From contig NZ_CP080409.1 of assembly GCF_019448235.1 (NCBI RefSeq), positions 2,108,001 to 2,172,000 on the forward strand: a stretch of 64,000 nt of DNA, written 5' to 3'. Below, piece after piece: positions 1 to 64,000 of this stretch. The notes under the pieces were generated by a model. It made no database searches and had not been told where the DNA came from. It worked only from the letters and a program-made list of their open reading frames with translations. Source of the stretch: Nocardioides panacisoli (lineage in GTDB: Bacteria > Actinomycetota > Actinomycetes > Propionibacteriales > Nocardioidaceae). Positions within the stretch are counted from its first letter, which is position 1. Each line of letters opens with the position of its first letter. The position numbers were made by a program, and so were the translations under genes.

Positions 1-222
1 GCGTCCCTTGCAGGCCTTGCGGGCACCGGAGACCGCCTTGTCGCGCCGGAAGGGCTCGCTGGCTCCGGACTTCTTCAGCACCGTCAGCTGCATCGCCTCG
101 ACGGTGGTGAAGCGCTTCTCGCACGACTGGCAGACTCGCCGGCGGCGGATGCCCGCACCGTCGTCGGCCACGCGGGAGTCGAGCACCCGGGTGTCGGTGT
201 GCCGGCAGAACGGACAGTGCAT
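1..222 (-). CDS. nrdR: Transcriptional repressor NrdR (3' end cut by window edge)
   Basis: NrdR represses ribonucleotide reductase genes when its ATP-cone domain binds (d)ATP. The visible 74 residues start [13 protein letters not shown] and form the N-terminal zinc ribbon: Cys-x-x-Cys at residues 3-6, then a second CQSC pair about 28 residues later, followed by KRFTTVEA, the family junction into the ATP cone. The rest lies beyond position 1. The ATG at 222 is set by the conserved MHCPFCRH start. Tandem NrdR boxes lie about 100-140 bp upstream, so the gene is probably autoregulated. In related actinobacteria nrdR sits next to lexA and is followed by the B12-dependent reductase nrdJ, which would be expected just outside the window. 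Confidence 0.95.
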
Positions 223-317
223 CCCGAGCCTCCTTCGCTGCGTCGTGGCCTGTGGAAAAGTCTGCTGTCGCGGTGGACATCCAGCCTCGCGATGTGGATC
301 GCCACGCCTGAGTTGTG

Positions 318-364
318 GAACTAGATGTGGAGAACTACATCCGTGTAAGTACTAGATGTAGTGG
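318..364. promoter_or_regulatory. Tandem NrdR boxes
   Basis: Two copies of AACTAGATGTGG / TACTAGATGTAG lie at 318-333 and 349-364. Their ACTAGATGT cores are 31 bp apart, three helical turns, which is the arrangement known for cooperative NrdR binding upstream of nrd genes. They lie in the 324-bp gap between nrdR (minus strand) and a small membrane protein (plus strand), so they probably control nrdR and any downstream reductase gene. I see no other gene in this gap. Confidence 0.8.
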
Positions 365-546
365 CAACCGTACGCCGCCACCCAAGGCGCTCGCAAGCGA
401 ACCGGAGAGTTGGTTTCGACCTCCCGCCACGGGCACAGCGTTTTCGCAGGTCACCGCGGAAACAGGCCCCCGAAAATCGCTTCCGGACATCGGTGTGTCG
501 CCCTCGTCGGCGGGCCCGGTCACCATTGTTGAAGCAATGCGCGACA

Positions 547-882
547 ATGACGCCCGTGAGCAGCGGCAAGCGCATGGGACCCACCGAGCAGCGGGGCCGC
601 GTGCTGCCCCGACTGCTGGGTCTCGCCGCCGGCATCACCGCCTGCCTGCTGGCTTGGGGATACCTGGTCTACATCGCGATCGACTTCGGCGCCGAGGCCC
701 GTCGCGACGGCAACGGCGCCGCCTGGGGCCTCCTCGCCGTGGCCGGCATCGGCGCGGTCGCCTGCCTGTTCCTCGCCTTCCTGCTGCTCACCCGCCTGCT
801 CCAGGCCATCGGCCTTTTCCCCGAACCGACCCCTCGTCGCTCCCCCGGTGCACCGAAGGGCGGCAAGCGGGCCAAGCGCTGA
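547..882 (+). CDS. Small two-helix membrane protein, unknown function
   Basis: A protein of 111 residues from the ATG at 547 (a GTG at 556 is the alternative). The basic N-terminus (SSGKRMGPTEQRGR) is followed by two hydrophobic segments: about residues 20-42 (LLGLAAGITACLLAWGYLVY) and about 58-83 (GLLAVAGIGAVACLFLAFLL). The tail is basic and proline-rich, ending KGGKRAKR. Both termini are therefore probably cytoplasmic. No catalytic motif is visible. No clear ribosome binding site precedes either start, so translation may be near-leaderless. It is divergent from nrdR across the NrdR boxes; whether NrdR affects it is unknown. Confidence 0.6.
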   Translation: MTPVSSGKRMGPTEQRGRVLPRLLGLAAGITACLLAWGYLVYIAIDFGAEARRDGNGAAWGLLAVAGIGAVACLFLAFLLLTRLLQAIGLFPEPTPRRSPGAPKGGKRAKR

Positions 883-891
883 GGCGGGGAC

Positions 892-955
892 GCGATCCCC
901 GGTCGGCCGGGGATCGCCCACCTTGTCGGGCACTGCAACGCCGGACAAGGTGGGC
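892..955. terminator. Two overlapping hairpins, bidirectional terminator
   Basis: The first hairpin has a perfect 11-bp stem, 892-902 with 907-917, and a TCGG loop. The second has a perfect 12-bp stem, 916-927 with 944-955. The arms overlap by two bases, so the hairpins probably form alternately, one for each of the two convergent genes on either side. Confidence 0.75.
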
Positions 956-978
956 GAAAGGCCGACAACCCTCCGCCG

Positions 979-1575
979 TCAGTGGCGCAGCAGGTCGCCC
1001 AACCCGGCGGCGTACGCCGCGGGCGTGACGTCCGGGAACACCAGCCGCTGCAGCATGAACCCCGGCAGCAGGCCCATCAGGGCACGGGCGACACGCGTGG
1101 GCTCGGCGTCGGCAGGCAGGAAGCCGGCCTCGATCGCGCGCCGGGCGTAGGTCACCCAGGCGGCCGCGATGCGTCCGGCCTCGCCGCGGGCGATCTCGAG
1201 GACCTCGGGGTCACGCACGGCCTCGGCCCACGTCTGGAGTGCCACCCGATGGAGCTCCACCCCGTGCGCCTCGCCCAGATCGACGATGCGTTGGGTCAGG
1301 TCGAGCACGACGCGCTCGGGGTCCGGCAGTTCCTCCGCCTCCGCGGCCTCCTCGACCACCACCGCGACATCGGCGATCGCGGTCTCGGCGATGGCCCGGA
1401 TCAGGTCCTGCTTGTTGCGGAAGTAGAGGTACACCGCTCCCGCGGACAGCCCCGACTCCCGGATCACGGCGGCCATCGTCGTGCGGTGGAACCCGTCCTG
1501 GGCAACGCACCGCAGCATCGCGCGGACGATCTGCTCGCGCCGCGCAGCGCGGTGCTCCTCGGTCACCTTCGGCAT
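979..1575 (-). CDS. TetR/AcrR family transcriptional regulator
   Basis: A 198-residue regulator with a typical TetR N-terminal helix-turn-helix: REQIVRAMLRCVAQDGFHRTTM, then ESGLSAGAVYLYFRNKQDL at about residues 40-60. The C-terminal ligand domain is variable, so the ligand cannot be predicted. It is divergent from a polytopic membrane protein at 1678, and the gap carries two palindromes of TetR type. The simplest reading is a repressor of that membrane gene and of itself. The ATG at 1575 begins the conserved MPKVTEEHRAARREQI. Confidence 0.9.
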   Translation of the reverse strand: MPKVTEEHRAARREQIVRAMLRCVAQDGFHRTTMAAVIRESGLSAGAVYLYFRNKQDLIRAIAETAIADVAVVVEEAAEAEELPDPERVVLDLTQRIVDLGEAHGVELHRVALQTWAEAVRDPEVLEIARGEAGRIAAAWVTYARRAIEAGFLPADAEPTRVARALMGLLPGFMLQRLVFPDVTPAAYAAGLGDLLRH

Positions 1576-1598
1576 ACCGCCATCCTGCCACAGAAAAC

Positions 1599-1661
1599 GA
1601 ACGCCCGTTCTTGACAGGAGCGGCCGGCGTCTCCATCCTTGTCAAAACCGAATGTTCATTC
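1599..1661. promoter_or_regulatory. Two palindromic operators between TetR gene and membrane protein
   Basis: GAACG-CC-CGTTC (1599-1610, within AACGAACGCCCGTTCTT) and GAATG-TT-CATTC (1650-1661) are inverted repeats in the 102-bp divergent promoter region. A TTGACA hexamer (1611-1616) abuts the first palindrome and could be the -35 of the rightward promoter. These are the likely TetR binding sites. Confidence 0.6.
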
Positions 1662-1677
1662 TGTTTGGAGTCTCGCC

Positions 1678-2661
1678 ATGACCAGCCCGACCTCGCCGAG
1701 CCACGCCGCACCCGCCGCCGCGACGTCCGCGGCCACACCCTGGCGATCCGTGATCGGAGCCGCCGTCGGCCTCGCCGCCCTGCTCACCGTGCTCCTCGCC
1801 GCCTTCGCGTGGCCCGCCAGCGAGTACGAGCCCCGCGACTTCCCCCTCGCCGTTGCGGGCCCACCCGACGCCACCGCCGGCATCGAGCAGCGACTCGCCG
1901 CAACGCTCGGCGAGGACGCGATCGACGTCACCACCGTGGCCGACCGCGCTGCCGCGGTCGCGGCCATCGAGGACCGGTCGGCGTACGGCGCCCTCGTCGT
2001 CGGGGCCGGGAGCACCGAGGTGCTGACCGCCACGGGGGCCGGAGCGGCGCCTGCGCAGTTCGTGACCCAGGTCGGCACCCAGGTGGCCGGCGCCACCGGG
2101 TCGGCTCCCACCGTCACCGACGTCGTACCGACGGCCGATGGCGACCCCCGCGGCAGCGTCTTCGCCGCGGGCGCACTCCCCCTCGCCATCGGCGGCATCC
2201 TCATCGGCGCCGTCACGTCCCTGGCGCTGCCCCGCATCCGTGACCGACTCCTCGCCGCCGCCCTCGCCGCAGCGCTCGGCGCACTCGGCCTCGCCGCACT
2301 GCTGCAGTTCGGCCTCGACGCCGTCGCGGGGTCCTACGCCGCCAACGCCGGCGTCATCGCACTCGGCGTGCTTGCAGTCGCACTGCCGATCATCGGCCTG
2401 CGCCACCTCATCGGCCCGGCGGGCATCGGCGTGGTGGCGCTCGCGGTCATGCTCATCGGCAACCCACTGTCGGGTGTCGCCACGAGTCCCCACCTGATCC
2501 CTCTCGGCTCGCTGGGGCAGCTCTTCCCGCCGGGCGCCGTGGGGAGCGCGCTGCGCAGCACGTCGTACTTCGACGGCGCCGGCGCCCTGGCGCCAGTCCT
2601 CGTGCTGTGCACGTGGGCCGTCGCCGGGCTCGGCCTGGCACTCCTCCCCCGCAAGGAGTGA
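1678..2661 (+). CDS. Polytopic membrane protein, YhgE/ABC-2-permease-like
   Basis: A protein of 327 residues starting at the ATG at 1678, seven bases after TTGGAG. One N-terminal membrane segment (about residues 22-42) is followed by an extracytoplasmic region of about 110 residues, then about five hydrophobic segments. One helix, then a large soluble loop, then a membrane bundle is the architecture of YhgE/Pip-like and ABC-2-type membrane proteins, and the loop has the short FPLAVAG-type strand seen there. No ATPase is adjacent, so if it is a permease its partner lies elsewhere. Control by the divergent TetR gene suggests export of, or resistance to, a small hydrophobic compound; this is inference. 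Confidence 0.6.
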   Translation: MTSPTSPSHAAPAAATSAATPWRSVIGAAVGLAALLTVLLAAFAWPASEYEPRDFPLAVAGPPDATAGIEQRLAATLGEDAIDVTTVADRAAAVAAIEDRSAYGALVVGAGSTEVLTATGAGAAPAQFVTQVGTQVAGATGSAPTVTDVVPTADGDPRGSVFAAGALPLAIGGILIGAVTSLALPRIRDRLLAAALAAALGALGLAALLQFGLDAVAGSYAANAGVIALGVLAVALPIIGLRHLIGPAGIGVVALAVMLIGNPLSGVATSPHLIPLGSLGQLFPPGAVGSALRSTSYFDGAGALAPVLVLCTWAVAGLGLALLPRKE

Positions 2662-2677
2662 GGTCGCCCGAATGCGT

Positions 2678-2708
2678 CGAGGGCGGGACCGTCGCGGTCC
2701 CGCCCTCG
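2678..2708. terminator. Bidirectional terminator hairpin
   Basis: Perfect 14-bp stem (2678-2691 with 2695-2708) and a three-base loop, followed by a T/C-rich run, between the convergent membrane-protein and LysM genes. Confidence 0.85.
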
Positions 2709-2761
2709 TCTTCCCCACCACTCGCCGGGGGTCGAGGTCGGCGAGTAGTCCGTGCGCGCGC

Positions 2762-3103
2762 TCAGTCGAGCGGAACGCGCAGCTCTTGACCCGCCTGGAG
2801 CAGGTTGCCCTCGAAGGTGTTGAGGTCGCGGATGCGATCCATCATGGTCAGCACGTCGCCACCCGCGGCGGCGTCGGCCGCGATGTCCCACAGCGTCTCC
2901 CCGTGGTCGACGGTCACGACCTCGACCTGCACCACGCCGGCCTCGTCGGAGGCGACGGATCCGGCAGCGAGCCAGACGGCGGCGCCCAGCGCGAGCAGCA
3001 GCCCGAGCACCATGACGGCCACCCGGCCGCGACGAGTGAGGCGGACCGGCGCCGGACGGCGCGCGTCGTAGGAGACCTGCGGGGCAAGGGCGATCGTGCT
3101 CAT
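2762..3103 (-). CDS. LysM-domain membrane protein, probable SOS-induced division or cell-wall factor
   Basis: A 113-residue protein with a basic N-terminus, one membrane segment (about residues 28-49, VAVMVLGLLLALGAAVWLAA) and a C-terminal LysM domain (HGETLWDIAADAAAGGD through QAGQELRVPLD). LysM binds N-acetylglucosamine in peptidoglycan. The architecture and position, divergent from lexA, match YneA of firmicutes and the LysM protein beside lexA in Mycobacterium tuberculosis (Rv2719c), which link the SOS response to division or wall remodelling. The shared promoter region holds three SOS boxes, so LexA repression is expected. Exact activity is not shown by the sequence. Confidence 0.8.
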   Translation of the reverse strand: MSTIALAPQVSYDARRPAPVRLTRRGRVAVMVLGLLLALGAAVWLAAGSVASDEAGVVQVEVVTVDHGETLWDIAADAAAGGDVLTMMDRIRDLNTFEGNLLQAGQELRVPLD

Positions 3104-3224
3104 GGGGACCTCCAGGGGGAAGTGTCGATCCGGTGATCGGCGGGGGTCGTGCGTGCGATGCGATGTCTAGTCGGGACCGCCGACACTTCGCCGTACGGCG
3201 ATCGGGCCAGCGGATCGATCAGAC

Positions 3225-3337
3225 GTTCGATCGAACACATGTGCGAGGTTAGATCACCTGTTCGAACGAAGTCAAGGACCTGTTCGAATCCTTGTTCGAG
3301 GCGTGTCGCGACACGCGCGGTTCGAACAGTTGTTTGA
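3225..3337. promoter_or_regulatory. Cluster of three LexA (SOS) boxes
   Basis: The mycobacterial/actinobacterial SOS box is TCGAAC-N4-GTTCGA. Three copies, each with one mismatch, occur: TCGAACACATGTGCGA (3231-3246), TCGAATCCTTGTTCGA (3284-3299) and TCGAACAGTTGTTTGA (3322-3337). A weaker fourth match lies at 3250-3265, and a perfect GTTCGATCGAAC palindrome (3225-3236) overlaps the first box. They fill the 294-bp gap between the LysM gene and lexA and should control both. Confidence 0.9.
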
Positions 3338-3397
3338 AACCGTGCGCTGGGAGGACTACCGTCAAGGCACTCGATCACCGCTGCGCAGGAGGACGCC

Positions 3398-4129
3398 ATG
3401 GCCGGCAAGCAGAAGGCAGGCTTGAAGAAGGTTGCCGAGTTCCCCGACGGGCCGCCGGACGCCACCGGGCTGACCCCGCGACAGCAGCGCGTGCTGGCCA
3501 CCATCAAGGACAGCATCGAGAACCGTGGCTACCCGCCCAGCATGCGCGAGATCGGCAGCGCGGTCGGCCTGACCAGCACCTCCAGCGTCGCCCACCAGCT
3601 GCGCACGCTCGAGGACAAGGGCTTCATCAAGCGCGACCCCAACCGGCCGCGCGCCCTCGAGGTCTTCCTCCCCGAGGTGATGAAGGCCCGCAAGTCGCTC
3701 TCCGCCGCCGAGGAGTCCAGCTACGACGAGACCGGCGCCGGTGACGCCTCCCCCGCAGCCAGCTACGTCCCCCTCGTGGGCCGTATCGCCGCGGGCGGCC
3801 CGATCCTGGCCGAGGAGCGCATCGAGGAGGTCATGCCGCTGCCCAAGCAGATCGTGGGCGAGGGACAGCTGTTCCTGCTCGAGGTCTCGGGCGAGTCGAT
3901 GATCGACGCCGCGATCTGCGACGGCGACTTCGTCGTGATCCGCCAGCAGCCCGATGCCGACAACGGTGACATCGTCGCCGCGATGATCGACGGCGAGGCG
4001 ACGGTGAAGACCTTCCAGCGCAAGGACGGGCAGGTCTGGCTGTTGCCCCACAACGACGCATTCGAGCCCATCGACGGCACCCACGCCACGATCCTGGGCA
4101 AGGTCACCGCCGTGATGCGCAGCATCTGA
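3398..4129 (+). CDS. lexA: LexA repressor (SOS regulator)
   Basis: LexA represses DNA-damage genes and is inactivated by RecA-stimulated self-cleavage. The 243-residue protein has the winged helix-turn-helix N-terminus ([35 protein letters not shown], residues 25-64) and an S24 peptidase C-terminus. The cleavage site is Ala132-Gly133 in RIAAGG; the catalytic dyad is Ser167 (SGESMID) and Lys204 (ATVKTF). A GGAGG sequence precedes the ATG at 3398. The N-terminal arm ([21 protein letters not shown]) is longer than in E. coli, as is usual in actinobacteria. The upstream SOS boxes make it autoregulated. A DinG-type helicase lies close by. Confidence 0.98.
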
Positions 4130-4210
4130 GGCTCGGCGTTGCCCCACGGGGCGGCATCACTGCCGTAGGCTGGCCCGGCCCTTCCGTCTTCCCCCTGGGA
4201 GCAGCACGTC

Positions 4211-5803
4211 ATGAACCACCCCCGTCTGCGGGGCGCGCGCCTCGTTGCACTGCCGGCCATCGTCCTCACGCTCGCTGCCGCCCTGCTGGCCCCGACCAGC
4301 GCCGTCGCCAAGGACAAGGACGACAAGCGCGGTCGCGCCCAGGAGGCGCTCGCCATGGTGGAGGGCATCCTCTCGGGCAACATCGGCCGCGGCAGCAGCC
4401 GTCCCGACGACTCCCGCCAGCAGGGTGTCGACCTCACGATGGCCATGCGCGACCTCTTCCTGACCCGCGACGCGCTCTCGGGCAAGGAGCAGGAGCGTGC
4501 CGACTCGCTGCTGGCGCGCCCCACCGACGGCAGTGGGCCGGCGTACGAGCCCAAGTATCCCGACGGGGCCTCCCGGCGCACCTGCAGCTCGGCGGTGTGC
4601 GTGCACTACGTCACGGGCGGCCGCCACGCCGCCAGCCGCTCCTTCGCGGTCGACGTACGCCGTGCGGTGACCACCGCGCACCAGCGCATCCGGGGACGTG
4701 GCTTCCGGGGCCCGCTCAACGACGCCGGCCGGGGCGGCGACAACCGCCCCGACGTCTACCTGGCCGACATCGGCCGTGACGTCGGCGTCTTCGGCTACGC
4801 CGTCGCGGACCGCAAGAACGCGCTCTGGGGTCGCGGCGCGGGCGGATACGTGGTCCTCGACAACAACTTCTCGGAATTCTGCTCCGGCGGTTGCGGCGCC
4901 GGCACGGCGGACCGGCTGATGCGGGCCACCGCCGCGCACGAGTACTTCCACGTCGTCCAGTTCGCCTACGACTACGCCGAGGACGTGTGGTTCATGGAGG
5001 CGACCGCGACCTGGATCGAGGACGAGGTCTTCGACGACGTCAACGACAACGTCAACTTCCTCTACTCCAGCCCGAGCGCCCTGCAGACCCCGCGGGTCCC
5101 GATCGACGCCCCCGACGCGAACCCCTACGCCAACTGGATCCTCTTCCGGAACCTCTCCGAGCGCTACGGCGCCAAGGTGGTCCGCAAGGCGTGGCAGAAG
5201 GCAGACGCGTGGCGCGGCTACGACGGCAGCCGCAACCCCAAGGACCACTACTCCCTCAAGGCACTCCAGGGCGCGGTGGACTACGGCGTGGGCGGCAACT
5301 GGACGGTGGACTTCGCCAACTTCGCGATGGACAACCGCCGTCCCGGGCGGGCCTACCAGGAGGGCAGCGCGCAGAACTACCCGGCCGCGCCGCTCAAGAC
5401 CCGGTTCCGCCACTTCAAGGACAACCGCAAGCGCACCATGGCCGTGAAGCGGTCCCACCTCTCCAGCGCGACCTACCGCTACATCCCCGCCGGCAAGCTG
5501 CGCTACGGCTGGCGTCTCCGGGTGCGCGTCCACGGCCTCCCCCACGGCAAGGGCGGCTACGCGATGGCCGAGATCAACAAGAAGGGCGGCGGCATCAAGC
5601 GCGTGTTCTTCTACCTCGGCGGCGACGGCAAGCAGGTCAAGAAGCTGCCCTACGGGAAGTCGAAGGTGAACTGGATCGAGTTCACCGTCGTCAACGCCAG
5701 CACCCGCTACCGGTGCAACCAGGACCGACCGGACAACACCTGCGACGGCGTACCGCAGGACGAGAACGAGAACTTCTGGATCGCCACCAAGGCGGTCCGC
5801 TAG
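4211..5803 (+). CDS. Secreted putative zinc metalloprotease (MXAN_6640-like)
   Basis: A 530-residue exported protein with a Sec signal peptide at residues 1-33 (hydrophobic LVALPAIVLTLAAALLA, cleavage near SAVA-KD). The mature chain carries a gluzincin-like zinc site, H243-E-Y-F-H247, with Glu263 in WFMEATATW as likely third ligand. Cysteines at 125, 130, 224 and 228 may form disulfides. The C-terminal 130 residues are strand-rich and Lys/Gly-rich, suggesting a jelly-roll or pre-peptidase-type domain. The layout resembles proteins annotated as MXAN_6640-family putative metalloproteases; the substrate is unknown. It is a single gene between lexA and a convergent helicase. The ATG at 4211 is set by the signal peptide. 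Confidence 0.75.
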   Translation: MNHPRLRGARLVALPAIVLTLAAALLAPTSAVAKDKDDKRGRAQEALAMVEGILSGNIGRGSSRPDDSRQQGVDLTMAMRDLFLTRDALSGKEQERADSLLARPTDGSGPAYEPKYPDGASRRTCSSAVCVHYVTGGRHAASRSFAVDVRRAVTTAHQRIRGRGFRGPLNDAGRGGDNRPDVYLADIGRDVGVFGYAVADRKNALWGRGAGGYVVLDNNFSEFCSGGCGAGTADRLMRATAAHEYFHVVQFAYDYAEDVWFMEATATWIEDEVFDDVNDNVNFLYSSPSALQTPRVPIDAPDANPYANWILFRNLSERYGAKVVRKAWQKADAWRGYDGSRNPKDHYSLKALQGAVDYGVGGNWTVDFANFAMDNRRPGRAYQEGSAQNYPAAPLKTRFRHFKDNRKRTMAVKRSHLSSATYRYIPAGKLRYGWRLRVRVHGLPHGKGGYAMAEINKKGGGIKRVFFYLGGDGKQVKKLPYGKSKVNWIEFTVVNASTRYRCNQDRPDNTCDGVPQDENENFWIATKAVR

Positions 5804-5811
5804 CACTACAG

Positions 5812-7827
5812 CTAGCCAGCGGCCAGTCGCGCCAGGGCCTGCCGTACGACGGTCGGGTCGGTCGTCGGCCACATCGGCGGCAGGCTCGCGGCCAGGAACG
5901 ACCCGTAGCGGGCCGTGGCCAGTCGCGGGTCGAGGACCGCGACCACGCCGCGGTCGCTGGAGGTGCGGATCAGCCGGCCGGTCCCCTGCGCGAGCAGGAG
6001 GGCGGCATGGGTGGCCGCGACCTGCATGAACCCGTTGCCACCCGCCGCCTGAACGGCGCGCTGGCGCGCGCTGAGGAGCGGGTCGTCGGGCCGCGGGAAC
6101 GGGATCCGGTCGATGATGACCAGCTGGCACGTCTCCCCCGGGACGTCCAACCCCTGCCACAGGCCGAGGGTGCCGAAGAGCACGGTGTGCGGGTCGTCGG
6201 TGAACTGCCGGGCGAGCTCGGGCAGCTGGGCGTCGCCCTGGGCGAGCGTGGTGAGGTGCGGCAACCGCTCCCGCATCGCCTCGGCGGCGGCGTCCGCCGC
6301 GCGGCGTGAGGAGAACAGGCCGAGCGTGCGACCGTCGGCGGCGTCGATGAGCTCGGCGATCTCGTCCAGCTGCGGTCTGCCGAGGCCGTCGCGCCCCGGT
6401 GGCGGGAGGTGTCGGGCGACGTACCGGATGGCCTGCTTGCCGTAGTCGAACGGGCTGCCGACGTCGAGGCCGACCCAGGGCTGTGCCTCGTCGTGGCCCT
6501 CGGGGGAACCGTCCGCGTCGGCGCCCGACGGCCGGGTGTCCGGGCCGTCGGTGCCGACCGCCACCTGCTCGGAGGGCTTCAGGCCGACGCTGGTCGCGAC
6601 CGCGGTGAAGTCGCCGCCGAGCTTGAGGGTCGCCGAGGTCATCACGGCGGTCTTCTCCGCCAGCAGCTTGTCGCGTAGTTGGCCCCACACCTGGAGCGGT
6701 GCGATGCAGAGCCGGGGCGGCATCCGCTCGGTGCCCTCGGTGCGCCACAGGACGTCGGACTCACCCAGCGCCGCCATCCGCTCGGCGGTGGCGAAGAGCT
6801 CCTGCACGCTCGCCTTGGCCTGGCTCATGGCGGCGTCGGGCTCGTCCCCGGACGACCTGGGGAACGCCGAGGCGCAGGCGCGTGCGGCGTCGCGGACCAG
6901 CTCCAGCGCGTCGGAGAGGTCCTGGGGCAACCGGTCGATCCGGCCGGGCTCGGCGACGGTGACGGCGTCACGCAATGCCTCGGCGGCATCAGTCAGGTCG
7001 TCGGCCTCGTCGCCCTCGACGTGGCGCACGCTGCGCTTCGCTGCCCGCTCGACGTCGGCCGCCCACAGCTCGTCGGTGGCGGCCTGCGTCACCCGGGCGG
7101 TCAGCTCGTGGGCCTCGTCGACGACGACCACGTCGTAGTCGGGGATCATCGGGATCTGCTCGATCGCATCGATGGCCAGCAGCGAGTGGTTGGTCACCAC
7201 CAGGTGGGACCGCTGGGCTCGCTCCTTGGCCAGCTCGGCGAAGCACTCCGCGCCGAAGGGGCACCGGGCCGCACCCACGCACTCCCGGGCACTCACGCTG
7301 ACCTGGCGCCACTCCTTGTCGGTGTGCCGCGGCGCCCCGTCCCGTTCACCGGTGCCGCCGGACTCCGCCTCGGACTCGACCCACTCGCGCAGCTCGAGCA
7401 CCTTGGCGCCCATCGACCCCTCGGGCAGGTCCACCAGCGACCCCTGGTCGTCGGGCACGCCCTCGCGGACCCGGTGGAGGCAGGCGTAGTTGGACCGGCC
7501 CTTGAGGACGGCGAAGGAGGTGTCGACGTCGTCGCGGTCCTTCAGCGCCTCCATGAGTCGCGGGATGTCGCGCTCCACGAGCTGGTGCTGCAGGGCCAGG
7601 GTGGCGGTCGCCACGACGACGCGCTGGTCGTGCAGCAGGGCCGGGACCAGGTAGCCCAGCGACTTGCCCGTGCCGGTGCCGGCCTGGACCAGCAGGTGCT
7701 GGGAACGGGCGATCGCGGTGGCGACGGCCTCGGCCATGTCGACCTGCCCGGCACGCTCCTGACCACCGACGGCCGCGACGGCAGCCGCCAACGCCTCTCG
7801 CACCTGCGCACCCTCGACCCCGGACAT
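5812..7827 (-). CDS. dinG: DinG/XPD-type ATP-dependent DNA helicase
   Basis: A 671-residue superfamily 2 helicase. Walker A is QAGTGTGKS at residues 48-56 and the Walker B DEAH box is at 237-240. Cys116 (NYAC), Cys183, Cys189 and Cys195 have the spacing of the 4Fe-4S cluster found in XPD/DinG helicases. Later motifs include a MTSATLK block and LGLWQGLDVPGE plus GRLIRTSSDRG near the C-terminus (motifs V/VI). Such enzymes unwind 5'-3' at forks and R-loops. No clear SOS box precedes it, although lexA is 1.7 kb away. Convergent with the metalloprotease gene, leaving only 8 bp. Confidence 0.9.
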   Translation of the reverse strand: MSGVEGAQVREALAAAVAAVGGQERAGQVDMAEAVATAIARSQHLLVQAGTGTGKSLGYLVPALLHDQRVVVATATLALQHQLVERDIPRLMEALKDRDDVDTSFAVLKGRSNYACLHRVREGVPDDQGSLVDLPEGSMGAKVLELREWVESEAESGGTGERDGAPRHTDKEWRQVSVSARECVGAARCPFGAECFAELAKERAQRSHLVVTNHSLLAIDAIEQIPMIPDYDVVVVDEAHELTARVTQAATDELWAADVERAAKRSVRHVEGDEADDLTDAAEALRDAVTVAEPGRIDRLPQDLSDALELVRDAARACASAFPRSSGDEPDAAMSQAKASVQELFATAERMAALGESDVLWRTEGTERMPPRLCIAPLQVWGQLRDKLLAEKTAVMTSATLKLGGDFTAVATSVGLKPSEQVAVGTDGPDTRPSGADADGSPEGHDEAQPWVGLDVGSPFDYGKQAIRYVARHLPPPGRDGLGRPQLDEIAELIDAADGRTLGLFSSRRAADAAAEAMRERLPHLTTLAQGDAQLPELARQFTDDPHTVLFGTLGLWQGLDVPGETCQLVIIDRIPFPRPDDPLLSARQRAVQAAGGNGFMQVAATHAALLLAQGTGRLIRTSSDRGVVAVLDPRLATARYGSFLAASLPPMWPTTDPTVVRQALARLAAG

Positions 7828-7862
7828 GGCGGCAACCCTAGACGGGGTCGACGACAGGTCGT

Positions 7863-9374
7863 TCAGACGGCGTACGCCGCCAGCTCACCGGCCAGCGCGT
7901 CGGTCGTGCGGCCGGTGATGCGGGTGCCCTCGGCGGTGTGCTCGAGCGAGGTGATCTCACCGTCGCGGTGCAGCCGGTCGATGAGGTCCCCGCGGGCATA
8001 GGGCACCAGCGCGGAGAACTCCACGTCGGGGCGTGGCAGGTCCGCCTCGATGGCGGCGACCGCCTCCTCGATGCCGGCACCGGTCTTCGCCGACACGACC
8101 ACCGCATGGGGTTCGCTGCGCCGCAGGCGGGAGAGCACCAGCGGGTCGGCCAGGTCGGCCTTGTTGACCATCACGATCTCGGGGATGTCGCCGGCCTCGA
8201 TGTCGGCGAGCACCTCCCGCACCGCGGAGAGCTGTCCCTCGGGATCGGGGTGCGAGCCGTCCACGACGTGCACCAGCAGGTCGGCGTCGGCGACCTCCTC
8301 CAACGTGGAGCGGAATGCCTCGACCAGCTGGTGGGGCAGGTGCCGGACGAACCCGACGGTGTCACTCATGGTGTAGACCCGCCCGTCGGCGGTCTGCGTA
8401 CGCCGCGTGGTCGGGTCCAGGGTGGCGAAGAGCGCGTCCTCGACCAGCACGCCGGCGCCGGTCAGCCGGTTGAGCAGCGAGGACTTGCCGGCGTTGGTGT
8501 AGCCGGCGATGGCGACGCTGGGCACCTGGTTGCGCTGCCGCTCCTGGCGCTTGGTGCGTCGCGTGCCGGCCATCTGCTTCAGCTCGCGGCGGAGCTTGGC
8601 GATCTTGTCGTTGATGCGGCGCCGGTCGGTCTCGATCTTGGTCTCACCGGGGCCGCGACCACCGATGCCCTCACCACCGGCCGCCTGGCCACCGGCCTGC
8701 CGGGAGAGGTTGCCGCCCCACCCGCGCAGGCGCTGCTTCATGTAGTTCAGCTGCGCCAGCTCGACCTGCGCCTTGCCCTCCTTGGACTTGGCGTGCTGGG
8801 CGAAGATGTCGAGGATCAGGGCGGTCCGGTCGACCACCTTGACGTGGATGCGGTCCTCGAGGTTGCGCAGTTGGGAGGGCGCGAGCTCGCCGTCGCAGAT
8901 CACGGTGTCGGCGCCGGTCGCCTTGACGATGTCGCGCACCTCCTCGACCTTGCCGCGGCCGATGTAGGTCGCGGGGTCGGGTGCCTGCCGGCGCTGGTAG
9001 ACGGCCTCGAGGATCTCCGAGCCGGCGGTCTCGGCGAGCAGCGCGAGCTCGGCCATGGAGTTCTCGGCGTCCTGCACGGTGCCCTCGGTCCACACACCGA
9101 CGAGCACCACCCGCTCCAGGCGGAGCTGGCGGTACTCGACCATGGAGATGTCCTCCAGGTCGGTGCGCAGCGCAGCGACGCGCCGCAGCGTCTGGCGGGC
9201 GTCGAGGTCGAGGTCGCCGGTCGTGGGTGTCGCGTCCGGGGCCCCCGCGCGGGAGGTGGCGGACGTGGTGCCGCTGCGGGGGCTGTCCCCGCGGCCGGTG
9301 GCGTCGTCCTCGTCGTCCCAGCCGGCGGTCTCGGCCAGCTCGTCGTCGAGGGAGAATTCAGATGCGTTCGTCAT
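7863..9374 (-). CDS. hflX: GTPase HflX
   Basis: HflX is a ribosome-binding GTPase that splits stalled 70S ribosomes. The 503-residue protein has an acidic N-terminal extension of about 60 residues, the HflX N-domain with YIGRGKVEEV (137-146), a coiled linker with GGRGPGETKIETDRRRI, and the G domain: G1 GYTNAGKS at 291-298, DTVGFV (G3) and NKAD (G4). I chose the ATG at 9374 because GGAGG lies six bases upstream and the reading frame above it has no homologous content. hflX beside lexA and close to dapF-miaA-miaB is a conserved actinobacterial order. Confidence 0.96.
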   Translation of the reverse strand: MTNASEFSLDDELAETAGWDDEDDATGRGDSPRSGTTSATSRAGAPDATPTTGDLDLDARQTLRRVAALRTDLEDISMVEYRQLRLERVVLVGVWTEGTVQDAENSMAELALLAETAGSEILEAVYQRRQAPDPATYIGRGKVEEVRDIVKATGADTVICDGELAPSQLRNLEDRIHVKVVDRTALILDIFAQHAKSKEGKAQVELAQLNYMKQRLRGWGGNLSRQAGGQAAGGEGIGGRGPGETKIETDRRRINDKIAKLRRELKQMAGTRRTKRQERQRNQVPSVAIAGYTNAGKSSLLNRLTGAGVLVEDALFATLDPTTRRTQTADGRVYTMSDTVGFVRHLPHQLVEAFRSTLEEVADADLLVHVVDGSHPDPEGQLSAVREVLADIEAGDIPEIVMVNKADLADPLVLSRLRRSEPHAVVVSAKTGAGIEEAVAAIEADLPRPDVEFSALVPYARGDLIDRLHRDGEITSLEHTAEGTRITGRTTDALAGELAAYAV

Positions 9375-9516
9375 GGGTGCCTCCAGCGTACGGCGGCGCC
9401 GCACGGAGCGCGATCCGATTAGGTCCTCCGACGTCCGTGACCCCACGACGCGACGTGTTCCCTCTCGCACCGTCGTCGATGCCGGACCCCGCCGCTCCCC
9501 CTGCGAGACTCGTCCG

Positions 9517-10782
9517 GTGACCGACGTACGCCGCCCCGCCCGCACCCTGCCGTGGACCGCACTGGTGCTGGGGCTGGGCATCGTGATGCTGGCGAGCTCG
9601 CTGCGTGCCGGCGTCACCAGCATCGGCGTGCTGCTGCCCGAGCTCCGCGAGGGCCTGGGCATGGACGCCACGACGGTGAGCCTGCTGACCTCGCTGCCGG
9701 TGTGGTGCTTCGCCGTCGTCGGCCTGGGCGCCGGCGCGGTGATCATGCGGCTGGGCGTGCACCGCGTGACGGTGCTGCTGCTGACCGCCATCGTCGTCGG
9801 CCTGCTGGCCCGCGCGGTGACCGACTCGGCGTGGGGGTTCCTGCTGGCCACCACGGTGGCGATGTTCGGTGCGGCCCTGGGCAACGTCGTCCTCCCGCCG
9901 CTGACCCGCCAGCACTTCCCCAACCGGGTCCCGTTGGTCAGTGCGTTGTACGGCGGCACGCTGCTGACCGGTGCGGCGGTCGCGGCCGGCACCTCGGCCC
10001 CCATCGCGGACGCCTTCGACTCCTGGCGCGTGGCGCTGGCCACCTGGTCGCTGCTGGCGCTGGTGGGCCTCGCGGTGTGGCTGCCCACCGCCATCGCCGA
10101 GCGGCCGCCGCGGCACGAGCGCCGCGCGGCCCGCACCCGGGCGACGATCTCGCTGGCCCGCGTGGCTCGCACCCGCGTGGCGTGGGCGCTCGCGCTCCTC
10201 TTCGGTGCCCAGTCCTCGCAGGCCTACGCCCAGTTCGGGTACTGGAGCGACATCTTCTCCGACGCCGGCGTCGACGCGACCCGCGCCGGCGCGATCCTCG
10301 GCGTGACGATCGCCGTCGGCATCCCGATCACGCTCTCCCTGCCGGTGCTGATGCGGTACGCCGGCACCTCGGTCGCCGTACCGATCAGCTTCGCCGCCAT
10401 CACCGCTGCCGGCTGGCTCGGTGTGGCGACCGCCCCGCTCTTCCTCGGCGGCTGGTTGTGGGGCCTGCTGCTGGGCACCGGCGGCTCGGCCTTCACTTGG
10501 TGCCTGGCGCTGATCGGCCTGCGTGCCCGCACGCCGCAGGGCAGCGCGCAGCTCTCGTCCTTCGCCCAGGGCACCGGCTACCTGCTCGCGGCGACCGCGA
10601 CGTTCTCGGTGGGCCTGCTGCACGACGCCACTGACACCTGGGGCGTGCCGATCGGCATGCTGATCGTGCTCACCGGCGTCATGGCCGTCGCCGGGTCGGT
10701 GGCGATCCGCTCCGCCCCGATCGAGGAGGAGCTGGCCGCGCAGGCCGATCAGGACGTCTCGGGCTCGAGCGTCCGCCGGTAG
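9517..10782 (+). CDS. MFS transporter, CynX/NimT (cyanate transporter-like) family
   Basis: A 421-residue protein with about 12 membrane helices in two bundles separated by a basic loop (ERPPRHERRAARTRATIS, about residues 196-213). The opening LASSLRAGVTSIGVLLPEL and the overall pattern match CynX/NimT-like major facilitator proteins, which export or import small anions or nitroimidazoles; the substrate cannot be assigned. The start is the GTG at 9517, just before the basic VTDVRRPAR and the first helix; no strong ribosome binding site is visible. The 142 bp shared with divergent hflX hold both promoters. A strong hairpin follows. Confidence 0.8.
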   Translation: MTDVRRPARTLPWTALVLGLGIVMLASSLRAGVTSIGVLLPELREGLGMDATTVSLLTSLPVWCFAVVGLGAGAVIMRLGVHRVTVLLLTAIVVGLLARAVTDSAWGFLLATTVAMFGAALGNVVLPPLTRQHFPNRVPLVSALYGGTLLTGAAVAAGTSAPIADAFDSWRVALATWSLLALVGLAVWLPTAIAERPPRHERRAARTRATISLARVARTRVAWALALLFGAQSSQAYAQFGYWSDIFSDAGVDATRAGAILGVTIAVGIPITLSLPVLMRYAGTSVAVPISFAAITAAGWLGVATAPLFLGGWLWGLLLGTGGSAFTWCLALIGLRARTPQGSAQLSSFAQGTGYLLAATATFSVGLLHDATDTWGVPIGMLIVLTGVMAVAGSVAIRSAPIEEELAAQADQDVSGSSVRR

Positions 10783-10788
10783 AGCACC

Positions 10789-10819
10789 TCATCGCCCCCC
10801 TGTGCCGAGGGGGCGATGA
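10789..10819. terminator. Bidirectional terminator hairpin
   Basis: TCATCGCCCCC (10789-10799) pairs perfectly with GGGGGCGATGA (10809-10819), an 11-bp stem between the convergent MFS and SDR genes. Confidence 0.8.
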
Positions 10820-10828
10820 AGTCGTCGG

Positions 10829-11605
10829 TCACTTCGGGGGCATGCGGATGCCGCCGTCGACCCGGATCACCTCACCGTTCATGTAGGAGTTGGTCAGGCA
10901 CTCCAGGACCATGCTGGCCAACTCGTCGGGGACGCCGAGACGCTTGGGGAACAGCACGCTCTGGCCGAGCCGGGCCTTGAACTCCTCGGCCTGCTCGCCC
11001 TCGCCGTAGATCGGGGTGTCGATCAGGCCGGGGGCGACGGTGTTGAGGCGGATGCCGGCGGCGGAGAGGTCCCGCGCGACGGGGAGCGTCATGCCGACGA
11101 CGCCACCCTTGGAGGCGGAGTACGACGCCTGGCCGATCTGGCCGTCGAAGGCCGCGACGCTGGCGAGGTTGACGATCGCACCCCGGCAGTTGTCCGCGTC
11201 GGGCTCGTTCTGGCTCATGGCGGTCGCGGCCTGGCGGACCATGTCGAAGGTGCCGATCAGGTTGATGGCGATGACCTTGGTGAAGGCGGCCAGGTCGTGG
11301 GCGGACTCGACCTGGCCGTCGCGGCCGATGGTGCGCTGGGCCCAGCCGATGCCGGCGGAGTTGACGACGGCGCGCAACGGGGCGATGTCGGCGGCGGCCG
11401 TCACTGCCGCACCGATCTGGTCGGTGTCGGTGACGTCGACCTGCGCGAAGACGCCCTTGATCTCGTCGGCGAGTGCCTCACCGCGGTCGGCCTGCAGGTC
11501 CGCGACGACGACGGTCGCGCCCTTGGCGGCGAGCTGGCGGGCGGCCGCGGCGCCGATGCCCGAGGCGCCGCCGGTGACGATGGCTGAAGATCCGGAGAGT
11601 TCCAT
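10829..11605 (-). CDS. Short-chain dehydrogenase/reductase (HSD10 / 3-hydroxyacyl-CoA dehydrogenase-like)
   Basis: A 258-residue classical SDR. The NAD site is TGGASGIG at residues 11-18, NSAG at about 88-91, and the catalytic set is Ser in LASVAAF with YSASK. Asp36 in VVADLQ at the end of strand 2 indicates NAD(H) preference. It resembles type-2 3-hydroxyacyl-CoA dehydrogenases (HSD10-like), including the insert DADNCRGAIVNLAS before the active-site serine, so fatty-acid or steroid side-chain oxidation is possible. It is last in a minus-strand group behind dapF (31-bp gap) and may be cotranscribed with it, although the functions are unrelated. Confidence 0.88.
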   Translation of the reverse strand: MELSGSSAIVTGGASGIGAAAARQLAAKGATVVVADLQADRGEALADEIKGVFAQVDVTDTDQIGAAVTAAADIAPLRAVVNSAGIGWAQRTIGRDGQVESAHDLAAFTKVIAINLIGTFDMVRQAATAMSQNEPDADNCRGAIVNLASVAAFDGQIGQASYSASKGGVVGMTLPVARDLSAAGIRLNTVAPGLIDTPIYGEGEQAEEFKARLGQSVLFPKRLGVPDELASMVLECLTNSYMNGEVIRVDGGIRMPPK

Positions 11606-11636
11606 GTTCGGAGACTAACCGGGCCGGCGAGGACCC

Positions 11637-12461
11637 CTAGAGCGAGGTCGTGCCGCGGCCGACGATCACGGCCGGCCCCGTCATCAGCACCCGGTCCTCG
11701 GTGGTCCAGGTGACGCGCAGCGTGCCGCCGGGCAGGTCGATGCGGTACGGCGTACCGCGCTCGGCGTCGTCGGCGACCGCGGTGGCGACCATGACCGCGC
11801 ACGCGCCCGTGCCGCAGGAGCGGGTCTCGCCCGAGCCACGCTCGTGGACCCGCATCGCGACGTGGTGCGGCGCACGCCGCTGGACGAACTCGACATTGAC
11901 CCCGTGCGGATAGGTCGCCGGGTCGTGCAGCGGTGCCTCGCGCAGCGGGCCCGCGTCGTCGAGGTCCTCCACGAAGGCGACGGCGTGGGGGTTGCCCATG
12001 TCGACGTGGCGGGCGGACCACTCCCAGCCGCCGACGCCGATGACGGTCTCGCCCAGCAGCCGCGGCGCGCCCATGTCGACGGTGATGTCGGGGCCGTCGA
12101 AGCGCAGCGTCTTGACGCCGTCGCGGGTCGCGATCGGCAGCGGCCGCGTCGGGTCGGCCCACCCCTCCTCGACCAGGTAGCGCCCGAAGACGCGGATGCC
12201 GTTGCCGCACATCTCCGACAGCGAGCCGTCGGCGTTGCGGTAGTCCATGAACCACTCGGCGTCCTGCCCGCGCGCCTCGTCGACGGCCTCGGTCCGCACG
12301 ACGCGGAGTACGCCGTCACCACCGAGTCCGGCGCGGCGATCGGTGAGCGCACGCACCCGGCCGGCGGTCAGGTCGACGTGGACCGTGCCGTCGGGGTCGG
12401 GCAGCAGCACGAAGTCGTTCTCGGTGCCGTGGCCCTTCGCGAAGGGGTAGGCGTCGCTCAC
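11637..12461 (-). CDS. dapF: Diaminopimelate epimerase
   Basis: DapF converts LL- to meso-diaminopimelate for lysine and peptidoglycan synthesis. It is PLP-independent and uses two cysteines, visible here as Cys85 (SEMCGNGIR) and Cys216 (RSCGTGACA). The N-terminal FAKGHGTENDFVLL is also diagnostic. The 274-residue length is normal. It follows an SDR gene by 25 bp and belongs to the miaA-dapF neighbourhood typical of actinobacteria, here interrupted by an SDR and a DHFR-like gene. Confidence 0.97.
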   Translation of the reverse strand: MSDAYPFAKGHGTENDFVLLPDPDGTVHVDLTAGRVRALTDRRAGLGGDGVLRVVRTEAVDEARGQDAEWFMDYRNADGSLSEMCGNGIRVFGRYLVEEGWADPTRPLPIATRDGVKTLRFDGPDITVDMGAPRLLGETVIGVGGWEWSARHVDMGNPHAVAFVEDLDDAGPLREAPLHDPATYPHGVNVEFVQRRAPHHVAMRVHERGSGETRSCGTGACAVMVATAVADDAERGTPYRIDLPGGTLRVTWTTEDRVLMTGPAVIVGRGTTSL

Positions 12462-12486
12462 GTTCCCAGCCTAGTTGGGCCCCGGG

Positions 12487-13314
12487 TCACCGGGTCGGGC
12501 GACCGCGCCGCAGCGCCGGGTGGCCCCTGGCGATCAGCGGCAGCAGCGCCGAGCGCGGGACCAGCGGCGCGAGCATCGCGCCGATCCGGTTGGGGGCGCC
12601 GGGCACGACGACCGTGCGGCCCTTGGCGAGGCCGTCGATCCCGGCCCGGGCCACGGCCGGTGCGCTGACCCACATCGCCCGCGGCACCGACCCGTGGGCC
12701 TCCTCCTCGGTGAAGCCGGCTGCCGCCACGAAGCCGGTGTCGACCGGGCCCGGGCACAGGGCGGTCACGGTGACGCCCGTCCCCTTGGTCTCGGCGGCGA
12801 GCGCCTGGGTGTAGGAGAGCACGTGGGCCTTCGCGGCGCCGTACCCCGCCTGGCCGGGGAAGGGCTGGAAGGCGATCGTCGAGGCGACGTTGAGCAGGGC
12901 GCCCCGGCCCCGCTGCGTGGCGCCGGGCAGCCAGCGGGTGGTCAGGTCGACCACCGAGGCGACGTCGACCTCGACCTGGTCCAGCTCACGCTCCACGTCG
13001 GCGTCGGCCACGGGGCCGGTGGTGGAGAAGCCGGCGTTGTTGACCAGCACGTCCACGGTGACACCGAGGTCCGCGACCCGGTCCAGGAGCTCGGCCCGGG
13101 CGGCGCGGTCGGCCAGGTCGGTGGGCAGGACGTCGGCGGTCCCGCCGGCGGCGACGACCTGGTCGGCGACCTCGCGGAGCTTGTCCTCGCTGCGCGCGAC
13201 CAACACGACGCGGTGACCGCGGGTCGCGAGCTCGCGGGCGATGGCGGCACCGATGCCGGACGAGGCGCCGGTGACCAGGGCGGCAGTGCTCGGGCTGGGA
13301 GCAGGAAGCGTCAT
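12487..13314 (-). CDS. Short-chain dehydrogenase/reductase
   Basis: A 275-residue SDR with ALVTGASSGIGAAIA (cofactor site, about residues 12-26), NNAGF and the active-site pattern ASTIAFQPFPGQAGYGAAKAHVLSYTQAL (S...YxxxK). ARSEDKL after strand 2 suggests NADP(H). The C-terminal half (WVSAPAVARAGIDGLAKGRTVVVPG) resembles DltE/YqjQ-like SDRs of unknown substrate. It lies between the DHFR-like gene and dapF with short gaps, consistent with one transcription unit starting at miaA. Confidence 0.85.
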   Translation of the reverse strand: MTLPAPSPSTAALVTGASSGIGAAIARELATRGHRVVLVARSEDKLREVADQVVAAGGTADVLPTDLADRAARAELLDRVADLGVTVDVLVNNAGFSTTGPVADADVERELDQVEVDVASVVDLTTRWLPGATQRGRGALLNVASTIAFQPFPGQAGYGAAKAHVLSYTQALAAETKGTGVTVTALCPGPVDTGFVAAAGFTEEEAHGSVPRAMWVSAPAVARAGIDGLAKGRTVVVPGAPNRIGAMLAPLVPRSALLPLIARGHPALRRGRPTR

Positions 13315-13335
13315 GGCACCGAGGCTACGTCGGTC

Positions 13336-13908
13336 TCACCACTCCCCCGGTCCCCGCACGCGGTAACGGTGGCAGGTGAAGTCCCGGTTGCGTCCCGTCT
13401 CCACCAGCTCGAGTGCGAGACGACGCGGCAGCAGCGGACGCCCCGAACCCAGCGTCACCGGCGCGACGTAGGTGATGACCTCGTCGAGCAGCCCGGCGTC
13501 GGCGAACTGGCCGGCGAGGTCACCACCACCCACCACCCACAGGTCCTTGCCGTCGGCGGCGGCCACCATGGCGTCGTGCACGGCACGCACCTCACCGGAG
13601 GCGAACCGGATGTCGCGGCCGGGCTCGGCGGAGAGGTCGCGATGGGTCATCACGAACGCCGGCAGGTCATAGGGCCACGGCGACCCGACCTCCTCGACGA
13701 CGTCGGCGCTGTGGGCGAGCACCCATTCGTACGTCGTCGCCCCCATCACGATCGCACCGATGTCGGCGAAGAACGCGTCGTAGTTGAGCAGACCCTCGTG
13801 GTCCTGGTCGTTGCCGAAGAGCCATGCGAGGGAGTCCTCCGCGTCGGCGATGAAGCCGTCGAGACTGGTCGCGGTGTAGTAGGTCAGGGTGGGCCGCCGA
13901 TCGTTCAT
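13336..13908 (-). CDS. Dihydrofolate reductase-like / RibD C-terminal domain protein
   Basis: A 190-residue protein of the RibD C-terminal/DHFR fold. Features: TLTYYTATSLDGFIAD at the start, IGAIVMGATTYEW, DLWVVGGGDLAGQF (nucleotide-binding GG) and GSGRPLLPRRL near the end. These stand-alone proteins are NADPH-dependent reductases of unknown substrate rather than true DHFRs. The ATG at 13908 overlaps the miaA stop codon by 4 nt (ATGA), so translation is probably coupled to miaA. Confidence 0.85.
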   Translation of the reverse strand: MNDRRPTLTYYTATSLDGFIADAEDSLAWLFGNDQDHEGLLNYDAFFADIGAIVMGATTYEWVLAHSADVVEEVGSPWPYDLPAFVMTHRDLSAEPGRDIRFASGEVRAVHDAMVAAADGKDLWVVGGGDLAGQFADAGLLDEVITYVAPVTLGSGRPLLPRRLALELVETGRNRDFTCHRYRVRGPGEW

Positions 13909-14846
13909 GGGGCCACCCTCTCGCCGACCACCGACAGCGCACGGTCGATCCGGTGCGGGTCGTCGTGGGCCACCCAGTGGATGCGCGGGTCCTTGCGCCA
14001 CCACGCCATCTGGCGGCGCGAGAACTGCCGCGTCGCCACGACGATCCGGTCACGGGCCTGCGCCAGCGTCATCTCTCCATCCAGGTGCGCCAGGACCTCG
14101 CGGTAGCCGATCGCACGGGACGCCGTGCGTCCCTCACGCAGGCCCGCCCCGACCAGCCGTTCCACCTCGGCCACGAGGCCCTCGTCGAACATCCGGTCCA
14201 CGCGGAGCTCGATGCGCTCGTCGAGCACCGCCCGGTCGATCTCGATACCGACCTGCACGGTCGTGGGGTCGACGTACTCCTGCCGCGGCAGGCTGGCCGA
14301 GAAGGGTCGACCGGTCAGCTCGATGACCTCGAGCGCGCGCACGATGCGGCGACCGTTGTCGGGCACGATGCGCTCGGCCGCCGCCGGGTCGCGCTCGGCC
14401 AGCAGTGCGTGCAACGCGTGGGACCCGCGCTCGGCCAGCTCCGCCTCCCAGGCCTCCCGCAGCGCGGCATCGGTGCCCGGGAAGTCGAAGTGGTCGAGGA
14501 TCGCACGGGTGTAGAGCGCCGAGCCGCCCACCAGCACCGGCGAGCGGCCGCGCCCGCGGATCTCCGCGATCGCGTCGCGCGCCCATCCCTGGAACTGCGC
14601 CACCGTCGCCGGGTCGCGCACCTCGTGGGTGTCCAGCAGGTGGTGCGGGATCCCCCGACGCTCGGCGGGCGGCAGCTTCGCGGTGCCGACGTCCATGCCG
14701 CGGTAGACCTGCATCGCGTCGGTGTTGACCACCTCGCCGCCCAACGCCTCCGCGAGGTCGAGCGAGAGGCCGGTCTTGCCCGAGGCCGTGGGGCCCACGA
14801 CCGCCACCACGGCCGGCTGTGCGCGACGCTCGGCGGCGGTGACCAT
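13905..14846 (-). CDS. miaA: tRNA dimethylallyltransferase MiaA
   Basis: MiaA adds dimethylallyl to N6 of A37 in tRNAs reading UNN codons; MiaB, also in this window, then methylthiolates it. The 313-residue protein has the P-loop GPTASGKT (18-25), then VVNTDAMQVYRGMDVGTAK, HHLLD, and FSRRQMAWWRKD near the end for tRNA contact. The ATG at 14846 precedes VTAAERRAQPAVVAVVGPT. It leads a minus-strand group and is divergent from a small antitoxin-like gene. Confidence 0.97.
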   Translation of the reverse strand: MVTAAERRAQPAVVAVVGPTASGKTGLSLDLAEALGGEVVNTDAMQVYRGMDVGTAKLPPAERRGIPHHLLDTHEVRDPATVAQFQGWARDAIAEIRGRGRSPVLVGGSALYTRAILDHFDFPGTDAALREAWEAELAERGSHALHALLAERDPAAAERIVPDNGRRIVRALEVIELTGRPFSASLPRQEYVDPTTVQVGIEIDRAVLDERIELRVDRMFDEGLVAEVERLVGAGLREGRTASRAIGYREVLAHLDGEMTLAQARDRIVVATRQFSRRQMAWWRKDPRIHWVAHDDPHRIDRALSVVGERVAP

Positions 14847-14913
14847 GGTGCCAGTGTGGCGTTCTGGCTAGGCTGGCGTCACGCACACCCCCCCTCTGGA
14901 GGAGAGAAGTCTC

Positions 14914-15120
14914 GTGGGTTTCTTCAGCAAGGCCAAGGACAAGCTGACCAAAGCCGTCGACGACCACGGCGACAAGATCAGCGACGGCATCGACAAGGGC
15001 GCGGCCAAGCTGAGCGAGAAGACCGGCGGCAAGTACGACGACAAGATCCAGCAGGGCACGGACAAGGCCAAGGACGCCCTCGACAAGCTCGACGGCAAGG
15101 ACGACGACATCCAGAACTGA
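14914..15120 (+). CDS. Small highly charged protein, Rv0909/MT0933-like antitoxin family
   Basis: A 68-residue, lysine/aspartate-rich soluble protein: MGFFSKAKDKLTKAVDDHGDK, followed by repeated helical GIDKGAAKLSEKTGGKYDDKIQQG segments. This is the pattern of the MT0933 (Rv0909) antitoxin family. The GTG at 14914 follows a strong GGAGGAGAGAAG. In M. tuberculosis the partner toxin Rv0910 is an SRPBCC protein next to it; no such gene is adjacent here, so this is an orphan and a general stress or structural role is equally possible. Confidence 0.7.
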   Translation: MGFFSKAKDKLTKAVDDHGDKISDGIDKGAAKLSEKTGGKYDDKIQQGTDKAKDALDKLDGKDDDIQN

Positions 15121-15128
15121 GCTCGTGA

Positions 15129-15146
15129 CGCCGCCCTCGGGCGGCG
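15129..15146 (+). terminator. Short hairpin after the antitoxin-like gene
   Basis: An 8-bp GC stem (15129-15136 with 15139-15146) starts 8 bp after the stop codon of the small charged protein. It is a probable terminator and argues that the next gene starts downstream of it. Confidence 0.55.
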
Positions 15147-15175
15147 CACGAACGACGGACGGGCAGAGCACCTCG

Positions 15176-15664
15176 GTGACCATCAGGGACGACACGACCG
15201 GCAAGGTTCGGTTCGCCGTCGTCCCCGCCGCCTACGTCTTCCTTCTGCGGGAGACGGCGGTCGGGTCCACCGAGGTGCTCCTGCAATTGCGCCAGCACAC
15301 CGGCTTCATGGACGGCCACTGGGCAGCGGCCGCCGCGGGCCACGTCGAGGCCGGCGAGACGGCGTACGACGCCGCGCAGCGGGAGGCGCACGAGGAGATC
15401 GCCGTCGACGGGCTGGCCCTGGAGTTCCTCACCTCGATGCAGCGCACCGCCGGCGGACCGGCGATCGACGAGCGCATCGACTTCTTCTTCACCGCCCGCG
15501 ACTGGCGGGGTGAACCCCGCATCACCGAACCCGACAAGTGCGCCGACCTGCAGTGGTTCGCCCTCGACGCCCTGCCCGACCCGGTGGTGCCGCACGAGCT
15601 GGTCGTGCTCGAGGGCATCCGCACCGGCGGCGTGGCGGCGTACACCACCCACGGCTTCGGCTGA
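15176..15664 (+). CDS. NUDIX hydrolase
   Basis: A NUDIX pyrophosphatase of 162 residues from the GTG at 15176. The Nudix box GHVEAGETAYDAAQREAHEEI fits GX5EX7REUXEEXGU, with the metal-binding REAHEE. Before it, RQHTGFMDGHWAAAAAGH is common in mutator/ADP-sugar-like members. The substrate is unknown. An upstream in-frame GTG at 15125 would give 179 residues, but that stretch contains the terminator-like hairpin and a low-complexity N-terminus, so I prefer 15176. Confidence 0.85.
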   Translation: MTIRDDTTGKVRFAVVPAAYVFLLRETAVGSTEVLLQLRQHTGFMDGHWAAAAAGHVEAGETAYDAAQREAHEEIAVDGLALEFLTSMQRTAGGPAIDERIDFFFTARDWRGEPRITEPDKCADLQWFALDALPDPVVPHELVVLEGIRTGGVAAYTTHGFG

Positions 15665-15702
15665 GTTCGGGCGGGGTCCGCACCGGTGGCTACGCTGCGG
15701 CC

Positions 15703-16245
15703 ATGAGCGCTGCGCTGCTGTGGGTGGACCTGGAGATGACCGGCTTGGACCCGGTCGAGGACCGGATCCTGGAGGTGGCCGCGATCGCCACCGACTGGGA
15801 CTTCACCACGCTCGACACCTACGAGGCCGTCAAGCAGTGCGGCCCGGCCCTGATGAAGAAGCGCATGGTGGGCGACTTCTGGGAGGCGAACGCCGCGGTG
15901 CGCGAGGCCCTGCTGGAGCAGAACGAGCACGGCAAGAACGGCCGGACCGTGGAGAACGAGCTGCTCGACTTCGTCGACGAGCACTTCGGCGACGGCGCGA
16001 CGAAAGTCGTGCTCGCCGGCAACTCCATCCACCAGGACCGCAAGTTCATCGCGAACGAGTGGCCGCGGCTGGACTCGCGGCTGCACTACCGGATGCTCGA
16101 CGTCTCGGCGTGGAAGGTCGTCTTCGAGGGCAAGTACGACGAGCGCTTCGCCAAGGCCGGCGCCCACCGCGCCCTCGCCGACATCGAGGAGTCCATCGCC
16201 GAGATGCAGCACTACCTCAGCTTCGTCGGCGAACGTACCGACTGA
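15703..16245 (+). CDS. orn: Oligoribonuclease
   Basis: Orn degrades 2-5-nt RNAs and pGpG to mononucleotides at the end of RNA turnover. The 180-residue DEDDh exonuclease shows Asp9 and Glu11 (WVDLEMTGLD), the conserved NSIHQDRKFI with an Asp, and HRALADIEESI with the His and last Asp. The ATG at 15703 is set by the family start (LLWVDLEMTG). It lies 38 bp after the NUDIX gene. A CTGACGCGTCAG palindrome overlaps the stop region. Confidence 0.97.
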   Translation: MSAALLWVDLEMTGLDPVEDRILEVAAIATDWDFTTLDTYEAVKQCGPALMKKRMVGDFWEANAAVREALLEQNEHGKNGRTVENELLDFVDEHFGDGATKVVLAGNSIHQDRKFIANEWPRLDSRLHYRMLDVSAWKVVFEGKYDERFAKAGAHRALADIEESIAEMQHYLSFVGERTD

Positions 16246-16272
16246 CGCGTCAGGGCCGGTTGTTGCCACTCC

Positions 16273-17166
16273 TCAGGCGTGAGCCCGACACGCACCGCAT
16301 CGTTCGGTACGTTCCCGTACGGCTGCCCGCAGGATTGCCAGTACCTGGGCGGGATGGAGCATCACGTCCTCCCAGCTGAACCGGAGCACCAGCCAACCGT
16401 GGACGACCATGCCGTTGTAGCGGCGCGCGTCGTTGCGCAACGCGACACGGTCGCCGTGCCACTCGAACGAGTCGGCCTCGATCACGATCTGTAGGTCGAC
16501 GTCGACCAGGTCCGGCCGCCCGAGAAATTCACTGCCCCACAGCGGAACCTGCGGCCTCACCCGCAGCCCCTCCACCTGCTCGGTCAAGTAGCGCGCCGTC
16601 GTCTCGAAGGGGTTGGCGGCGCGGCCGTCGGCGTGTGCGGCGACCCACCGCACCTGGCGTGCTCCGGGACCACGGGCGTCCCGCGCGAGCGCCTGGAGTC
16701 GACGCAGCGCGTAGCCCTCGCGCAGGGCCGAGTCGGCGACGGCCAGCGCTCGGTCCGGATCCAACATGCGCAGACAGTCGACGAGCGTCCGATCGGGGCT
16801 GGTGACGCCGTCGCTCACGTCGTCAGGACCGAACCGCAGTCGCCGCAGCTCGACCCTCGCCGTCTGCTCTGCGACCACCTTCCGGTTCGGTGGCAGTGCC
16901 ACCTGCGGGCGGCCCGGCGGGAACTTCACCGCCCATCCCCAGTGCAGGGCTGCGCTCTCCAGGCAAAGGACGCCGGTCAGCGCGTGCGCGGCAGCGAGGC
17001 CGTCGCTGATCGAGGGCAGCCCGTAGCGTCCCCGTGCGACGCGCACCACCTCACCCGAAACGCGCGCGGCGTCGAGTTCACGTCGGGAGGTCCGGCGCAC
17101 CAGGTCGCCGCGGGCGGCAATCCCACCCGAGCGCTGGAGTTCATCGACGACGGACATGGCAAGCAC
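16273..17166 (-). CDS. AbiEi-type winged-helix plus DUF559 (Vsr-like) protein
   Basis: A 297-residue two-domain protein. Residues about 8-60 (DELQRSGGIAARGDLVRRTSRRELDAARVSGEVVRVARGRY) match the N-terminal winged helix of AbiEi-like antitoxins. The C-terminal 110 residues resemble DUF559, a PD-(D/E)XK/Vsr-like nuclease fold: DLVDVDLQIVIEADSFEWHG with acidic residues, then DARRYNGMVVHGWLVLRFSWEDV. Such fusions are common in actinobacteria, mostly without an AbiEii toxin, and none is next to this gene. It may be a nuclease or a regulator. It is separated from peptidase E upstream by 142 bp with no evident feature. Confidence 0.75.
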   Translation of the reverse strand: MLAMSVVDELQRSGGIAARGDLVRRTSRRELDAARVSGEVVRVARGRYGLPSISDGLAAAHALTGVLCLESAALHWGWAVKFPPGRPQVALPPNRKVVAEQTARVELRRLRFGPDDVSDGVTSPDRTLVDCLRMLDPDRALAVADSALREGYALRRLQALARDARGPGARQVRWVAAHADGRAANPFETTARYLTEQVEGLRVRPQVPLWGSEFLGRPDLVDVDLQIVIEADSFEWHGDRVALRNDARRYNGMVVHGWLVLRFSWEDVMLHPAQVLAILRAAVRERTERCGACRAHA

Positions 17167-17308
17167 GGTGCCGGATTGCCATCGATCCCACTGTGCTCAT
17201 CCACAGGCACCGCACCCGGACGTACTCAACGGCGCCACCGCCCCGCCCACGGGCCCCAAACCACGGTCGCGCGGGCCGTTCGGTACGTCGGTGTGCGACG
17301 ACCAGAGA

Positions 17309-18040
17309 TCAGGTCAGGAGCCGTGCCTCGATGGGCGTCTCGACGGCCGAGCCGGCCTCGTCCCGCTCGACGAAGTACGCCGCCTTGCCCAGGACCTCCG
17401 TGAGCGCCTCGACCATGTCGGTGCCGCGGTAGAGCAGTCCGGCACCGTCGTCGGTGGCGTAGCCGGCCGGCAGCGTGCCGTCGGCGACCAGCGACTGGAA
17501 CAGCGGTCGCCGCTGCGCCTCGGAGTCGTAGTGGACGCCGTTAGACCACGGCAGCAGCGCGAGGCCGTTGGTGACCGGCCGCAGCTCCGGTCCGAACGAG
17601 TCGGTGGTGCCGCCGACGTGCCAGCACAGCGAGCCAGCGGACACGCCGGTCAGCACGACACCCGCCTCCCACGCGGCGCGCATCGCCTCGCCGACACCGT
17701 GCAGCTCCCACATCGCCAGCAGGCCGGCCACGCTGCCGCCCCAGACCCAGACGACGTCCTGATCACGCAGGTGCGCGGCGATGTCGGGCACGTTGGGCAT
17801 CGGGAAGAGCTGCAGGTGCGAGCCGTGCCAGCCCGCCTCGTGCGCCGCGTCGTAGAACTCGCGGACCAGTCGCGCGTCGTCGCCGCAGGCGGTGGGGACG
17901 AAGCACACCCGCGGCGCGCGGCCGTTCACACCGGCGAGGTCGACGGCGTGGTGGGTCAACGGGCCGGCGGACCAGGCGGTCCGGGTGCCAGCGATCCTCC
18001 CGCCGGAGGTCGCCAGGATCGTCGGAGTGTCAGCTGCCAT
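17309..18040 (-). CDS. Peptidase E-like / cyanophycinase family (S51) protein
   Basis: A 243-residue S51-family protein. The nucleophile elbow is GVSAGS with Ser134, preceded by VVWVWGGSVAGLLAMWE (97-113), the family glycine loop. Peptidase E cleaves N-terminal aspartyl dipeptides; cyanophycinases are relatives. The length is typical and there is no signal peptide, so it is cytoplasmic. It ends 142 bp before the AbiEi-like gene and starts 26 bp after the miaB stop, so it may be read from the miaB transcript. Confidence 0.85.
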   Translation of the reverse strand: MAADTPTILATSGGRIAGTRTAWSAGPLTHHAVDLAGVNGRAPRVCFVPTACGDDARLVREFYDAAHEAGWHGSHLQLFPMPNVPDIAAHLRDQDVVWVWGGSVAGLLAMWELHGVGEAMRAAWEAGVVLTGVSAGSLCWHVGGTTDSFGPELRPVTNGLALLPWSNGVHYDSEAQRRPLFQSLVADGTLPAGYATDDGAGLLYRGTDMVEALTEVLGKAAYFVERDEAGSAVETPIEARLLT

Positions 18041-18066
18041 GCGCCGATGCTGTCACCGGCGGTGGC

Positions 18067-19551
18067 TCACCCGCAGGTGGGTGCCTCGGGCAAAGGGTCG
18101 GGGACGCCGACGGACGGCATGCCGAGCCCGACGGCCGGGCCACCGTTGGTCGAGCCTGTCGAGACCCGCCGCTCCCACGCGTCGCCGGAGCGCGTACGCC
18201 GCAACGCCCGCACGGGGCCGTCCGCCACCAGGTAGTGGGGCGCGGCGCGCGTGATCTGGACCGTGACGACGTCGCCGGGGCGGGGCTCGCCGGCGGTGGC
18301 GGAGAAGTCGGCCTCGAAGTGGACCAGCCGGTTGTCCGGGCCGCGGCCGGAGAGCCGGTGGGTCTCGGCGTTCTTGCGGCCCTCGCCCTCGGCGACGAGC
18401 AGCTCGACCTCGCGGCCGACGAGCGCCTGGTTCTCCTCCCAGGCGATCTCGTTGACGACTTCGACGAGCCGCTGGTAGCGGTCCTTGACCACGGCCGGGT
18501 CGACCTGGTCGGGCAGGTCCGCGGCCGGCGTACCGGGGCGCTTGGAGTACTGGAAGGTGAACGCGCCCGAGAAGCGCGCCTCGCGCACGACGTCGAGCGT
18601 GGCCCGGAAGTCCTCCTCGGTCTCGCCGGGGAAGCCGACGATGATGTCGGTGGTGATGGCCGCGTCCGGCATGGCCGCGCGCACCCGCTCGATGATGCCG
18701 AGGAACTTGCGCTGCCGGTAGGCGCGACGCATGTCCTTGAGGACCTTGTCCGAGCCCGACTGCAGCGGCATGTGGAGCTGCGGCATGACGTTGGGCGTCT
18801 CGGCCATCGCCTCGATGACGTCGTCGGTGAACTCCGCCGGGTGCGGCGAGGTGAAGCGCACGCGCTCGAGGCCCTCGATCTCGCCGCAGGCACGCAGCAG
18901 CTTCGAGAACGCCTGCCGGTCGCCGAACTCCACGCCGTAGGCGTTGACGTTCTGGCCCAGCAGGGTGACCTCGGTGACGCCGTCGGCGACGAGCGCCTCG
19001 ATCTCGGCGAGGATGTCGCCCGGCCGGCGGTCCTTCTCCTTGCCGCGCAGCGCGGGGACGATGCAGAAGGTGCAGGTGTTGTTGCAGCCCACGCTCACCG
19101 ACACCCAGGCGGCGTACGCCGACTCCCGCTTGGTGGGCAGCGTGGAGGGGAAGACCTCCAGCGACTCCAGGATCTCCACCTGGGCCTCGTCCTGCACCCG
19201 CGCGCGCTCCAGCAGGGCGGGCAGCGAGCCGATGTTGTGGGTGCCGAAGACGACGTCGACCCACGGGGCGCGCTCGGTGATGGTGTCGCGGTCCTTCTGC
19301 GCCAGGCAGCCGCCCACGGCGATCTGGAGCCCGGGGTGCGCCTCCTTGATGGGCGCGAGGTGGCCGAGGTTGCCGTAGAGCCGGTTGTCGGCGTTCTCCC
19401 GCACGGCGCAGGTGTTGAACACGACCACGTCGGCCTGCGTCTCCTCGGGCGCGGCGACGTAGCCCGCGTCCTCCAACAGCCCGGAGAGCCGCTCGGAGTC
19501 GTGGACGTTCATCTGGCACCCGTAGGTGCGGACCTCGTACGTGCGCGTCAT
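18067..19551 (-). CDS. miaB: tRNA-2-methylthio-N6-dimethylallyladenosine synthase MiaB
   Basis: A radical-SAM methylthiotransferase acting on the MiaA product. The N-terminal UPF0004 cluster uses Cys12 (YGCQMN), Cys48 (NTCAVRE) and Cys82; the radical-SAM cluster is Cys156, Cys160 and Cys163 in [14 protein letters not shown] domain follows ([19 protein letters not shown] onward). The start at 19551 is set by [15 protein letters not shown]. The last 30 or so residues ([17 protein letters not shown]...) extend past the usual end and are partly encoded by a dispersed 19-bp repeat, so the original C-terminus was probably altered by repeat insertion. Confidence 0.96.
18148..18166. repeat. 19-bp dispersed repeat, copy 1 (inside miaB 3' end)
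   Basis: GGTCGAGCCTGTCGAGACC, the exact reverse complement of the copy at 38408-38426. It is a near-palindrome (GGTC...GACC) and resembles the REP-like GGTTTCGACAAGCTCAACC family widespread in actinobacteria. It is read through as coding sequence. Confidence 0.8.
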
Positions 19552-19654
19552 GACCCGAAAATCGTACGGCGCCACCGCGGCTGGCCCGAATCCATGGCTC
19601 CTCGGGCACCGGTCCGTGTAGATTCCGAGCACTACCGCGCGATGGGGGACGACA

Positions 19655-20557
19655 ATGGTGCGTCGGCTTGCTCTGCTGGGATCAGTGCTCGCGTTGGCAG
19701 CCGCGTGCAGTTCGGCCGGTACCGGCGCGGGAAGTGCCGAAGAGGCCACCGACGACGCACCTGCCTCCGAGGTCGTCGCGGAGTCACCGTCGGCCCCGGC
19801 CACGACGGAGGAGCCGGAGGCCACGATCCGGGACTTCGACTTCGGCACCGTGCGGTGGCGTGAGGCGGTCGCGGGCGAGTTCCGTCGGATCGGCACCGAC
19901 GACGTCGGTCGGGTCTTCGCGGTCGGCGACACGGCGTACGCCGACGTCAACGACGACGGGCACGACGACGCCCTCGTCGGCCTCGAGATCACCGACGGCA
20001 ACGGCTACGAGCAGATCTTCTACATCTGGACCTGGGACGCCGCGAAGGAGAAGGCCGTCCAGGTCGAGAACCCCATCGCACGCGAGTTCCGCTGCGGCGA
20101 CGCCGTCGAGAAGGTGGCCGGCGGCGACGGCGCCTTCACCATCACCGAGCGGCTGCGCTTCCAGGGCCAGGACCTGCCCGACTGCGCGGCGACACCGCCG
20201 ATCAAGGTCCAGCGCAGCGTGCGCCTGGAGGACAACTGGCCGGTGCTGACGACCGGACAGGGCGGCCACGGCGGCATCTGCCCCCAGCCCCAGGGCACCG
20301 ACGCGCTGTTCGACCTCGAGGGCATCCCCGTGCACCCCGGACCACGCGAGGAGACGGGCACGTTGGACGCCTCGGTGGTCACGAAGTTCGCCGAGGTCGA
20401 CGTGTGGGACCACCTGTGGCTGTACCGGGAGAACTGGATGCTCATCCACTTCCTGCCCGCCAGCCGTGGCGCAGGCGACGGCTTCGCCGAGTACGGCGAC
20501 TACGTCCCCTGCGGCTGGGTGTACCTCGAGGACGACCAGCGGCCGATCCCGCACTGA
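19655..20557 (+). CDS. Putative lipoprotein, unknown function
   Basis: A 300-residue lipoprotein: signal peptide with lipobox LAAAC (Cys18), then a Ser/Ala/Glu-rich linker to about residue 55. The folded part includes [18 protein letters not shown], an FG-GAP/VCBS-like calcium-binding DxNxDGxxD loop, and several cysteines (about 148, 172, 209 and 289) that may form disulfides. No enzyme motif is visible. It is a single gene, divergent from miaB and convergent with glycerate kinase. The ATG at 19655 precedes the signal peptide directly. Confidence 0.7.
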
Positions 20558-20593
20558 GTGCGACGACACCCTGCTCCGGCTAGCCGTCGCACT
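20557..20593. terminator. Hairpin between convergent genes
   Basis: AGTGCGACG (20557-20565) pairs with CGTCGCACT (20585-20593), a 9-bp stem with a 19-base loop, spanning the lipoprotein stop codon and the glycerate kinase stop codon. Confidence 0.6.
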
Positions 20594-21716
20594 ACATGTG
20601 ACGCCGTGCGATCTCCCGTCCCAACTGCTCCAACAGTGGCAAGGGAGCCCGCAGGCAGCGTTCGACGTCGGCCTCCAGGTCGAGGAGCGCCAGCGCACCG
20701 TGGATCCCACCGGCACGGAGGTCGTCGTCGGACAGGTCGCGCCGTCCACACACCGCGATCGTCCGGGCGCCGTGCTCGGCCGCCCTCGCAGCGACACCGA
20801 CCGGGGCCTTGCCCCGCAGGCTCTGGGCGTCCAGGGACCCCTCGCCGGTGATCACAAGGTCGCTGCCCGCCACCTGCTCGTCGAATCCCGCGAGATCAAG
20901 GACGAGATCGATCCCCGGCCGCAGCACGGCATCGAGGACGGCCAGGGCGGCGAACCCGACACCGCCTGCGGCACCAGCCCCCGGCATGTTTCTCACGTCG
21001 AACCCGACCGCCGTGGCCACACCGTCGGCCCACCGCTGCAGTCCGGCATCCAGGACTGCGACGGTCGTGTCGTCGGCTCCCTTCTGCGGTCCGTAGACGG
21101 CGGCGGCGCCGCCCGGACCCGTCAGCGGATTGTCGACGTCGCAGGCCACGACCGTCGACGCCTCGGCGAGTCGGGGGTGTAGGCCGGTGAGGTCCAGGGC
21201 CGCCACCGACTCCAGCACCGCACCACCCTCGCCGAGTGGTTCGCCGTCACGACCGAGGATCCGCGCGCCCAGCGCGCAGAGCATGCCAGCACCGCCATCG
21301 GTGCTGGCACTGCCGCCGATGCCGAGCACGATCTCGGTGCACGACGCGTCGAGTGCAGCGGCCAGCACCTCGCCGAGCCCCCGCGAGGACGCCTCGCGCG
21401 GCGCGGGTACGCCGCTGGGCAACCGGGCGAGTCCGCAGGCATCGGCCATCTCCACCACGGCGGTGTCCCCACGGCGGGCGTAGGCAGTCCTGACCGGGTG
21501 ACCCGTGGGACCAGACACGGTCACCGGGACCAGATGGAAGCCGGCGGCGACCGCGGCGGCGAGCGTGCCGTCCCCGCCGTCGGCGATCGGGACTCGTGCG
21601 ACCTCGGCGTCGGGGCGCTCGGTGACGACGCCGCGACCGACGGCGTCGGCCACCTCGACCGCCGTCGCAGATCCCTTGAACTTGTCGGGCGCGACGACGA
21701 CCCGCGGGGAGCTCAT
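20592..21716 (-). CDS. glxK: Glycerate 2-kinase
   Basis: Glycerate kinase type I (GlxK/GarK family) phosphorylates D-glycerate to 2-phosphoglycerate, the entry to lower glycolysis. The 374-residue protein has the family N-terminus VVVAPDKFKGSATA (6-19), IADGGDGT, GIGGSASTDGGAGML and ITGEGSLDAQSLRGKAP. It overlaps the LacI gene by 4 nt (21713-21716), so it is translationally coupled and belongs to the same regulon as the divergent catabolic operon. That link suggests the pathway yields glycerate or a precursor such as tartronate semialdehyde or hydroxypyruvate. Confidence 0.95.
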   Translation of the reverse strand: MSSPRVVVAPDKFKGSATAVEVADAVGRGVVTERPDAEVARVPIADGGDGTLAAAVAAGFHLVPVTVSGPTGHPVRTAYARRGDTAVVEMADACGLARLPSGVPAPREASSRGLGEVLAAALDASCTEIVLGIGGSASTDGGAGMLCALGARILGRDGEPLGEGGAVLESVAALDLTGLHPRLAEASTVVACDVDNPLTGPGGAAAVYGPQKGADDTTVAVLDAGLQRWADGVATAVGFDVRNMPGAGAAGGVGFAALAVLDAVLRPGIDLVLDLAGFDEQVAGSDLVITGEGSLDAQSLRGKAPVGVAARAAEHGARTIAVCGRRDLSDDDLRAGGIHGALALLDLEADVERCLRAPLPLLEQLGREIARRHM

Positions 21717-22744
21717 GCGCCCGGCACCCCAGTCGAGTCCCTGATCACGAGCTCGTGACCGGCGGTGCGTCGCCGCGGGCGGCTCCCGCGGTCGAGCAAC
21801 GCCAACCCGAGGGCCTGCTCGCCCATATCGGCCATCGGGAGCCGAACGGTCGTCAACGACGGAGCGAGGTCACCGGCCACCGCAACGTCGTCGAAGCCCG
21901 AAACCGAGATCTGCTCGGGCACTGCGATGCCGCGCGAGCGGAGCACGGAGAGCGCTCCGATGGCCATGTCGTCGTTCAGGGCCAGCACTGCCGTGACGTC
22001 GTGGCCCTCCTCCAGGAGCCGTGCCGTGGCCTGCTTGCCGCCGTCGCGGGTGAAGGGCGCCTCGAGGACCGGAAGGTGGTCGAAGGCCAGCCCGGCAGCC
22101 TCGTGTGCCTCCCGGACGCCCACCATGCGGTCAGCGACCGTCGTCAGCCCCAGCGACCCGGTGATGACAGCGATCCGGCGGTGCCCGAGTCCGATCAGGT
22201 GGTCGGCGACCGCGCGCCCGCCCTTGGTGTTCTCCGGGAGCACCGCGTCGGCGCCGAGGTGGTGCCGACCGATCACAGCCACACGGCCGCCGGCGGCTTG
22301 GTAGGCCTGCAGTGCTGTCTTGGCATCCCACTGTTGGGCGGGGTCGACGAACCCCGACCCGGCAATGATGATGGCACCCACGCGTTGGGCCACCAGTTCC
22401 CGGATCTGCTCGACCTCACGTCGTGGGTCCCGGCCGGTGTGACAGATCTGGACGGTGAGGCCTTCCTCCGCACCGAGCCGGAGTACGCCGCTGGCGATCT
22501 CGGCGAAGTACGGGTCCCCGATCTCGTGCACGACCAGGCCGACGGATCGCGACGTACCCGCGGCGAGGCTGCGTGCGTGCACGTTGGCGACGTACCCCAG
22601 TCGCGCCGCCACGGCTCGGACGTGGGCGGCGACGGAGTCACTGACGCCTGTCGCCCCGGAGAGGCTGCGGGATGCCGTCGCGATGGAGACGCCCGCTTCC
22701 TCCGCCACGTCCTGCAATCGCAGGGTCGCCCGCTCCTTCGCCAC
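21713..22744 (-). CDS. LacI-family transcriptional regulator
   Basis: A 343-residue regulator with the N-terminal HTH LRLQDVAEEAGVSIATASRSLSG, hinge (LGYVANVHARSLA) and a periplasmic-binding-like effector domain (SVGLVVHEIGDPYFAEI, SGFDDVAVAGDLAPSLTTVRLP). I chose the GTG at 22744 because GAGAGGAG lies about 6 bases upstream and the HTH begins soon after; a longer reading to 22807 adds no conserved sequence. It is divergent from the Liv-type operon, with a tandem operator in between, and cotranscribed with glycerate kinase. It is probably a local repressor released by a pathway sugar. Confidence 0.93.
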   Translation of the reverse strand: MAKERATLRLQDVAEEAGVSIATASRSLSGATGVSDSVAAHVRAVAARLGYVANVHARSLAAGTSRSVGLVVHEIGDPYFAEIASGVLRLGAEEGLTVQICHTGRDPRREVEQIRELVAQRVGAIIIAGSGFVDPAQQWDAKTALQAYQAAGGRVAVIGRHHLGADAVLPENTKGGRAVADHLIGLGHRRIAVITGSLGLTTVADRMVGVREAHEAAGLAFDHLPVLEAPFTRDGGKQATARLLEEGHDVTAVLALNDDMAIGALSVLRSRGIAVPEQISVSGFDDVAVAGDLAPSLTTVRLPMADMGEQALGLALLDRGSRPRRRTAGHELVIRDSTGVPGA

Positions 22745-22832
22745 TACGAGGCTCCTCTCGTCCCGGTGCCGCTGGCACGGATCGGCCGCCTGTGACTCTT
22801 GCCACATCGGCGGCCGTGTGCCTACAGTACCT

Positions 22833-22856
22833 GAAAGCGCTTACGAAAGCGCTTAC
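22833..22856. promoter_or_regulatory. Perfect tandem LacI-type operator
   Basis: GAAAGCGCTTAC occurs twice in direct succession (22833-22844, 22845-22856). Each copy contains the AAAGCGCTT palindrome typical of LacI/CcpA-like sites. The repeat starts 22 bp before the ATG of the substrate-binding protein and lies about 90 bp from the LacI start, so one site can control both directions. Confidence 0.85.
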
Positions 22857-22877
22857 GACCACCCGACGAGGAGCATC

Positions 22878-24095
22878 ATGAAGGTCCCGAGCACTCTCCG
22901 CATCTCCGCTCTCGCCGTCGTGAGCAGTCTCGCCCTCACTGGCTGTCTCTCGGGGAGCAGCGACGGCGGCAGCGACGACACCATCACCATCGGCATCTCA
23001 CTCCCCCTCACCGGTGACTTCTCCGAACCGGGGAAGGGAGTCCAGCGCGGCTATGAGGCATGGGCTGAGTACGTCAACGAGAACGGCGGCCTGCTCGGGC
23101 GCGACGTCGAGCTGGAGATCCTCGACGACCAGTCCAACGCCGACCGCGTCGCCGCCGACTACGAGAAGCTGATCAACCAGGACGGCGTCGACCTGGTCTT
23201 CGGCCCTTTCTCGACTCGCTTGGTGATCCCGGCCGCCCAGGTCGCGAAGGACTACGGCTTCACCTTCGTGGAACCGGCAGGAGCGGCACCCGAGGTCTTC
23301 GAGCAGGGCTTCGAGAACCTCTTCTACGCCGCGCCCGCCGTCGCCGACGACCACTACGACTACCTCGCCGACCACATCGAGCAGATGCCGCGCGGCCAGC
23401 GCCCGAAGACCGCTGCGTACGCGACGATGGACGACCCGTTCGCACAGGGCACCGCCTACGGACTGAAGGGCCGGCTGGAGGAGATGGGCGTGCGGACGGT
23501 TGCCGACGAGGTCTATCCCCCGAACACGACCGACTTCAGCAGCATCGCCGCCAAGATCGAGGACAGCGGCGCCGACATCGTCGTCGGAGGCACGCAATAC
23601 CAGGACGCGGTCAACCTGATCATCGCCCTGCAGCAACTCAACTATCAGCCGAAGATGGCGGCCTTCTCGACGGCGCCGACGAACCCCGAGTTCCCCGAGG
23701 CGATCGGTGACAAGACCGAGGGGATCCTCTCCCCCACCGGCTACACGCCCGAGGCCTCCTACCCGTCCAACCAGGAGTTCGTCGAGTTCTACAGCGAGAT
23801 CCACGGCAACCCGCCGGGTGAGGACGAGGCGAATGCCTGGACGACCGGTCAGGTCGTGGCAGCGGCGGTCGAGGCGGTCGAGTGCGCGGACCCGGACCCC
23901 GAGTGCCAGCAGCAGCTCACCGACTGGCTTCACGAGAACGAGGTCGACACCGTCGTCGGACCGCTGTCCTGGGACGAGGCCGGCCGCCCCCAGGGCGCCC
24001 ACATGATCCAGCAGTACGTCGATGGCGAGATCCAGATCGTCCTGCCCGAGGACCTCGCCGAGGCCGACATCATCCCCGCCAAGCCGGCCTGGTGA
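22878..24095 (+). CDS. Liv-type ABC transporter substrate-binding lipoprotein
   Basis: A 405-residue Leu/Ile/Val-binding-type (type I periplasmic) protein. The lipobox is SLALTGC with Cys23. The mature domain starts TITIGISLPLTGDFSEPGKGVQRGYEAWAEYVNENGGLLGRDVEL, typical of the family; later DSGADIVVGGTQYQDAV and FSTAPTNPEF. The family binds amino acids, amides, urea or organic acids; the sugar-type enzymes downstream suggest an unusual ligand such as a sugar acid or keto sugar. The ATG at 22878 follows GAGGAG. First gene of an operon governed by the tandem operator. Confidence 0.93.
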   Translation: MKVPSTLRISALAVVSSLALTGCLSGSSDGGSDDTITIGISLPLTGDFSEPGKGVQRGYEAWAEYVNENGGLLGRDVELEILDDQSNADRVAADYEKLINQDGVDLVFGPFSTRLVIPAAQVAKDYGFTFVEPAGAAPEVFEQGFENLFYAAPAVADDHYDYLADHIEQMPRGQRPKTAAYATMDDPFAQGTAYGLKGRLEEMGVRTVADEVYPPNTTDFSSIAAKIEDSGADIVVGGTQYQDAVNLIIALQQLNYQPKMAAFSTAPTNPEFPEAIGDKTEGILSPTGYTPEASYPSNQEFVEFYSEIHGNPPGEDEANAWTTGQVVAAAVEAVECADPDPECQQQLTDWLHENEVDTVVGPLSWDEAGRPQGAHMIQQYVDGEIQIVLPEDLAEADIIPAKPAW

Positions 24096-24113
24096 CGAAG
24101 GAGTAGCAAAGCG

Positions 24114-24992
24114 ATGTCCCTGCTGTTCCAGAGCCTCGTGCTCGGAGTCCTGCTCGGTGGGCTCTATGCCCTCCTGGCCGCCGGCCTCACGCTCTACTTC
24201 GGCGTGATGCGCGTGGTGATGATCGCCCACTCGGCGTTCCTCATCCTCGCGGCATACTTGGCGTGGTTCTTCACCACCCAGACCGGCATCGACCCCCTCG
24301 TCTCGCTGCTCGGCACCGTGCCGTTGTTCTTCCTCCTCGGCGTCGGCATCCAGCGTGTCCTCATCAAGCGGTTGCGCCCGGCGACGCTCACCATGATGTC
24401 GGTGCTGCTCACGTTCGCGATCGCCCTGGTCATCGAGGGCATGCTCGGGTTCGTCTTCACCGGCACCCAGCGCCGCATCCAGCTGTCGTACGGCGGGGCG
24501 AACCTCGAGGTGTTCGGGGCGAACATCGCCGTCGTCAAGCTGATCGCCTTCGGCTTGGCCGCGCTGTCGCTGCTCGGCCTGTACCTGCTGCTCACCAGGA
24601 CCAAGTTCGGCCAAGCCCTTCGCGCAACGATCCAGCACCCCGAGGCGGCGCAGCTCGTGGGTATCAACACCGAGCGGGTTGCCGGCTACGGGTTCGGCAT
24701 CGGCCTCGCCACCGCGGCGATCGGCGGGACCGCCCTGTCGCTCGACTCCACGATCTATCCGTCACTGCACTGGCACTGGATCGGGCCGCTGATGGCGATC
24801 ATTGTCGTCGGCGGCCTGGGCAGCATCCCCGGAGCCGCGATCGCGGCGATGGTGCTCGGCATCGGCCAGTCCCTGTTGCAGATCCCGTTCAGCACGACCT
24901 GGGCCCAGACGATCTTCTACGTCGCACTGTTCGCGACCCTGATGGTCCGGCCCCAGGGTTTCTTCGGAGGTCGTCTTGCCCAACGCTTCTGA
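24114..24992 (+). CDS. Liv-type ABC transporter permease (LivH family)
   Basis: A 292-residue inner-membrane permease with about eight hydrophobic segments. It starts MSLLFQSLVLGVLLGGLYALLAAGLTLYFGVMRVVMIAHS, the LivH hallmark, and contains TKFGQALRATIQHPEAAQLVGIN (the coupling EAA-like loop) and VVGGLGSIPGAAIAAMVLG near the C-terminus. The gene starts 18 bp after the binding-protein gene and overlaps livM by 17 nt. Confidence 0.93.
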   Translation: MSLLFQSLVLGVLLGGLYALLAAGLTLYFGVMRVVMIAHSAFLILAAYLAWFFTTQTGIDPLVSLLGTVPLFFLLGVGIQRVLIKRLRPATLTMMSVLLTFAIALVIEGMLGFVFTGTQRRIQLSYGGANLEVFGANIAVVKLIAFGLAALSLLGLYLLLTRTKFGQALRATIQHPEAAQLVGINTERVAGYGFGIGLATAAIGGTALSLDSTIYPSLHWHWIGPLMAIIVVGGLGSIPGAAIAAMVLGIGQSLLQIPFSTTWAQTIFYVALFATLMVRPQGFFGGRLAQRF

Positions 24993-26049
24993 CACGCGCA
25001 CGACGCCCTCGCGAGCCGGCGTGGCCAAGCTCGTCGGTGTCGCACTGCTGGCCGCAGCGGTGCTCTCGTTCCCGACGGTGGCGGCGAACCCGTTCATCCT
25101 CTCGGTCGGGGTCGTCATCATGAGCTACGCCCTCCTCGCGACGGGATGGAACTTCGTCGGTGGTTTCACCGGCTACATCTCGCTCGGGCACGCGGCGTAC
25201 TCCGGCCTCGGTGGCTACGCGACCGGGCTGCTGGTCATCCACACCGGCATCAACCCGTGGGGCGCCCTCGTCGCCGGAGCCGTGATCGTGGCGATCGTCG
25301 CCGTGCCCATCGGCATCGCCAGTCTCCGCGTACGCGGAGCGTCCTTCGTGATCGTCTCGATCGCCTTCGTGCTGATCCTGATGCTGGCCTTCCAATCCTG
25401 GAGCTCGGTCACCGGCGGCTCGAACGGCCTGCGGATCCCCCGTCCGTTCGCCGACGACGTGCTGCGGCCCGAGCAGCACGAACGCTTCTTCTATCTCCAC
25501 GCCGCCGCGCTCGCCGCAGCGCTTCTGGCCTGGTGGCTGATCGACCGGTCCCGGTTCGGCATCGGCCTGAAGGCCATCCGCGAGGACGAGGACAAGGCAC
25601 AGGCGCTGGGTGTGCCCACCTTCAACTACAAACTCGCGGCCTTCGTGATGTCCGCCTTCGTCACCGCGATCGGCGGCGGCCTCTATGCGCTCTGGTTCGG
25701 CTTCCTGGACCCGATCTTCCAGTTCTCGATCCTCGTCGGTGCCTACATGGTCCTGATGAGCCTCCTCGGCGGGATCCGGTCACTGTTCGGCCCGCTGCTG
25801 GGCGCGGTGATCGTCGGGTACGCGGTGGAGTTCTTCAAGAGCGAGTACGGCGACTCCCAGTTCCACCTGGTGGCGATGGGGCTCCTGCTCGGCGTGGTCG
25901 TGCTGTTCATGCCGGAGGGGATCATCCCGGCGGTCCAGAGCCTCGTTCGACGGTTCCGCCCCCAGTCCTCCTCGATCCGCGAGGTCTCCCAAGCCGAGCT
26001 CGCCGAGCAGCGTCGCGAGGAGCAGGTCACGGAAGGAGCATCACGATGA
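24976..26049 (+). CDS. Liv-type ABC transporter permease (LivM family)
   Basis: A 357-residue LivM permease. Features: MSYALLATGWNFVGGFTGYISLGHAAYSGLGGYATG, SRFGIGLKAIREDEDKAQALGVPTFNYKL (coupling loop) and a charged C-terminal tail of about 45 residues. The start is a TTG at 24976 with GGAGG (24966-24970) five bases upstream, both inside the 3' end of livH; the 17-nt overlap implies coupled translation. Confidence 0.92.
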   Translation: MPNASDTRTTPSRAGVAKLVGVALLAAAVLSFPTVAANPFILSVGVVIMSYALLATGWNFVGGFTGYISLGHAAYSGLGGYATGLLVIHTGINPWGALVAGAVIVAIVAVPIGIASLRVRGASFVIVSIAFVLILMLAFQSWSSVTGGSNGLRIPRPFADDVLRPEQHERFFYLHAAALAAALLAWWLIDRSRFGIGLKAIREDEDKAQALGVPTFNYKLAAFVMSAFVTAIGGGLYALWFGFLDPIFQFSILVGAYMVLMSLLGGIRSLFGPLLGAVIVGYAVEFFKSEYGDSQFHLVAMGLLLGVVVLFMPEGIIPAVQSLVRRFRPQSSSIREVSQAELAEQRREEQVTEGASR

Positions 26050-26822
26050 CCACCGCAGCGGAGCAGGCCACCGGTCCGACCGGCGAGGCGACCATCGGGC
26101 TCGCCACGGAGGGACTTGCCAAGTCCTTCGGTGGCGTCCGTGCCGTCGACGGCGCATCCGTGGGGTTCCACCACGGCAAGGTCAACGCGCTCATCGGGCC
26201 CAACGGCTCGGGCAAGACCACGTTCTTCAATTGCGTCACCGGGATGATCCGGCCCGACGCGGGCCGGGTGACGTACGCCGGCCGCGACATCAGCGGCAAG
26301 CCGCCGCACCGCATCGCTCGTGCGGGCATCGGACGCAGTTTCCAGCTGTGTCGGATCTTCCCGAGGATGACGGTGCTCGAGAACATCCTGGCGGCGGTGC
26401 GGCCGCCCAGTCCGATGCTCCTGCTCGCGCCCTCCCGGCACCACGGCGACATCGAACGCGCCCGGTCGCTGCTGGCCCGCGTGGGCATCGAACACCTCGA
26501 GGACGTCGAGGCCCGCGACCTCTCCTACGGCCAGCAGAAGCTGCTCGAGCTCGCCGGCGTCCTGATGGCGGACCCGGAGACGATCATGCTCGACGAGCCA
26601 GCCGGCGGCGTGAATCCGGCGCTCATCGACCGGATCGCCGGCCTGGTCCGCTCCCTGAACGCCGAGGGCCGGACCTTCATCGTCGTCGAACACAACATGG
26701 ACCTGGTGATGAGTCTCTCCGACCACGTCGTCGTCTTCGACCGTGGTCGGCCCATCGCGGAGGGTCCGCCGTCGGTCGTCCAGCACGACCCCCGAGTCCT
26801 GGAGGCCTACCTTGGCGTCTGA
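26046..26822 (+). CDS. Liv-type ABC transporter ATPase (LivG family)
   Basis: A 258-residue ATPase with Walker A GPNGSGKTT, signature LSYGQQKLLELA (a Tyr replaces the first Gly of LSGGQ, common in LivG), Walker B TIMLDEPAGGVNP and switch His in VVEHNMDLV. An upstream stretch in the same frame shows no similarity, so the ATG at 26046 is taken; it overlaps the livM stop codon by 4 nt (ATGA). Confidence 0.93.
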   Translation: MTTAAEQATGPTGEATIGLATEGLAKSFGGVRAVDGASVGFHHGKVNALIGPNGSGKTTFFNCVTGMIRPDAGRVTYAGRDISGKPPHRIARAGIGRSFQLCRIFPRMTVLENILAAVRPPSPMLLLAPSRHHGDIERARSLLARVGIEHLEDVEARDLSYGQQKLLELAGVLMADPETIMLDEPAGGVNPALIDRIAGLVRSLNAEGRTFIVVEHNMDLVMSLSDHVVVFDRGRPIAEGPPSVVQHDPRVLEAYLGV

Positions 26823-27573
26823 ATACCTGCTCGAGCTCGACGACATCGAGGCCGCATACGGCCGTGCCGCCCTGGTCCTGCGTGGACTGACCGTGAAGGT
26901 CCCTCCGGCGACCGTCGTCTGCCTCGTCGGCCCCAACGGCGCCGGCAAGTCGACCGTGCTGAAGGTCGCCAGCGGCATGCTCACCCCCCGGTCGGGCACC
27001 ATTCGTGTCGCGGGCCGCGACGTCACGCGCAACAACCCGCAGCAGATGCTGGGCGCCGGCCTCTCACATGTCCTGCAGGGACACAGCGTGTTCAAGGAGA
27101 TGTCGGTCGCGGAGAACGTGTTGCTCGGCGCCTACTCGCTCAGCGACCGACGCGAGATCGACGAACGCGTGGGATTCGTCAAGGACCTGTTCCCGGTCGT
27201 CGCCGAGCGCTGGGGAGCCCTCGCCGGCGCACTGTCCGGTGGGCAGCAGAAACAGGTCGAGTTCGCCCGCTCCCTCATGGTGAGCCCACAGGTCGTCCTG
27301 TTGGACGAGCCGTCCATGGGGCTGGACCCCAAGGCCACCGGCACCGTGTTCGAGCAGGTGGTGCGGATGCGGGACGCGGGCACCGCCGTCCTGCTCGTGG
27401 AGCAGAACGCCCGCCGCGCGCTGCAGACGGCGGACCTCGGCTGCGTCCTCGACCTCGGCCGGGTCCACATCTCCGGGCCCGCCGACGACCTCCTCGCCGA
27501 CCCCCAGCTCGCCGAGCTCTACCTGGGCGGTCAACCGACCGGCCGTTCCGATGCCTCCTCGACCACCGCGTGA
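26812..27573 (+). CDS. Liv-type ABC transporter ATPase (LivF family)
   Basis: A 253-residue ATPase with GPNGAGKST, LSGGQQKQVEFARSL, VVLLDEPSMGLDPKA and LLVEQNARRALQTAD, as in LivF. The start is a TTG at 26812 (ASEYLLELDDIEAAYG) six bases after GGAGG (26801-26805), overlapping livG by 11 nt. This is the second TTG start in the operon. It completes a five-gene importer whose ATPases energise livH/livM. Confidence 0.92.
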   Translation: MASEYLLELDDIEAAYGRAALVLRGLTVKVPPATVVCLVGPNGAGKSTVLKVASGMLTPRSGTIRVAGRDVTRNNPQQMLGAGLSHVLQGHSVFKEMSVAENVLLGAYSLSDRREIDERVGFVKDLFPVVAERWGALAGALSGGQQKQVEFARSLMVSPQVVLLDEPSMGLDPKATGTVFEQVVRMRDAGTAVLLVEQNARRALQTADLGCVLDLGRVHISGPADDLLADPQLAELYLGGQPTGRSDASSTTA

Positions 27574-27603
27574 GACGACGCCGCTGCTACCCGAAGGACC
27601 GAC

Positions 27604-28755
27604 ATGCCTGACACGACCATCCGCATCCTGATGAACGGCGTCACCGGACGCATGGGGTATCGCCAGCACCTGCTGCGATCGGTCCTGGCGATCCGCGATG
27701 ACGGCGGGATTCCCCTGCCCGACGGCGGTCGACTCCAGGTCGAGCCAGTGCTCGTCGGTCGCAACGCCGACAAGCTGCGTCGGCTGGCGGCTCAGCACGA
27801 TGTCGCGGACTGGACGACCGACCTGGACTCCGCGCTCGCCGAGGATCCCGCCACCGTTTACTTCGATGCACAGGTCACCGGGGAGCGCCGCAAGGCGATC
27901 CTCAAGGCGGCTGCTGCCGGCAAGCACGTCTACACCGAGAAGCCCACGGCCGAGTCCGTCGCCGAAGGGCAGGAACTCGTCGACTCTGCCAGCCAGCACG
28001 GCATCATCAACGGGGTCGTCCACGACAAGTTGTACCTGCCAGGCCTGTTGAAGCTGAAGCGCCTCGTGGACAGCGGCTTCTTCGGTCGCATCCTGTCGGT
28101 CCGTGGCGAATTCGGCTATTGGGTCTTCGAGGGCGACGGGGTCCCCGCGCAACGTCCGAGCTGGAACTACCGCGCCGAGGACGGCGGCGGCGTGGTGTTG
28201 GACATGTTCTGCCACTGGAACTACGTCCTGGAGAACCTCTTCGGTTCGGTGGAGGCCGTGACCGCCAGGGCCGTCACCCACATCCCCGAGCGCTGGGACG
28301 AACGCGGCGAACGGTACGACGCGACGGCCGACGACGCGGCGTACGCCATCTTCGAGCTGGCCGGGGGCATCATCGCCCAGGTCAACTCGTCTTGGGCGGT
28401 GCGGGTCGAGCGCAAGGAGCTGGTGGAGTTCCAGGTCGACGGGACCCTGGGGTCGGCCGTCGCCGGGCTCTTCGAGTGTCGGGTGCAGCCACGGGACCTG
28501 ACCCCGATGCCGGTCTGGAACCCGGACCTGCCCACGACCGAGGACTTCCGGTCCCAGTGGTCGCCGGTGCCCGACAACGACACGTTCGGCAACGGCTTCC
28601 GGGCGCAGTGGGAGGAGTTCCTGCTCGACGTCCACCACGGTCGCCCTCACCCCTATGACTTCGCCGCAGGCGTGCGCGGACTCGAGCTCGTCGACGCCGG
28701 GCTCCGCTCTTCGGCAGAGGGGCGCCGCATCCCGATGGCCGGTGCGGGGCGATGA
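27604..28755 (+). CDS. Gfo/Idh/MocA family oxidoreductase
   Basis: A 383-residue NAD(P)-dependent sugar or polyol oxidoreductase. The N-terminal Rossmann domain has NGVTGRMGYRQ (11-21) in the dinucleotide-binding position, an unusual GxTGxxG variant, and Glu112-Lys113-Pro114 (YTEKPTAES) holding the catalytic lysine. The C-terminal domain includes DGGGVVLDMFCHWNYVLENLFG with the DxxxH-like active-site pattern. Family members oxidise inositols, levoglucosan, 1,5-anhydro sugars and glycosides at C3. It ends in a 4-nt overlap with the DUF993 gene. Confidence 0.9.
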   Translation: MPDTTIRILMNGVTGRMGYRQHLLRSVLAIRDDGGIPLPDGGRLQVEPVLVGRNADKLRRLAAQHDVADWTTDLDSALAEDPATVYFDAQVTGERRKAILKAAAAGKHVYTEKPTAESVAEGQELVDSASQHGIINGVVHDKLYLPGLLKLKRLVDSGFFGRILSVRGEFGYWVFEGDGVPAQRPSWNYRAEDGGGVVLDMFCHWNYVLENLFGSVEAVTARAVTHIPERWDERGERYDATADDAAYAIFELAGGIIAQVNSSWAVRVERKELVEFQVDGTLGSAVAGLFECRVQPRDLTPMPVWNPDLPTTEDFRSQWSPVPDNDTFGNGFRAQWEEFLLDVHHGRPHPYDFAAGVRGLELVDAGLRSSAEGRRIPMAGAGR

Positions 28756-29921
28756 CCTCGCCCGGGGCCGACGTCGCGATCCCCCTCGCCGACGGCGGGT
28801 GGGAGGAGGTCGCGCTGACCGAACCTCGTGACTGGCCCGAGCACCCCGAACCATTCTCCAGCCGGGTTGCGTTCGCGGCCGCCCACGTCGTTGCCGATCC
28901 CCGTGGCGAGAACGTCCCTGGCTCGCCGGCGACGATCGACTGGGAGTCCACCCTCGCCTTCCGCCGGCACCTCTTCCGCCACGGTTTCGGTGTCGCCGAG
29001 GCGATGGACACCGCCCAGCGCAACATGGGCCTCGACTGGCCCGCCGTGCAGGAGCTCGTACGACGCAGTGCCGCGCAGGCCGCGGAAGTCGGGGCGCGGA
29101 TCGCATCAGGTGCCGGCACCGACCATCGAGCCGAGTTGCGCACCCCGGCCGACGTGCGCGAGGCGTACCGCGAGCAGGTCGGCTTCGTGGAGTCCACCGG
29201 CTCGCAGGTGATCGTGATGGCCTCGCGCCAGCTCGCGGCGGTCGCCGCGGGGGCCGACGACTACCTCGCCGTGTACGACGCCGTGCTCGACGAGGTCGAC
29301 CGGCCCGTCATCCTCCACTGGCTCGGCGAGGCGTTCGACCCGCACCTGCGCGGCTACTGGGGATCCACGGACGTCGACATCGCGACCGACACCTTCCTGG
29401 ACCTGATCAAGGCCCATGCGGACCATGTCGACGGCGTGAAGGTGTCGCTGCTCTCCGCGGACCACGAGACCGAGCTCCGGGCACGCCTTCCCGCTGACGT
29501 TCGCCTCTACACCGGCGACGACTTCAACTACCCGGGCCTCATCCGGGGCGACGGGGTGCGCTACTCCGACGCACTGCTGGGCGCCTTCGCGGCAATCGCA
29601 CCGGCAGCCTCGGCGGCGCTGGCAGCACTCGATCGTGACGACCTGGCGACCTATGACGCGGAGATGGCACCGACCCTGCCACTCGCACGCCACGTGTTCG
29701 AGGCGCCGACATGGCACTACAAGGCCGGGATCGCGTTCCTGTCCTGGCTGTGCGGGCACCAGCCCGGATTCGCCATGGTCGGGGGGCTCCAGTCCTCGCG
29801 GAGTGTGGTGCACCTGGGGCGGCTCTTCGCCCTCGCCAACGATGCACGCCTCCTCCCGGACCCTGACCTCGCTGCCCACCGCATGCGCACGTGGCTCGCC
29901 GGTGCCGGGGTGGTCCGATGA
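28752..29921 (+). CDS. DUF993 family, dihydrodipicolinate-synthase-like TIM-barrel protein
   Basis: A 389-residue protein of the DUF993 family, distantly related to class I aldolases of the DHDPS/NAL superfamily. Supporting features: VDRPVILHWLGEAFDPHLRGYW in the middle, DHVDGVKVSLLSADHE with a lysine in the Schiff-base strand position (GVKVSLL), YTGDDFNYPGLIRGDGVRYSDALLGAFAAIAPAAS, and GHQPGFAMVGGLQSSRS near the end. A retro-aldol or dehydratase step is the likely chemistry, but the activity is uncharacterised. It overlaps both neighbours by 4 nt, so the three enzymes are made together. Confidence 0.85.
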   Translation: MTSPGADVAIPLADGGWEEVALTEPRDWPEHPEPFSSRVAFAAAHVVADPRGENVPGSPATIDWESTLAFRRHLFRHGFGVAEAMDTAQRNMGLDWPAVQELVRRSAAQAAEVGARIASGAGTDHRAELRTPADVREAYREQVGFVESTGSQVIVMASRQLAAVAAGADDYLAVYDAVLDEVDRPVILHWLGEAFDPHLRGYWGSTDVDIATDTFLDLIKAHADHVDGVKVSLLSADHETELRARLPADVRLYTGDDFNYPGLIRGDGVRYSDALLGAFAAIAPAASAALAALDRDDLATYDAEMAPTLPLARHVFEAPTWHYKAGIAFLSWLCGHQPGFAMVGGLQSSRSVVHLGRLFALANDARLLPDPDLAAHRMRTWLAGAGVVR

Positions 29922-30811
29922 CGACGCTCGACGTGCCCTCCCTGGATCCGGCACGGCTGGACACCCCCACGGTGGGAGATCCGCGACTGGCGCGACTGTC
30001 ACTGAACCAGAAGACCGTGAACGGGTGGTCCCTGCGCCGTGCGGTCGAGGGCTGCGTTCGTCACGGCCTGCCCGCACTCGGGGTGTGGCGCGAGCCGCTC
30101 GCGGACGTCGGGGTGCGCGACGGTGCCGCGATGATCGCCGATGCCGGACTGCGGGTCTCCTCACTGTGCCGCGGTGGATTCTTCACCGTGCCCGCGGGGC
30201 GCGAGCAGGAGCGCGCGCACGATGACAACCGACGCGCCCTCGACGAGGCAGCGTCCCTCGGAGCGCCCTGCCTGGTCCTGGTGCCAGGGGGCCTACCCGA
30301 CGGTGATCGGGACCTGCGGTCGGCCCGATCCCGGGCTGCTGAGGCGATCGAGCGGTTGGTGCCCCATGCATTGGAGGTCGGCGTACGGCTCGCGATCGAG
30401 CCGATGCATCCGATCTTCGCAGCCGACCGGGGCGTTGTCTCCACTCTGCGACAAGCACTCGACATCGCCGACCCGATGCCGCCGGAGGCAGTCGGCATCG
30501 TCGTCGACACCTTCCACGTGTGGTGGGAGCCCGGCGTCGAGGAACAGATCGCGCGCGCCGGTGACCGCGTCGCGTCCTACCAGGTGTGTGAGTGGATCAC
30601 CCCGCTCCCGCCCGACGCACTCCTCTCCCGCGGGATGATGGGCGACGGCCACATCGACTTCGCCCACCTCACGCGCTGCGTCGTCGCCGCCGGCTACCGC
30701 GGCGACGTCGAGGTCGAGATCTTCAACGCCGACGTCTGGGCCGCTGACGGTGACGCCGTCATCGACACCGTGGCGCGCCGCTACGCCGAGCTCGTGGAGC
30801 CGCACCTCTAG
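29918..30811 (+). CDS. Sugar phosphate isomerase/epimerase-like TIM-barrel protein
   Basis: A 297-residue member of the AP-endonuclease-2/xylose-isomerase-like TIM-barrel family. Metal-ligand signatures are AIEPMHPIF (Glu with His), VGIVVDTFHVWWEP (Asp, His), MGDGHIDFAHL (Asp-x-His) and VEVEIFN (Glu). Such proteins isomerise, epimerise or eliminate keto sugars. The ATG at 29918 overlaps the DUF993 stop codon (ATGA). It is the last of three coupled enzymes before the secreted pair. Confidence 0.9.
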   Translation: MTTLDVPSLDPARLDTPTVGDPRLARLSLNQKTVNGWSLRRAVEGCVRHGLPALGVWREPLADVGVRDGAAMIADAGLRVSSLCRGGFFTVPAGREQERAHDDNRRALDEAASLGAPCLVLVPGGLPDGDRDLRSARSRAAEAIERLVPHALEVGVRLAIEPMHPIFAADRGVVSTLRQALDIADPMPPEAVGIVVDTFHVWWEPGVEEQIARAGDRVASYQVCEWITPLPPDALLSRGMMGDGHIDFAHLTRCVVAAGYRGDVEVEIFNADVWAADGDAVIDTVARRYAELVEPHL

Positions 30812-30828
30812 CGACCCCGACTGCAGTC

Positions 30829-31596
30829 GTGACACCAACCAACCTCGGTACGGAAGGGAAACGCCATGCAGCACCAACCCCATCGACAACCGCGACCCCC
30901 CCCTCGCGACGACGGGCGGCCGCGGCAGCCCTCGCCCTGTCGGCCCTCATCCTGGCGCCCATGAGCACTGCGCACGGCGGACAGCCCCCTGGGGCACCTC
31001 CAGAGCACCGCGTGTACGCCGCTCCCACGCCGCAGCACTGGGACCCGCTCACCGAGGCCCTCTGGTCGTTCGAACGCGGGCAGGTGGTGCTCACCGAGCC
31101 GGGCACGAGCCCGGGTGGACCACGTCGACCGTTCGAGTACGCCATCGTCTCGGCGGGTCCTGAACTCGCCTCGGTGGAGATCTCGACCCAGGTCCGCATC
31201 GACGAACCCGTGGCGGTGAACAACCGGGACGTCATCCTGGTGTGGAACTACCAGTCACCGACGCGCTTCTACTACGCCCACCTGTCGCAGGACAACACGA
31301 TCTATCCCCACAACGGCATCTTCAAGGTCGACGATGCCGATCGGGTCCGCATCGACGACCAGCGGGACGGAGCCGTGGGTGCACCGCCCGCGATCGACGA
31401 CACCGATTGGCACGACGTCCGTCTCGACTACGACGCTGCCACCGGCGAGGTGGCGGTCCACGTCGACGGGAGCGAGCAGCCCCTGATGACGGCCACCGAC
31501 ACCAGCTTCGCCGGGGGCCGAGTGGGCTTCGGGTCCTTCGACAACCACGGCCGCACGCGGCAGTTCCGGGTGACGGGTACGCCCGCCGCCTCCTGA
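30829..31596 (+). CDS. Secreted concanavalin-like jelly-roll (DUF1080-like) protein; start region disturbed
   Basis: The uninterrupted frame from the GTG at 30829 gives 255 residues: a twin-arginine-like signal (SRRRAAAAALALSALILAPMSTAHG) and a jelly-roll domain (FYYAHLSQDNTIYPHNGIFKV, DTDWHDVRLDYDAATGEVAVHVDG, GGRVGFGSFDNHGRTRQFRVTG). This resembles DUF1080/LamG folds, which include 3-keto-disaccharide hydrolases. The start is problematic: the GTG lacks a ribosome binding site, whereas GGAAGGG with an ATG at 30866 is well placed but out of frame and stops near 30961. A C8 tract (30896-30903) separates the two; one more C, or two fewer, would join that ATG to the signal peptide. Confidence 0.7.
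   Translation: MTPTNLGTEGKRHAAPTPSTTATPPSRRRAAAAALALSALILAPMSTAHGGQPPGAPPEHRVYAAPTPQHWDPLTEALWSFERGQVVLTEPGTSPGGPRRPFEYAIVSAGPELASVEISTQVRIDEPVAVNNRDVILVWNYQSPTRFYYAHLSQDNTIYPHNGIFKVDDADRVRIDDQRDGAVGAPPAIDDTDWHDVRLDYDAATGEVAVHVDGSEQPLMTATDTSFAGGRVGFGSFDNHGRTRQFRVTGTPAAS
30833..30842 (+). repeat. Leader motif CACCAACCAA, copy 1 (copy 2 at 31661-31670)
   Basis: CACCAACCAA followed by a GGAAGG-type ribosome binding site lies 23 bp before the ATG at 30866, and the same word lies 25 bp before the ATG at 31696. The two secreted-protein genes therefore share a duplicated 5' leader, which supports 30866 as the genuine initiation region of the first. Confidence 0.6.
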
Positions 31597-31695
31597 TCCC
31601 CGTGGGCCCCGAGCAACTCGGGGCCCACGAGGGCTGGCGGTGGCAGCCGCCAGCAGTTGTCACCAACCAATCCCATAGTGAAGGAACCATCCCCC

Positions 31696-33984
31696 ATGCG
31701 CACACGCAACTGGTGGGTCGGTGCTGCGGCGGCATCCGTGCTAGCGGCCTCACTGACCCCTCTCGGATCGCCAGCCAGCGCTGACGACGACACCCCCATC
31801 ACCGACCCCGTGCCCACGTCACCGCAACCATCGACCCTCGGGCTGGTCCTCGAGGAGTACGCCGAGCTACCGGCCTCCGAACCGAACGGACCGGTCACCG
31901 ACGACCGCATCAGCAGCCGCCACAACCGGATCAACTACATCGGCGAGGTGCCCGACGGTTCGGGCCGCAAGTACCTCCCCGACCTCAACGGCCCACTGCA
32001 CCTGCTGGACGGGGACAGCCGCCACACCTACCTCGACTTCGCCGAGGAGTTCCCCGACTTCCTCTCCTGGCGCGGCTTGGGTTCCGGGTTCGGCTTCGTC
32101 GCATTCCACCCGGAATTCGAGGACAACGGAACCTTCTACACCGTCCACACCGAGACGCCGGACGCACCGGGTGAGTCGACGTACGAACCACAGCCCTACA
32201 GCACCGGCGGCGTGCAGAGCGTGGTGACGGAGTGGACGGCAGATGACCCGTCGGCCGACGTCTTCCGCGGCACCCACCGCGAAGTCTTCCGGTTCCGGTT
32301 CCGGACGCAGATCCACGCGATCCAGCAGATCGACTTCAATCCGACCGCCGAGCCCGGCGACGAGGACTACGGCCTGCTCTACCTCGCCGTCGGGGACGGG
32401 GGCATCGGCGTCAGCACCGACGTGCCGCAGGACATGGGGACACCTGCCGGCAAGATCCTCCGTATCGACCCGTCCGGCGACGATGCCCCCAACGGTCAGT
32501 ACGGCATCCCGGCCAGCAACCCATTCGTGGACCGCGAGGACGCACTCGGCGAGATCTACGCCGTCGGCATGCGGGACCCACACCGCTTCAGCTGGGACGC
32601 CGGCGGCGAGCACCGGATGTTCCTCGGCCACATCGGCCAGCACGCCATCGAGGGCATCTACGACGTCGACGCCGGTGACAACTTCGGTTGGCCCGTCATC
32701 GAGGGGCGACTGGCGTACCGCAACGAGAACCAGTGCTACCTGTACCCGCTGACCGCGGAGATGGAGCAGGCCGGATACGACTACCCGGTCACGTCCTATG
32801 ACCACGACAAGCCGGCCAACTGGTCGTGCAACAGCGACTCCGGACACGCGATCTCCGGTGGGCTCGTCCACCGGGGTGACCTGCCCGGCCTGAGGGGCAA
32901 GTACGTCTTCGGCGACCTCGTGGAGGGGCGCGTGTACTTCAGCGACCTGCCCGAAATGGTCGACGACGGCGACGCCGAGGCGCCGATCCACGAACTGGCG
33001 CTCTACGACGAGGGCGGTACCCGGATGCGCATGCCCGATCTCGTCGGCGACGGCCGCGCCGACCTGCGTTTCGGCACCGATGCCGAGGACAACCTCTACC
33101 TGCTGGCCAAGGGCAACGGCACGGTCTGGAAGGTGGCCGACACCAAGCGCGCCCCGGTGCCGAAGCCGGTCGAGCCCGCGATCGCCGACGAACTCGTGGC
33201 GAGCTACGACTTCGAGCACCCCTTCGCCGCGCGTGACGACCGCGAGGAGGACCAGGGCCTGTCCAAGACCCTGATCCAACTCGTCAACGGCGAGGAGGAC
33301 ATGCGCGTCGACGACGGCGCCCACCCCGGATCCAACAACTCGCTCCAGATCCACAGCGCTGCCGAATCGCCGACCGGTGAGGCATGGAAGGCCGGCGTCT
33401 GGGACAGGGACGGCGCCGAGTCGCTGGGTGCGTTCAACGGCGCCGAGGGCATCACCGTGATGGGTTGGGTGAAGATGACCGGCCAGAACCCGACGCCGGG
33501 CTACAACGCGATCGGACTGACCGGCGTACTCAGCGGCGACTCCGAAGGGCACAACGTGCGTGCGCTGCTAGAGCTGATCCAGGTCGACGGGGAACTGCGA
33601 CTGGTGGCCCTGGGTCGGCGCCTCGACGGCGGGGAGTCGCAGACCTTCGCCGCCTCGACCGACTGGGAGGACCTGCTCCCGGACGGCGAGTGGGTCCACC
33701 TGGCGGCCACCTTCGACTACACCACCGGAGAGATGGCCCTGTATCGCAACGGGCGCGCGTTGAGCGGGTTCTACACCAAGGACGGGGATCCGTGGCAGGT
33801 CGACGGGACCGGCACCACCGCCTCGGATCCGAAGGGGATCAAGATCGGTGGCTCGTTCCCCCAGGACGGCTCCGAGCGCAATCCCTGCAACTGCCGCCTG
33901 GACGGTCTGATGTTCTTCGACGACGACTTGAGCAGGAGCGAGGTGGCTCGCCAGCACCGTCGGATGGAGCGTTCACGTCCCTAG
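31696..33984 (+). CDS. Secreted glucose/sorbosone dehydrogenase fused to a LamG-like domain
   Basis: A 762-residue exported protein. Signal peptide residues 1-31 (RTRNWWVGAAAASVLAASL, cleavage near ASA-DD). Residues about 50-490 form a GSDH-type beta-propeller: GLGSGFGFVAFHPEF, LLYLAVGDGGIG, GKILRIDPSGDDAPNGQYGIPASNPF, AVGMRDPHRFSWD, GDNFGWPVIEG. Soluble PQQ sugar dehydrogenases share these motifs. Residues about 510-760 are a concanavalin-like domain (GITVMGWVKMTG, GEWVHLAATFDYTTGEMALYRNG, RLDGLMFFDDDLS), likely for carbohydrate binding. The ATG at 31696 follows GAAGGAA. It could oxidise a sugar outside the cell for import by the upstream Liv-type transporter. Confidence 0.88.
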   Translation: MRTRNWWVGAAAASVLAASLTPLGSPASADDDTPITDPVPTSPQPSTLGLVLEEYAELPASEPNGPVTDDRISSRHNRINYIGEVPDGSGRKYLPDLNGPLHLLDGDSRHTYLDFAEEFPDFLSWRGLGSGFGFVAFHPEFEDNGTFYTVHTETPDAPGESTYEPQPYSTGGVQSVVTEWTADDPSADVFRGTHREVFRFRFRTQIHAIQQIDFNPTAEPGDEDYGLLYLAVGDGGIGVSTDVPQDMGTPAGKILRIDPSGDDAPNGQYGIPASNPFVDREDALGEIYAVGMRDPHRFSWDAGGEHRMFLGHIGQHAIEGIYDVDAGDNFGWPVIEGRLAYRNENQCYLYPLTAEMEQAGYDYPVTSYDHDKPANWSCNSDSGHAISGGLVHRGDLPGLRGKYVFGDLVEGRVYFSDLPEMVDDGDAEAPIHELALYDEGGTRMRMPDLVGDGRADLRFGTDAEDNLYLLAKGNGTVWKVADTKRAPVPKPVEPAIADELVASYDFEHPFAARDDREEDQGLSKTLIQLVNGEEDMRVDDGAHPGSNNSLQIHSAAESPTGEAWKAGVWDRDGAESLGAFNGAEGITVMGWVKMTGQNPTPGYNAIGLTGVLSGDSEGHNVRALLELIQVDGELRLVALGRRLDGGESQTFAASTDWEDLLPDGEWVHLAATFDYTTGEMALYRNGRALSGFYTKDGDPWQVDGTGTTASDPKGIKIGGSFPQDGSERNPCNCRLDGLMFFDDDLSRSEVARQHRRMERSRP

Positions 33985-33998
33985 CGTTTCCCCGAATG

Positions 33999-34034
33999 CC
34001 GGTGGCCCCGCAGACCTGCGAGCGGGGCCACCGG
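33999..34034 (+). terminator. Strong terminator of the catabolic operon
   Basis: CCGGTGGCCCCGC (33999-34011) pairs perfectly with GCGGGGCCACCGG (34022-34034): a 13-bp stem with a 10-base loop, 15 bp after the dehydrogenase stop codon. Confidence 0.85.
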
Positions 34035-34137
34035 TGCGTTCGCGTCACGCCCACGGCGTTCCAAGTCAATCACGGAATGGTTTCGGGGGGCGTTGCGTAC
34101 TAGCCGCGGGACCCGCGACACCGCTAGCGTCACCCGC

Positions 34138-34920
34138 ATGACGGTGCAGGAGGACGTCGCGGCACAGCCGCCGGCATCCGGGGCCGATGGCCTCGTCGTG
34201 ATGCGCGACGTACAGAAATGGTTCGGCAAGCTGCACGTGTTGCAGGACATCGACCTCACGGTCAAGCGCGGCGAGGTCGTCGTGGTGATCGGGCCGTCGG
34301 GTTCGGGCAAGTCCACGCTGTGCCGCACGATCAACCGCCTGGAGACGATCGACTCCGGCGAGATCCTGATCGACGGTGAGCGACTGCCCGAGGAGGGCAA
34401 GGCCCTGGCGCACCACCGCGCCGACGTCGGCATGGTCTTCCAGAGCTTCAACCTGTTCGCCCACAAGACGATCCTCGAGAACGTCACGCTGGGGCCGATC
34501 AAGGTGCGCAAGAAGTCCAAGGCCGAGGCGGAGAAGCGGGCCCACGAGCTGCTGGATCGCGTGGGCATCGCCCACCAGGCCGAGAAGTATCCCGCCCAGC
34601 TGTCCGGTGGTCAGCAGCAGCGCGTCGCCATCGCGCGGGCGCTCGCGATGGACCCGAAGGTGATGCTCTTCGACGAGCCCACCTCCGCGTTGGACCCCGA
34701 GATGATCAAGGAAGTCCTCGACGTCATGGTCGAGCTCGCCGAGGGCGGCATGACGATGATCGTGGTCACCCACGAGATGGGCTTCGCCCGCACGGCCGCC
34801 CACCGGGTCTGCTTCATGGCCGACGGCGCCATCGTCGAGGAGACCGACCCCGAGTCCTTCTTCACCAACCCGCAGAGCGATCGCGCCAAGGACTTCCTCG
34901 GCAAGATCCTCAAGCACTGA
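34138..34920 (+). CDS. gluA: Glutamate-type ABC transporter ATPase
   Basis: A 260-residue polar-amino-acid ATPase of the GluA/GlnQ type. Walker [11 protein letters not shown]-loop [25 protein letters not shown], signature [15 protein letters not shown], Walker [15 protein letters not shown] and switch His in [10 protein letters not shown]. The ATG at 34138 is chosen over upstream in-frame sequence because the alignment starts at [19 protein letters not shown]. It heads a four-gene gluABCD order as in corynebacteria. Confidence 0.94.
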
Positions 34921-34961
34921 AGAGCGACGGACACCAGTCCGCCCACACGGAAGGAAGACAG

Positions 34962-35855
34962 ATGAGGTTCAAGAGAAGCCTGGCCGCCTTCGCCGGCATC
35001 GGGCTCGCGTTCTCGCTCGCTGCGTGCGGTGAGGCCGGCACCGAGGGCGGTGGCGCGGACGTCGAGGCCGCGGACGACTGCGAGGGCAAGTTCGACGACG
35101 GCACCCAGATGGCCCAGTGGGCCGACTCCGGCGAGATCAGCGTCGGCGTCAAGTACGACCAGCCCGGCCTCGGCTTCAAGGGTGCCGCGGACGACATCCC
35201 GAAGGGCTTCGACGTCGAGGTCGCCAAGATCCTGGTGGCCGACCTGTGCATCGACCCGCAGGGCGACGGCGTCGAGTGGGTGGAGACCGTCTCCGACAAC
35301 CGCGAGCCGTTCCTCCAACAGGAGCGCGTCGGCCTGGTGCTGGCGTCCTACTCCATCACCGACGACCGCCGCTCGGTCGTCGGTCAGACCGGTCCGTACA
35401 TGATCACCGGCCAGCAGCTGCTCGTCCCGGCCGACTCCGACATCGAGTCGATCGACGAGCTGCAGGGTCAGGAGGTCTGCTCGGTGACCGGGTCGACCTC
35501 CATCGACCGGATCAACGAGAAGGGCGCCAAGGGCGTCGGCTTCGACTCCTACTCCGAGTGCGTGCAGAAGGTCATGGACGGCACCGTCGACGGCATGTCC
35601 ACCGACGGCTCGATCCTGGCCGGCTTCGCTGCCGAGAACGAGGGTGAGCTGAGCGTCGTCGGGGACGAGTTCTCCGAGGAGCGCATCGGCGTCGGCTACC
35701 AGCCCGGCAACACCGAGACGTGCGAGTGGATCAACGAGACGCTGACCACCGCGTACGACGAGGGCACCTGGGCGGAGGCCTTCGAGGGCACCCTCGGCCC
35801 GTCGGGCGTCGAGACCCCGGAGCCCCCGGAGCTCGACGACTGCCAGACGTTCTGA
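34962..35855 (+). CDS. gluB: Glutamate-binding lipoprotein
   Basis: A 297-residue type II periplasmic-binding lipoprotein: lipobox SLAAC with Cys22, then the solute domain (ISVGVKYDQPGLGFKG, KGFDVEVAKILVADL, PFLQQERVGLVLASYSITDDRR), as in GluB of Corynebacterium. Extra cysteines (VCSVTGS, SECVQ, ETCEWIN) may form disulfides. The ATG at 34962 follows GGAAGGA. A strong hairpin between this gene and gluC probably raises its level relative to the permeases. Confidence 0.93.
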   Translation: MRFKRSLAAFAGIGLAFSLAACGEAGTEGGGADVEAADDCEGKFDDGTQMAQWADSGEISVGVKYDQPGLGFKGAADDIPKGFDVEVAKILVADLCIDPQGDGVEWVETVSDNREPFLQQERVGLVLASYSITDDRRSVVGQTGPYMITGQQLLVPADSDIESIDELQGQEVCSVTGSTSIDRINEKGAKGVGFDSYSECVQKVMDGTVDGMSTDGSILAGFAAENEGELSVVGDEFSEERIGVGYQPGNTETCEWINETLTTAYDEGTWAEAFEGTLGPSGVETPEPPELDDCQTF

Positions 35856-35878
35856 GCCACCACGTAGTGGACGACCGG

Positions 35879-35907
35879 CCGGGGCGGCGCGAGCAGCGCC
35901 GCCCCGG
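35879..35907 (+). terminator. Intra-operon hairpin between gluB and gluC
   Basis: CCGGGGCGGCGC (35879-35890) pairs with GCGCCGCCCCGG (35896-35907): 12-bp stem, five-base loop and no U-tract. It is probably a partial terminator or RNA stabiliser that gives more binding protein than permease. Confidence 0.75.
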
Positions 35908-35933
35908 CGTTCGCCAGAGAGGAGAAGGCTGCC

Positions 35934-36632
35934 GTGGACGCAGTCCTCAACGACTTTGATGCTTACCTGAGGGCGTTCGGATTCACCCTCTGGCTCTTTC
36001 TCATCTCCGGCGTCCTGTCGCTGATCCTGGGCACGTTCCTGGTGGCCCTGCGCGTCGGTCCCGTCGCCGTTCTCCGTAGCGCCGCGGCCACGTACGTGAC
36101 CGTCGTGCGCAACACCCCCTTGGTGATCGTCTTCGCCACCTTCCAGTTCACCGCTCCCACCTTGTGGAGCGCCCTCAACTTCCGCTGGTTCGACCGCCTC
36201 GACATCTCCATCGGGCAGTTCCAGTTCAACCAGTTCTTCGCGACCGCCGTCATCGCACTCACGCTCTACACCAGCACCTTCGTCTGCGAGGCGCTGCGGT
36301 CCGGCGTGAACTCCGTGGACATCGGCCAGGCCGAGGCGGCCCGGGCGATCGGACTGCCGTTCGGCGGGGTGATGACCAACGTCGTGCTGCCGCAGGCCTT
36401 CCGGGCCTCCCTGCCGCCGCTCGCGAGCGTGCAGATCGCGTTGATCAAGAACACCTCGGTCGCCGCCGTCTTCGGCGTGGCGGAGGCCGTCTATCAGATG
36501 CGCTCACTCACTCGTGACTTCCCGTCCCAGCTGAACGAGATCTTCATCGCCTTCGCCATCGGCTACATCATCATCGTCGAGGTGACGTCGTTCCTGTCCA
36601 ACCGACTCGAGCGTCGCTGGAGGGTGGCCTGA
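35934..36632 (+). CDS. gluC: Glutamate ABC transporter permease
   Basis: A 232-residue permease (HisM/GlnP type) with about five membrane segments. RNTPLVIVFATFQF marks the TM2-3 region and EALRSGVNSVDIGQAEAARAIGLPFGGVMTNVVLPQAFRASLPPL is the ATPase-coupling EAA loop. The GTG at 35934 follows GAGAGGAGAAGG. It overlaps gluD by 1 nt. Confidence 0.92.
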   Translation: MDAVLNDFDAYLRAFGFTLWLFLISGVLSLILGTFLVALRVGPVAVLRSAAATYVTVVRNTPLVIVFATFQFTAPTLWSALNFRWFDRLDISIGQFQFNQFFATAVIALTLYTSTFVCEALRSGVNSVDIGQAEAARAIGLPFGGVMTNVVLPQAFRASLPPLASVQIALIKNTSVAAVFGVAEAVYQMRSLTRDFPSQLNEIFIAFAIGYIIIVEVTSFLSNRLERRWRVA

Positions 36633-37507
36633 TGAGCACGAGCGTCCTTTTCGATGCCCCGGGCCCCAAGACCGTTGCCCGGCACCGCATCTACACCGTC
36701 GTTGCCGGCGCCGCCGTCCTCGGGTTCCTGCTGTGGGCGCTGTGGCGTCTCTACGTGGAGGGTCAGTTCACCTACGACAAGTGGGAGGTCTTCCTCACCC
36801 CGCGGTACCTCGAGGTCATCCTCGTCGACGGCCTGTTGCAGACGCTCCAGATGGCGGGCACCGCGATCGTGGCGGCGGTGCTCTTCGGCTTCCTCTTCGG
36901 CGTCGGCAAGATGTCCGACCATGCGTGGGTGCGCTGGCCGTCCTGGGCCGTCGTCGAGTTCTTCCGCGCCATCCCCGTGCTGCTGCTGATGGTCTTCGTG
37001 TGGTTCCTGATCGGCATCAACACCTCCGGAGCTTCGTACTGGGGCGTCGTCATCGCCTTGATGCTCTACAACGGCTCGGTGCTCGCGGAGGTCTTCCGCG
37101 CCGGTGTGAACTCGATCCCCAAGGGGCAGGGCGAGGCGGCGTACGCCGTCGGCATGCGCAAGACGCAGGTGATGAACCTGGTGCTGATGCCCCAGGCAGT
37201 GAAGGTGATGCTGCCGGCGATCATCAGCCAGTGCGTAGTCGCGCTGAAGGACACTGCACTGGGTCAGTACATCCTGGCGCCCGGACTCACCAAGGTCTCC
37301 AACCAGATCTTCCTCGAGTTCGACAACCGCATCCCCACCATCTTCGTGGTCGCCAGCCTCTACATCGTGGTCAACCTGATCCTGACCGCGTTCGCGACGT
37401 GGCTCCAGAAGCGGTTGCTGGGCGGCAAGAAGAAGGGCGTCGACATCGAGGCGGCCGCTGGTGGCGGTCGGTACGACATGGGCGGCGGTGGCGGCGCCGC
37501 GGTCTGA
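36632..37507 (+). CDS. gluD: Glutamate ABC transporter permease
   Basis: A 291-residue partner permease with FRAIPVLLLMVFVWFLIG, then AEVFRAGVNSIPKGQGEAAYAVGMRKTQVMNLVLMPQAVKVMLPA (EAA loop). The C-terminus is a long Gly-rich tail (GGGRYDMGGGGGAAV), longer than in most relatives. The ATG shares its A with the gluC stop codon. Convergent with the next gene at 4 bp distance. Confidence 0.92.
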   Translation: MSTSVLFDAPGPKTVARHRIYTVVAGAAVLGFLLWALWRLYVEGQFTYDKWEVFLTPRYLEVILVDGLLQTLQMAGTAIVAAVLFGFLFGVGKMSDHAWVRWPSWAVVEFFRAIPVLLLMVFVWFLIGINTSGASYWGVVIALMLYNGSVLAEVFRAGVNSIPKGQGEAAYAVGMRKTQVMNLVLMPQAVKVMLPAIISQCVVALKDTALGQYILAPGLTKVSNQIFLEFDNRIPTIFVVASLYIVVNLILTAFATWLQKRLLGGKKKGVDIEAAAGGGRYDMGGGGGAAV

Positions 37508-37511
37508 GGCG

Positions 37512-37994
37512 CTACTTCTTCGGCGTCACCCAGAGTCGGATCGTGCCGTCGATGACGACCGTGCCGTCGTCGCGCACACCCTTGACGGCCACGAGCAGGT
37601 CACCGTCGGCGGTTTCCCACTGCTCCTGGGTGGTCTCGGCGGTGCAGGTGATGTCGCTGGTCGCCTTCGCGGTGTAGGCGACCTCCATCCCCTTGGGGAT
37701 CCAGCGCTTGTCCTTCGGGATGGTGACCTCGGCGAGCGCCCCCATCACGGCCTCGAGGCCGTTGCACAGCGCGATCGCGTGCACCGTGCCGATGTGGTTG
37801 TGCACACCGCGGCGCTTGGGGATGACCAGCTCGGCGTAGTTGGGCCGCACCTCGACGAACCGGGGACGGATCGTGGCGAAGTACGGCGCCTTCTGGGCGA
37901 AGCCGAGGGAGAACAGGCGCTTGCCGACCGACTCGCCGACCAGGGGCAGTCCGGTGGTGCGCTTCCAGAGGTTCAGGACGGGACTCATGGACAC
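37512..37994 (-). CDS. DUF4442 hotdog-fold thioesterase-like protein
   Basis: A 160-residue protein with the hotdog-fold pattern of DUF4442/PaaI-like families: PYFATIRPRFVEVRPNYAELVIPKRRGVHNHIGTVHAIALCNGLEAVMGALAE. The HNHIGTVHA segment covers the usual active-site turn and helix. It is probably an acyl-CoA thioesterase or a related binding protein. Two ATGs six bases apart (37994, 37988) could start it. It follows the glyoxalase-like gene by 3 bp on the minus strand. Confidence 0.8.
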   Translation of the reverse strand: MSMSPVLNLWKRTTGLPLVGESVGKRLFSLGFAQKAPYFATIRPRFVEVRPNYAELVIPKRRGVHNHIGTVHAIALCNGLEAVMGALAEVTIPKDKRWIPKGMEVAYTAKATSDITCTAETTQEQWETADGDLLVAVKGVRDDGTVVIDGTIRLWVTPKK

Positions 37995-37997
37995 ATG

Positions 37998-38393
37998 CTA
38001 CTCATGAGTAACCGGCGCCAGCACCTCGACTCGGTTGCCGGCACCGTCGAACGCGTGGCACCGCTCGTGGCCGTCGAAGGAGTGACGCTGGCTCCAGTCC
38101 ACCTCGAAGCCGGCCGCGGCCAACCGCTCCCCCGTCGCCTCGAGCGCGGCGACGTCGTCGAACACGAGGGCAGGGTGGGCCTTGCGGGCCGGACGGAACG
38201 GGTCCTCCACGCCGACGTGCAGCTCCGCGGTGACGGCGCCCGTGGCGTCGTACGCCCGGAACCAGGCGCCGCCGCGGGCCGCCAGCGCTGCCGGCTTGGC
38301 GACCTCGCTCATCCCGAGTCCGTCGGCGTAGAACCGGCGCGCCTCGGCCTCACCGCCCGGCGGGCAGGCGACCTGGACGTGGTGCAGCCTCAT
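37998..38393 (-). CDS. VOC family (glyoxalase-like) protein
   Basis: A 131-residue vicinal-oxygen-chelate protein: MRLHHVQVACPPGGEAEARRFYADGLGMSEV, then ELHVGVEDPFRPARKAHPALVFDDVAAL, ending CHAFDGAGNRVEVLAPVTHE. His5, His about 77 and Glu about 123 are plausible metal ligands, as in glyoxalase/dioxygenase relatives. The ATG at 38393 overlaps the methyltransferase stop codon by 4 nt (ATGA). Confidence 0.88.
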   Translation of the reverse strand: MRLHHVQVACPPGGEAEARRFYADGLGMSEVAKPAALAARGGAWFRAYDATGAVTAELHVGVEDPFRPARKAHPALVFDDVAALEATGERLAAAGFEVDWSQRHSFDGHERCHAFDGAGNRVEVLAPVTHE

Positions 38394-39208
38394 CGCTCCT
38401 CCCGGACGGTCTCGACAGGCTCGACCGACGACCAACTGGGAACCCGAGCGACGACGAAGGCGCGCCGGAACGGCATCACCACGCCGTGCGGCTGTGGCGG
38501 GTACGCCGCCCGCAGCCGCCGCCGGAATTCCTCCTCGAACGAGGCCCGCAGGTCCGCGGGGAGCGCCTGCAGGATCGGGCGCGCACCCGTACCCGACACC
38601 CAGGCGAAGACGGGGTCCTGCCCGGCGAGGACGTGCAGGTAGGTCGTCTCCCACGCGTCGACCTCGCACCCGAGCGCCGCCAGCGCCGAGAGGTAGGTGG
38701 CGGGCTCGTGGGAGTCCGGGAGCTGCGCGTCGGCGGTGTGCGCGGCGTACGGCGCCTCGGCGGCGAGCTCGCGGCACAGCGTGTGGCTGGGCTCGTGGAA
38801 GTTCGCGGGCACCTGGAACGCGAGCCAGCCGCCGGGAGCCACCGCCGCGACGAGGTCCGGCAGCAGGTCGAGGTGGTCGGGCAGCCACTGCAGGGTGGCG
38901 TTGGAGACGACCACGTCGACCCCACCGGCGGCAGCGCCAGAGGACACCCAGTCGCGCAGGTCGCCGACGCGGAAGTCGATCCGGGTGTCGGTGGCGGCTG
39001 CCACCATCTCTGCACTGCTGTCGATGCCGACGACCGTGGCGTCCGGCCAGCGGTCGGCGAGCAGGGAGGTGAGGTTGCCCGGCCCGCAGCCGAGGTCGAC
39101 CACGTGGGCCGGGTCGGTGGCGCCGACCCGGGCGAGCAAGTCGACGTAGGGACGGCCACGCTCGTCGGCGTAGGCGAGGTAGCGGTCGGGGTCCCAACGA
39201 TGGGTCAT
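38390..39208 (-). CDS. tam: Trans-aconitate 2-methyltransferase-like SAM methyltransferase
   Basis: A 272-residue class I methyltransferase. Motif I VVDLGCGPGNLT (36-47), VGIDSSAEMV, VVVSNATLQWLPDHL and APGGWLAFQVPANFHEPSH are close to Tam, which methylates trans-aconitate to relieve aconitase inhibition. The C-terminal SSVEPVETVREER is encoded by the 19-bp dispersed repeat (38408-38426), so the natural end of the protein was probably extended by that element. Minus strand, coupled to the VOC gene. Confidence 0.88.
   Translation of the reverse strand: MTHRWDPDRYLAYADERGRPYVDLLARVGATDPAHVVDLGCGPGNLTSLLADRWPDATVVGIDSSAEMVAAATDTRIDFRVGDLRDWVSSGAAAGGVDVVVSNATLQWLPDHLDLLPDLVAAVAPGGWLAFQVPANFHEPSHTLCRELAAEAPYAAHTADAQLPDSHEPATYLSALAALGCEVDAWETTYLHVLAGQDPVFAWVSGTGARPILQALPADLRASFEEEFRRRLRAAYPPQPHGVVMPFRRAFVVARVPSWSSVEPVETVREER
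38408..38426. repeat. 19-bp dispersed repeat, copy 2 (inside tam 3' end)
   Basis: GGTCTCGACAGGCTCGACC, identical on the opposite strand to 18148-18166. As in miaB it lies within the last 40 codons of the gene. Confidence 0.8.
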
Positions 39209-39251
39209 CGGTCCTCCAGGTGGTCCACGATCGCCACCCTACGCTCGCCTG

Positions 39252-39277
39252 TCTTGATGTCAAGATTCTCGATCTTG
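39252..39277. promoter_or_regulatory. MarR-type operator (two overlapping palindromes)
   Basis: TCTTGATGTCAAGA (39252-39265) is a perfect inverted repeat around TG; CAAGAT-N5-ATCTTG (39261-39277) overlaps it. They end 15 bp before the marR start and lie between divergent tam and marR, so the MarR protein probably binds here and may control both. Confidence 0.7.
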
Positions 39278-39292
39278 CGTTAGCCTGTGCGC

Positions 39293-39790
39293 ATGTCCGA
39301 GGTACGCGACGAGGTCGACGCCCTGCTGGAGGCCTGGGCGCGCGAACGCGCCGACCTCGACCTGGGCCCGGTGGCGGTCTTCAGCCGCATCGCCCGATTG
39401 GCCCACCACGTCGACCGTGCCCGCAAGCAGGCCTTCACCGCGCACGCCATCGAGTCCTGGGAGTTCGACGTCCTGGCCGCGCTGCGCCGCGCCGGTACGC
39501 CGTACGAGCTGTCGCCGGGCAAACTGCTGCGCGAGACGCTGGTCACCAGCGGGACGATGACCAACCGGGTCGACCGGTTGGCGGCGCGGGGCCTGGTGGA
39601 GCGCCATCCCGACCCCGGCGACCGGCGCGGGGTCCTGGTGCGACTGACGCCGGAGGGGAAGCAGGCAGTCGACGGGGCGTTCGCGGCCCTCCTGGACGCC
39701 GAGCAGGACCTGCTGGTCGGCCTCTCCGAGGCGGAGCGCGCCGACCTCGAGGGCCTGCTCCGGCAGCTGCTCAGCCCCTTCTCGGGATAG
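39293..39790 (+). CDS. MarR family transcriptional regulator
   Basis: A 165-residue MarR protein with the winged helix at about residues 55-120: ESWEFDVLAALRRAGTPYELSPGKLLRETLVTSGTMTNRVDRLAARGLVERHPDPGDRRGVLVRLTPEG. No cysteine is present, so it is not an OhrR-type thiol sensor. The ATG at 39293 is preferred to the GTG at 39287. The target is probably itself and the divergent tam operon. Its stop codon lies inside a large hairpin shared with the next gene. Confidence 0.9.
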   Translation: MSEVRDEVDALLEAWARERADLDLGPVAVFSRIARLAHHVDRARKQAFTAHAIESWEFDVLAALRRAGTPYELSPGKLLRETLVTSGTMTNRVDRLAARGLVERHPDPGDRRGVLVRLTPEGKQAVDGAFAALLDAEQDLLVGLSEAERADLEGLLRQLLSPFSG

Positions 39791-39843
39791 TCCCTGACGA
39801 AGAGCACCCAGATCGGCATGAAGCCGGTGCTTTTGGTCAGGGA

Positions 39844-39848
<5 letters not shown>
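39786..39848. terminator. 63-nt bidirectional hairpin containing both stop codons
   Basis: GATAGTCCCTGAC (39786-39798) pairs with GTCAGGGACTATC (39836-39848), and AGCACC (39803-39808) with GGTGCT (39826-39831) further in. The arms include the last codons of marR (+) and of the ABC-F gene (-). Confidence 0.8.
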
Positions 39849-41663
<1,815 letters not shown>

Positions 41664-41664
<1 letters not shown>

Positions 41665-42698
41665 TAGCGCAGGTTCCTCGTGTCGGGGGCGTTCTCGTAG
41701 ACGACCTCGTGCACCCCGGGCACCGGGCCCGGGGCCACCACGGCACGCTCGTGGCCGGCCTCGACCATCGCGCGGCGCACCTCGTGGACGCCGGCCTGGT
41801 CGGCACACAGCAGCAGCACGGTCGGACCGGAGCCGGACAGCAGTGCGGCCAGCGCGCCGGCCGCGACGCCGTCGTCGAAGGTACGCCGGAGCTCGGGCCG
41901 CAGGTCCAGGGCGGGTGCCTGCAGGTCGTTGTGCAGCTGGGCCGCCAGGCGCTCGGGGTCGCCCGAGGCCAGGGCGCGGCGCAGCTCGTCGGGCACCGCC
42001 GGCGGGGGTACGCCGTCACCGCTGAGCTCGTCGAAGTGGCGGTAGACCGCCGGGGTCGAGAGGCCCTCGGCGTGGGGCACGACGCACCACCACCAGTCAC
42101 CGCCGTCCTCCAGCGGCGCCACCTCCTCGCCGCGGCCCAGCCCGGTCGCCGTACCGCCGAGGAGGGCGAAGGGGACGTCGCTGCCGAGGTCGGCGCCCAG
42201 CCGGAGCAGGTCCTCGTCGGAGGTCCGCAGGTCCCAGAGCCGGTCGAGCGCCAGCAGGGTGGCGGCGGCGTCGGCCGAACCGCCGGCGAGTCCGCCCGCG
42301 ACGGGGATGCCCTTGCGGATCTCGATGCGGGCGGCATGGTCGGTCAGGCCGTGGTGGACGCACAGCGCCCGCGCCGCGCGCACGGCGAGGTTGCTCTCGT
42401 CGACCGGCACGTCGGCCAGGTCGAGGTCCGCCTCGCCGGTGAGGTGCACCGACCAGTCCTGCTGGTCGCTGACCGTGACGTCCTCGTAGAGCCCGATCGC
42501 CTGGTAGACGGTCGCGAGCGGGTGGAACCCGCCGGCGCCGAGCGCCCCCACGCCCAGGTGGAGGTTGATCTTGGCCGGTGCGCGCACCGTGACGCTCGCG
42601 CGGGTCGCGTCGTCACCAGCGATCATGTCGTCGCTGCCGCCGAAGGACGACGAATTCGCTTGTGGCGACGAACCTTCCGGGCCACCCGCGTCGGTCAT
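41664..42698 (-). CDS. ispE: 4-diphosphocytidyl-2-C-methyl-D-erythritol kinase
   Basis: IspE is the GHMP kinase of the MEP isoprenoid pathway. The core starts [16 protein letters not shown]; the ATP motif is [17 protein letters not shown], and [12 protein letters not shown] is the third GHMP motif. From the ATG at 42698 (overlapping the rsmA stop codon as ATGA) it has 344 residues, with a 30-residue disordered N-terminus ([20 protein letters not shown]). An internal ATG at 42626 would give a more typical 320 residues. rpfB-rsmA-ispE is a conserved actinobacterial operon. Confidence 0.95.
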
Positions 42699-43561
42699 GC
42701 CTCCTCCATCGCGACGGTGATCGCGACGAACTCTTCCAGTCCCAGGGACTCGCCCCGGGCCATGGGGTCGACCCCGGCGGCCTCCAGGGCGGCGGTCGCG
42801 GCCTCGGGGCCGCCGGCCAGGGTGCGCAGCGCCCCGCGCAGGGCCTTGCGGCGCTGGGCGAAGGCCGCGTCGATCACGGCGAACACCCGTTCGCGCGGCA
42901 CTGCCGTGGTCGGCGGGTCCCGGCGGGTCCACGCCACGAGGCCGGAGTCGACGTTGGGGGCGGGCCAGAAGACGTTGCGCCCGACGGCACCGGCGCGGCG
43001 TACGTCGGCGAACCAGGCCGCCTTCAGCGACGGCACGCCGTACACCTTGGAGCCGGGGGTGGCGGCCAGCCGGTCAGCGACCTCGGCCTGCACCATCACC
43101 AGGCCGTGCTCGAGGCTCGGCAGCAGTCCCAGCAGGTGCAGCAGCACCGGCACGGAGACGTTGTAGGGCAGGTTGGCGACCAGCGCGGTCGGCGCAGGCC
43201 CCGGGACGTCGACGACGCGCAGCGCGTCGGCCTCGACCATGCGGAACCGCTCCCCCGCGTCCGGGGCGTACGCCGCGACGGTGGCGGGCAGTTCACCGGC
43301 CAGCAGCGGGTCGACCTCGATGGCCGTGACCGCGGCACCGGTCTCGAGCAGTGCCAGCGTCAGCGAGCCGAGGCCGGGACCGACCTCGACCACGGTGTCG
43401 GAGGAGTCGACACCGGACTCGCGCACGATGCGTCGCACGGTGTTGGCGTCGATGACGAAGTTCTGGCCGCGCTGCTTGGTCGGCCGCAGGCCGAGCCGAT
43501 CGGCCAGCGCACGCACCTCCGACGGGCCGAGAAGCCTCGGCCCGTCGGTCGGTGTCGTCAT
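42695..43561 (-). CDS. rsmA: 16S rRNA (adenine1518/1519-N6) dimethyltransferase
   Basis: RsmA/KsgA dimethylates A1518 and A1519 of 16S rRNA late in 30S assembly. The 288-residue protein has [11 protein letters not shown], motif [36 protein letters not shown] (the NLPY catalytic motif) and [10 protein letters not shown]. The ATG at 43561 begins [19 protein letters not shown]. It follows rpfB by 43 bp and overlaps ispE. Confidence 0.96.
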
Positions 43562-43604
43562 GCGCAGCAGGCTAGGGCATCGGCCCGCCTGCTCCGGGGG
43601 TGGC

Positions 43605-44741
43605 TCAGCGCAGCCCCAGCTTGGAGGCGCAGGCCGGCCACTGGCCCCAGCCCGAGCGCTGCTGCAGGATCTGCGCCCGCTTGGTCTGCTCGGCGGGGCT
43701 GGCCTGGTGCGGCAGTCCGCTGCCGCCGACGCTGCGCCAGGTGGAGGCGGTGAACTGGTAGAGGCCGTAGTACGGGCCGGCGGGGTTGACCGCGCCCGGG
43801 TTGCCACCGGACTCGCACTGCGCGAGGCGGGCCCAGACACCGCTGAGGTTGACCGGGCCGGTGGCCGGGGCGACCTCGGGCTTGGTGCCGACCTCGACGA
43901 TGCGCGGCTGGGCCTTGGTGACCACGTCGGCGTTGAGCAGCTTGCGCTCGGTGACGTCGCCGTTGACACGGACGACGCGGTACGTCGCGTCTCGGGTGCC
44001 GGCGCTGCCCTCGTCGACGACCTTCTCGGTGCCCTCGGTCATCGAGTCGTTCTCGCGGGTGACGGTGTCGACCTCGTAGGACTCACCCTCGACGGAGACC
44101 TTCTTGACCTGCTTGTCGTTGAACACGACGGTCATGCCGTCCTTGAGCTGCTTGTCGCGGCCGGGCTTGACCTCGTCGCGCTTGCCGACCTTCGCACCGA
44201 GCTCGTCGAGCGCACCCTCGACGGTGCGGGCGGCGACGCGGACCTTCTTGGGCTTGTCGCCGGCGAGCTCGACGGTGATCTTCTTCGACGTCACCACGTC
44301 AAGCTCGAGGCCCTCGCGGTCGATGTCGGCGCTGCGGCTGACCGAGAGCTTGCCGCGGTCGAAGGAACGGCCGATCTGGTCCAGTGCCGCGTCGACGCTG
44401 GTGGCGGTCACCCAGTGGGTGGTGTCCTTGCCGTCGACGGTCAGGTCCAGCGGGCGGCTGTAGCGCACGGCGACCGTGCTGCCGTCGTCGACGCTGGAGT
44501 CGAGCGCGGGCGAGACGACGTCGCGGTCGCTGACCTCGAGGCCCTCGGCCTCGAGCACGTCGTCGACGGTGTCGCCGCCGAAGACGCTGACCTCGCGCTC
44601 CTCGCCGTCCACCGACAGGGTGACGGTGGTGGTGAGGGCGGTGTAGCCGTAGCTGGCGCCGGCCACGGCGAGCAGCACGGCGGCGACGGTGGCGACGATG
44701 ACGGCCCGGCTCGCGGCCAGGCGGCTGATGAGAGTAGACAT
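43605..44741 (-). CDS. rpfB: Resuscitation-promoting factor RpfB-like
   Basis: A 378-residue cell-wall-cleaving growth factor. One N-terminal membrane segment or signal ([22 protein letters not shown]), three DUF348 repeats ([16 protein letters not shown] and similar), a G5 domain (about residues 215-290) and the Rpf lytic transglycosylase domain ([39 protein letters not shown]) with the catalytic Glu in QCESGG. It resuscitates dormant cells by trimming peptidoglycan. The start at 44741 is placed just before the membrane segment; a longer in-frame form to 44849 is possible. The 284-bp leader is structured. Confidence 0.95.
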
Positions 44742-45025
44742 GGCGTTCCTGTGCTCGTTGGCGGGCACGGTGCTCCGTTGGTCGTGGTCCCGGTCCTCGG
44801 TCCCGGCCAGCGTCCCAGACGGGTGGTCATGGGACCTCATACGTCCCACGCGCCCCCGGGAAGCAGGGCCTCCCGGTGCTGGCTCGGGATCGTCCGATCC
44901 CGGCGTTCGTGCCCCACGGAAACAAGCCCGACCGGCGATTGCAACTCTGCGGGGCCGCGTCAGGCGGATGTCGTGACCGGATTCACAAGGTCAACGCGGT
45001 TGACCGTGATCGCCCGTCACACGCG
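44742..45025 (-). promoter_or_regulatory. rpfB promoter and leader: CRP-like site and two hairpins
   Basis: No gene is evident here apart from the possible longer rpfB N-terminus. A CRP/FNR-type palindrome, GTGA-N6-TCAC (44973-44986), sits near the upstream end, with a second, looser GTGA-N7-TCAC at 45006-45020. Downstream in the transcript, CGGGATCG/CGATCCCG (44885-44902) and CCGGGA/TCCCGG (about 44856-44876) can form hairpins. M. tuberculosis rpfB is known to have a regulatory leader with an attenuator, so a similar RNA switch is possible. Confidence 0.5.
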
Positions 45026-45901
45026 TCACCAGGCGCCCCCGAAGGCGGCGAAGGTGTTCGCCTCGATGGCGGCGCAGAGCTCGGTGAGGTCCTCCCCCCG
45101 CTCCTCGGCCATGCGCCGCACGGTGAGCGGGACGAGGTAGGAGGCGTTGGTCCGGCCGCGGAACGGCGTCGGCGTCAGGTAGGGCGCATCGGTCTCGACG
45201 AGCACCCGGTCCTGCGGTGCGAGGCGCAGTCCCTCGCGCACCGCCTCGGCGTTCTTGAAGGTGACCGTGCCCGCGAAGGAGAGGTGGGCACCGCGGTCCA
45301 GGCACTCCCGGGCGAAGTCGCCGTCGCCGGAGAAGCAGTGCATCACCCACCGCTCGGGTGCGCCCTCGCCGTCGATGACGTCGAGCACGTCCTGGTGGGC
45401 CTCGCGGTCGTGGATGACCAGCGTCTTGCCCAACCGCTTGGCCAGGTCGACGTGCCAGGCGAAGGACCGCAGCTGCGCGGGCCGGCCCTCCTCGCCGGTG
45501 CGGAAGTGGTCGACGCCGGTCTCCCCCACCGCACGCACGACCGGGTCCGCGGCCAGGCGCTCGATCTCCTCCCACGCCGCCTCGAGCTCGCCGGCCGCCT
45601 CGAGCCGCGGCGCCTCGTTGGGGTGCAGCGCGACACCGGCGACCAGCTCCTCGTGGGTGCGGGCCGCCTCGACCGCCCACCGCGCGCCGGAGAGGTCGCA
45701 CCCGATCTGCACGATGCGGCGTACGCCGACCGCTGCCGCGTCCGCGAGCGCCCGGTCGACGTCGTCGCCACCGCCGGGGTGGAGGTGGGGGTCGGTGTCG
45801 CGCGCGTCGACCCGCTTGATGTCGAGGTGGCAGTGGTTGTCGACCACCGGGTGCGGCAGCGGCTCCGGTGCCGGGGGACGCTCCTCAGCCATGGCGACCA
45901 C
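45026..45901 (-). CDS. tatD: TatD family metal-dependent DNase
   Basis: A 291-residue TatD amidohydrolase-fold nuclease. Metal ligands are visible in DNHCHLDI (His-x-His), AVGETGVDHF (Glu), VIHDREAHQD (His), MHCFSGD (His) and LVETDAPYLTP (Asp). TatD trims DNA ends during repair or apoptosis-like degradation. An ATG at 45892 is an alternative start. It lies just before rpfB, as tatD does in mycobacteria. Confidence 0.94.
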   Translation of the reverse strand: MVAMAEERPPAPEPLPHPVVDNHCHLDIKRVDARDTDPHLHPGGGDDVDRALADAAAVGVRRIVQIGCDLSGARWAVEAARTHEELVAGVALHPNEAPRLEAAGELEAAWEEIERLAADPVVRAVGETGVDHFRTGEEGRPAQLRSFAWHVDLAKRLGKTLVIHDREAHQDVLDVIDGEGAPERWVMHCFSGDGDFARECLDRGAHLSFAGTVTFKNAEAVREGLRLAPQDRVLVETDAPYLTPTPFRGRTNASYLVPLTVRRMAEERGEDLTELCAAIEANTFAAFGGAW

Positions 45902-45943
45902 CGTAGGGGGTGCCGGAGGCCTCGACCGGCCCGACCACCGCGG

Positions 45944-46786
45944 TCACCCGTCGCCCTGCACCCGTGCGAGCACCGCGTCGGCGAGCGCCTCGGGCGCCTG
46001 GGTCGGGATCCAGTGGGTGACGCCCTCGAGCACGACCAGCTCGTAGGGGGCGGTCACCCAGCGCGGCGTGCGGTCGACGGGGGCGCGGGCGATGGCGCCG
46101 TCGTCGTCGCTCCACACCAGCGTGGTCGGGACGCGGATCCGGCCGGCGGAGCGGCGCAGGTCGGTGAGCGGGAGGCCGCGGTACCACATCAGCCCGCCCC
46201 GCAGGGCGCCGTCGTCGAGGATCTCGGCCTCGAAGCGGGCGACGTCCTCGTCGGTCATCCCCATCTGGCGCAGCATCGGCGTCATCCGGCCGGTGCGGCC
46301 CATCCACTCGGGCACGCGGGGCAGCTGGAAGGCCAGCATGTACCAGGACTTCAGGCCCTGCCGCGAGGTCAGCCAGGACCGCAGGAACGCCTGCGGGTGG
46401 GGCACCGAGACCGCGGTGAGGCTGCGGACGCGGTCGGGGTGCTCGGCGGCCAACGACCACGCCACCACCGCTCCCCAGTCGTGGCCGACGACGTGGGCGC
46501 TGCCACCGACCCGGTCGACGAGTGCGACGACGTCGTCGACGAGGTCGGGCACCCGGTGGTCACGACGGCGCCCCGGTCGCGCGTGCGGCGCGTAGCCGCG
46601 CTGGTCCATCGCCAGGGTGCGGTAGCCGTCAGCGTGCAGCAGCGGCGCGACGTAGCGCCACGAGGTGGCGCGCTCGGGGAACCCGTGCAGCAGCACGATG
46701 GGCTCGCCGTCCAGCGGACCGTCGTCGATGACGGGGAACTCCAGCCCGTCGCGGGTCACCGTCTCGATGCGGGTGTTGGTCGCCAT
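45944..46786 (-). CDS. Alpha/beta hydrolase, epoxide hydrolase-like
   Basis: A 280-residue alpha/beta hydrolase. HGFPERATSWRY carries the oxyanion HG, VVGHDWGAVVAW carries the nucleophile Asp (GHDWG rather than GxSxG), and VTHWIPTQAPEAL carries the catalytic His. This is the epoxide hydrolase/haloalkane dehalogenase pattern; a Tyr pair in the cap (SWYMLAF, MWYRG) favours epoxide hydrolase. The ATG at 46786 lies directly after a repetitive GAGCGAGGAACGAGCGAGC stretch on the minus strand. Confidence 0.87.
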   Translation of the reverse strand: MATNTRIETVTRDGLEFPVIDDGPLDGEPIVLLHGFPERATSWRYVAPLLHADGYRTLAMDQRGYAPHARPGRRRDHRVPDLVDDVVALVDRVGGSAHVVGHDWGAVVAWSLAAEHPDRVRSLTAVSVPHPQAFLRSWLTSRQGLKSWYMLAFQLPRVPEWMGRTGRMTPMLRQMGMTDEDVARFEAEILDDGALRGGLMWYRGLPLTDLRRSAGRIRVPTTLVWSDDDGAIARAPVDRTPRWVTAPYELVVLEGVTHWIPTQAPEALADAVLARVQGDG

Positions 46787-46841
46787 GTCGCTCGCTCGTT
46801 CCTCGCTCGGTGGGTCGGTGCCGCCGCGCCGCCGTACGGCG

Positions 46842-47705
46842 TCAGCCGACGTGCACCGCTTGGTACACCTCTCGCTTGGGCAGGCCCGCCTGGTCGGCGA
46901 CCGCCGCGATCGCATCCTTGCGCCGCATCCCGGACTCTTCCAGTTCGGCGACGGCTGCGCGCAGGCTGTCCGGGTCGTTGGACACCTGGGCGGTGTCGTC
47001 GGCGCCGGCCACGACCACGGTGACCTCGCCGCGTACGCCGTCGGCGGCCCAGTCGACGAGCTCGCCGAGCGGCCCGCGGCGTACCTCCTCGTGGGTCTTG
47101 GTGAGCTCGCGGCAGACCGCACCGGCCCGGTCCGGTCCGAAGACCTCGGCCATCGCCGCGAGGGCAGCCGCGGTGCGGTGGGGCGCCTCGAAGAAGACCA
47201 TCGTGCGCTGCTCGGCGGCCAGCGCCGCGAGGCGTCGCGTGCGCTCCCCCGCCTTGCGCGGCAGGAAGCCCTCGAAGCAGAACCGGTCGACCGGCAGGCC
47301 CGAGACCGCGAGTGCCGTCAGGACCGCCGACGGCCCGGGCACCGAGGTGATCGGGACGTCCGCAGCCACCGCGGCCGTCACGAGCCGGTAGCCCGGGTCC
47401 GACACGCTGGGCATGCCCGCATCGGTCACCAGCACCACGCGCTCGCCCCGCTGCAGCGCCTCCAGGAGCTGGGGCGTCCGGGCCGCCTCGTTGCCCTCGA
47501 AGTAGGAGGTGACCCGTCCCGCGACGGTCACCCCCAGGTCACTCGCCAGCCGCCGCAGCCGGCGGGTGTCCTCGGCGGCGACGACGTCGGCGGCGGCGAG
47601 CTCGGTCGCCAGCCGCGGCGGCGCGTCGGCCGCGTGGCCGATCGGCGTCGCGGCGAGCACCAGCACGCCCGGGGAGTCCGTCACGCGCCCGATCATCGCA
47701 GCCAT
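46842..47705 (-). CDS. rsmI: 16S rRNA (cytidine1402-2'-O)-methyltransferase
   Basis: A 287-residue tetrapyrrole-methylase-fold rRNA methyltransferase. VLVLAATPIGHAADAPPR, AEDTRRLRRL, VLVTDAGMPSVSDPGYRLV and FEGFLPRKAGER are RsmI hallmarks. It methylates C1402 in the decoding centre. The exact start (47705, or a few codons later) is uncertain. It is divergent from the protein mannosyltransferase gene with a 30-bp gap, the same arrangement as Rv1003/Rv1002c in M. tuberculosis. Confidence 0.95.
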   Translation of the reverse strand: MAAMIGRVTDSPGVLVLAATPIGHAADAPPRLATELAAADVVAAEDTRRLRRLASDLGVTVAGRVTSYFEGNEAARTPQLLEALQRGERVVLVTDAGMPSVSDPGYRLVTAAVAADVPITSVPGPSAVLTALAVSGLPVDRFCFEGFLPRKAGERTRRLAALAAEQRTMVFFEAPHRTAAALAAMAEVFGPDRAGAVCRELTKTHEEVRRGPLGELVDWAADGVRGEVTVVVAGADDTAQVSNDPDSLRAAVAELEESGMRRKDAIAAVADQAGLPKREVYQAVHVG

Positions 47706-47735
47706 CGCTCACCGACCTCTCACTAGAGTGCCCTC

Positions 47736-49511
47736 GTGACCGCCGTCGACGACCGCCCCGAGCGCGAACCGTCGGCGAGCACGGCCATGCTGTCCCGCAC
47801 CGCGACCGGGCGGCTGGTCCCCTCGGCCGCCGACCGGGCCCGCGGCGCCCTGTCCGGGCTCAGCCGCCACGACCGGCTCGTGGGGTGGCTGGCGCCGGTC
47901 CTGATCACGCTGATCGCCTTCGCGCTGCGCCTGGTCGGCCTCGGCAACCCGGCGAGGTTCGCCTTCGACGAGACCTACTACGCCAAGGACGGTTGGTCGC
48001 TGTGGCGCAACGGCTACGTCCGCGACCACAAGGACGACGCCGACGGCAACCCCGACACCGACCTCAACGCCGACATCCTCGACGGCACCACGACCGGGCT
48101 GTGGACCGGCGACCCGTCGCTGACGGTCCACCCCGACGTCGGCAAGTGGCTCATCGGACTCGGCGAGACGCTGTTCGGGATGGACCCGTTCGGCTGGCGG
48201 ATCATGTCCGCGGTCGCGGGTGCCCTGATGGTGCTCGTGCTCATCCGCCTCGTACGCCGCATGACCGGCTCCACGCTGCTGGGCTGCGTCGCGGGCGTGC
48301 TGCTGATGCTCGACGGCCTGCACTTCGTGCTGTCCCGGCTGGCGCTGCTGGACATCTTCTACGCGCTGTTCCTGCTGTGTGGCGTGGCGTGCGTGGTCGC
48401 CGACCGCGACTGGTACCGCCGACGACTGGCCCGGTCGTTCGGCGACGGCGGCCACCGGGCCGGCCGCTGGGGACCGGTCCGGGCGGTGCTGTACCGGCCG
48501 TGGCTGCTGACCGGTGGCGTGATGTTCGGACTCGCCTGCGGCACCAAGTGGGGCGCGATCTGGCCACTCGCGGGGTTCGGGCTGCTGGTGTGGTTCTGGA
48601 GTGCGGGAGCGCGCCGGTCCCTCGGCGTACGGCAGCCGGTCCTGCGCTCGGCGCTCGCCGACGGTCTGCCCGCGTTCGGCCAGCTCGTGGTGGTGGCGGC
48701 GCTGACCTACGTCGCCACGTGGGGCGGCTGGCTCGCCCACGCCCCGGAGTACGAGGAACACCTCTCCTCCACGCAGTACACCCAGTTCACCGGCGCCGGC
48801 CACTGCGCCGAGGACGAGGACTCCTTCGTCGCCGATGACCTCGACGAGACAGCCCGCTGGCCCACCGCGACCGAGCCCGACGCCACCGGCCCGGCGGAGG
48901 CGTGGCAGTCGTTGCGCTCGCTCTGGTACTACCACCAGGACGTCTACACCTTCCACGCCAACTTCCTGAACTGCTCGACCCACACCTACGAGTCCGATCC
49001 CCTGGGCTGGCCGCTGCTCAACCGCCCCGTCGGCGTCGCCGTCACCAACGACATCCCGCCCGGGGAGCAGGGCTGTGACGCCGCCCCGGACAGCGACTGC
49101 ATCCGGCAGGTCCTCCTCATCGGTACGCCGGTGCTGTGGTGGGGCGGCTCGCTGGCGCTGCTCGTCGCCGGCGCCCTGTGGCTGGGCACCCGCGACTGGC
49201 GGTTCGGGGTGGCCGTGGTCGGCGGCCTCGTGACGTGGCTGCCGTGGCTGCTCTACGACGACCGGCCGATCTTCTTGTTCTACGCGATCGGGATGCTGCC
49301 GTTCCTGGTCATCGCCCTGACACTGCTGATCGGGCGGCTGCTGGGCGCCGGCACCGTCGCCGGGCCGGCCCGGACGGCGGGTGTGGTGGTCTCCGGGGCA
49401 TACGTGATACTGGTACTGATCAACTTCGCCTGGTTCTGGCCGATCTGGACCAACGGACTGCTGACCCACGGCGAGTGGCTGGCCAGGATCTGGTTCAGCC
49501 GCTGGATCTGA
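47736..49511 (+). CDS. pmt: Dolichyl-phosphate-mannose--protein mannosyltransferase (GT39)
   Basis: A 591-residue multi-spanning O-mannosyltransferase that transfers mannose from a polyprenyl carrier to secreted proteins. The first-loop acidic pair is Asp78-Glu79 (RFAFDETYYAKDGW). Further motifs: VHPDVGKWLIGLGE, GTKWGAIWPL and HTYESDPLGWPLLNRPVG. About ten membrane segments; an insert with several cysteines (GHCAEDEDS, NCSTH, GCDAAPDSDC) lengthens it beyond most actinobacterial relatives (about 520). GTG start at 47736. Confidence 0.94.
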   Translation: MTAVDDRPEREPSASTAMLSRTATGRLVPSAADRARGALSGLSRHDRLVGWLAPVLITLIAFALRLVGLGNPARFAFDETYYAKDGWSLWRNGYVRDHKDDADGNPDTDLNADILDGTTTGLWTGDPSLTVHPDVGKWLIGLGETLFGMDPFGWRIMSAVAGALMVLVLIRLVRRMTGSTLLGCVAGVLLMLDGLHFVLSRLALLDIFYALFLLCGVACVVADRDWYRRRLARSFGDGGHRAGRWGPVRAVLYRPWLLTGGVMFGLACGTKWGAIWPLAGFGLLVWFWSAGARRSLGVRQPVLRSALADGLPAFGQLVVVAALTYVATWGGWLAHAPEYEEHLSSTQYTQFTGAGHCAEDEDSFVADDLDETARWPTATEPDATGPAEAWQSLRSLWYYHQDVYTFHANFLNCSTHTYESDPLGWPLLNRPVGVAVTNDIPPGEQGCDAAPDSDCIRQVLLIGTPVLWWGGSLALLVAGALWLGTRDWRFGVAVVGGLVTWLPWLLYDDRPIFLFYAIGMLPFLVIALTLLIGRLLGAGTVAGPARTAGVVVSGAYVILVLINFAWFWPIWTNGLLTHGEWLARIWFSRWI

Positions 49512-49572
49512 CTGTGTGACACTGTGCAACGCTGTCTGGGGGGACGCGAGGAAGAAGAGGGACGACAGGCAG

Positions 49573-49998
49573 ATGGCTGAGAGCGCCGGCGCACGGATCG
49601 GGATGGGACTCGGCATCGTCGCCCTGGTGGTCCTCCTCGCCTTCATCCTCGAGCAGGTCGCCGGCACCGACCAGGCCGCCCCCGAGGCGACCGCGTCCGC
49701 CGACGCCCCGACCGACCTTCAGTTCTGCGCCGCGTGGGGCACCCTGTCGACCACGGCCTCGGCCGACCGCGCCACCGAGGCGACCGACGGCCCCGGCGAC
49801 ACCCGCGACGCACTGGTGCGGGTCCGCGACCTCGGCTTCCCCGAGGCGATGTCGGGCGCCGCACGGGCGGGCCTGCTGGCGAGCCTGGACCGCATCGAGG
49901 GCGAGCTCGACCCGTCCTACGCGCCGACGGCGTACCCCGCCGAGGCCGACGAGGAGGCTGCGTTCAGCAGCTACCTCGACACCAACTGCCCGGCCTGA
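49573..49998 (+). CDS. Small membrane-anchored protein, unknown function
   Basis: A 141-residue protein with one N-terminal membrane anchor (residues about 8-27, IGMGLGIVALVVLLAFILEQ), a short Ala/Asp-rich linker and a small extracytoplasmic helical domain (DLQFCAAWGTLSTTASADRATEATDG...LDTNCPA) with cysteines near both ends that could form a disulfide. It starts 61 bp after pmt and may be cotranscribed with it. No family recognised. The ATG at 49573 precedes the anchor. Confidence 0.65.
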   Translation: MAESAGARIGMGLGIVALVVLLAFILEQVAGTDQAAPEATASADAPTDLQFCAAWGTLSTTASADRATEATDGPGDTRDALVRVRDLGFPEAMSGAARAGLLASLDRIEGELDPSYAPTAYPAEADEEAAFSSYLDTNCPA

Positions 49999-50007
49999 CC
50001 CGACGGG

Positions 50008-50622
50008 TCACAGCCAGCCGCGGGCGTCCGCGGCCTGGGCCGCCTGGGTGCTGGTGGCGGCGCCGGTCTTGCCGATCGCCGAGGACAGGTAGTTGCGCAC
50101 CGTGCCCGGGGAGAGGTGCACGCGCGTCGCGATCTCGGCCACCCGCAGCCCCTCGCGGGCGCAGCGAAGGACCTCCCGCTCCCGCTCGGTGAGCGGGTTC
50201 GCGCCCTCGGCGAGCGACTCGGCCGCCAGTGCGGGGTCGACCACCCGCAGCCCGGCGTGGATCCGCCGGACGGCCTCGGCCAACTCGGTCGCCGGGGTGT
50301 CCTTGACCAGGAACCCGTCGGCGCCCGCCTCGAGCGCGCGCCGCAGGTAGCCCGGTCGGCCGAAGGTGGTCACGATGACGCTGCGTACGCCGGGCAGCTC
50401 GTCACGCACCTGCGCCGCGGCGGCGATGCCGTCGGACCCGGGCATCTCGATGTCGAGCACGCACACGTCGACGGTGGCCCCGCGGGCCGCCTCGACCACC
50501 TCGTCGCCGCTGCCGACCTGGGCGACGACCTCGATGTCGGGCTCGAGGTCGAGCAGCGCCGCGAGCGCGCCCCGCACCATGGCCTGGTCATCGGCCAGCA
50601 GCACCCGGATCACGTCACTCAC
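50008..50622 (-). CDS. LuxR/NarL-type response regulator
   Basis: A 204-residue two-component regulator. Receiver: Asp11-Asp12, phospho-acceptor Asp57 (CVLDIEMPGSDG) and Lys in FLVKDTP. The C-terminal HTH is NPLTEREREVLRCAREGLRVAEIATRVHLSPGTVRNYLSSAIGKTGA. GTG start at 50622 overlaps the histidine kinase stop codon by 4 nt (GTGA), so the kinase at 50619 is the partner. Likely target: its own ABC exporter operon. Confidence 0.94.
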   Translation of the reverse strand: MSDVIRVLLADDQAMVRGALAALLDLEPDIEVVAQVGSGDEVVEAARGATVDVCVLDIEMPGSDGIAAAAQVRDELPGVRSVIVTTFGRPGYLRRALEAGADGFLVKDTPATELAEAVRRIHAGLRVVDPALAAESLAEGANPLTEREREVLRCAREGLRVAEIATRVHLSPGTVRNYLSSAIGKTGAATSTQAAQAADARGWL

Positions 50623-51704
50623 AGCTCCACCTCCACCACGGTGCCCCGCTGGTCGCCGGCGCCGATGTCGACGCGACCGCCCGCCGCGGCGACGCGCTCG
50701 CGCAGGCCACGCAGTCCGGTGCCCTCGACACTGCCGGCGGGTCCGACGCCGTCGTCGACCACCCGGAGGCCGTTGCTGGCCAGCACCACCTCGCACCGCT
50801 GCGCCCCGGAGTGGCGCACCACGTTGGTGACCGCCTCGCGCACCACCCAGGCGAGCACCAGTCGGTGGCGGGGGTCGACGGCATCGGTCGCGGTCGGCAC
50901 CTCGGCGTCGATGCCGGCGTCGGCGAGTGCGGCGCGGGCCGCCACCAGCTCGTCGGCCAGCCGCGCCACCCGCAGCCCGGCGACCGTGGCCCGGATCTCG
51001 GCCATCGACTCGCGGGTGAGCGACTGGATCTGCTGCAGCTCGTGGCGGGTCCGCTCCGGATCGCGGTCGAGCATCCGCTCGGCGAGCTCGGCCTTGACCG
51101 CCAGCACGGTGAGGCTGTGGCCCAGCACGTCGTGGACGTCGCGGGCGACCCGCTCGCGTTCGGCGACGATGTCGTAGTCGCGTCGGGCCTGTCGCCAGAC
51201 GTCGTCGCGGGAGTCGATGACCCGCACGATGGTGCACACGATCGCCACGCAGCCGGTGATGACGGTGAGGATGAGGGCGCCCCAGTCGGCGACACCTGCC
51301 GCAGCGAGGGTCGGCGGCGTGGCCATCGCGGCGACCACGACGACGCCGGCCGGCAGGGCCCTCATCGTGAAGACCGCGATCGCCCCGAGGAAGGGCAGCG
51401 TCCCCACACCCACGGCCGGGTCGAGCACGACCAGCCCGGCGGTGTGCGCCACCAGGAGACCCAGGTGCGCCGACGCGGACAGGTCGAGCCGCCCCGGCTT
51501 GCCGGGCGGGTGCTCGGTGAAGGCGTGCAGGTAGACGCCTGCAAAGCTCACTAGCAGGACGAGCCCGACGACCTGCTGCCACGCGGCGAGGTCGCCGGTC
51601 AGGACCTCCACGACGGGGAACGCCAGGAAGATCAACCAGACCGCGCTCATCGCCCAGCCCCACCGTGCCCACGGGCTCGGTGGCAGGTGGGGGCTGTCGG
51701 TCAC
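50619..51704 (-). CDS. Sensor histidine kinase (HisKA_3, DesK-like)
   Basis: A 361-residue kinase. Four to five N-terminal membrane segments with almost no extracytoplasmic loop (residues 15-165), then the HisKA_3 dimerisation helix with His191 (RVARDVHDVLGHSLTVLAVKAELA) and an HATPase domain (REAVTNVVRHS, VVDDGVGPAG, GTGLRGLRERV). Such intramembrane sensors often detect lipid or membrane-active stress. GTG start at 51704 overlaps the permease stop codon by 4 nt. Confidence 0.93.
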   Translation of the reverse strand: MTDSPHLPPSPWARWGWAMSAVWLIFLAFPVVEVLTGDLAAWQQVVGLVLLVSFAGVYLHAFTEHPPGKPGRLDLSASAHLGLLVAHTAGLVVLDPAVGVGTLPFLGAIAVFTMRALPAGVVVVAAMATPPTLAAAGVADWGALILTVITGCVAIVCTIVRVIDSRDDVWRQARRDYDIVAERERVARDVHDVLGHSLTVLAVKAELAERMLDRDPERTRHELQQIQSLTRESMAEIRATVAGLRVARLADELVAARAALADAGIDAEVPTATDAVDPRHRLVLAWVVREAVTNVVRHSGAQRCEVVLASNGLRVVDDGVGPAGSVEGTGLRGLRERVAAAGGRVDIGAGDQRGTVVEVEL

Positions 51705-52459
51705 TGCCGGCCCCGGCTGCGGCGTACGACGAGCGTCGCCACCGCCGCGAAGATCAACGTCCACACCACCACGTTAGTGATCGGCAACCACAACGGGTCG
51801 CTCCCGAGCCCGCCGTCGGCGTCGGTGTAGCCGCCCTCGGCGATCGGGAACCGGGCGAGGGCGGCGTACCCGTACAGCGGCGTGAACTTGGCGATCGTCA
51901 GCATCGTGCCCGTCAGCGGGAAGAACAGGTTGCCGAGGAACCCCAGGATGACGAGGCTGCCGCCCGCCACGCTCACCGCGGACTCGCTGCGGAAGGCCAG
52001 GCCGATGGCGAGTCCGTAGAGCGCGAAGGTGGTCGCCCCGAGCAGGACCGCCAGCGCGCACACGACCCAGACCCAGGCCTCCGCCTGCGCTCCGGTGACC
52101 CAGCCGAGGCCGAAGATGAGCAGCACGGGGAGCGCGGCGATGGCCACCGCGACCACGGCCTTCAGGGCGACGTAGTGGCGATCGCTCAGCGGGGTCAGGC
52201 CCAGCTGCCGGCCCCAGCCCTGCATCCGCTCGACCGCCGCCGACCCGCCGACCCCGGTGGTCGCGGTGACGGCGCCGTACGCCGCCATCCCGACCATGAC
52301 GTACATCGCCACGTTGCCGTGCTCCAGCTGGACGTCGCCCCACTCCTGCCCGGCGCCGAAGATCAGGTACAGGAAGGCCGGGAGGCCGACGATGAAGAAC
52401 AGGCCGGCGAGGTCCCGCGCGACCCGCCGGGTCTCGAGTGCGAGGTAGGTGGTGTTCAC
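51701..52459 (-). CDS. ABC-2 type transporter permease
   Basis: A 252-residue integral membrane protein with six hydrophobic segments and the ABC-2 pattern: ARDLAGLFFIVGLPAFLYLIFGAG at the start, then GVGGSAAVERMQGWGRQLGLTPLSDRHYVALKAVVA (coupling region) and LGFLGNLFFPLTGTMLTIAKFTPLYGYAALARFP. GTG start at 52459 overlaps the ATPase stop codon by 4 nt. With the ATPase it forms a drug- or lipid-type exporter. Confidence 0.9.
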   Translation of the reverse strand: MNTTYLALETRRVARDLAGLFFIVGLPAFLYLIFGAGQEWGDVQLEHGNVAMYVMVGMAAYGAVTATTGVGGSAAVERMQGWGRQLGLTPLSDRHYVALKAVVAVAIAALPVLLIFGLGWVTGAQAEAWVWVVCALAVLLGATTFALYGLAIGLAFRSESAVSVAGGSLVILGFLGNLFFPLTGTMLTIAKFTPLYGYAALARFPIAEGGYTDADGGLGSDPLWLPITNVVVWTLIFAAVATLVVRRSRGRQ

Positions 52460-53352
52460 GCCACGACCTCCCCGGGCTCGGTGAGCGCGACGAACGCGTC
52501 CTCCAGGTCGGCCTCGGCGATCAGCAGGTCGTGGCCGCCGCGCGCGAGCAGTGCGGCGGCGACCGCGTCGGAGTCGGTCGCGCGGACCAGCACCCGGTCG
52601 CCGTCGCGGCGTACGTCGACCGCGCCGGGGAGGTCGCCGACGTCGCCCGGGAGCACGGCGCTGACGGTGCGGTCGGCCGCGTGCCGGCGAATCTCGCTCG
52701 TGGTGCCGTCGGCGACGATCCGGCCGCGGTCGACCACCACGATGCGCTCGGCGAAGTCGTCGGCCTCGGTGAGGTAGTGGGTGGCGAAGAGGACGGTGCG
52801 GCCGCGGTCGGCCTCGGCGTGCATGGTCGCCCAGAACTCCCGGCGTGCGGTGACGTCCATCCCGGCAGTGGGCTCGTCGAGCACCAGCAGGTCCGGGTCG
52901 GGCACCAGCGCGAGGGCGAACCGGAGTCGCTGCTGCTCGCCGCCGGAGCACTTCGAGACCCGCTGCCGGGCGAGCGCGGCGAGACCGGCCCGGTCGAGCA
53001 CCGCGTCGACGTCGGCCGGGGTGGCGAAGGTGGAGGCGATCATCTGCACGGTCTCGCGGACCGTCAGGTCGCGCAGCAGCCCGCCGGTCTGGAGCACCGC
53101 CGAGATGCGGCCCTCGGCCACTGCCTGCCGCGGCGGCGTCCCGAGCACCCGCACGGTGCCGCTGGTGGGCTCGGTCAGCCCGAGCACCATGTCCAGGGTG
53201 GTCGTCTTGCCGGCCCCGTTGGGCCCGAGGACCGCGACCACCTCGCCGCGCTCGACCGTGAGGTCGATGCCGGCGACGGCGTGCACGGGACCGGACCCGG
53301 GCCGGCGGAAGGTCTTGTGGAGGTCCTCGACCCGCAGTGCTGGCTCGCTCAT
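52456..53352 (-). CDS. ABC exporter ATP-binding protein
   Basis: A 298-residue DrrA/CcmA-like ATPase. Walker A GPNGAGKTTTLDMVLG, Q-loop ISAVLQTGGLLRDLTV, signature CSGGEQQRLRFALAL (Cys replaces the usual Leu), Walker B LLVLDEPTAGMDV, switch His in FATHYLTEADD, and a C-terminal accessory domain. The ATG at 53352 is preferred over 53388 because MSEPALRVEDLHK aligns with the family. First gene of a four-gene operon with permease, kinase and regulator. Confidence 0.93.
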   Translation of the reverse strand: MSEPALRVEDLHKTFRRPGSGPVHAVAGIDLTVERGEVVAVLGPNGAGKTTTLDMVLGLTEPTSGTVRVLGTPPRQAVAEGRISAVLQTGGLLRDLTVRETVQMIASTFATPADVDAVLDRAGLAALARQRVSKCSGGEQQRLRFALALVPDPDLLVLDEPTAGMDVTARREFWATMHAEADRGRTVLFATHYLTEADDFAERIVVVDRGRIVADGTTSEIRRHAADRTVSAVLPGDVGDLPGAVDVRRDGDRVLVRATDSDAVAAALLARGGHDLLIAEADLEDAFVALTEPGEVVA

Positions 53353-53454
53353 GGCAGCAGCCTCGCCCGCGGGCGCCGGAGTGACCATCGGGCGCGGTCA
53401 CCGATCCGGGGTGACACCTGTCATCGCCGCTGCGGCGACGCCTAGGATCCGGCC

Positions 53455-53889
53455 ATGGTCGTCGAGGTGCAGGTGGAGACCGTGATCGAGCGGGAGGTCG
53501 CGGTCGTGGCCGACTACGCGGGCGACCCCACCAACGCGCCGGAGTGGTACGCCAACATCTCCTCGGTCGAGTGGCGGACCGAGCCGCCGGTGCGCCTCGG
53601 CTCCGAGCTGGACTTCGTCGCCCACTTCCTTCGGCGGCGGCTCGCCTACACCTACCGCGTGGTGGACCTGGTGCCGGGCGAGCGGCTGGTGATGGAGACC
53701 ACCGACGGGCCGTTCCCCATGCGCACCACCTACGCCTGGGAGGCCACCCGCGACGGGACGCGGATGACGCTGCGCAACGACGGGGCCCCGCGGGGGTTCG
53801 GCGCACTGTCGGCGCCGCTGGTCGCGGCCGCGATGCGGCGCGCGATGGCCAAGGACCTGGCCCGGCTCAAGGCCCTGCTCGAGCGCTGA
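53455..53889 (+). CDS. SRPBCC family protein (polyketide cyclase/dehydrase-like)
   Basis: A 144-residue START/Bet v1-like fold protein: VEVQVETVIEREVAVVADYAGDPTNAPEWYANISSVEWRTEPPVRLGSELDFVAHFLRRR is the usual SRPBCC opening with its conserved W. The C-terminal helix (LVAAAMRRAMAKDLARLKALLER) closes the hydrophobic pocket. Members bind lipids or polyketides, and Rv0910-like toxins belong here too; no partner is adjacent. ATG at 53455. A long hairpin follows. Confidence 0.82.
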   Translation: MVVEVQVETVIEREVAVVADYAGDPTNAPEWYANISSVEWRTEPPVRLGSELDFVAHFLRRRLAYTYRVVDLVPGERLVMETTDGPFPMRTTYAWEATRDGTRMTLRNDGAPRGFGALSAPLVAAAMRRAMAKDLARLKALLER

Positions 53890-53920
53890 ACCGGGCCGGG
53901 ACGGGACTCCCCCGAAAAAG

Positions 53921-53961
53921 GCCGAGTCGGCGCGAACTCGTCGAGTTCGCGCCGACTCGGC
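53921..53961. terminator. Very long perfect hairpin, bidirectional terminator
   Basis: GCCGAGTCGGCGCGAACTC (53921-53939) pairs perfectly with 53943-53961: 19-bp stem, three-base loop, preceded by an A-rich GAAAAAG. It lies between the convergent SRPBCC and katG genes and shares the GAGTCGGC word with the palindromic element in the ABC-F gene. Confidence 0.85.
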
Positions 53962-53979
53962 ACTCGATCAGGACCCGAC

Positions 53980-56655
<2,676 letters not shown>

Positions 56656-56664
<9 letters not shown>

Positions 56665-57237
56665 TGCGAGCGCGGCGTGGACCCGCCGGCGCACGAGCGG
56701 CAGCACCTCGGCCACGAACCACGGGTGCTGCGCGAGCCAGCGCTGGTTGCGCGGGGAGGGATGGGGCAGCACGAGGGTGTCGCCGTCGGCCTCGGCCGCC
56801 GCCCCCACCGCCTCGGCCAGCGCGCGCTGGGCACCGGACCAGTACCGGCCGACCGCGTGGCGACCGATCAGGACCCGCAGGCCGACGTCCGGCATCGCGG
56901 CGAGCAGGGGCGGATGCCACGTCGGGGCACACTCGGGTCGGGGCGGCAGGTCGCCCGAACGCGCCGACCCCGGGAAGCAGAAGCCCATGGGGACCAGCGC
57001 GACCTGCTCGGGGTCGTAGAAGTCGGCAGGGTCGAGGTCGAGCCACTCGCGCAGGCGCCGTCCACTCGGGTCGTCCCACGGCACCCCGGACTCGTGGACG
57101 CGCCGGCCGGGCGCCTGGCCGACGAGCAGCAGGCGCGCGGCGGCACCGGCGCGGACCACCGGGCGGGGCTGGTGCGGCAGCGCGTCGGCACAGATGCGGC
57201 ACGCGGCGATCTCGGCCAGGAGCGGAGCGAGTGTCAT
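56656..57237 (-). CDS. Uracil-DNA glycosylase family protein
   Basis: A 193-residue member of the UDG superfamily. The first motif is LLLVGQAPGRRVHESGVPWDDPSGRRLREWL (GxxPG-type water-activating loop) and the second LVLPHPSPRNQRW (HPSPRN leucine/histidine loop). Cys15-x-x-Cys18 near the N-terminus (CRIC) recalls the Fe-S cysteines of family 4/5 enzymes, but the other two are not obvious. Its ATG at 57237 overlaps the TetR stop codon by 4 nt (ATGA); a GTG at 57243 is possible. Confidence 0.85.
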
Positions 57238-57878
57238 CGCCACCTCGCAAGTCCGTCGAGCACCAGCTCGAGGCCGTGGCCGAACTCCTCGCGGTAGTCA
57301 TAGCCCGGCAGCAGCGCGTGCTCGACGACCATCTCGGCGAGGTGGGGGAAGGCATCCTGCGGCAGCTGGGCCATCAGGTCACCGGCCACCTCACCGACCT
57401 CCTCGGGCGCCTCGAAGGGCAGGTTGGCCTCGGTGAGCACGAAGCCGTAGACGTAGGCGTCGATGACCGAGAAGGCGTGGGCCGCACCGGCGACCGAGAA
57501 CCCGCCGCGGCGGAGGCTGCCCAGCACGGCGTCGTGGTGACGCAACAGCGCCTCCCCCGGCGTACGCCGCGACTCGATCAGGCCGAGCGCCCACGGGTGG
57601 GCGGCGAGCTGGTCCCGCGCCGACGACGCGCGCCGCCACATGGCCTCCCGCCAGTCCTCGTCCGGTTCCGGCAGCGCGATGCCGGCGAAGATGCGGTCGA
57701 CCACGGCATCGAGAAGGGCCTCCTTGCCCGAGACGTGGTGGTAGAGCGACATCGCCTCCACGCCGAGTTGCTTGCCGACGTTGCGCATGCTCAGGGCGTC
57801 GCGTCCGTCACGGTCGGCGACCGCGATCGCAGCATCGAGGATCCGGTCACGGGTCAGCGGTTCCCTGCGGCGTGGCAT
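57234..57878 (-). CDS. TetR family regulator with TetR_C domain
   Basis: A 214-residue regulator: HTH LTRDRILDAAIAVADRDGRDALSMRNVGKQLGVEAMSLYHHVSGKEALLDAVVDRI, typical of the TetR_C (tetracycline repressor-like) group, and a helical ligand domain. The ATG at 57878 (MPRRREPLTRDRI) is preferred. Divergent from an NAD(P)-binding protein over two palindromic operators, one overlapping that gene's start codon. Confidence 0.92.
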   Translation of the reverse strand: MPRRREPLTRDRILDAAIAVADRDGRDALSMRNVGKQLGVEAMSLYHHVSGKEALLDAVVDRIFAGIALPEPDEDWREAMWRRASSARDQLAAHPWALGLIESRRTPGEALLRHHDAVLGSLRRGGFSVAGAAHAFSVIDAYVYGFVLTEANLPFEAPEEVGEVAGDLMAQLPQDAFPHLAEMVVEHALLPGYDYREEFGHGLELVLDGLARWR

Positions 57879-57888
57879 GGCCCTCACT

Positions 57889-57932
57889 TTACATACGTAA
57901 GGTTGGCGGGCTATCGTGCCTTACATGCGTAA
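57889..57932. promoter_or_regulatory. Two TetR operators, TTAC(A)T-N-CGTAA type
   Basis: TTACATACGTAA (57889-57900) and TTACATGCGTAA (57921-57932) are near-identical palindromes 32 bp apart. The first lies just upstream of the TetR gene start; the second contains the ATG (57925) of the divergent gene. Confidence 0.8.
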
Positions 57933-58644
57933 GAACACAGGCCCCGGCACCCCGCCCCGACGGGTGTGCATCATCGGCGGCGCGGGCAAGCTCGGCCGCT
58001 ACCTCGTCCAGCACTGCCTGGACCGCGGCATCGAGGTCGTCGTGGTGTGCCGCCCCAAGAGCGTGGACAAGCTCGCCGACGTCGCCGACCGGATCACGAT
58101 CGTCGCCGGCCGTCCCGACGATCCCGCCGTGGTCGGGCCGGCCGTCGCCGGGTGCGACGGCGTCCTGACCGTGCTCGTGCCCTACGGCGTCCACGGCTAC
58201 GCCACCGGGACCGCCCGGGCCGTCCTGGACCACGCCGAGCCCGACGCCCGCCTGGTGTTCTCGTGCGGCTGGCACATCACCCGGGACGGCCGCGACCGCT
58301 ACTCGCGGCGGTTCCTGGCGACGGTGCGGGTCGCGACCGTGCTGGCCCGCCTCGCCCGCCTGGTCGACATCGACGACCAGGTGCGGGCCTGCGATCAGAT
58401 CTTCGCCAGCGAGACCTGGTGGACGGTGGTGCGGGGCAGCGACCTCGAGGAGGGTCCCTCCGAGGGCCTCCCCGTCTGGTCGCGGCACGTGGGGGACCCG
58501 GTGCTGGCCAGCAACCGCACGCGCCGCATCGACTTCGCCCTGTTCATGGTCGAGGCACTCGCAAACGACACACTGATCCAGGAGGCGCCCGCGATCGTGA
58601 GCTGCCGCTCGGAGTCAGCGCTGGCCCACGCGGCAGCGCACTAG
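57925..58644 (+). CDS. NAD(P)H-binding, atypical-SDR-like protein
   Basis: A 239-residue NmrA/atypical SDR-like protein: RVCIIGGAGKLGRYLVQHCLDRG (Gly-rich loop, residues about 13-35), a basic RPKS after strand 2, then TVLVPYGVHGY and FSCGWHITRDGRDRYSRRFLATVRV. It lacks the classical YxxxK catalytic pair at the usual place. Target of the divergent TetR regulator. The ATG at 57925 lies within the operator and no ribosome binding site is visible, so the mRNA may be leaderless; a GTG at 57916 is an alternative. Confidence 0.82.
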   Translation: MRKNTGPGTPPRRVCIIGGAGKLGRYLVQHCLDRGIEVVVVCRPKSVDKLADVADRITIVAGRPDDPAVVGPAVAGCDGVLTVLVPYGVHGYATGTARAVLDHAEPDARLVFSCGWHITRDGRDRYSRRFLATVRVATVLARLARLVDIDDQVRACDQIFASETWWTVVRGSDLEEGPSEGLPVWSRHVGDPVLASNRTRRIDFALFMVEALANDTLIQEAPAIVSCRSESALAHAAAH

Positions 58645-58802
58645 CGTCCGAACAGGCGCCGCAGCAGACCGCCGGACGCCTCCTTCGGGTGCCCGGCGCA
58701 CCACTGGCCCGCCGGCACGCCGGCCTTCACGTCGGCGACATGCTGGCCGCAGCCGGCCCAGGTGGTCTTGCCGCAGGTCTTGCAGGTCACTGCTCGGCAC
58801 AT
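58641..58802 (-). CDS. Small cysteine-rich protein (MCRAVTCKTCGKTTW family)
   Basis: A 53-residue protein with Cys2, Cys7, Cys10 and Cys18 plus His and Cys further on (CKTCGKTTWAGCGQH, QWCAGH), a probable zinc-binding or thiol-reactive fold. Very similar small proteins occur widely in actinobacteria; their function is unknown. The ATG at 58802 has GGAG nine bases upstream; an in-frame ATG at 58811 abuts that GGAG and is less likely. The stop codon shares CTAG with the convergent gene's stop. It is the last gene of the persulfide operon. Confidence 0.75.
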   Translation of the reverse strand: MCRAVTCKTCGKTTWAGCGQHVADVKAGVPAGQWCAGHPKEASGGLLRRLFGR

Positions 58803-58828
58803 GGGATCCATCTCCTCGTGGTCGGTTG

Positions 58829-59659
58829 TCAGAGTAGGTCGGGCAGGGCGCGGGCACCGGTGTAGGCGCCCACGGCGAGGACGAGGGCGATGAAGCCGCC
58901 CTGCAGCCGGTGTTGCGGGAGGCGGTCGGCCAGTCGGGCGCCGGCGACGGCGGCGAGCGAGGACGCCACGGTTAGCACGATGACCGGGCCCCATTCGGGC
59001 GTCGCGCCGATGCCGGCGCGCACGCCCAGCGCGGCGGCACTGGTGACGGCGATGACGACCAAGGAGGTCCCCACCGCCTCCTCCAGCGGCATCGAGAAGG
59101 CCAGCAGGAGGGCAGGGACGACGAGGAAGCCACCGCCGACCCCGAGGAAGCCGGTCAGCAGGCCGACCAGCGTCGCCAGCACGACCAGCTTCAGCGCCCG
59201 CGGGCACGCGCACGCGAACTCGGGACTGAACGTGAGGATCGGGTCGTCCAACGCGGGACGAGTCGCGTGCCCCGGCACGTGCCCGTCGCCGGCGCGAGCA
59301 CGCCACTGGCGCACCGCCATCACTGCGGCGACGACGACCATCAGCCCCGCGAACGCGGCCAGCAGCACGGCTGGCCGCACCAGCACGGAGGCCTGCGCCC
59401 CGGCGTACGCACCGCCGACGGCGACGACGCCGAAGCCGACACCGCGCAGGACCTGCACGTTGCCGGCGCGGTACGCCGCCACGGCACCGGCGAGGGCGGT
59501 GACGCCGACCACGACCAGGGATCCGCTCGTGGCCTGGGGCGCCGACTGACCCAGCAGGTGCACAAGGACGGGCACGGCCAGGATCGAGCCGCCACCGCCC
59601 AGCGTGCCCAGCGAGAGGCCGACGAGGACCCCGGCGGCGACCGCGACGACGAGGGTCAT
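58829..59659 (-). CDS. TauE/SafE family sulfite/anion exporter
   Basis: A 276-residue membrane protein with about eight hydrophobic segments and the paired TauE/SafE repeats: GVLVGLSLGTLGGGGSILAVPVLVHLLG and LATLVGLLTGFLGVGGGFLVVPALLLAF. Members move sulfite, sulfoacetate or thiosulfate. Between the halves is a Cys-x-Cys loop (FACACPRAL). Overlaps the persulfide dioxygenase by 1 nt; in this context it probably exports the sulfite made by that enzyme. Confidence 0.9.
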   Translation of the reverse strand: MTLVVAVAAGVLVGLSLGTLGGGGSILAVPVLVHLLGQSAPQATSGSLVVVGVTALAGAVAAYRAGNVQVLRGVGFGVVAVGGAYAGAQASVLVRPAVLLAAFAGLMVVVAAVMAVRQWRARAGDGHVPGHATRPALDDPILTFSPEFACACPRALKLVVLATLVGLLTGFLGVGGGFLVVPALLLAFSMPLEEAVGTSLVVIAVTSAAALGVRAGIGATPEWGPVIVLTVASSLAAVAGARLADRLPQHRLQGGFIALVLAVGAYTGARALPDLL

Positions 59660-61017
59660 CACACGCGGCTGGCGTCGAAGGCGTCGTCGACGAGGACCAC
59701 GCTCCGACCCGCGGCGTCGAGGACCGATGCCCCCACCGACGCGCGGTAGCCACTGGCACAGTGCACCCAGACCTCGCCGACGGGGACGTCGTCCAGTCGC
59801 TGCGGGAGCTCGTGGAGCGGCACGTTGACGGCCCCGTCGACATGTGCGGCGTGGTACTCGTCGTTGCGTCGGACGTCGAGGACGACCACGGGGCGGTGGT
59901 GGCGCACCTGCAGCAGCTCCTCGAAGCTTGCCGTGGGGAACTGCGCGACCTCGCCCTCGGTCCAGTCCTGCGGACCGCCGGTCCGCTGGGCCGCGGGGCG
60001 GTCGATGCCGATGCGCACCAGCTCGCGTTGTGCCGCAGCGACGTCGTCGGGGGTCTCGCCCAGCAGGGTCACCGGCGTGCCCCACGGGATCAGCCATCCG
60101 AGATAGGTGGCGAGGGCGCCGTCCAGGCCGAAGTTGAGCGTGCCGGGTGCGTGCCCGGCAGCGAAGGCCGTGCGGGTGCGGAGGTCGACGACCCACTCGC
60201 CCGCGTCGATGCGTCGGCGCAACTCACCAGCGTCGGCCTGCTCGGGCGGGCGGAGGTCGGGAGCCGCGGGACCTGCGAGGTTCCTCGGTGCGACGTGCGC
60301 GTAGTAGGCGGGCCAGTCGCCGAGCCCCTCGAGCAGCTCGCGGACGAAGTCGTCCTCGGACTGCCGCAGCACCGGGTTGGCCCGCTTCTCCTCCCCGATC
60401 GTCGAGGAGTCGACCTCGCCCGAGCCGGTCGAGCAGAACGACCCGAAGCCGTGCGTGGGGTAGATCGCCACCTCATCGGGCAGCTCCGCCGCCAACGCGT
60501 GTGCCGACGCGTGCTGGTGGCGCGCGAGCGTGTCGGCGTGCTCCTCCCCCAGCAGGTCGGGCCGGCCGGTCGCCCCGTAGAGCAACGAGCCGCCGGTGAA
60601 GACGCCCGCCGGGTCGTCGCCGTCGGTGACGACGTAGGACAGGTGGTGGAAGGTGTGGCCGGGCGTCGCCCGGACCCGGACCTGCATCCGCTCGCTGACC
60701 TCGACGACGTCGCCGTCACGCACCGGGGTGCGGTCGAAGGCGACGTCGTCCTCCGCGTGGAGGTGGTAGGCGGCGCCGGTCTCCTCGACCAGCGCGAGCC
60801 CCCCGGTGACGTAGTCGTTGTGGACATGGGTCTCGAACACGTGGGTGAGACGGACGTCGTCCTCGGCCAGGATCGCCAGGATCCGGTCGATGTCGCGCTG
60901 CGGGTCGACCACGAGGGCGACCGAGCCGTCGTGGACCACGTAGCTGCGGTCACCCAGCGTCGGCGTCTCGATGGTCCGCACGGTGAGCGCGGGCGTCGGG
61001 TGCTGGTGGTCGGTCAT
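59659..61017 (-). CDS. Persulfide dioxygenase-type metallo-beta-lactamase with two rhodanese domains
   Basis: A 452-residue protein in the CstB/BlhA style. The MBL domain has THVHNDYVTGG (HxHxDY; the usual last His is Tyr, as in mononuclear iron persulfide dioxygenases) and PGHTFHHLSY. The first rhodanese domain (VVDLRTRTAFAAGHAPGTLNF) lacks the active cysteine; the second has it in VHCASGYRAS. It would oxidise glutathione- or mycothiol-type persulfide to sulfite. Starts 1 bp after the rhodanese gene. Confidence 0.92.
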   Translation of the reverse strand: MTDHQHPTPALTVRTIETPTLGDRSYVVHDGSVALVVDPQRDIDRILAILAEDDVRLTHVFETHVHNDYVTGGLALVEETGAAYHLHAEDDVAFDRTPVRDGDVVEVSERMQVRVRATPGHTFHHLSYVVTDGDDPAGVFTGGSLLYGATGRPDLLGEEHADTLARHQHASAHALAAELPDEVAIYPTHGFGSFCSTGSGEVDSSTIGEEKRANPVLRQSEDDFVRELLEGLGDWPAYYAHVAPRNLAGPAAPDLRPPEQADAGELRRRIDAGEWVVDLRTRTAFAAGHAPGTLNFGLDGALATYLGWLIPWGTPVTLLGETPDDVAAAQRELVRIGIDRPAAQRTGGPQDWTEGEVAQFPTASFEELLQVRHHRPVVVLDVRRNDEYHAAHVDGAVNVPLHELPQRLDDVPVGEVWVHCASGYRASVGASVLDAAGRSVVLVDDAFDASRV

Positions 61018-61018
61018 G

Positions 61019-61324
61019 TCAGCTCCTCTCCACCGGGCGTCCGGAGTCGGCCCACGCCTGGGTGCCACCGCGCACGTTGACCGCGGCGAAGCCGGCGCCG
61101 GCGAGGACGTCGGTCATCGCCGAGCTGCGGTTGCCCGAGGCGCAGATGACGTGGACGGGAAGGTCGCTGTCGAGCTCGTCGGTCCGCCGCGGCAACTGGC
61201 CCATCGGGATGTTGACCGCAGCGGGGACGTGGCCCTCGGCGTACTCGCCGGGCTCGCGCACGTCCACCAGGACGGCGCCCTCGTCGAGGGCGGTGGCCAG
61301 GGCGTCGATGTCGATCTCGCGCAC
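61019..61324 (-). CDS. Single-domain rhodanese
   Basis: A 101-residue rhodanese with the active loop VICASGNRSS (Cys as the persulfide carrier) and the family opening VLVDVREPGEYAEGHVPAAVNIP. Start: GTG at 61324 with GGAAG just upstream (on the minus strand). First gene of the sulfur operon, divergent from the CstR-like repressor across two CCCCCCGGGGGG sites. Confidence 0.92.
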   Translation of the reverse strand: MREIDIDALATALDEGAVLVDVREPGEYAEGHVPAAVNIPMGQLPRRTDELDSDLPVHVICASGNRSSAMTDVLAGAGFAAVNVRGGTQAWADSGRPVERS

Positions 61325-61354
61325 GGTGCTTCCTTTCTGGTGTCCGGGAACTCG

Positions 61355-61403
61355 ATCCCCCCGGGGGGTTACGTCGCCGACCGTAGCACAACCCCCCGGG
61401 GGG
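61355..61403. promoter_or_regulatory. Two CsoR/CstR-type operators
   Basis: CCCCCCGGGGGG at 61357-61368 (flanked AT/TT) and 61392-61403 (flanked AA/AT), centres 35 bp apart, each a perfect palindrome with A/T flanks. G/C-tract palindromes of this kind are bound by CsoR-family repressors. They sit between the divergent rhodanese operon and cstR. Confidence 0.8.
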
Positions 61404-61479
61404 ATGTAAGATGGCGAGGACGGAGCAGCATGGCGACGCAGCACGACGGGCGGCGGCGCACGACAGGAGGGGTCGAGGA

Positions 61480-61743
61480 ATGGACCTGGAACCGACCGAG
61501 ATCAAGGCGATCATCACGCGCATGAAGCGCGCGCACGGTCACCTCGGCAGCGTGATCCGGATGATGGAGGAGGGCTCGGACTGCGAGTCGGTGCTGACCC
61601 AGCTCGCAGCAGTCAACAAGGCACTCTCCCGTTCCGGCTACGCGATCGTCGCCACCGGCCTCGAACACTGCCTCACCGACGAGAACGGCGTGGATGCCGA
61701 GAGCCGGGCCAAGATGGAGAAGCTCTTCCTGGCGCTGGCCTGA
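61480..61743 (+). CDS. cstR: CstR-like persulfide-sensing repressor (CsoR family)
   Basis: An 87-residue all-helical CsoR-family protein (EIKAIITRMKRAHGHLGSVIRMMEEG). Cysteines 35 and 64 have the family spacing, but the position of the copper-ligand His (four before the second Cys) is Gly60. Copper CsoRs need that His; CstR persulfide sensors lack it and crosslink the two Cys by sulfur. With the sulfur operon next door this is most likely CstR. The ATG at 61480 follows GGAGGGGTCGAGGA; an upstream ATG at 61411 is possible. Confidence 0.88.
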   Translation: MDLEPTEIKAIITRMKRAHGHLGSVIRMMEEGSDCESVLTQLAAVNKALSRSGYAIVATGLEHCLTDENGVDAESRAKMEKLFLALA

Positions 61744-61758
61744 GCACCGCCGCGGACC

Positions 61759-62640
61759 TCAGCCGCTGCGACGCTCCTCGAGCACGTCCTCGCACGTGAC
61801 CGGCGCCGTCGCGACGTACCGGGCGGGCGTGACCCCGTACGCACGCCGGAAGGCGGCGACGTACGCCGACGCCGTCGCGTAGCCGACCAGGTGCGCGGTC
61901 TCCGTCACGGTGTGGCGCCGCAGCAGTGCGATCGACAGCGCCAGCCGGGTCCGCGTGCGCCACTGGCTGAACGAGCAGCCGTAGTCGCGCTCGAAGCAGC
62001 GCTGCAGGGTCTTGGCGCTGACGTGGAGCCGGCGCGCCCAGTCGGCGAGGGAGGTCGGGTCCGCCGGGTCGCGCAGCAGCGCGCTCGCCACCGCGCGCGC
62101 CGGCCCGTCCTCGACGGCGGCGAAGTCGAGAGGCGCGACCTCGGCGACCGACAGGTCCGCCATGAGGACCTCCCGGACCGCGAGGCCGCGGGCCTCGGTG
62201 ACCCCGGGGCGCACGATCTCCAGCAGGCCCTCGGCCGTCCGCGGCGAGAGCCCGACGACGGCCGACGCCTGGTCCGCCACCGCGGGTGGCGCCTGCCGCA
62301 GGCAGCAGCGGAGCACCCGTTGGCGCCCGAGCGCTGCGACCTCGACCACCGCACCACGACGCGCCCACACGGCCCGGTCGGGTCCGGCGAAGGCGGTGCG
62401 CGAGCCCCGCGTCGCGGCCAGCACCCCGTCGGGGGACCAGTAGAGCTGGTGGGTGAAGTCGTTGCGCGAGTTCGGGAAGTCCGGGACCGCCGCCTGCCGC
62501 GGGTAGTGCAGCACCATCAGCCCGGTCGGCGGCCCGAGCCCGTAGCCGTACTCCTCGACCTCGACCTCGCCCGTCGCCAGTCCGTCGACCCGCAGTCCCG
62601 GGGCACGAGCCCCGCGGGACATCTGTCCTGTGATCGACAT
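61759..62640 (-). CDS. AraC family transcriptional regulator
   Basis: A 293-residue AraC protein: an N-terminal effector domain with HYPRQAAVPDFPNSRNDFTHQLYWSPDG, and two C-terminal HTHs (SLADWARRLHVSAKTLQRCFERDYGCSFSQWRTRTRLALSIALL and TVTETAHLVGYATASAYVAAFRRAYGVTPARY). It is divergent from a siderophore-binding protein with an IdeR box between them, so it probably activates siderophore uptake under iron limitation. ATG at 62640. Confidence 0.9.
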   Translation of the reverse strand: MSITGQMSRGARAPGLRVDGLATGEVEVEEYGYGLGPPTGLMVLHYPRQAAVPDFPNSRNDFTHQLYWSPDGVLAATRGSRTAFAGPDRAVWARRGAVVEVAALGRQRVLRCCLRQAPPAVADQASAVVGLSPRTAEGLLEIVRPGVTEARGLAVREVLMADLSVAEVAPLDFAAVEDGPARAVASALLRDPADPTSLADWARRLHVSAKTLQRCFERDYGCSFSQWRTRTRLALSIALLRRHTVTETAHLVGYATASAYVAAFRRAYGVTPARYVATAPVTCEDVLEERRSG

Positions 62641-62671
62641 TTCCGGTCCCCCTCGGCGTACCCCCAATGAC

Positions 62672-62690
62672 TTAGGCGAGCCTAACCTAC
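62672..62690. promoter_or_regulatory. IdeR/DtxR iron box
   Basis: TTAGGCGAGCCTAACCTAC matches the consensus TTAGGTTAGSCTAACCTAA at 16 of 19 positions. It lies 31 bp before the AraC gene and 38 bp before the binding-protein start, so iron-loaded IdeR should repress both. Confidence 0.9.
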
Positions 62691-62727
62691 TGCGGTTGTC
62701 ACCCGCAGATCAGTCCCAAGGAGAGCC

Positions 62728-63696
62728 ATGAAGCTCGCTCGCACGCTCCGCAGCGGCACCGCCGCCGGGGCGGCCGTCCTGCTCCTCGCCGCCTGCGGAT
62801 CCGCCTCCGGATCCGACGACGCCGCCGACGCGGCCGGCGAGGAGGTCACCGTCACCACGACCCACGGCGGCGAGACCACCGTTCCGCTGGACCCCGAGAA
62901 GGTCGTCGTCTTCGACTACGCCGCGTTGGACACCATCGACGCGCTGGGGTTCGGCGACCGGGTCGTCGGCATCCCGTCCGCCACTCCCGCCCCGGACTAC
63001 CTCGCGGGCTATGAGGAGTCGGCCGAGAACGTCGGCAACCTCTTCGAGCCCGACTTCGAGGCCATCAACGCCCTCGAACCGGACCTCATCGTCGCCGGAG
63101 GCCGTTCCCAGGCCGTGGTGGCGGACCTGGCCGACATCGCCCCCACCATCGACGTCACCATGGACTGGGGCTCGCAGCCCTTCCTGGACTCGCTGCAGAC
63201 CAACACCGTCGCACTCGGCCAGGTCTTCGGCGTCGAGGACGAGGCAACGGCCGCCCTGGACCAGCTCAACCAGCGGGCCGGTGAGGTGTCGGCCGCGGCC
63301 CAGGACGACGGCACCGGCCTGGTGGTCATGACCAGCGGCGGTGAGCTGTCGGCGTACGGCCCGTCGGAGGAGGGACGCTACGACTTCGTCTACAACGTCC
63401 TCGGCGTCCAGCCGGCCGCCGACCAGGTCGCGATCGACACCCACGGCGACGCGATCTCGTTCGAGTTCCTCGCCGAGACCGACCCGGAGATGATGATCGT
63501 CCTCGACCGCGACGCCGCGATCGGCGCCGAGGGCGAGAGTGCGGCCGCCATCCTGGACAACGACCTGGTCAACAGCACCACGGCGGCGACCGACGACCAG
63601 GTCGTCTACGCCGACACCGCCAAGTGGTACCTGTCCTTCGGCGGCCTCTCGGCGATGGAGACGATCGTCGACGAGGTCGGCTCGCTCGTCGAGTGA
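62728..63696 (+). CDS. Iron-siderophore ABC transporter substrate-binding lipoprotein
   Basis: A 322-residue class III (FepB/CeuA-like) binding protein. Lipobox LLLAAC with Cys23; then VPLDPEKVVVFDYAALDTIDALGFGDRVVGIP, FEPDFEAINALEPDLIVAGGR and a long connecting helix. The FDYAALDTIDALG start is typical of catecholate/petrobactin-type binders; the ligand is not proven. It overlaps the permease gene by 4 nt (GTGA). Iron control by IdeR is expected. Confidence 0.93.
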   Translation: MKLARTLRSGTAAGAAVLLLAACGSASGSDDAADAAGEEVTVTTTHGGETTVPLDPEKVVVFDYAALDTIDALGFGDRVVGIPSATPAPDYLAGYEESAENVGNLFEPDFEAINALEPDLIVAGGRSQAVVADLADIAPTIDVTMDWGSQPFLDSLQTNTVALGQVFGVEDEATAALDQLNQRAGEVSAAAQDDGTGLVVMTSGGELSAYGPSEEGRYDFVYNVLGVQPAADQVAIDTHGDAISFEFLAETDPEMMIVLDRDAAIGAEGESAAAILDNDLVNSTTAATDDQVVYADTAKWYLSFGGLSAMETIVDEVGSLVE

Positions 63697-64000
63697 GCGT
63701 GACCCGGGCCCCACGCACCGCGACCACGGCCGCCACCCCCTGGGTGGCGGCCGCGGCCGTGCTCTGCCTGGCCGTCGTCTCGATGCTGGTCGGCGCGGCC
63801 GAGTCGGACGTGCGCGCCCTCTGGTCCGACCCGGAGGTGCGCGAGGTGTTCGTGGTCAGCCGCGTCCCCCGGACCCTCGCCCTGGTCCTCTCCGGCGCCT
63901 CCCTGGCCGTCGCCGGGCTGATCATGCAGCACCTCGCGCGCAACCGGTTCGTGGCGCCCACGACGGCCGGCACCGTCGACGCTGCCGCGGTCGGGCTGCT
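63693..64000 (+). CDS. FecCD-type iron-siderophore permease (3' end cut by window edge)
   Basis: The visible 102 residues are an N-terminal FecCD permease: a first membrane segment (VAAAAVLCLAVVSMLVGA), SRVPRTLALVLSGASLAVAGLIMQHLARNRFVAPTTAGTVDAAAVG, which is the family signature (RxPRxLAxxLxGxxLAxxG). GTG start at 63693, overlapping the binding protein stop codon by 4 nt. The rest continues past 64000. Confidence 0.93.
   Translation, partial: MSVTRAPRTATTAATPWVAAAAVLCLAVVSMLVGAAESDVRALWSDPEVREVFVVSRVPRTLALVLSGASLAVAGLIMQHLARNRFVAPTTAGTVDAAAVGL

Follow-up and report, generated by a model that had tools for sequence, protein, structure and literature searches.

Genes for a Gfo/Idh/MocA oxidoreductase, a DUF993 protein and a sugar-isomerase-like TIM barrel form a conserved three-gene core in an operon of the soil bacterium Nocardioides panacisoli. 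This core is the constant part of the loci compared; the outer enzymes and importers vary by lineage. Co-occurrence, contiguity, a common operator and gene fusions bind the parts into a real unit. Our best explanation, to which we give an even chance, is a catabolic operon that combines LacI repression, capture or attack of a sugar-like compound outside the cell, Liv-type import, oxidation, rearrangement, a DUF993 step that would yield small acids, and output as glycerate. It also seems possible, at somewhat below even confidence, that the core is an undescribed oxidise-rearrange-cleave module of three enzymes in Actinomycetota and Proteobacteria. DUF993 would then be a lyase that works through a Schiff base on a keto-sugar and not on a 2-keto acid. 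In Nocardioides and its relatives, a secreted GSDH/lectin enzyme would supply the module, together with a Liv-type importer of a sugar derivative.

Gene organization and conservation of the core

The window is a 64,000-nt stretch (GCF_019448235.1, NZ_CP080409.1 positions 2,108,001-2,172,000, forward strand), and all feature coordinates are relative to it. The core genes, all on the plus strand, are the oxidoreductase gene (gfo, 27604..28755, assigned by family match), the DUF993 gene (28752..29921; PF06187, E 4e-175) and the TIM barrel gene (tim, 29918..30811; PF01261). A sequence-only reading of this DNA had described the core genes as joined by 4-nt overlaps and the glycerate kinase gene (glxK) as coupled to lacI. 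The coordinates agree, with 4-nt overlaps at gfo/DUF993, DUF993/TIM and lacI/glxK. The Pfam matches and open frames also agree with its parts list, except for a DUF1080 label discussed below.

Among 78 close loci, 68 carried gfo, DUF993 and TIM side by side, and so did 39 of the 40 loci sampled across the class. The ten non-contiguous close loci include cut contigs and start-call gaps; comparison of neighbourhoods showed that gfo and tim do flank DUF993 in four loci scored in this way (L044, L052, L099, L104). The gene order recurs across many genera, with core proteins 56-88% identical to those of the window, and this recurrence exceeds chance. DUF993 was present in 120 of the 394 class genomes (about 30% of the sample), and the family is found in many actinobacteria and in other bacteria.

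Absence of co-occurrence in other genomes had been named beforehand as an argument against the proposed scheme; on examination, the parts do co-occur. Orthologues of the Liv binding protein and of GSDH were found in the identical 11 of 120 Nocardioidaceae genomes, all 11 DUF993-positive, and lay on the DUF993-bearing contig in 11/11 and 10/11 of them, respectively. Three further matches of 47-49% identity, one each in G432 and G237 and an additional copy in G373, were left out of this count; the raw tally was 13 of 120 genomes. Among the 40 class-wide loci, the core was the sole operon content in 18 (21 if lacI is allowed), with Liv genes in one and GSDH in two. The full scheme of the earlier reading therefore applies to the form that a more widespread module takes in a single lineage. 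In a tree of 129 DUF993 proteins, all 48 Liv-linked members fell into one clade together with 24 others (support 0.37). The Liv label required 10 changes on this tree; 200 shuffles gave a mean of 39 and never fewer than 30. The tree agrees with a common ancestry of the Liv operon, without proving it.

LacI regulator and operator

The LacI-family regulator is encoded at 21713..22807 on the minus strand (start uncertain, possibly 22744); 41 of the 47 livH-bearing loci have such a gene divergent to the operon. The predicted operator AAGCGCTTACGAAAGCGCTT (22835..22854, no strand assigned) consists of two AAGCGCTT palindromes at a spacing of 12 bp. In a whole-genome search, the exact WAAGCGCTTWCG occurred only at the window operator. 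AAGCGCTT was located upstream of 54/75 operons of the first locus set, compared with 8/597 control genes; this figure is not independent, because the motif was derived from the same set. In the second, class-wide set, retrieved after motif discovery, it preceded 33/40 operons and 1/387 control genes. These counts omit three truncated first-set loci and the two of 80 that had no called DUF993 gene. AAGCGCTT was missing from the upstream stretch tested in 21/75 and 7/40 operons, among them all four Serinicoccus loci. The tandem form was seen in 34/75 first-set and 0/40 second-set operons. In L035, L062, L161 and L183, the GSDH gene has a separate operator. As part of the best explanation, the operon would be repressed by its own LacI at the tandem AAGCGCTT; the position and conservation of the sites point to this binding.

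DUF993 and its candidate catalytic lysine

Comparison of the structure model places DUF993 in the DHDPS/NAL fold, a (beta/alpha)8 barrel with C-terminal helices. Lys230 was invariant in an alignment of 17/17 DUF993 proteins. It aligned over Lys167 of the same genome's DapA when five DHDPS relatives were used in hhalign (weak, probability 1.4%), and over the lysine-containing GIK of Pseudomonas aeruginosa DapA in HMMER (weak, E 0.09). With a single DapA, the hhalign alignment stopped short of the lysine region. The Schiff-base lysine of Escherichia coli DapA is presumably Lys161. Since the sequence similarity between DUF993 and DHDPS is weak, the equivalence of the lysines rests mainly on the fold and on these collinear alignments; the model and alignments together show the DHDPS fold and the predicted Schiff-base lysine position.

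DUF993 has the fold, this lysine position and a GDD stretch in common with the DHDPS/NAL class I aldolases (KdgD, KDG aldolase, YagE). However, it is approximately 90 residues longer and has no PF00701 match, PF06187 being the sole Pfam family reported at E<=1e-3. Furthermore, GTTGE, which we take to be the motif by which DHDPS enzymes bind the carboxylate, has been replaced: the aligned stretch is an invariant M-D-T-A-Q-R, with Asp86-Thr87-Ala88-Gln89-Arg90 in its place. This replacement makes a pyruvate-type aldolase reaction doubtful. The retro-aldol role suggested for DUF993 in the earlier reading gains from the fold and the conserved lysine.

The loss of this motif also weighs against a sugar-acid pathway, in which the core would feed or drain an aldonate, aldarate or uronate, and DUF993 would be a dehydratase/decarboxylase or an aldolase for keto acids, in the manner of KdgD or KDG aldolase. 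In 7/11 loci of family f18, two proteins are encoded downstream of the core on its own strand, one KdgD-like and the other a galactarate-dehydratase-like member of the enolase superfamily (families identified in L154). The former scored 398 bits against a subfamily cut-off of 278, but stayed under the cut-off of the KdgD equivalog model (297/374 bits), as did the latter for talarate/galactarate dehydratase (230/500 bits). In Chelatococcus, gfo overlaps with a gene annotated 'enolase', UxaC and UxaE lie near the core in L076, and a TTT-type binding protein immediately follows the TIM gene in Pseudoroseomonas. The window operon has no KdgD-like, enolase-type, Uxa or TTT partner, and we consider this pathway unlikely, though it deserves some weight. 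The non-phosphorylative Entner-Doudoroff branch has a DHDPS-fold aldolase, with glycerate kinase as output. The window operon has both kinds of enzyme in common with it, but lacks a sugar-acid dehydratase and a glyceraldehyde dehydrogenase.

A DUF993 crystal structure (4dnh), released in 2012, is titled 'hypothetical protein'. No publication on 'DUF993' was found by name in the open-licence PMC literature, and print elsewhere is possible. The Sinorhizobium meliloti DUF993 gene, SMc04132, stands as uncharacterised in a published PhaR table, where SMc04133 is a putative oxidoreductase; separate work on S. meliloti deals with SMc04134.

Oxidoreductase, TIM barrel and secreted proteins

In the Gfo/Idh protein, Glu112-Lys113 and Asp200/His204 are conserved in the alignment. 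The closest solved chain, 3oqb, is titled only 'Oxidoreductase'. The best NCBIfam match was levoglucosan dehydrogenase (NF052479), at 57.5 bits against a cut-off of 650, a score that does not qualify the protein as LgdA. Conserved residues of the TIM barrel are Glu161, Asp197, His200, Glu265 and Glu267. This protein is probably metal-dependent; every NCBIfam subfamily model was well short of its cut-off.

The gene of the secreted jelly-roll (ConA-like) protein lies at 30829..31596 on the plus strand. No Pfam family matched this protein at E<=1e-3. Its 22 orthologues, including that of the window, gave weak TSP_C, lectin and LamG matches in Pfam (maximum E 10). PF06439 was missing from the 11 families listed for them at this threshold, where the HMMER filters discard most matches above 0.1. 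The structure model (pLDDT 80.7) resembles jelly-roll structures, with TSP_C and CBM66 on top, followed by DUF1080-type 3-keto-glycoside hydratases (9fbe, 8v31 and 3osd among the matches). The DUF1080-like label of the sequence-only reading is thus retained at most for the predicted fold. The plus-strand gene at 31693..33984 encodes a secreted GSDH beta-propeller (PF07995, 75.5 bits) with a Laminin_G_3 domain, as anticipated from the earlier description of a GSDH-type dehydrogenase with a binding domain. His208 and Arg294-Asp295-Pro296-His297-Arg298-Phe299 are invariant in 14/14 orthologues. The context of His208 is HAIQ, HGIQ or HGFQ; HxGG is presumably the catalytic-histidine context of PQQ glucose/sorbosone dehydrogenases. 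The best-scoring solved chains were hedgehog-interacting protein and then 2ism. In other genomes, the jelly roll and GSDH are fused into one protein.

These proteins allow a variant of the 3-keto-glycoside/levoglucosan route: the Gfo/Idh protein would form a 3-ketone, the PF01261 protein would eliminate or hydrate, the jelly roll would be the hydratase, and DUF993 would cleave the 3-keto sugar in place of the final reduction. To our knowledge, the 3-keto-glycoside route has no DUF993, Liv importer, GSDH or glycerate kinase. As described in part in PMC13273386, the route acts on C- and O-glycosides; its oxidoreductase, its lyase of the PF01261 type and its hydratase with a jelly-roll fold could each be paired with one window gene. 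A protein of L073, downstream of the core, has a PF06439 match slightly under cut-off (25.2 of 26.8 bits). Against this variant, the levoglucosan dehydrogenase score is far too low, PF06439 was reported neither for the window jelly roll nor for its 21 orthologues, and the hydratases are outranked by other structures. In the levoglucosan pathway (LgdA-LgdB1-LgdB2-LgdC), a Gfo/Idh dehydrogenase likewise adjoins PF01261 protein(s), LgdA and LgdB1 being of the same family pair, next to an ABC importer, and the Bacillus smithii locus also has a LacI-type regulator (PMC7676230, PMC10066097). Its importer is a sugar ABC system, whereas that of the window is Liv-type; the passages of these papers on the pathway mention neither a DHDPS-fold partner nor glycerate kinase. 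It ends with reduction to glucose by a second Gfo/Idh protein, LgdC, whereas the window operon has one Gfo/Idh gene and no second one for a 3-keto-sugar reductase. We hold this variant to be improbable as a whole. A search of the open-licence PMC literature with combined family terms gave nothing relevant beyond the levoglucosan and 3-keto work, and print elsewhere is possible.

Liv-type importer and glycerate kinase

The importer has the composition of the HAAT (Liv) family and is encoded on the plus strand: a Peripla_BP_6 substrate-binding lipoprotein (22878..24095; PF13458, 200 bits), the LivH-like (24114..24992) and LivM-like (24976..26049; start uncertain, possibly 25021) permeases with BPD_transp_2 domains (PF02653), and the LivG-like (26046..26822) and LivF-like (26815..27573; start uncertain, possibly 26812) ATPases, assigned by homology and conserved operon position. 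In LivJ, Ser79, Thr102 and Glu226 are, as we take it, the residues that read the amino acid. They align with Thr113, Ala136 and Thr265 of the binding protein, so that two of the three are lost. The changes at Thr102 and Glu226 make it unlikely that this pocket accepts only ordinary amino acids.

Glycerate kinase is encoded at 20592..21716 on the minus strand (PF02595, 422 bits; TIGR00045), and the same genome carries another, more distant copy outside this locus. The enzyme is nearly universal (115/120 genomes), and its gene lies near the core in 20/80 loci by clustering and in 5/40 class-wide loci. It is a frequent but non-obligatory partner: the glycerate output proposed earlier agrees with this linkage, but the lack of the kinase in most loci and its near-universal presence in the genomes weigh against it.

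Neighbouring genes in other lineages

Genes near the core in other lineages hint at a variety of substrates. Because rbs, iol, kdgD, xylAB, UxaC/UxaE, GH29 and LPMO genes conflict, no substrate was adopted from them. A D-xylose-type oxidative pathway has reportedly been proposed for the carbohydrate cluster of the pAO1 megaplasmid (Paenarthrobacter nicotinovorans). This cluster carries a related Gfo (62%), DUF993 (53%) and glycerate kinase (48%) run, plus an aldehyde dehydrogenase whose annotation reads 'D-xylose catabolic process'. Moreover, xylB and xylA immediately precede the core in L107, where both models exceed their cut-offs, and in L111, which has the same gene clusters. However, this linkage is confined to 2/80 loci, and the pAO1 cluster has no PF01261 core protein; in place of Liv, GSDH and the jelly roll it has a different sugar ABC importer, along with a GMC oxidoreductase and AldH, neither of which the window operon encodes. 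The cluster is unmentioned in the main text of the open-licence PMC articles on pAO1 examined by keyword. A pentose pathway of this kind has little probability for the window operon.

An inositol-related branch, in which the core would process an inositol isomer or derivative, appears similarly improbable. Inositol (iol) genes are near the core in 5/6 loci of family f21, and the set in L166 comprises IolC, which passed its cut-off, together with a KduI/IolB protein, a TPP enzyme, a Cgl0159-like protein and an additional Gfo/Idh protein. They are nevertheless on the opposite strand, limited to this one family in the sample, and absent from the window operon. Finally, an amino-acid importer placed by chance beside unrelated sugar genes is scarcely credible: the importer does belong to an amino-acid family, but its binding protein and GSDH occupy exactly the same genomes, and the single common operator contradicts it.

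In one genus, the operator of the LacI gene on the rbs side of the core is a different one, where sites were found, so that rbs was rejected as a module part and is regarded as a mere neighbour. A TRAP gene on a Paracoccus plasmid was rejected as the module's importer: transposase genes separate it from gfo, which is more than 7 kb away. A 562-residue core neighbour in Pseudonocardia (L071) had no Pfam match at E<=0.1 and no NCBIfam match at E<=1e-5. Methyltransferases, an amine oxidase, SRP54 and a Bax inhibitor near the core look incidental.

Proposed pathway and significance

In the catabolic operon that we favour, the secreted GSDH/lectin protein pair would capture or act on a sugar-like compound outside the cell. 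The product might then enter through the Liv-type importer, as the operon structure and the pocket residues suggest. By analogy with its family, the Gfo/Idh protein would use NAD(P) to turn one hydroxyl into a ketone, and the TIM barrel may epimerise, isomerise or eliminate beside this ketone. DUF993 might form a Schiff base via Lys230, followed by C-C bond cleavage or loss of water or CO2. One fragment would be, or become, glycerate, which the LacI-linked kinase could convert to phosphoglycerate; their recurrent linkage is consistent with this step.

The DHDPS-fold placement, candidate catalytic lysine, fixed core and defined operator make the reaction and substrate of DUF993 directly testable. 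New ligands for Liv-type importers could follow from this system, and the DUF993 module could add a new route for breaking sugar carbon chains.

Conservation of the core genes

The twelve genes of this region of the window and their strands agree with the sequence-only reading. Directly 3' of the operon, at 34138–37507, are four genes that resemble, judged by eye, a glutamate-type ABC importer. The core genes, which encode a Gfo/Idh/MocA oxidoreductase (gfo), a DUF993 protein (PF06187, DHDPS fold) and a PF01261 sugar-isomerase-like barrel (TIM), are joined by 4-nt overlaps. They were compared over two sets of loci. The first comprised 80 named-genome loci kept from a DUF993 search, and is biased because these are the best 80 of 493 relatives; the second comprised 40 loci hand-picked from 120 DUF993-positive genomes to span the families of the class. 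The three genes were contiguous in 39 of the 40 second-set loci, and in 68 of the 78 first-set loci with a called DUF993 gene. Gene clustering of the 80 loci, whose counts are lowered by cut contigs and missed gene calls, gave gfo and TIM in 75 each, lacI in 50, livH in 47, the gene of the Liv-type binding lipoprotein (SBP) in 45, gsdh in 29, the jelly-roll gene in 23 and glycerate kinase in 20. In the second set, the three core genes were the entire operon in 18/40 loci, or 21/40 if an extra lacI is permitted.

The contiguous core is also found on proteobacterial plasmids (Chelatococcus, Paracoccus, Pseudoroseomonas), and split or partial versions on others (Erwinia, Paraburkholderia); on some, DUF993 is instead accompanied by GMC, Dabb, LacI and glycerate kinase. 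On S. meliloti pSymB (L112), DUF993 lies among CoA-transferase, enoyl-CoA hydratase and aldehyde dehydrogenase genes, and enoyl-CoA hydratase or CoA-transferase genes are again near it in L113, L119 and L120.

Co-occurrence of the operon parts in other Nocardioidaceae, which the sequence-only reading had proposed to examine, was tested over 120 genomes and borne out. DUF993 is present in 15, and the Gfo orthologue in 13, all within these 15. The SBP orthologue (at least 76% identity) and GSDH are each present in 11; these are the identical 11 genomes, every one DUF993-positive. A glycerate kinase of any kind is present in 115 of the 120; being near-universal, it is therefore informative by linkage only, not by presence.

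Putative operator and regulon

The putative LacI operator, AAGCGCTTACGAAAGCGCTT, is located at 22835–22854 between lacI and the SBP gene. The exact sequence WAAGCGCTTWCG has no other occurrence in the whole genome, and no second near copy (three or fewer mismatches) was found within the 64-kb window. AAGCGCTT was found upstream of 54/75 operons in the first set and 33/40 in the second, as against 8/597 and 1/387 control genes of the same loci. The tandem operator form occurred in 34/75 and 0/40, respectively.

A copy of the site precedes gsdh standing outside the main operon in L035, L062 and L161, and a jelly-roll gene so placed in L050; in L183 it lies between TIM and gsdh. With these sites, the secreted proteins belong to the regulon in those genomes. 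Two results speak against an operator shared everywhere: a search of seven regions, the six Serinicoccus and Cellulosimicrobium fusion regions given below included, did not find AAGCGCTT, and the Cellulosimicrobium fusion gene lay outside the operon's neighbourhood.

In Pseudonocardia, a 562-aa protein (L071, 344–2032) with no Pfam or NCBIfam match is encoded divergently from gfo, with the operator in between. In Actinomadura, an LPMO_10 gene with CBM2 (L107, 15599–16657) adjoins the lacI of the core locus and is preceded by a AAGCGCTT site. RbsD- and RbsK-cluster genes adjoin the core in 8/10 loci of one large genus (L144–L153; identified in L144), where the rbs-side LacI site, when found, is GTGGAATCGATTACAC.

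Secreted proteins

GSDH-LamG and the jelly roll share a single reading frame in all six regions read (two Serinicoccus, four Cellulosimicrobium). The jelly roll is fused N-terminally to GSDH in Aeromicrobium (L055) and C-terminally in L161, in which a separate gene adjoining the fusion has a sub-threshold Laminin_G_3 match. These gene fusions make it very likely that the two proteins would work together outside the cell.

The DUF1080 label previously given to the jelly-roll protein (30829–31596) finds no support in the sequence. Comparison of its model with structures placed TSP_C and CBM66 at the top, followed by 3-keto-glycoside eliminase/hydratases and then many lectins. For the GSDH propeller (31693–33984), sequence comparison with solved chains scored hedgehog-interacting protein highest (6e-8); bacterial proteins of the GSDH type, 2ism among them (2e-7), came next.

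Core enzymes, binding protein and known systems

In alignment, the Gfo protein retains its presumed catalytic residues, an EKP lysine and a D...H pair; its best solved relative is 3oqb, titled merely "Oxidoreductase". The TIM protein retains the E/D/H/E pattern that its metal site would be expected to show; close solved relatives are SMc04130 (3ju2), 3qc0 and 7vpf. The SBP is closest by sequence to amino-acid binders, but two of three LivJ ligand positions carry other residues in the alignment.

A divergent version of the module (L117, 353–12364) is also found on pAO1, a conjugative plasmid for nicotine catabolism; its genes encode a sugar ABC importer, GMC, AldH, Gfo, DUF993 and glycerate kinase. 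A 2013 paper on pAO1 reportedly treats xylose. The pAO1 cluster is a true relative, with identities of 62% for Gfo, 53% for DUF993 and 48% for glycerate kinase. At the family level, the operon resembles the LgdA/LgdB1 pair of the levoglucosan pathway (Gfo/Idh and PF01261; PMC7676230, PMC10066097) and the 3-keto-glycoside route (PMC13273386). Three of the features tested do not fit these routes: the window Gfo falls below the LgdA cut-off, no PF06439 match was reported for the jelly-roll protein, and a second Gfo/Idh was not found in the operon.

Neighbouring genes and possible substrates

Importers of the core differ by lineage: Liv, the NMT1/SsuA type (5/40 in the second set), and, at plasmid loci, MFS, CUT2-like ABC (by annotation) and TTT; CUT1 binding proteins are near the core in L076, L090 and L098. 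Neighbouring enzyme families were identified in one representative each and extended to other loci by clustering. KdgD-like DHDPS and galactarate-dehydratase-like proteins follow the core in one operon in 7/11 loci of one host family, f18 (L154–L158, L160, L162), and iol (inositol) genes are near it in 5/6 loci of another, f21 (L166–L170; identified in L166). Beside the core are xylA and xylB in L107 and L111, UxaC and UxaE in L076, and GH29 in L090.

The earlier observation itself is confirmed, and its pathway interpretation is supported in part. The substrate named there, an oxidised sugar or sugar acid, is not proven and suits the data no worse than other readings. The catabolic module itself is real: it is conserved and regulated, and one of its enzymes is an uncharacterised protein of the DHDPS fold; its mechanism is a reasoned proposal. 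The variety of neighbours and importers points to a core that would act on a common intermediate, or on a whole class of compounds, rather than on one exotic sugar.
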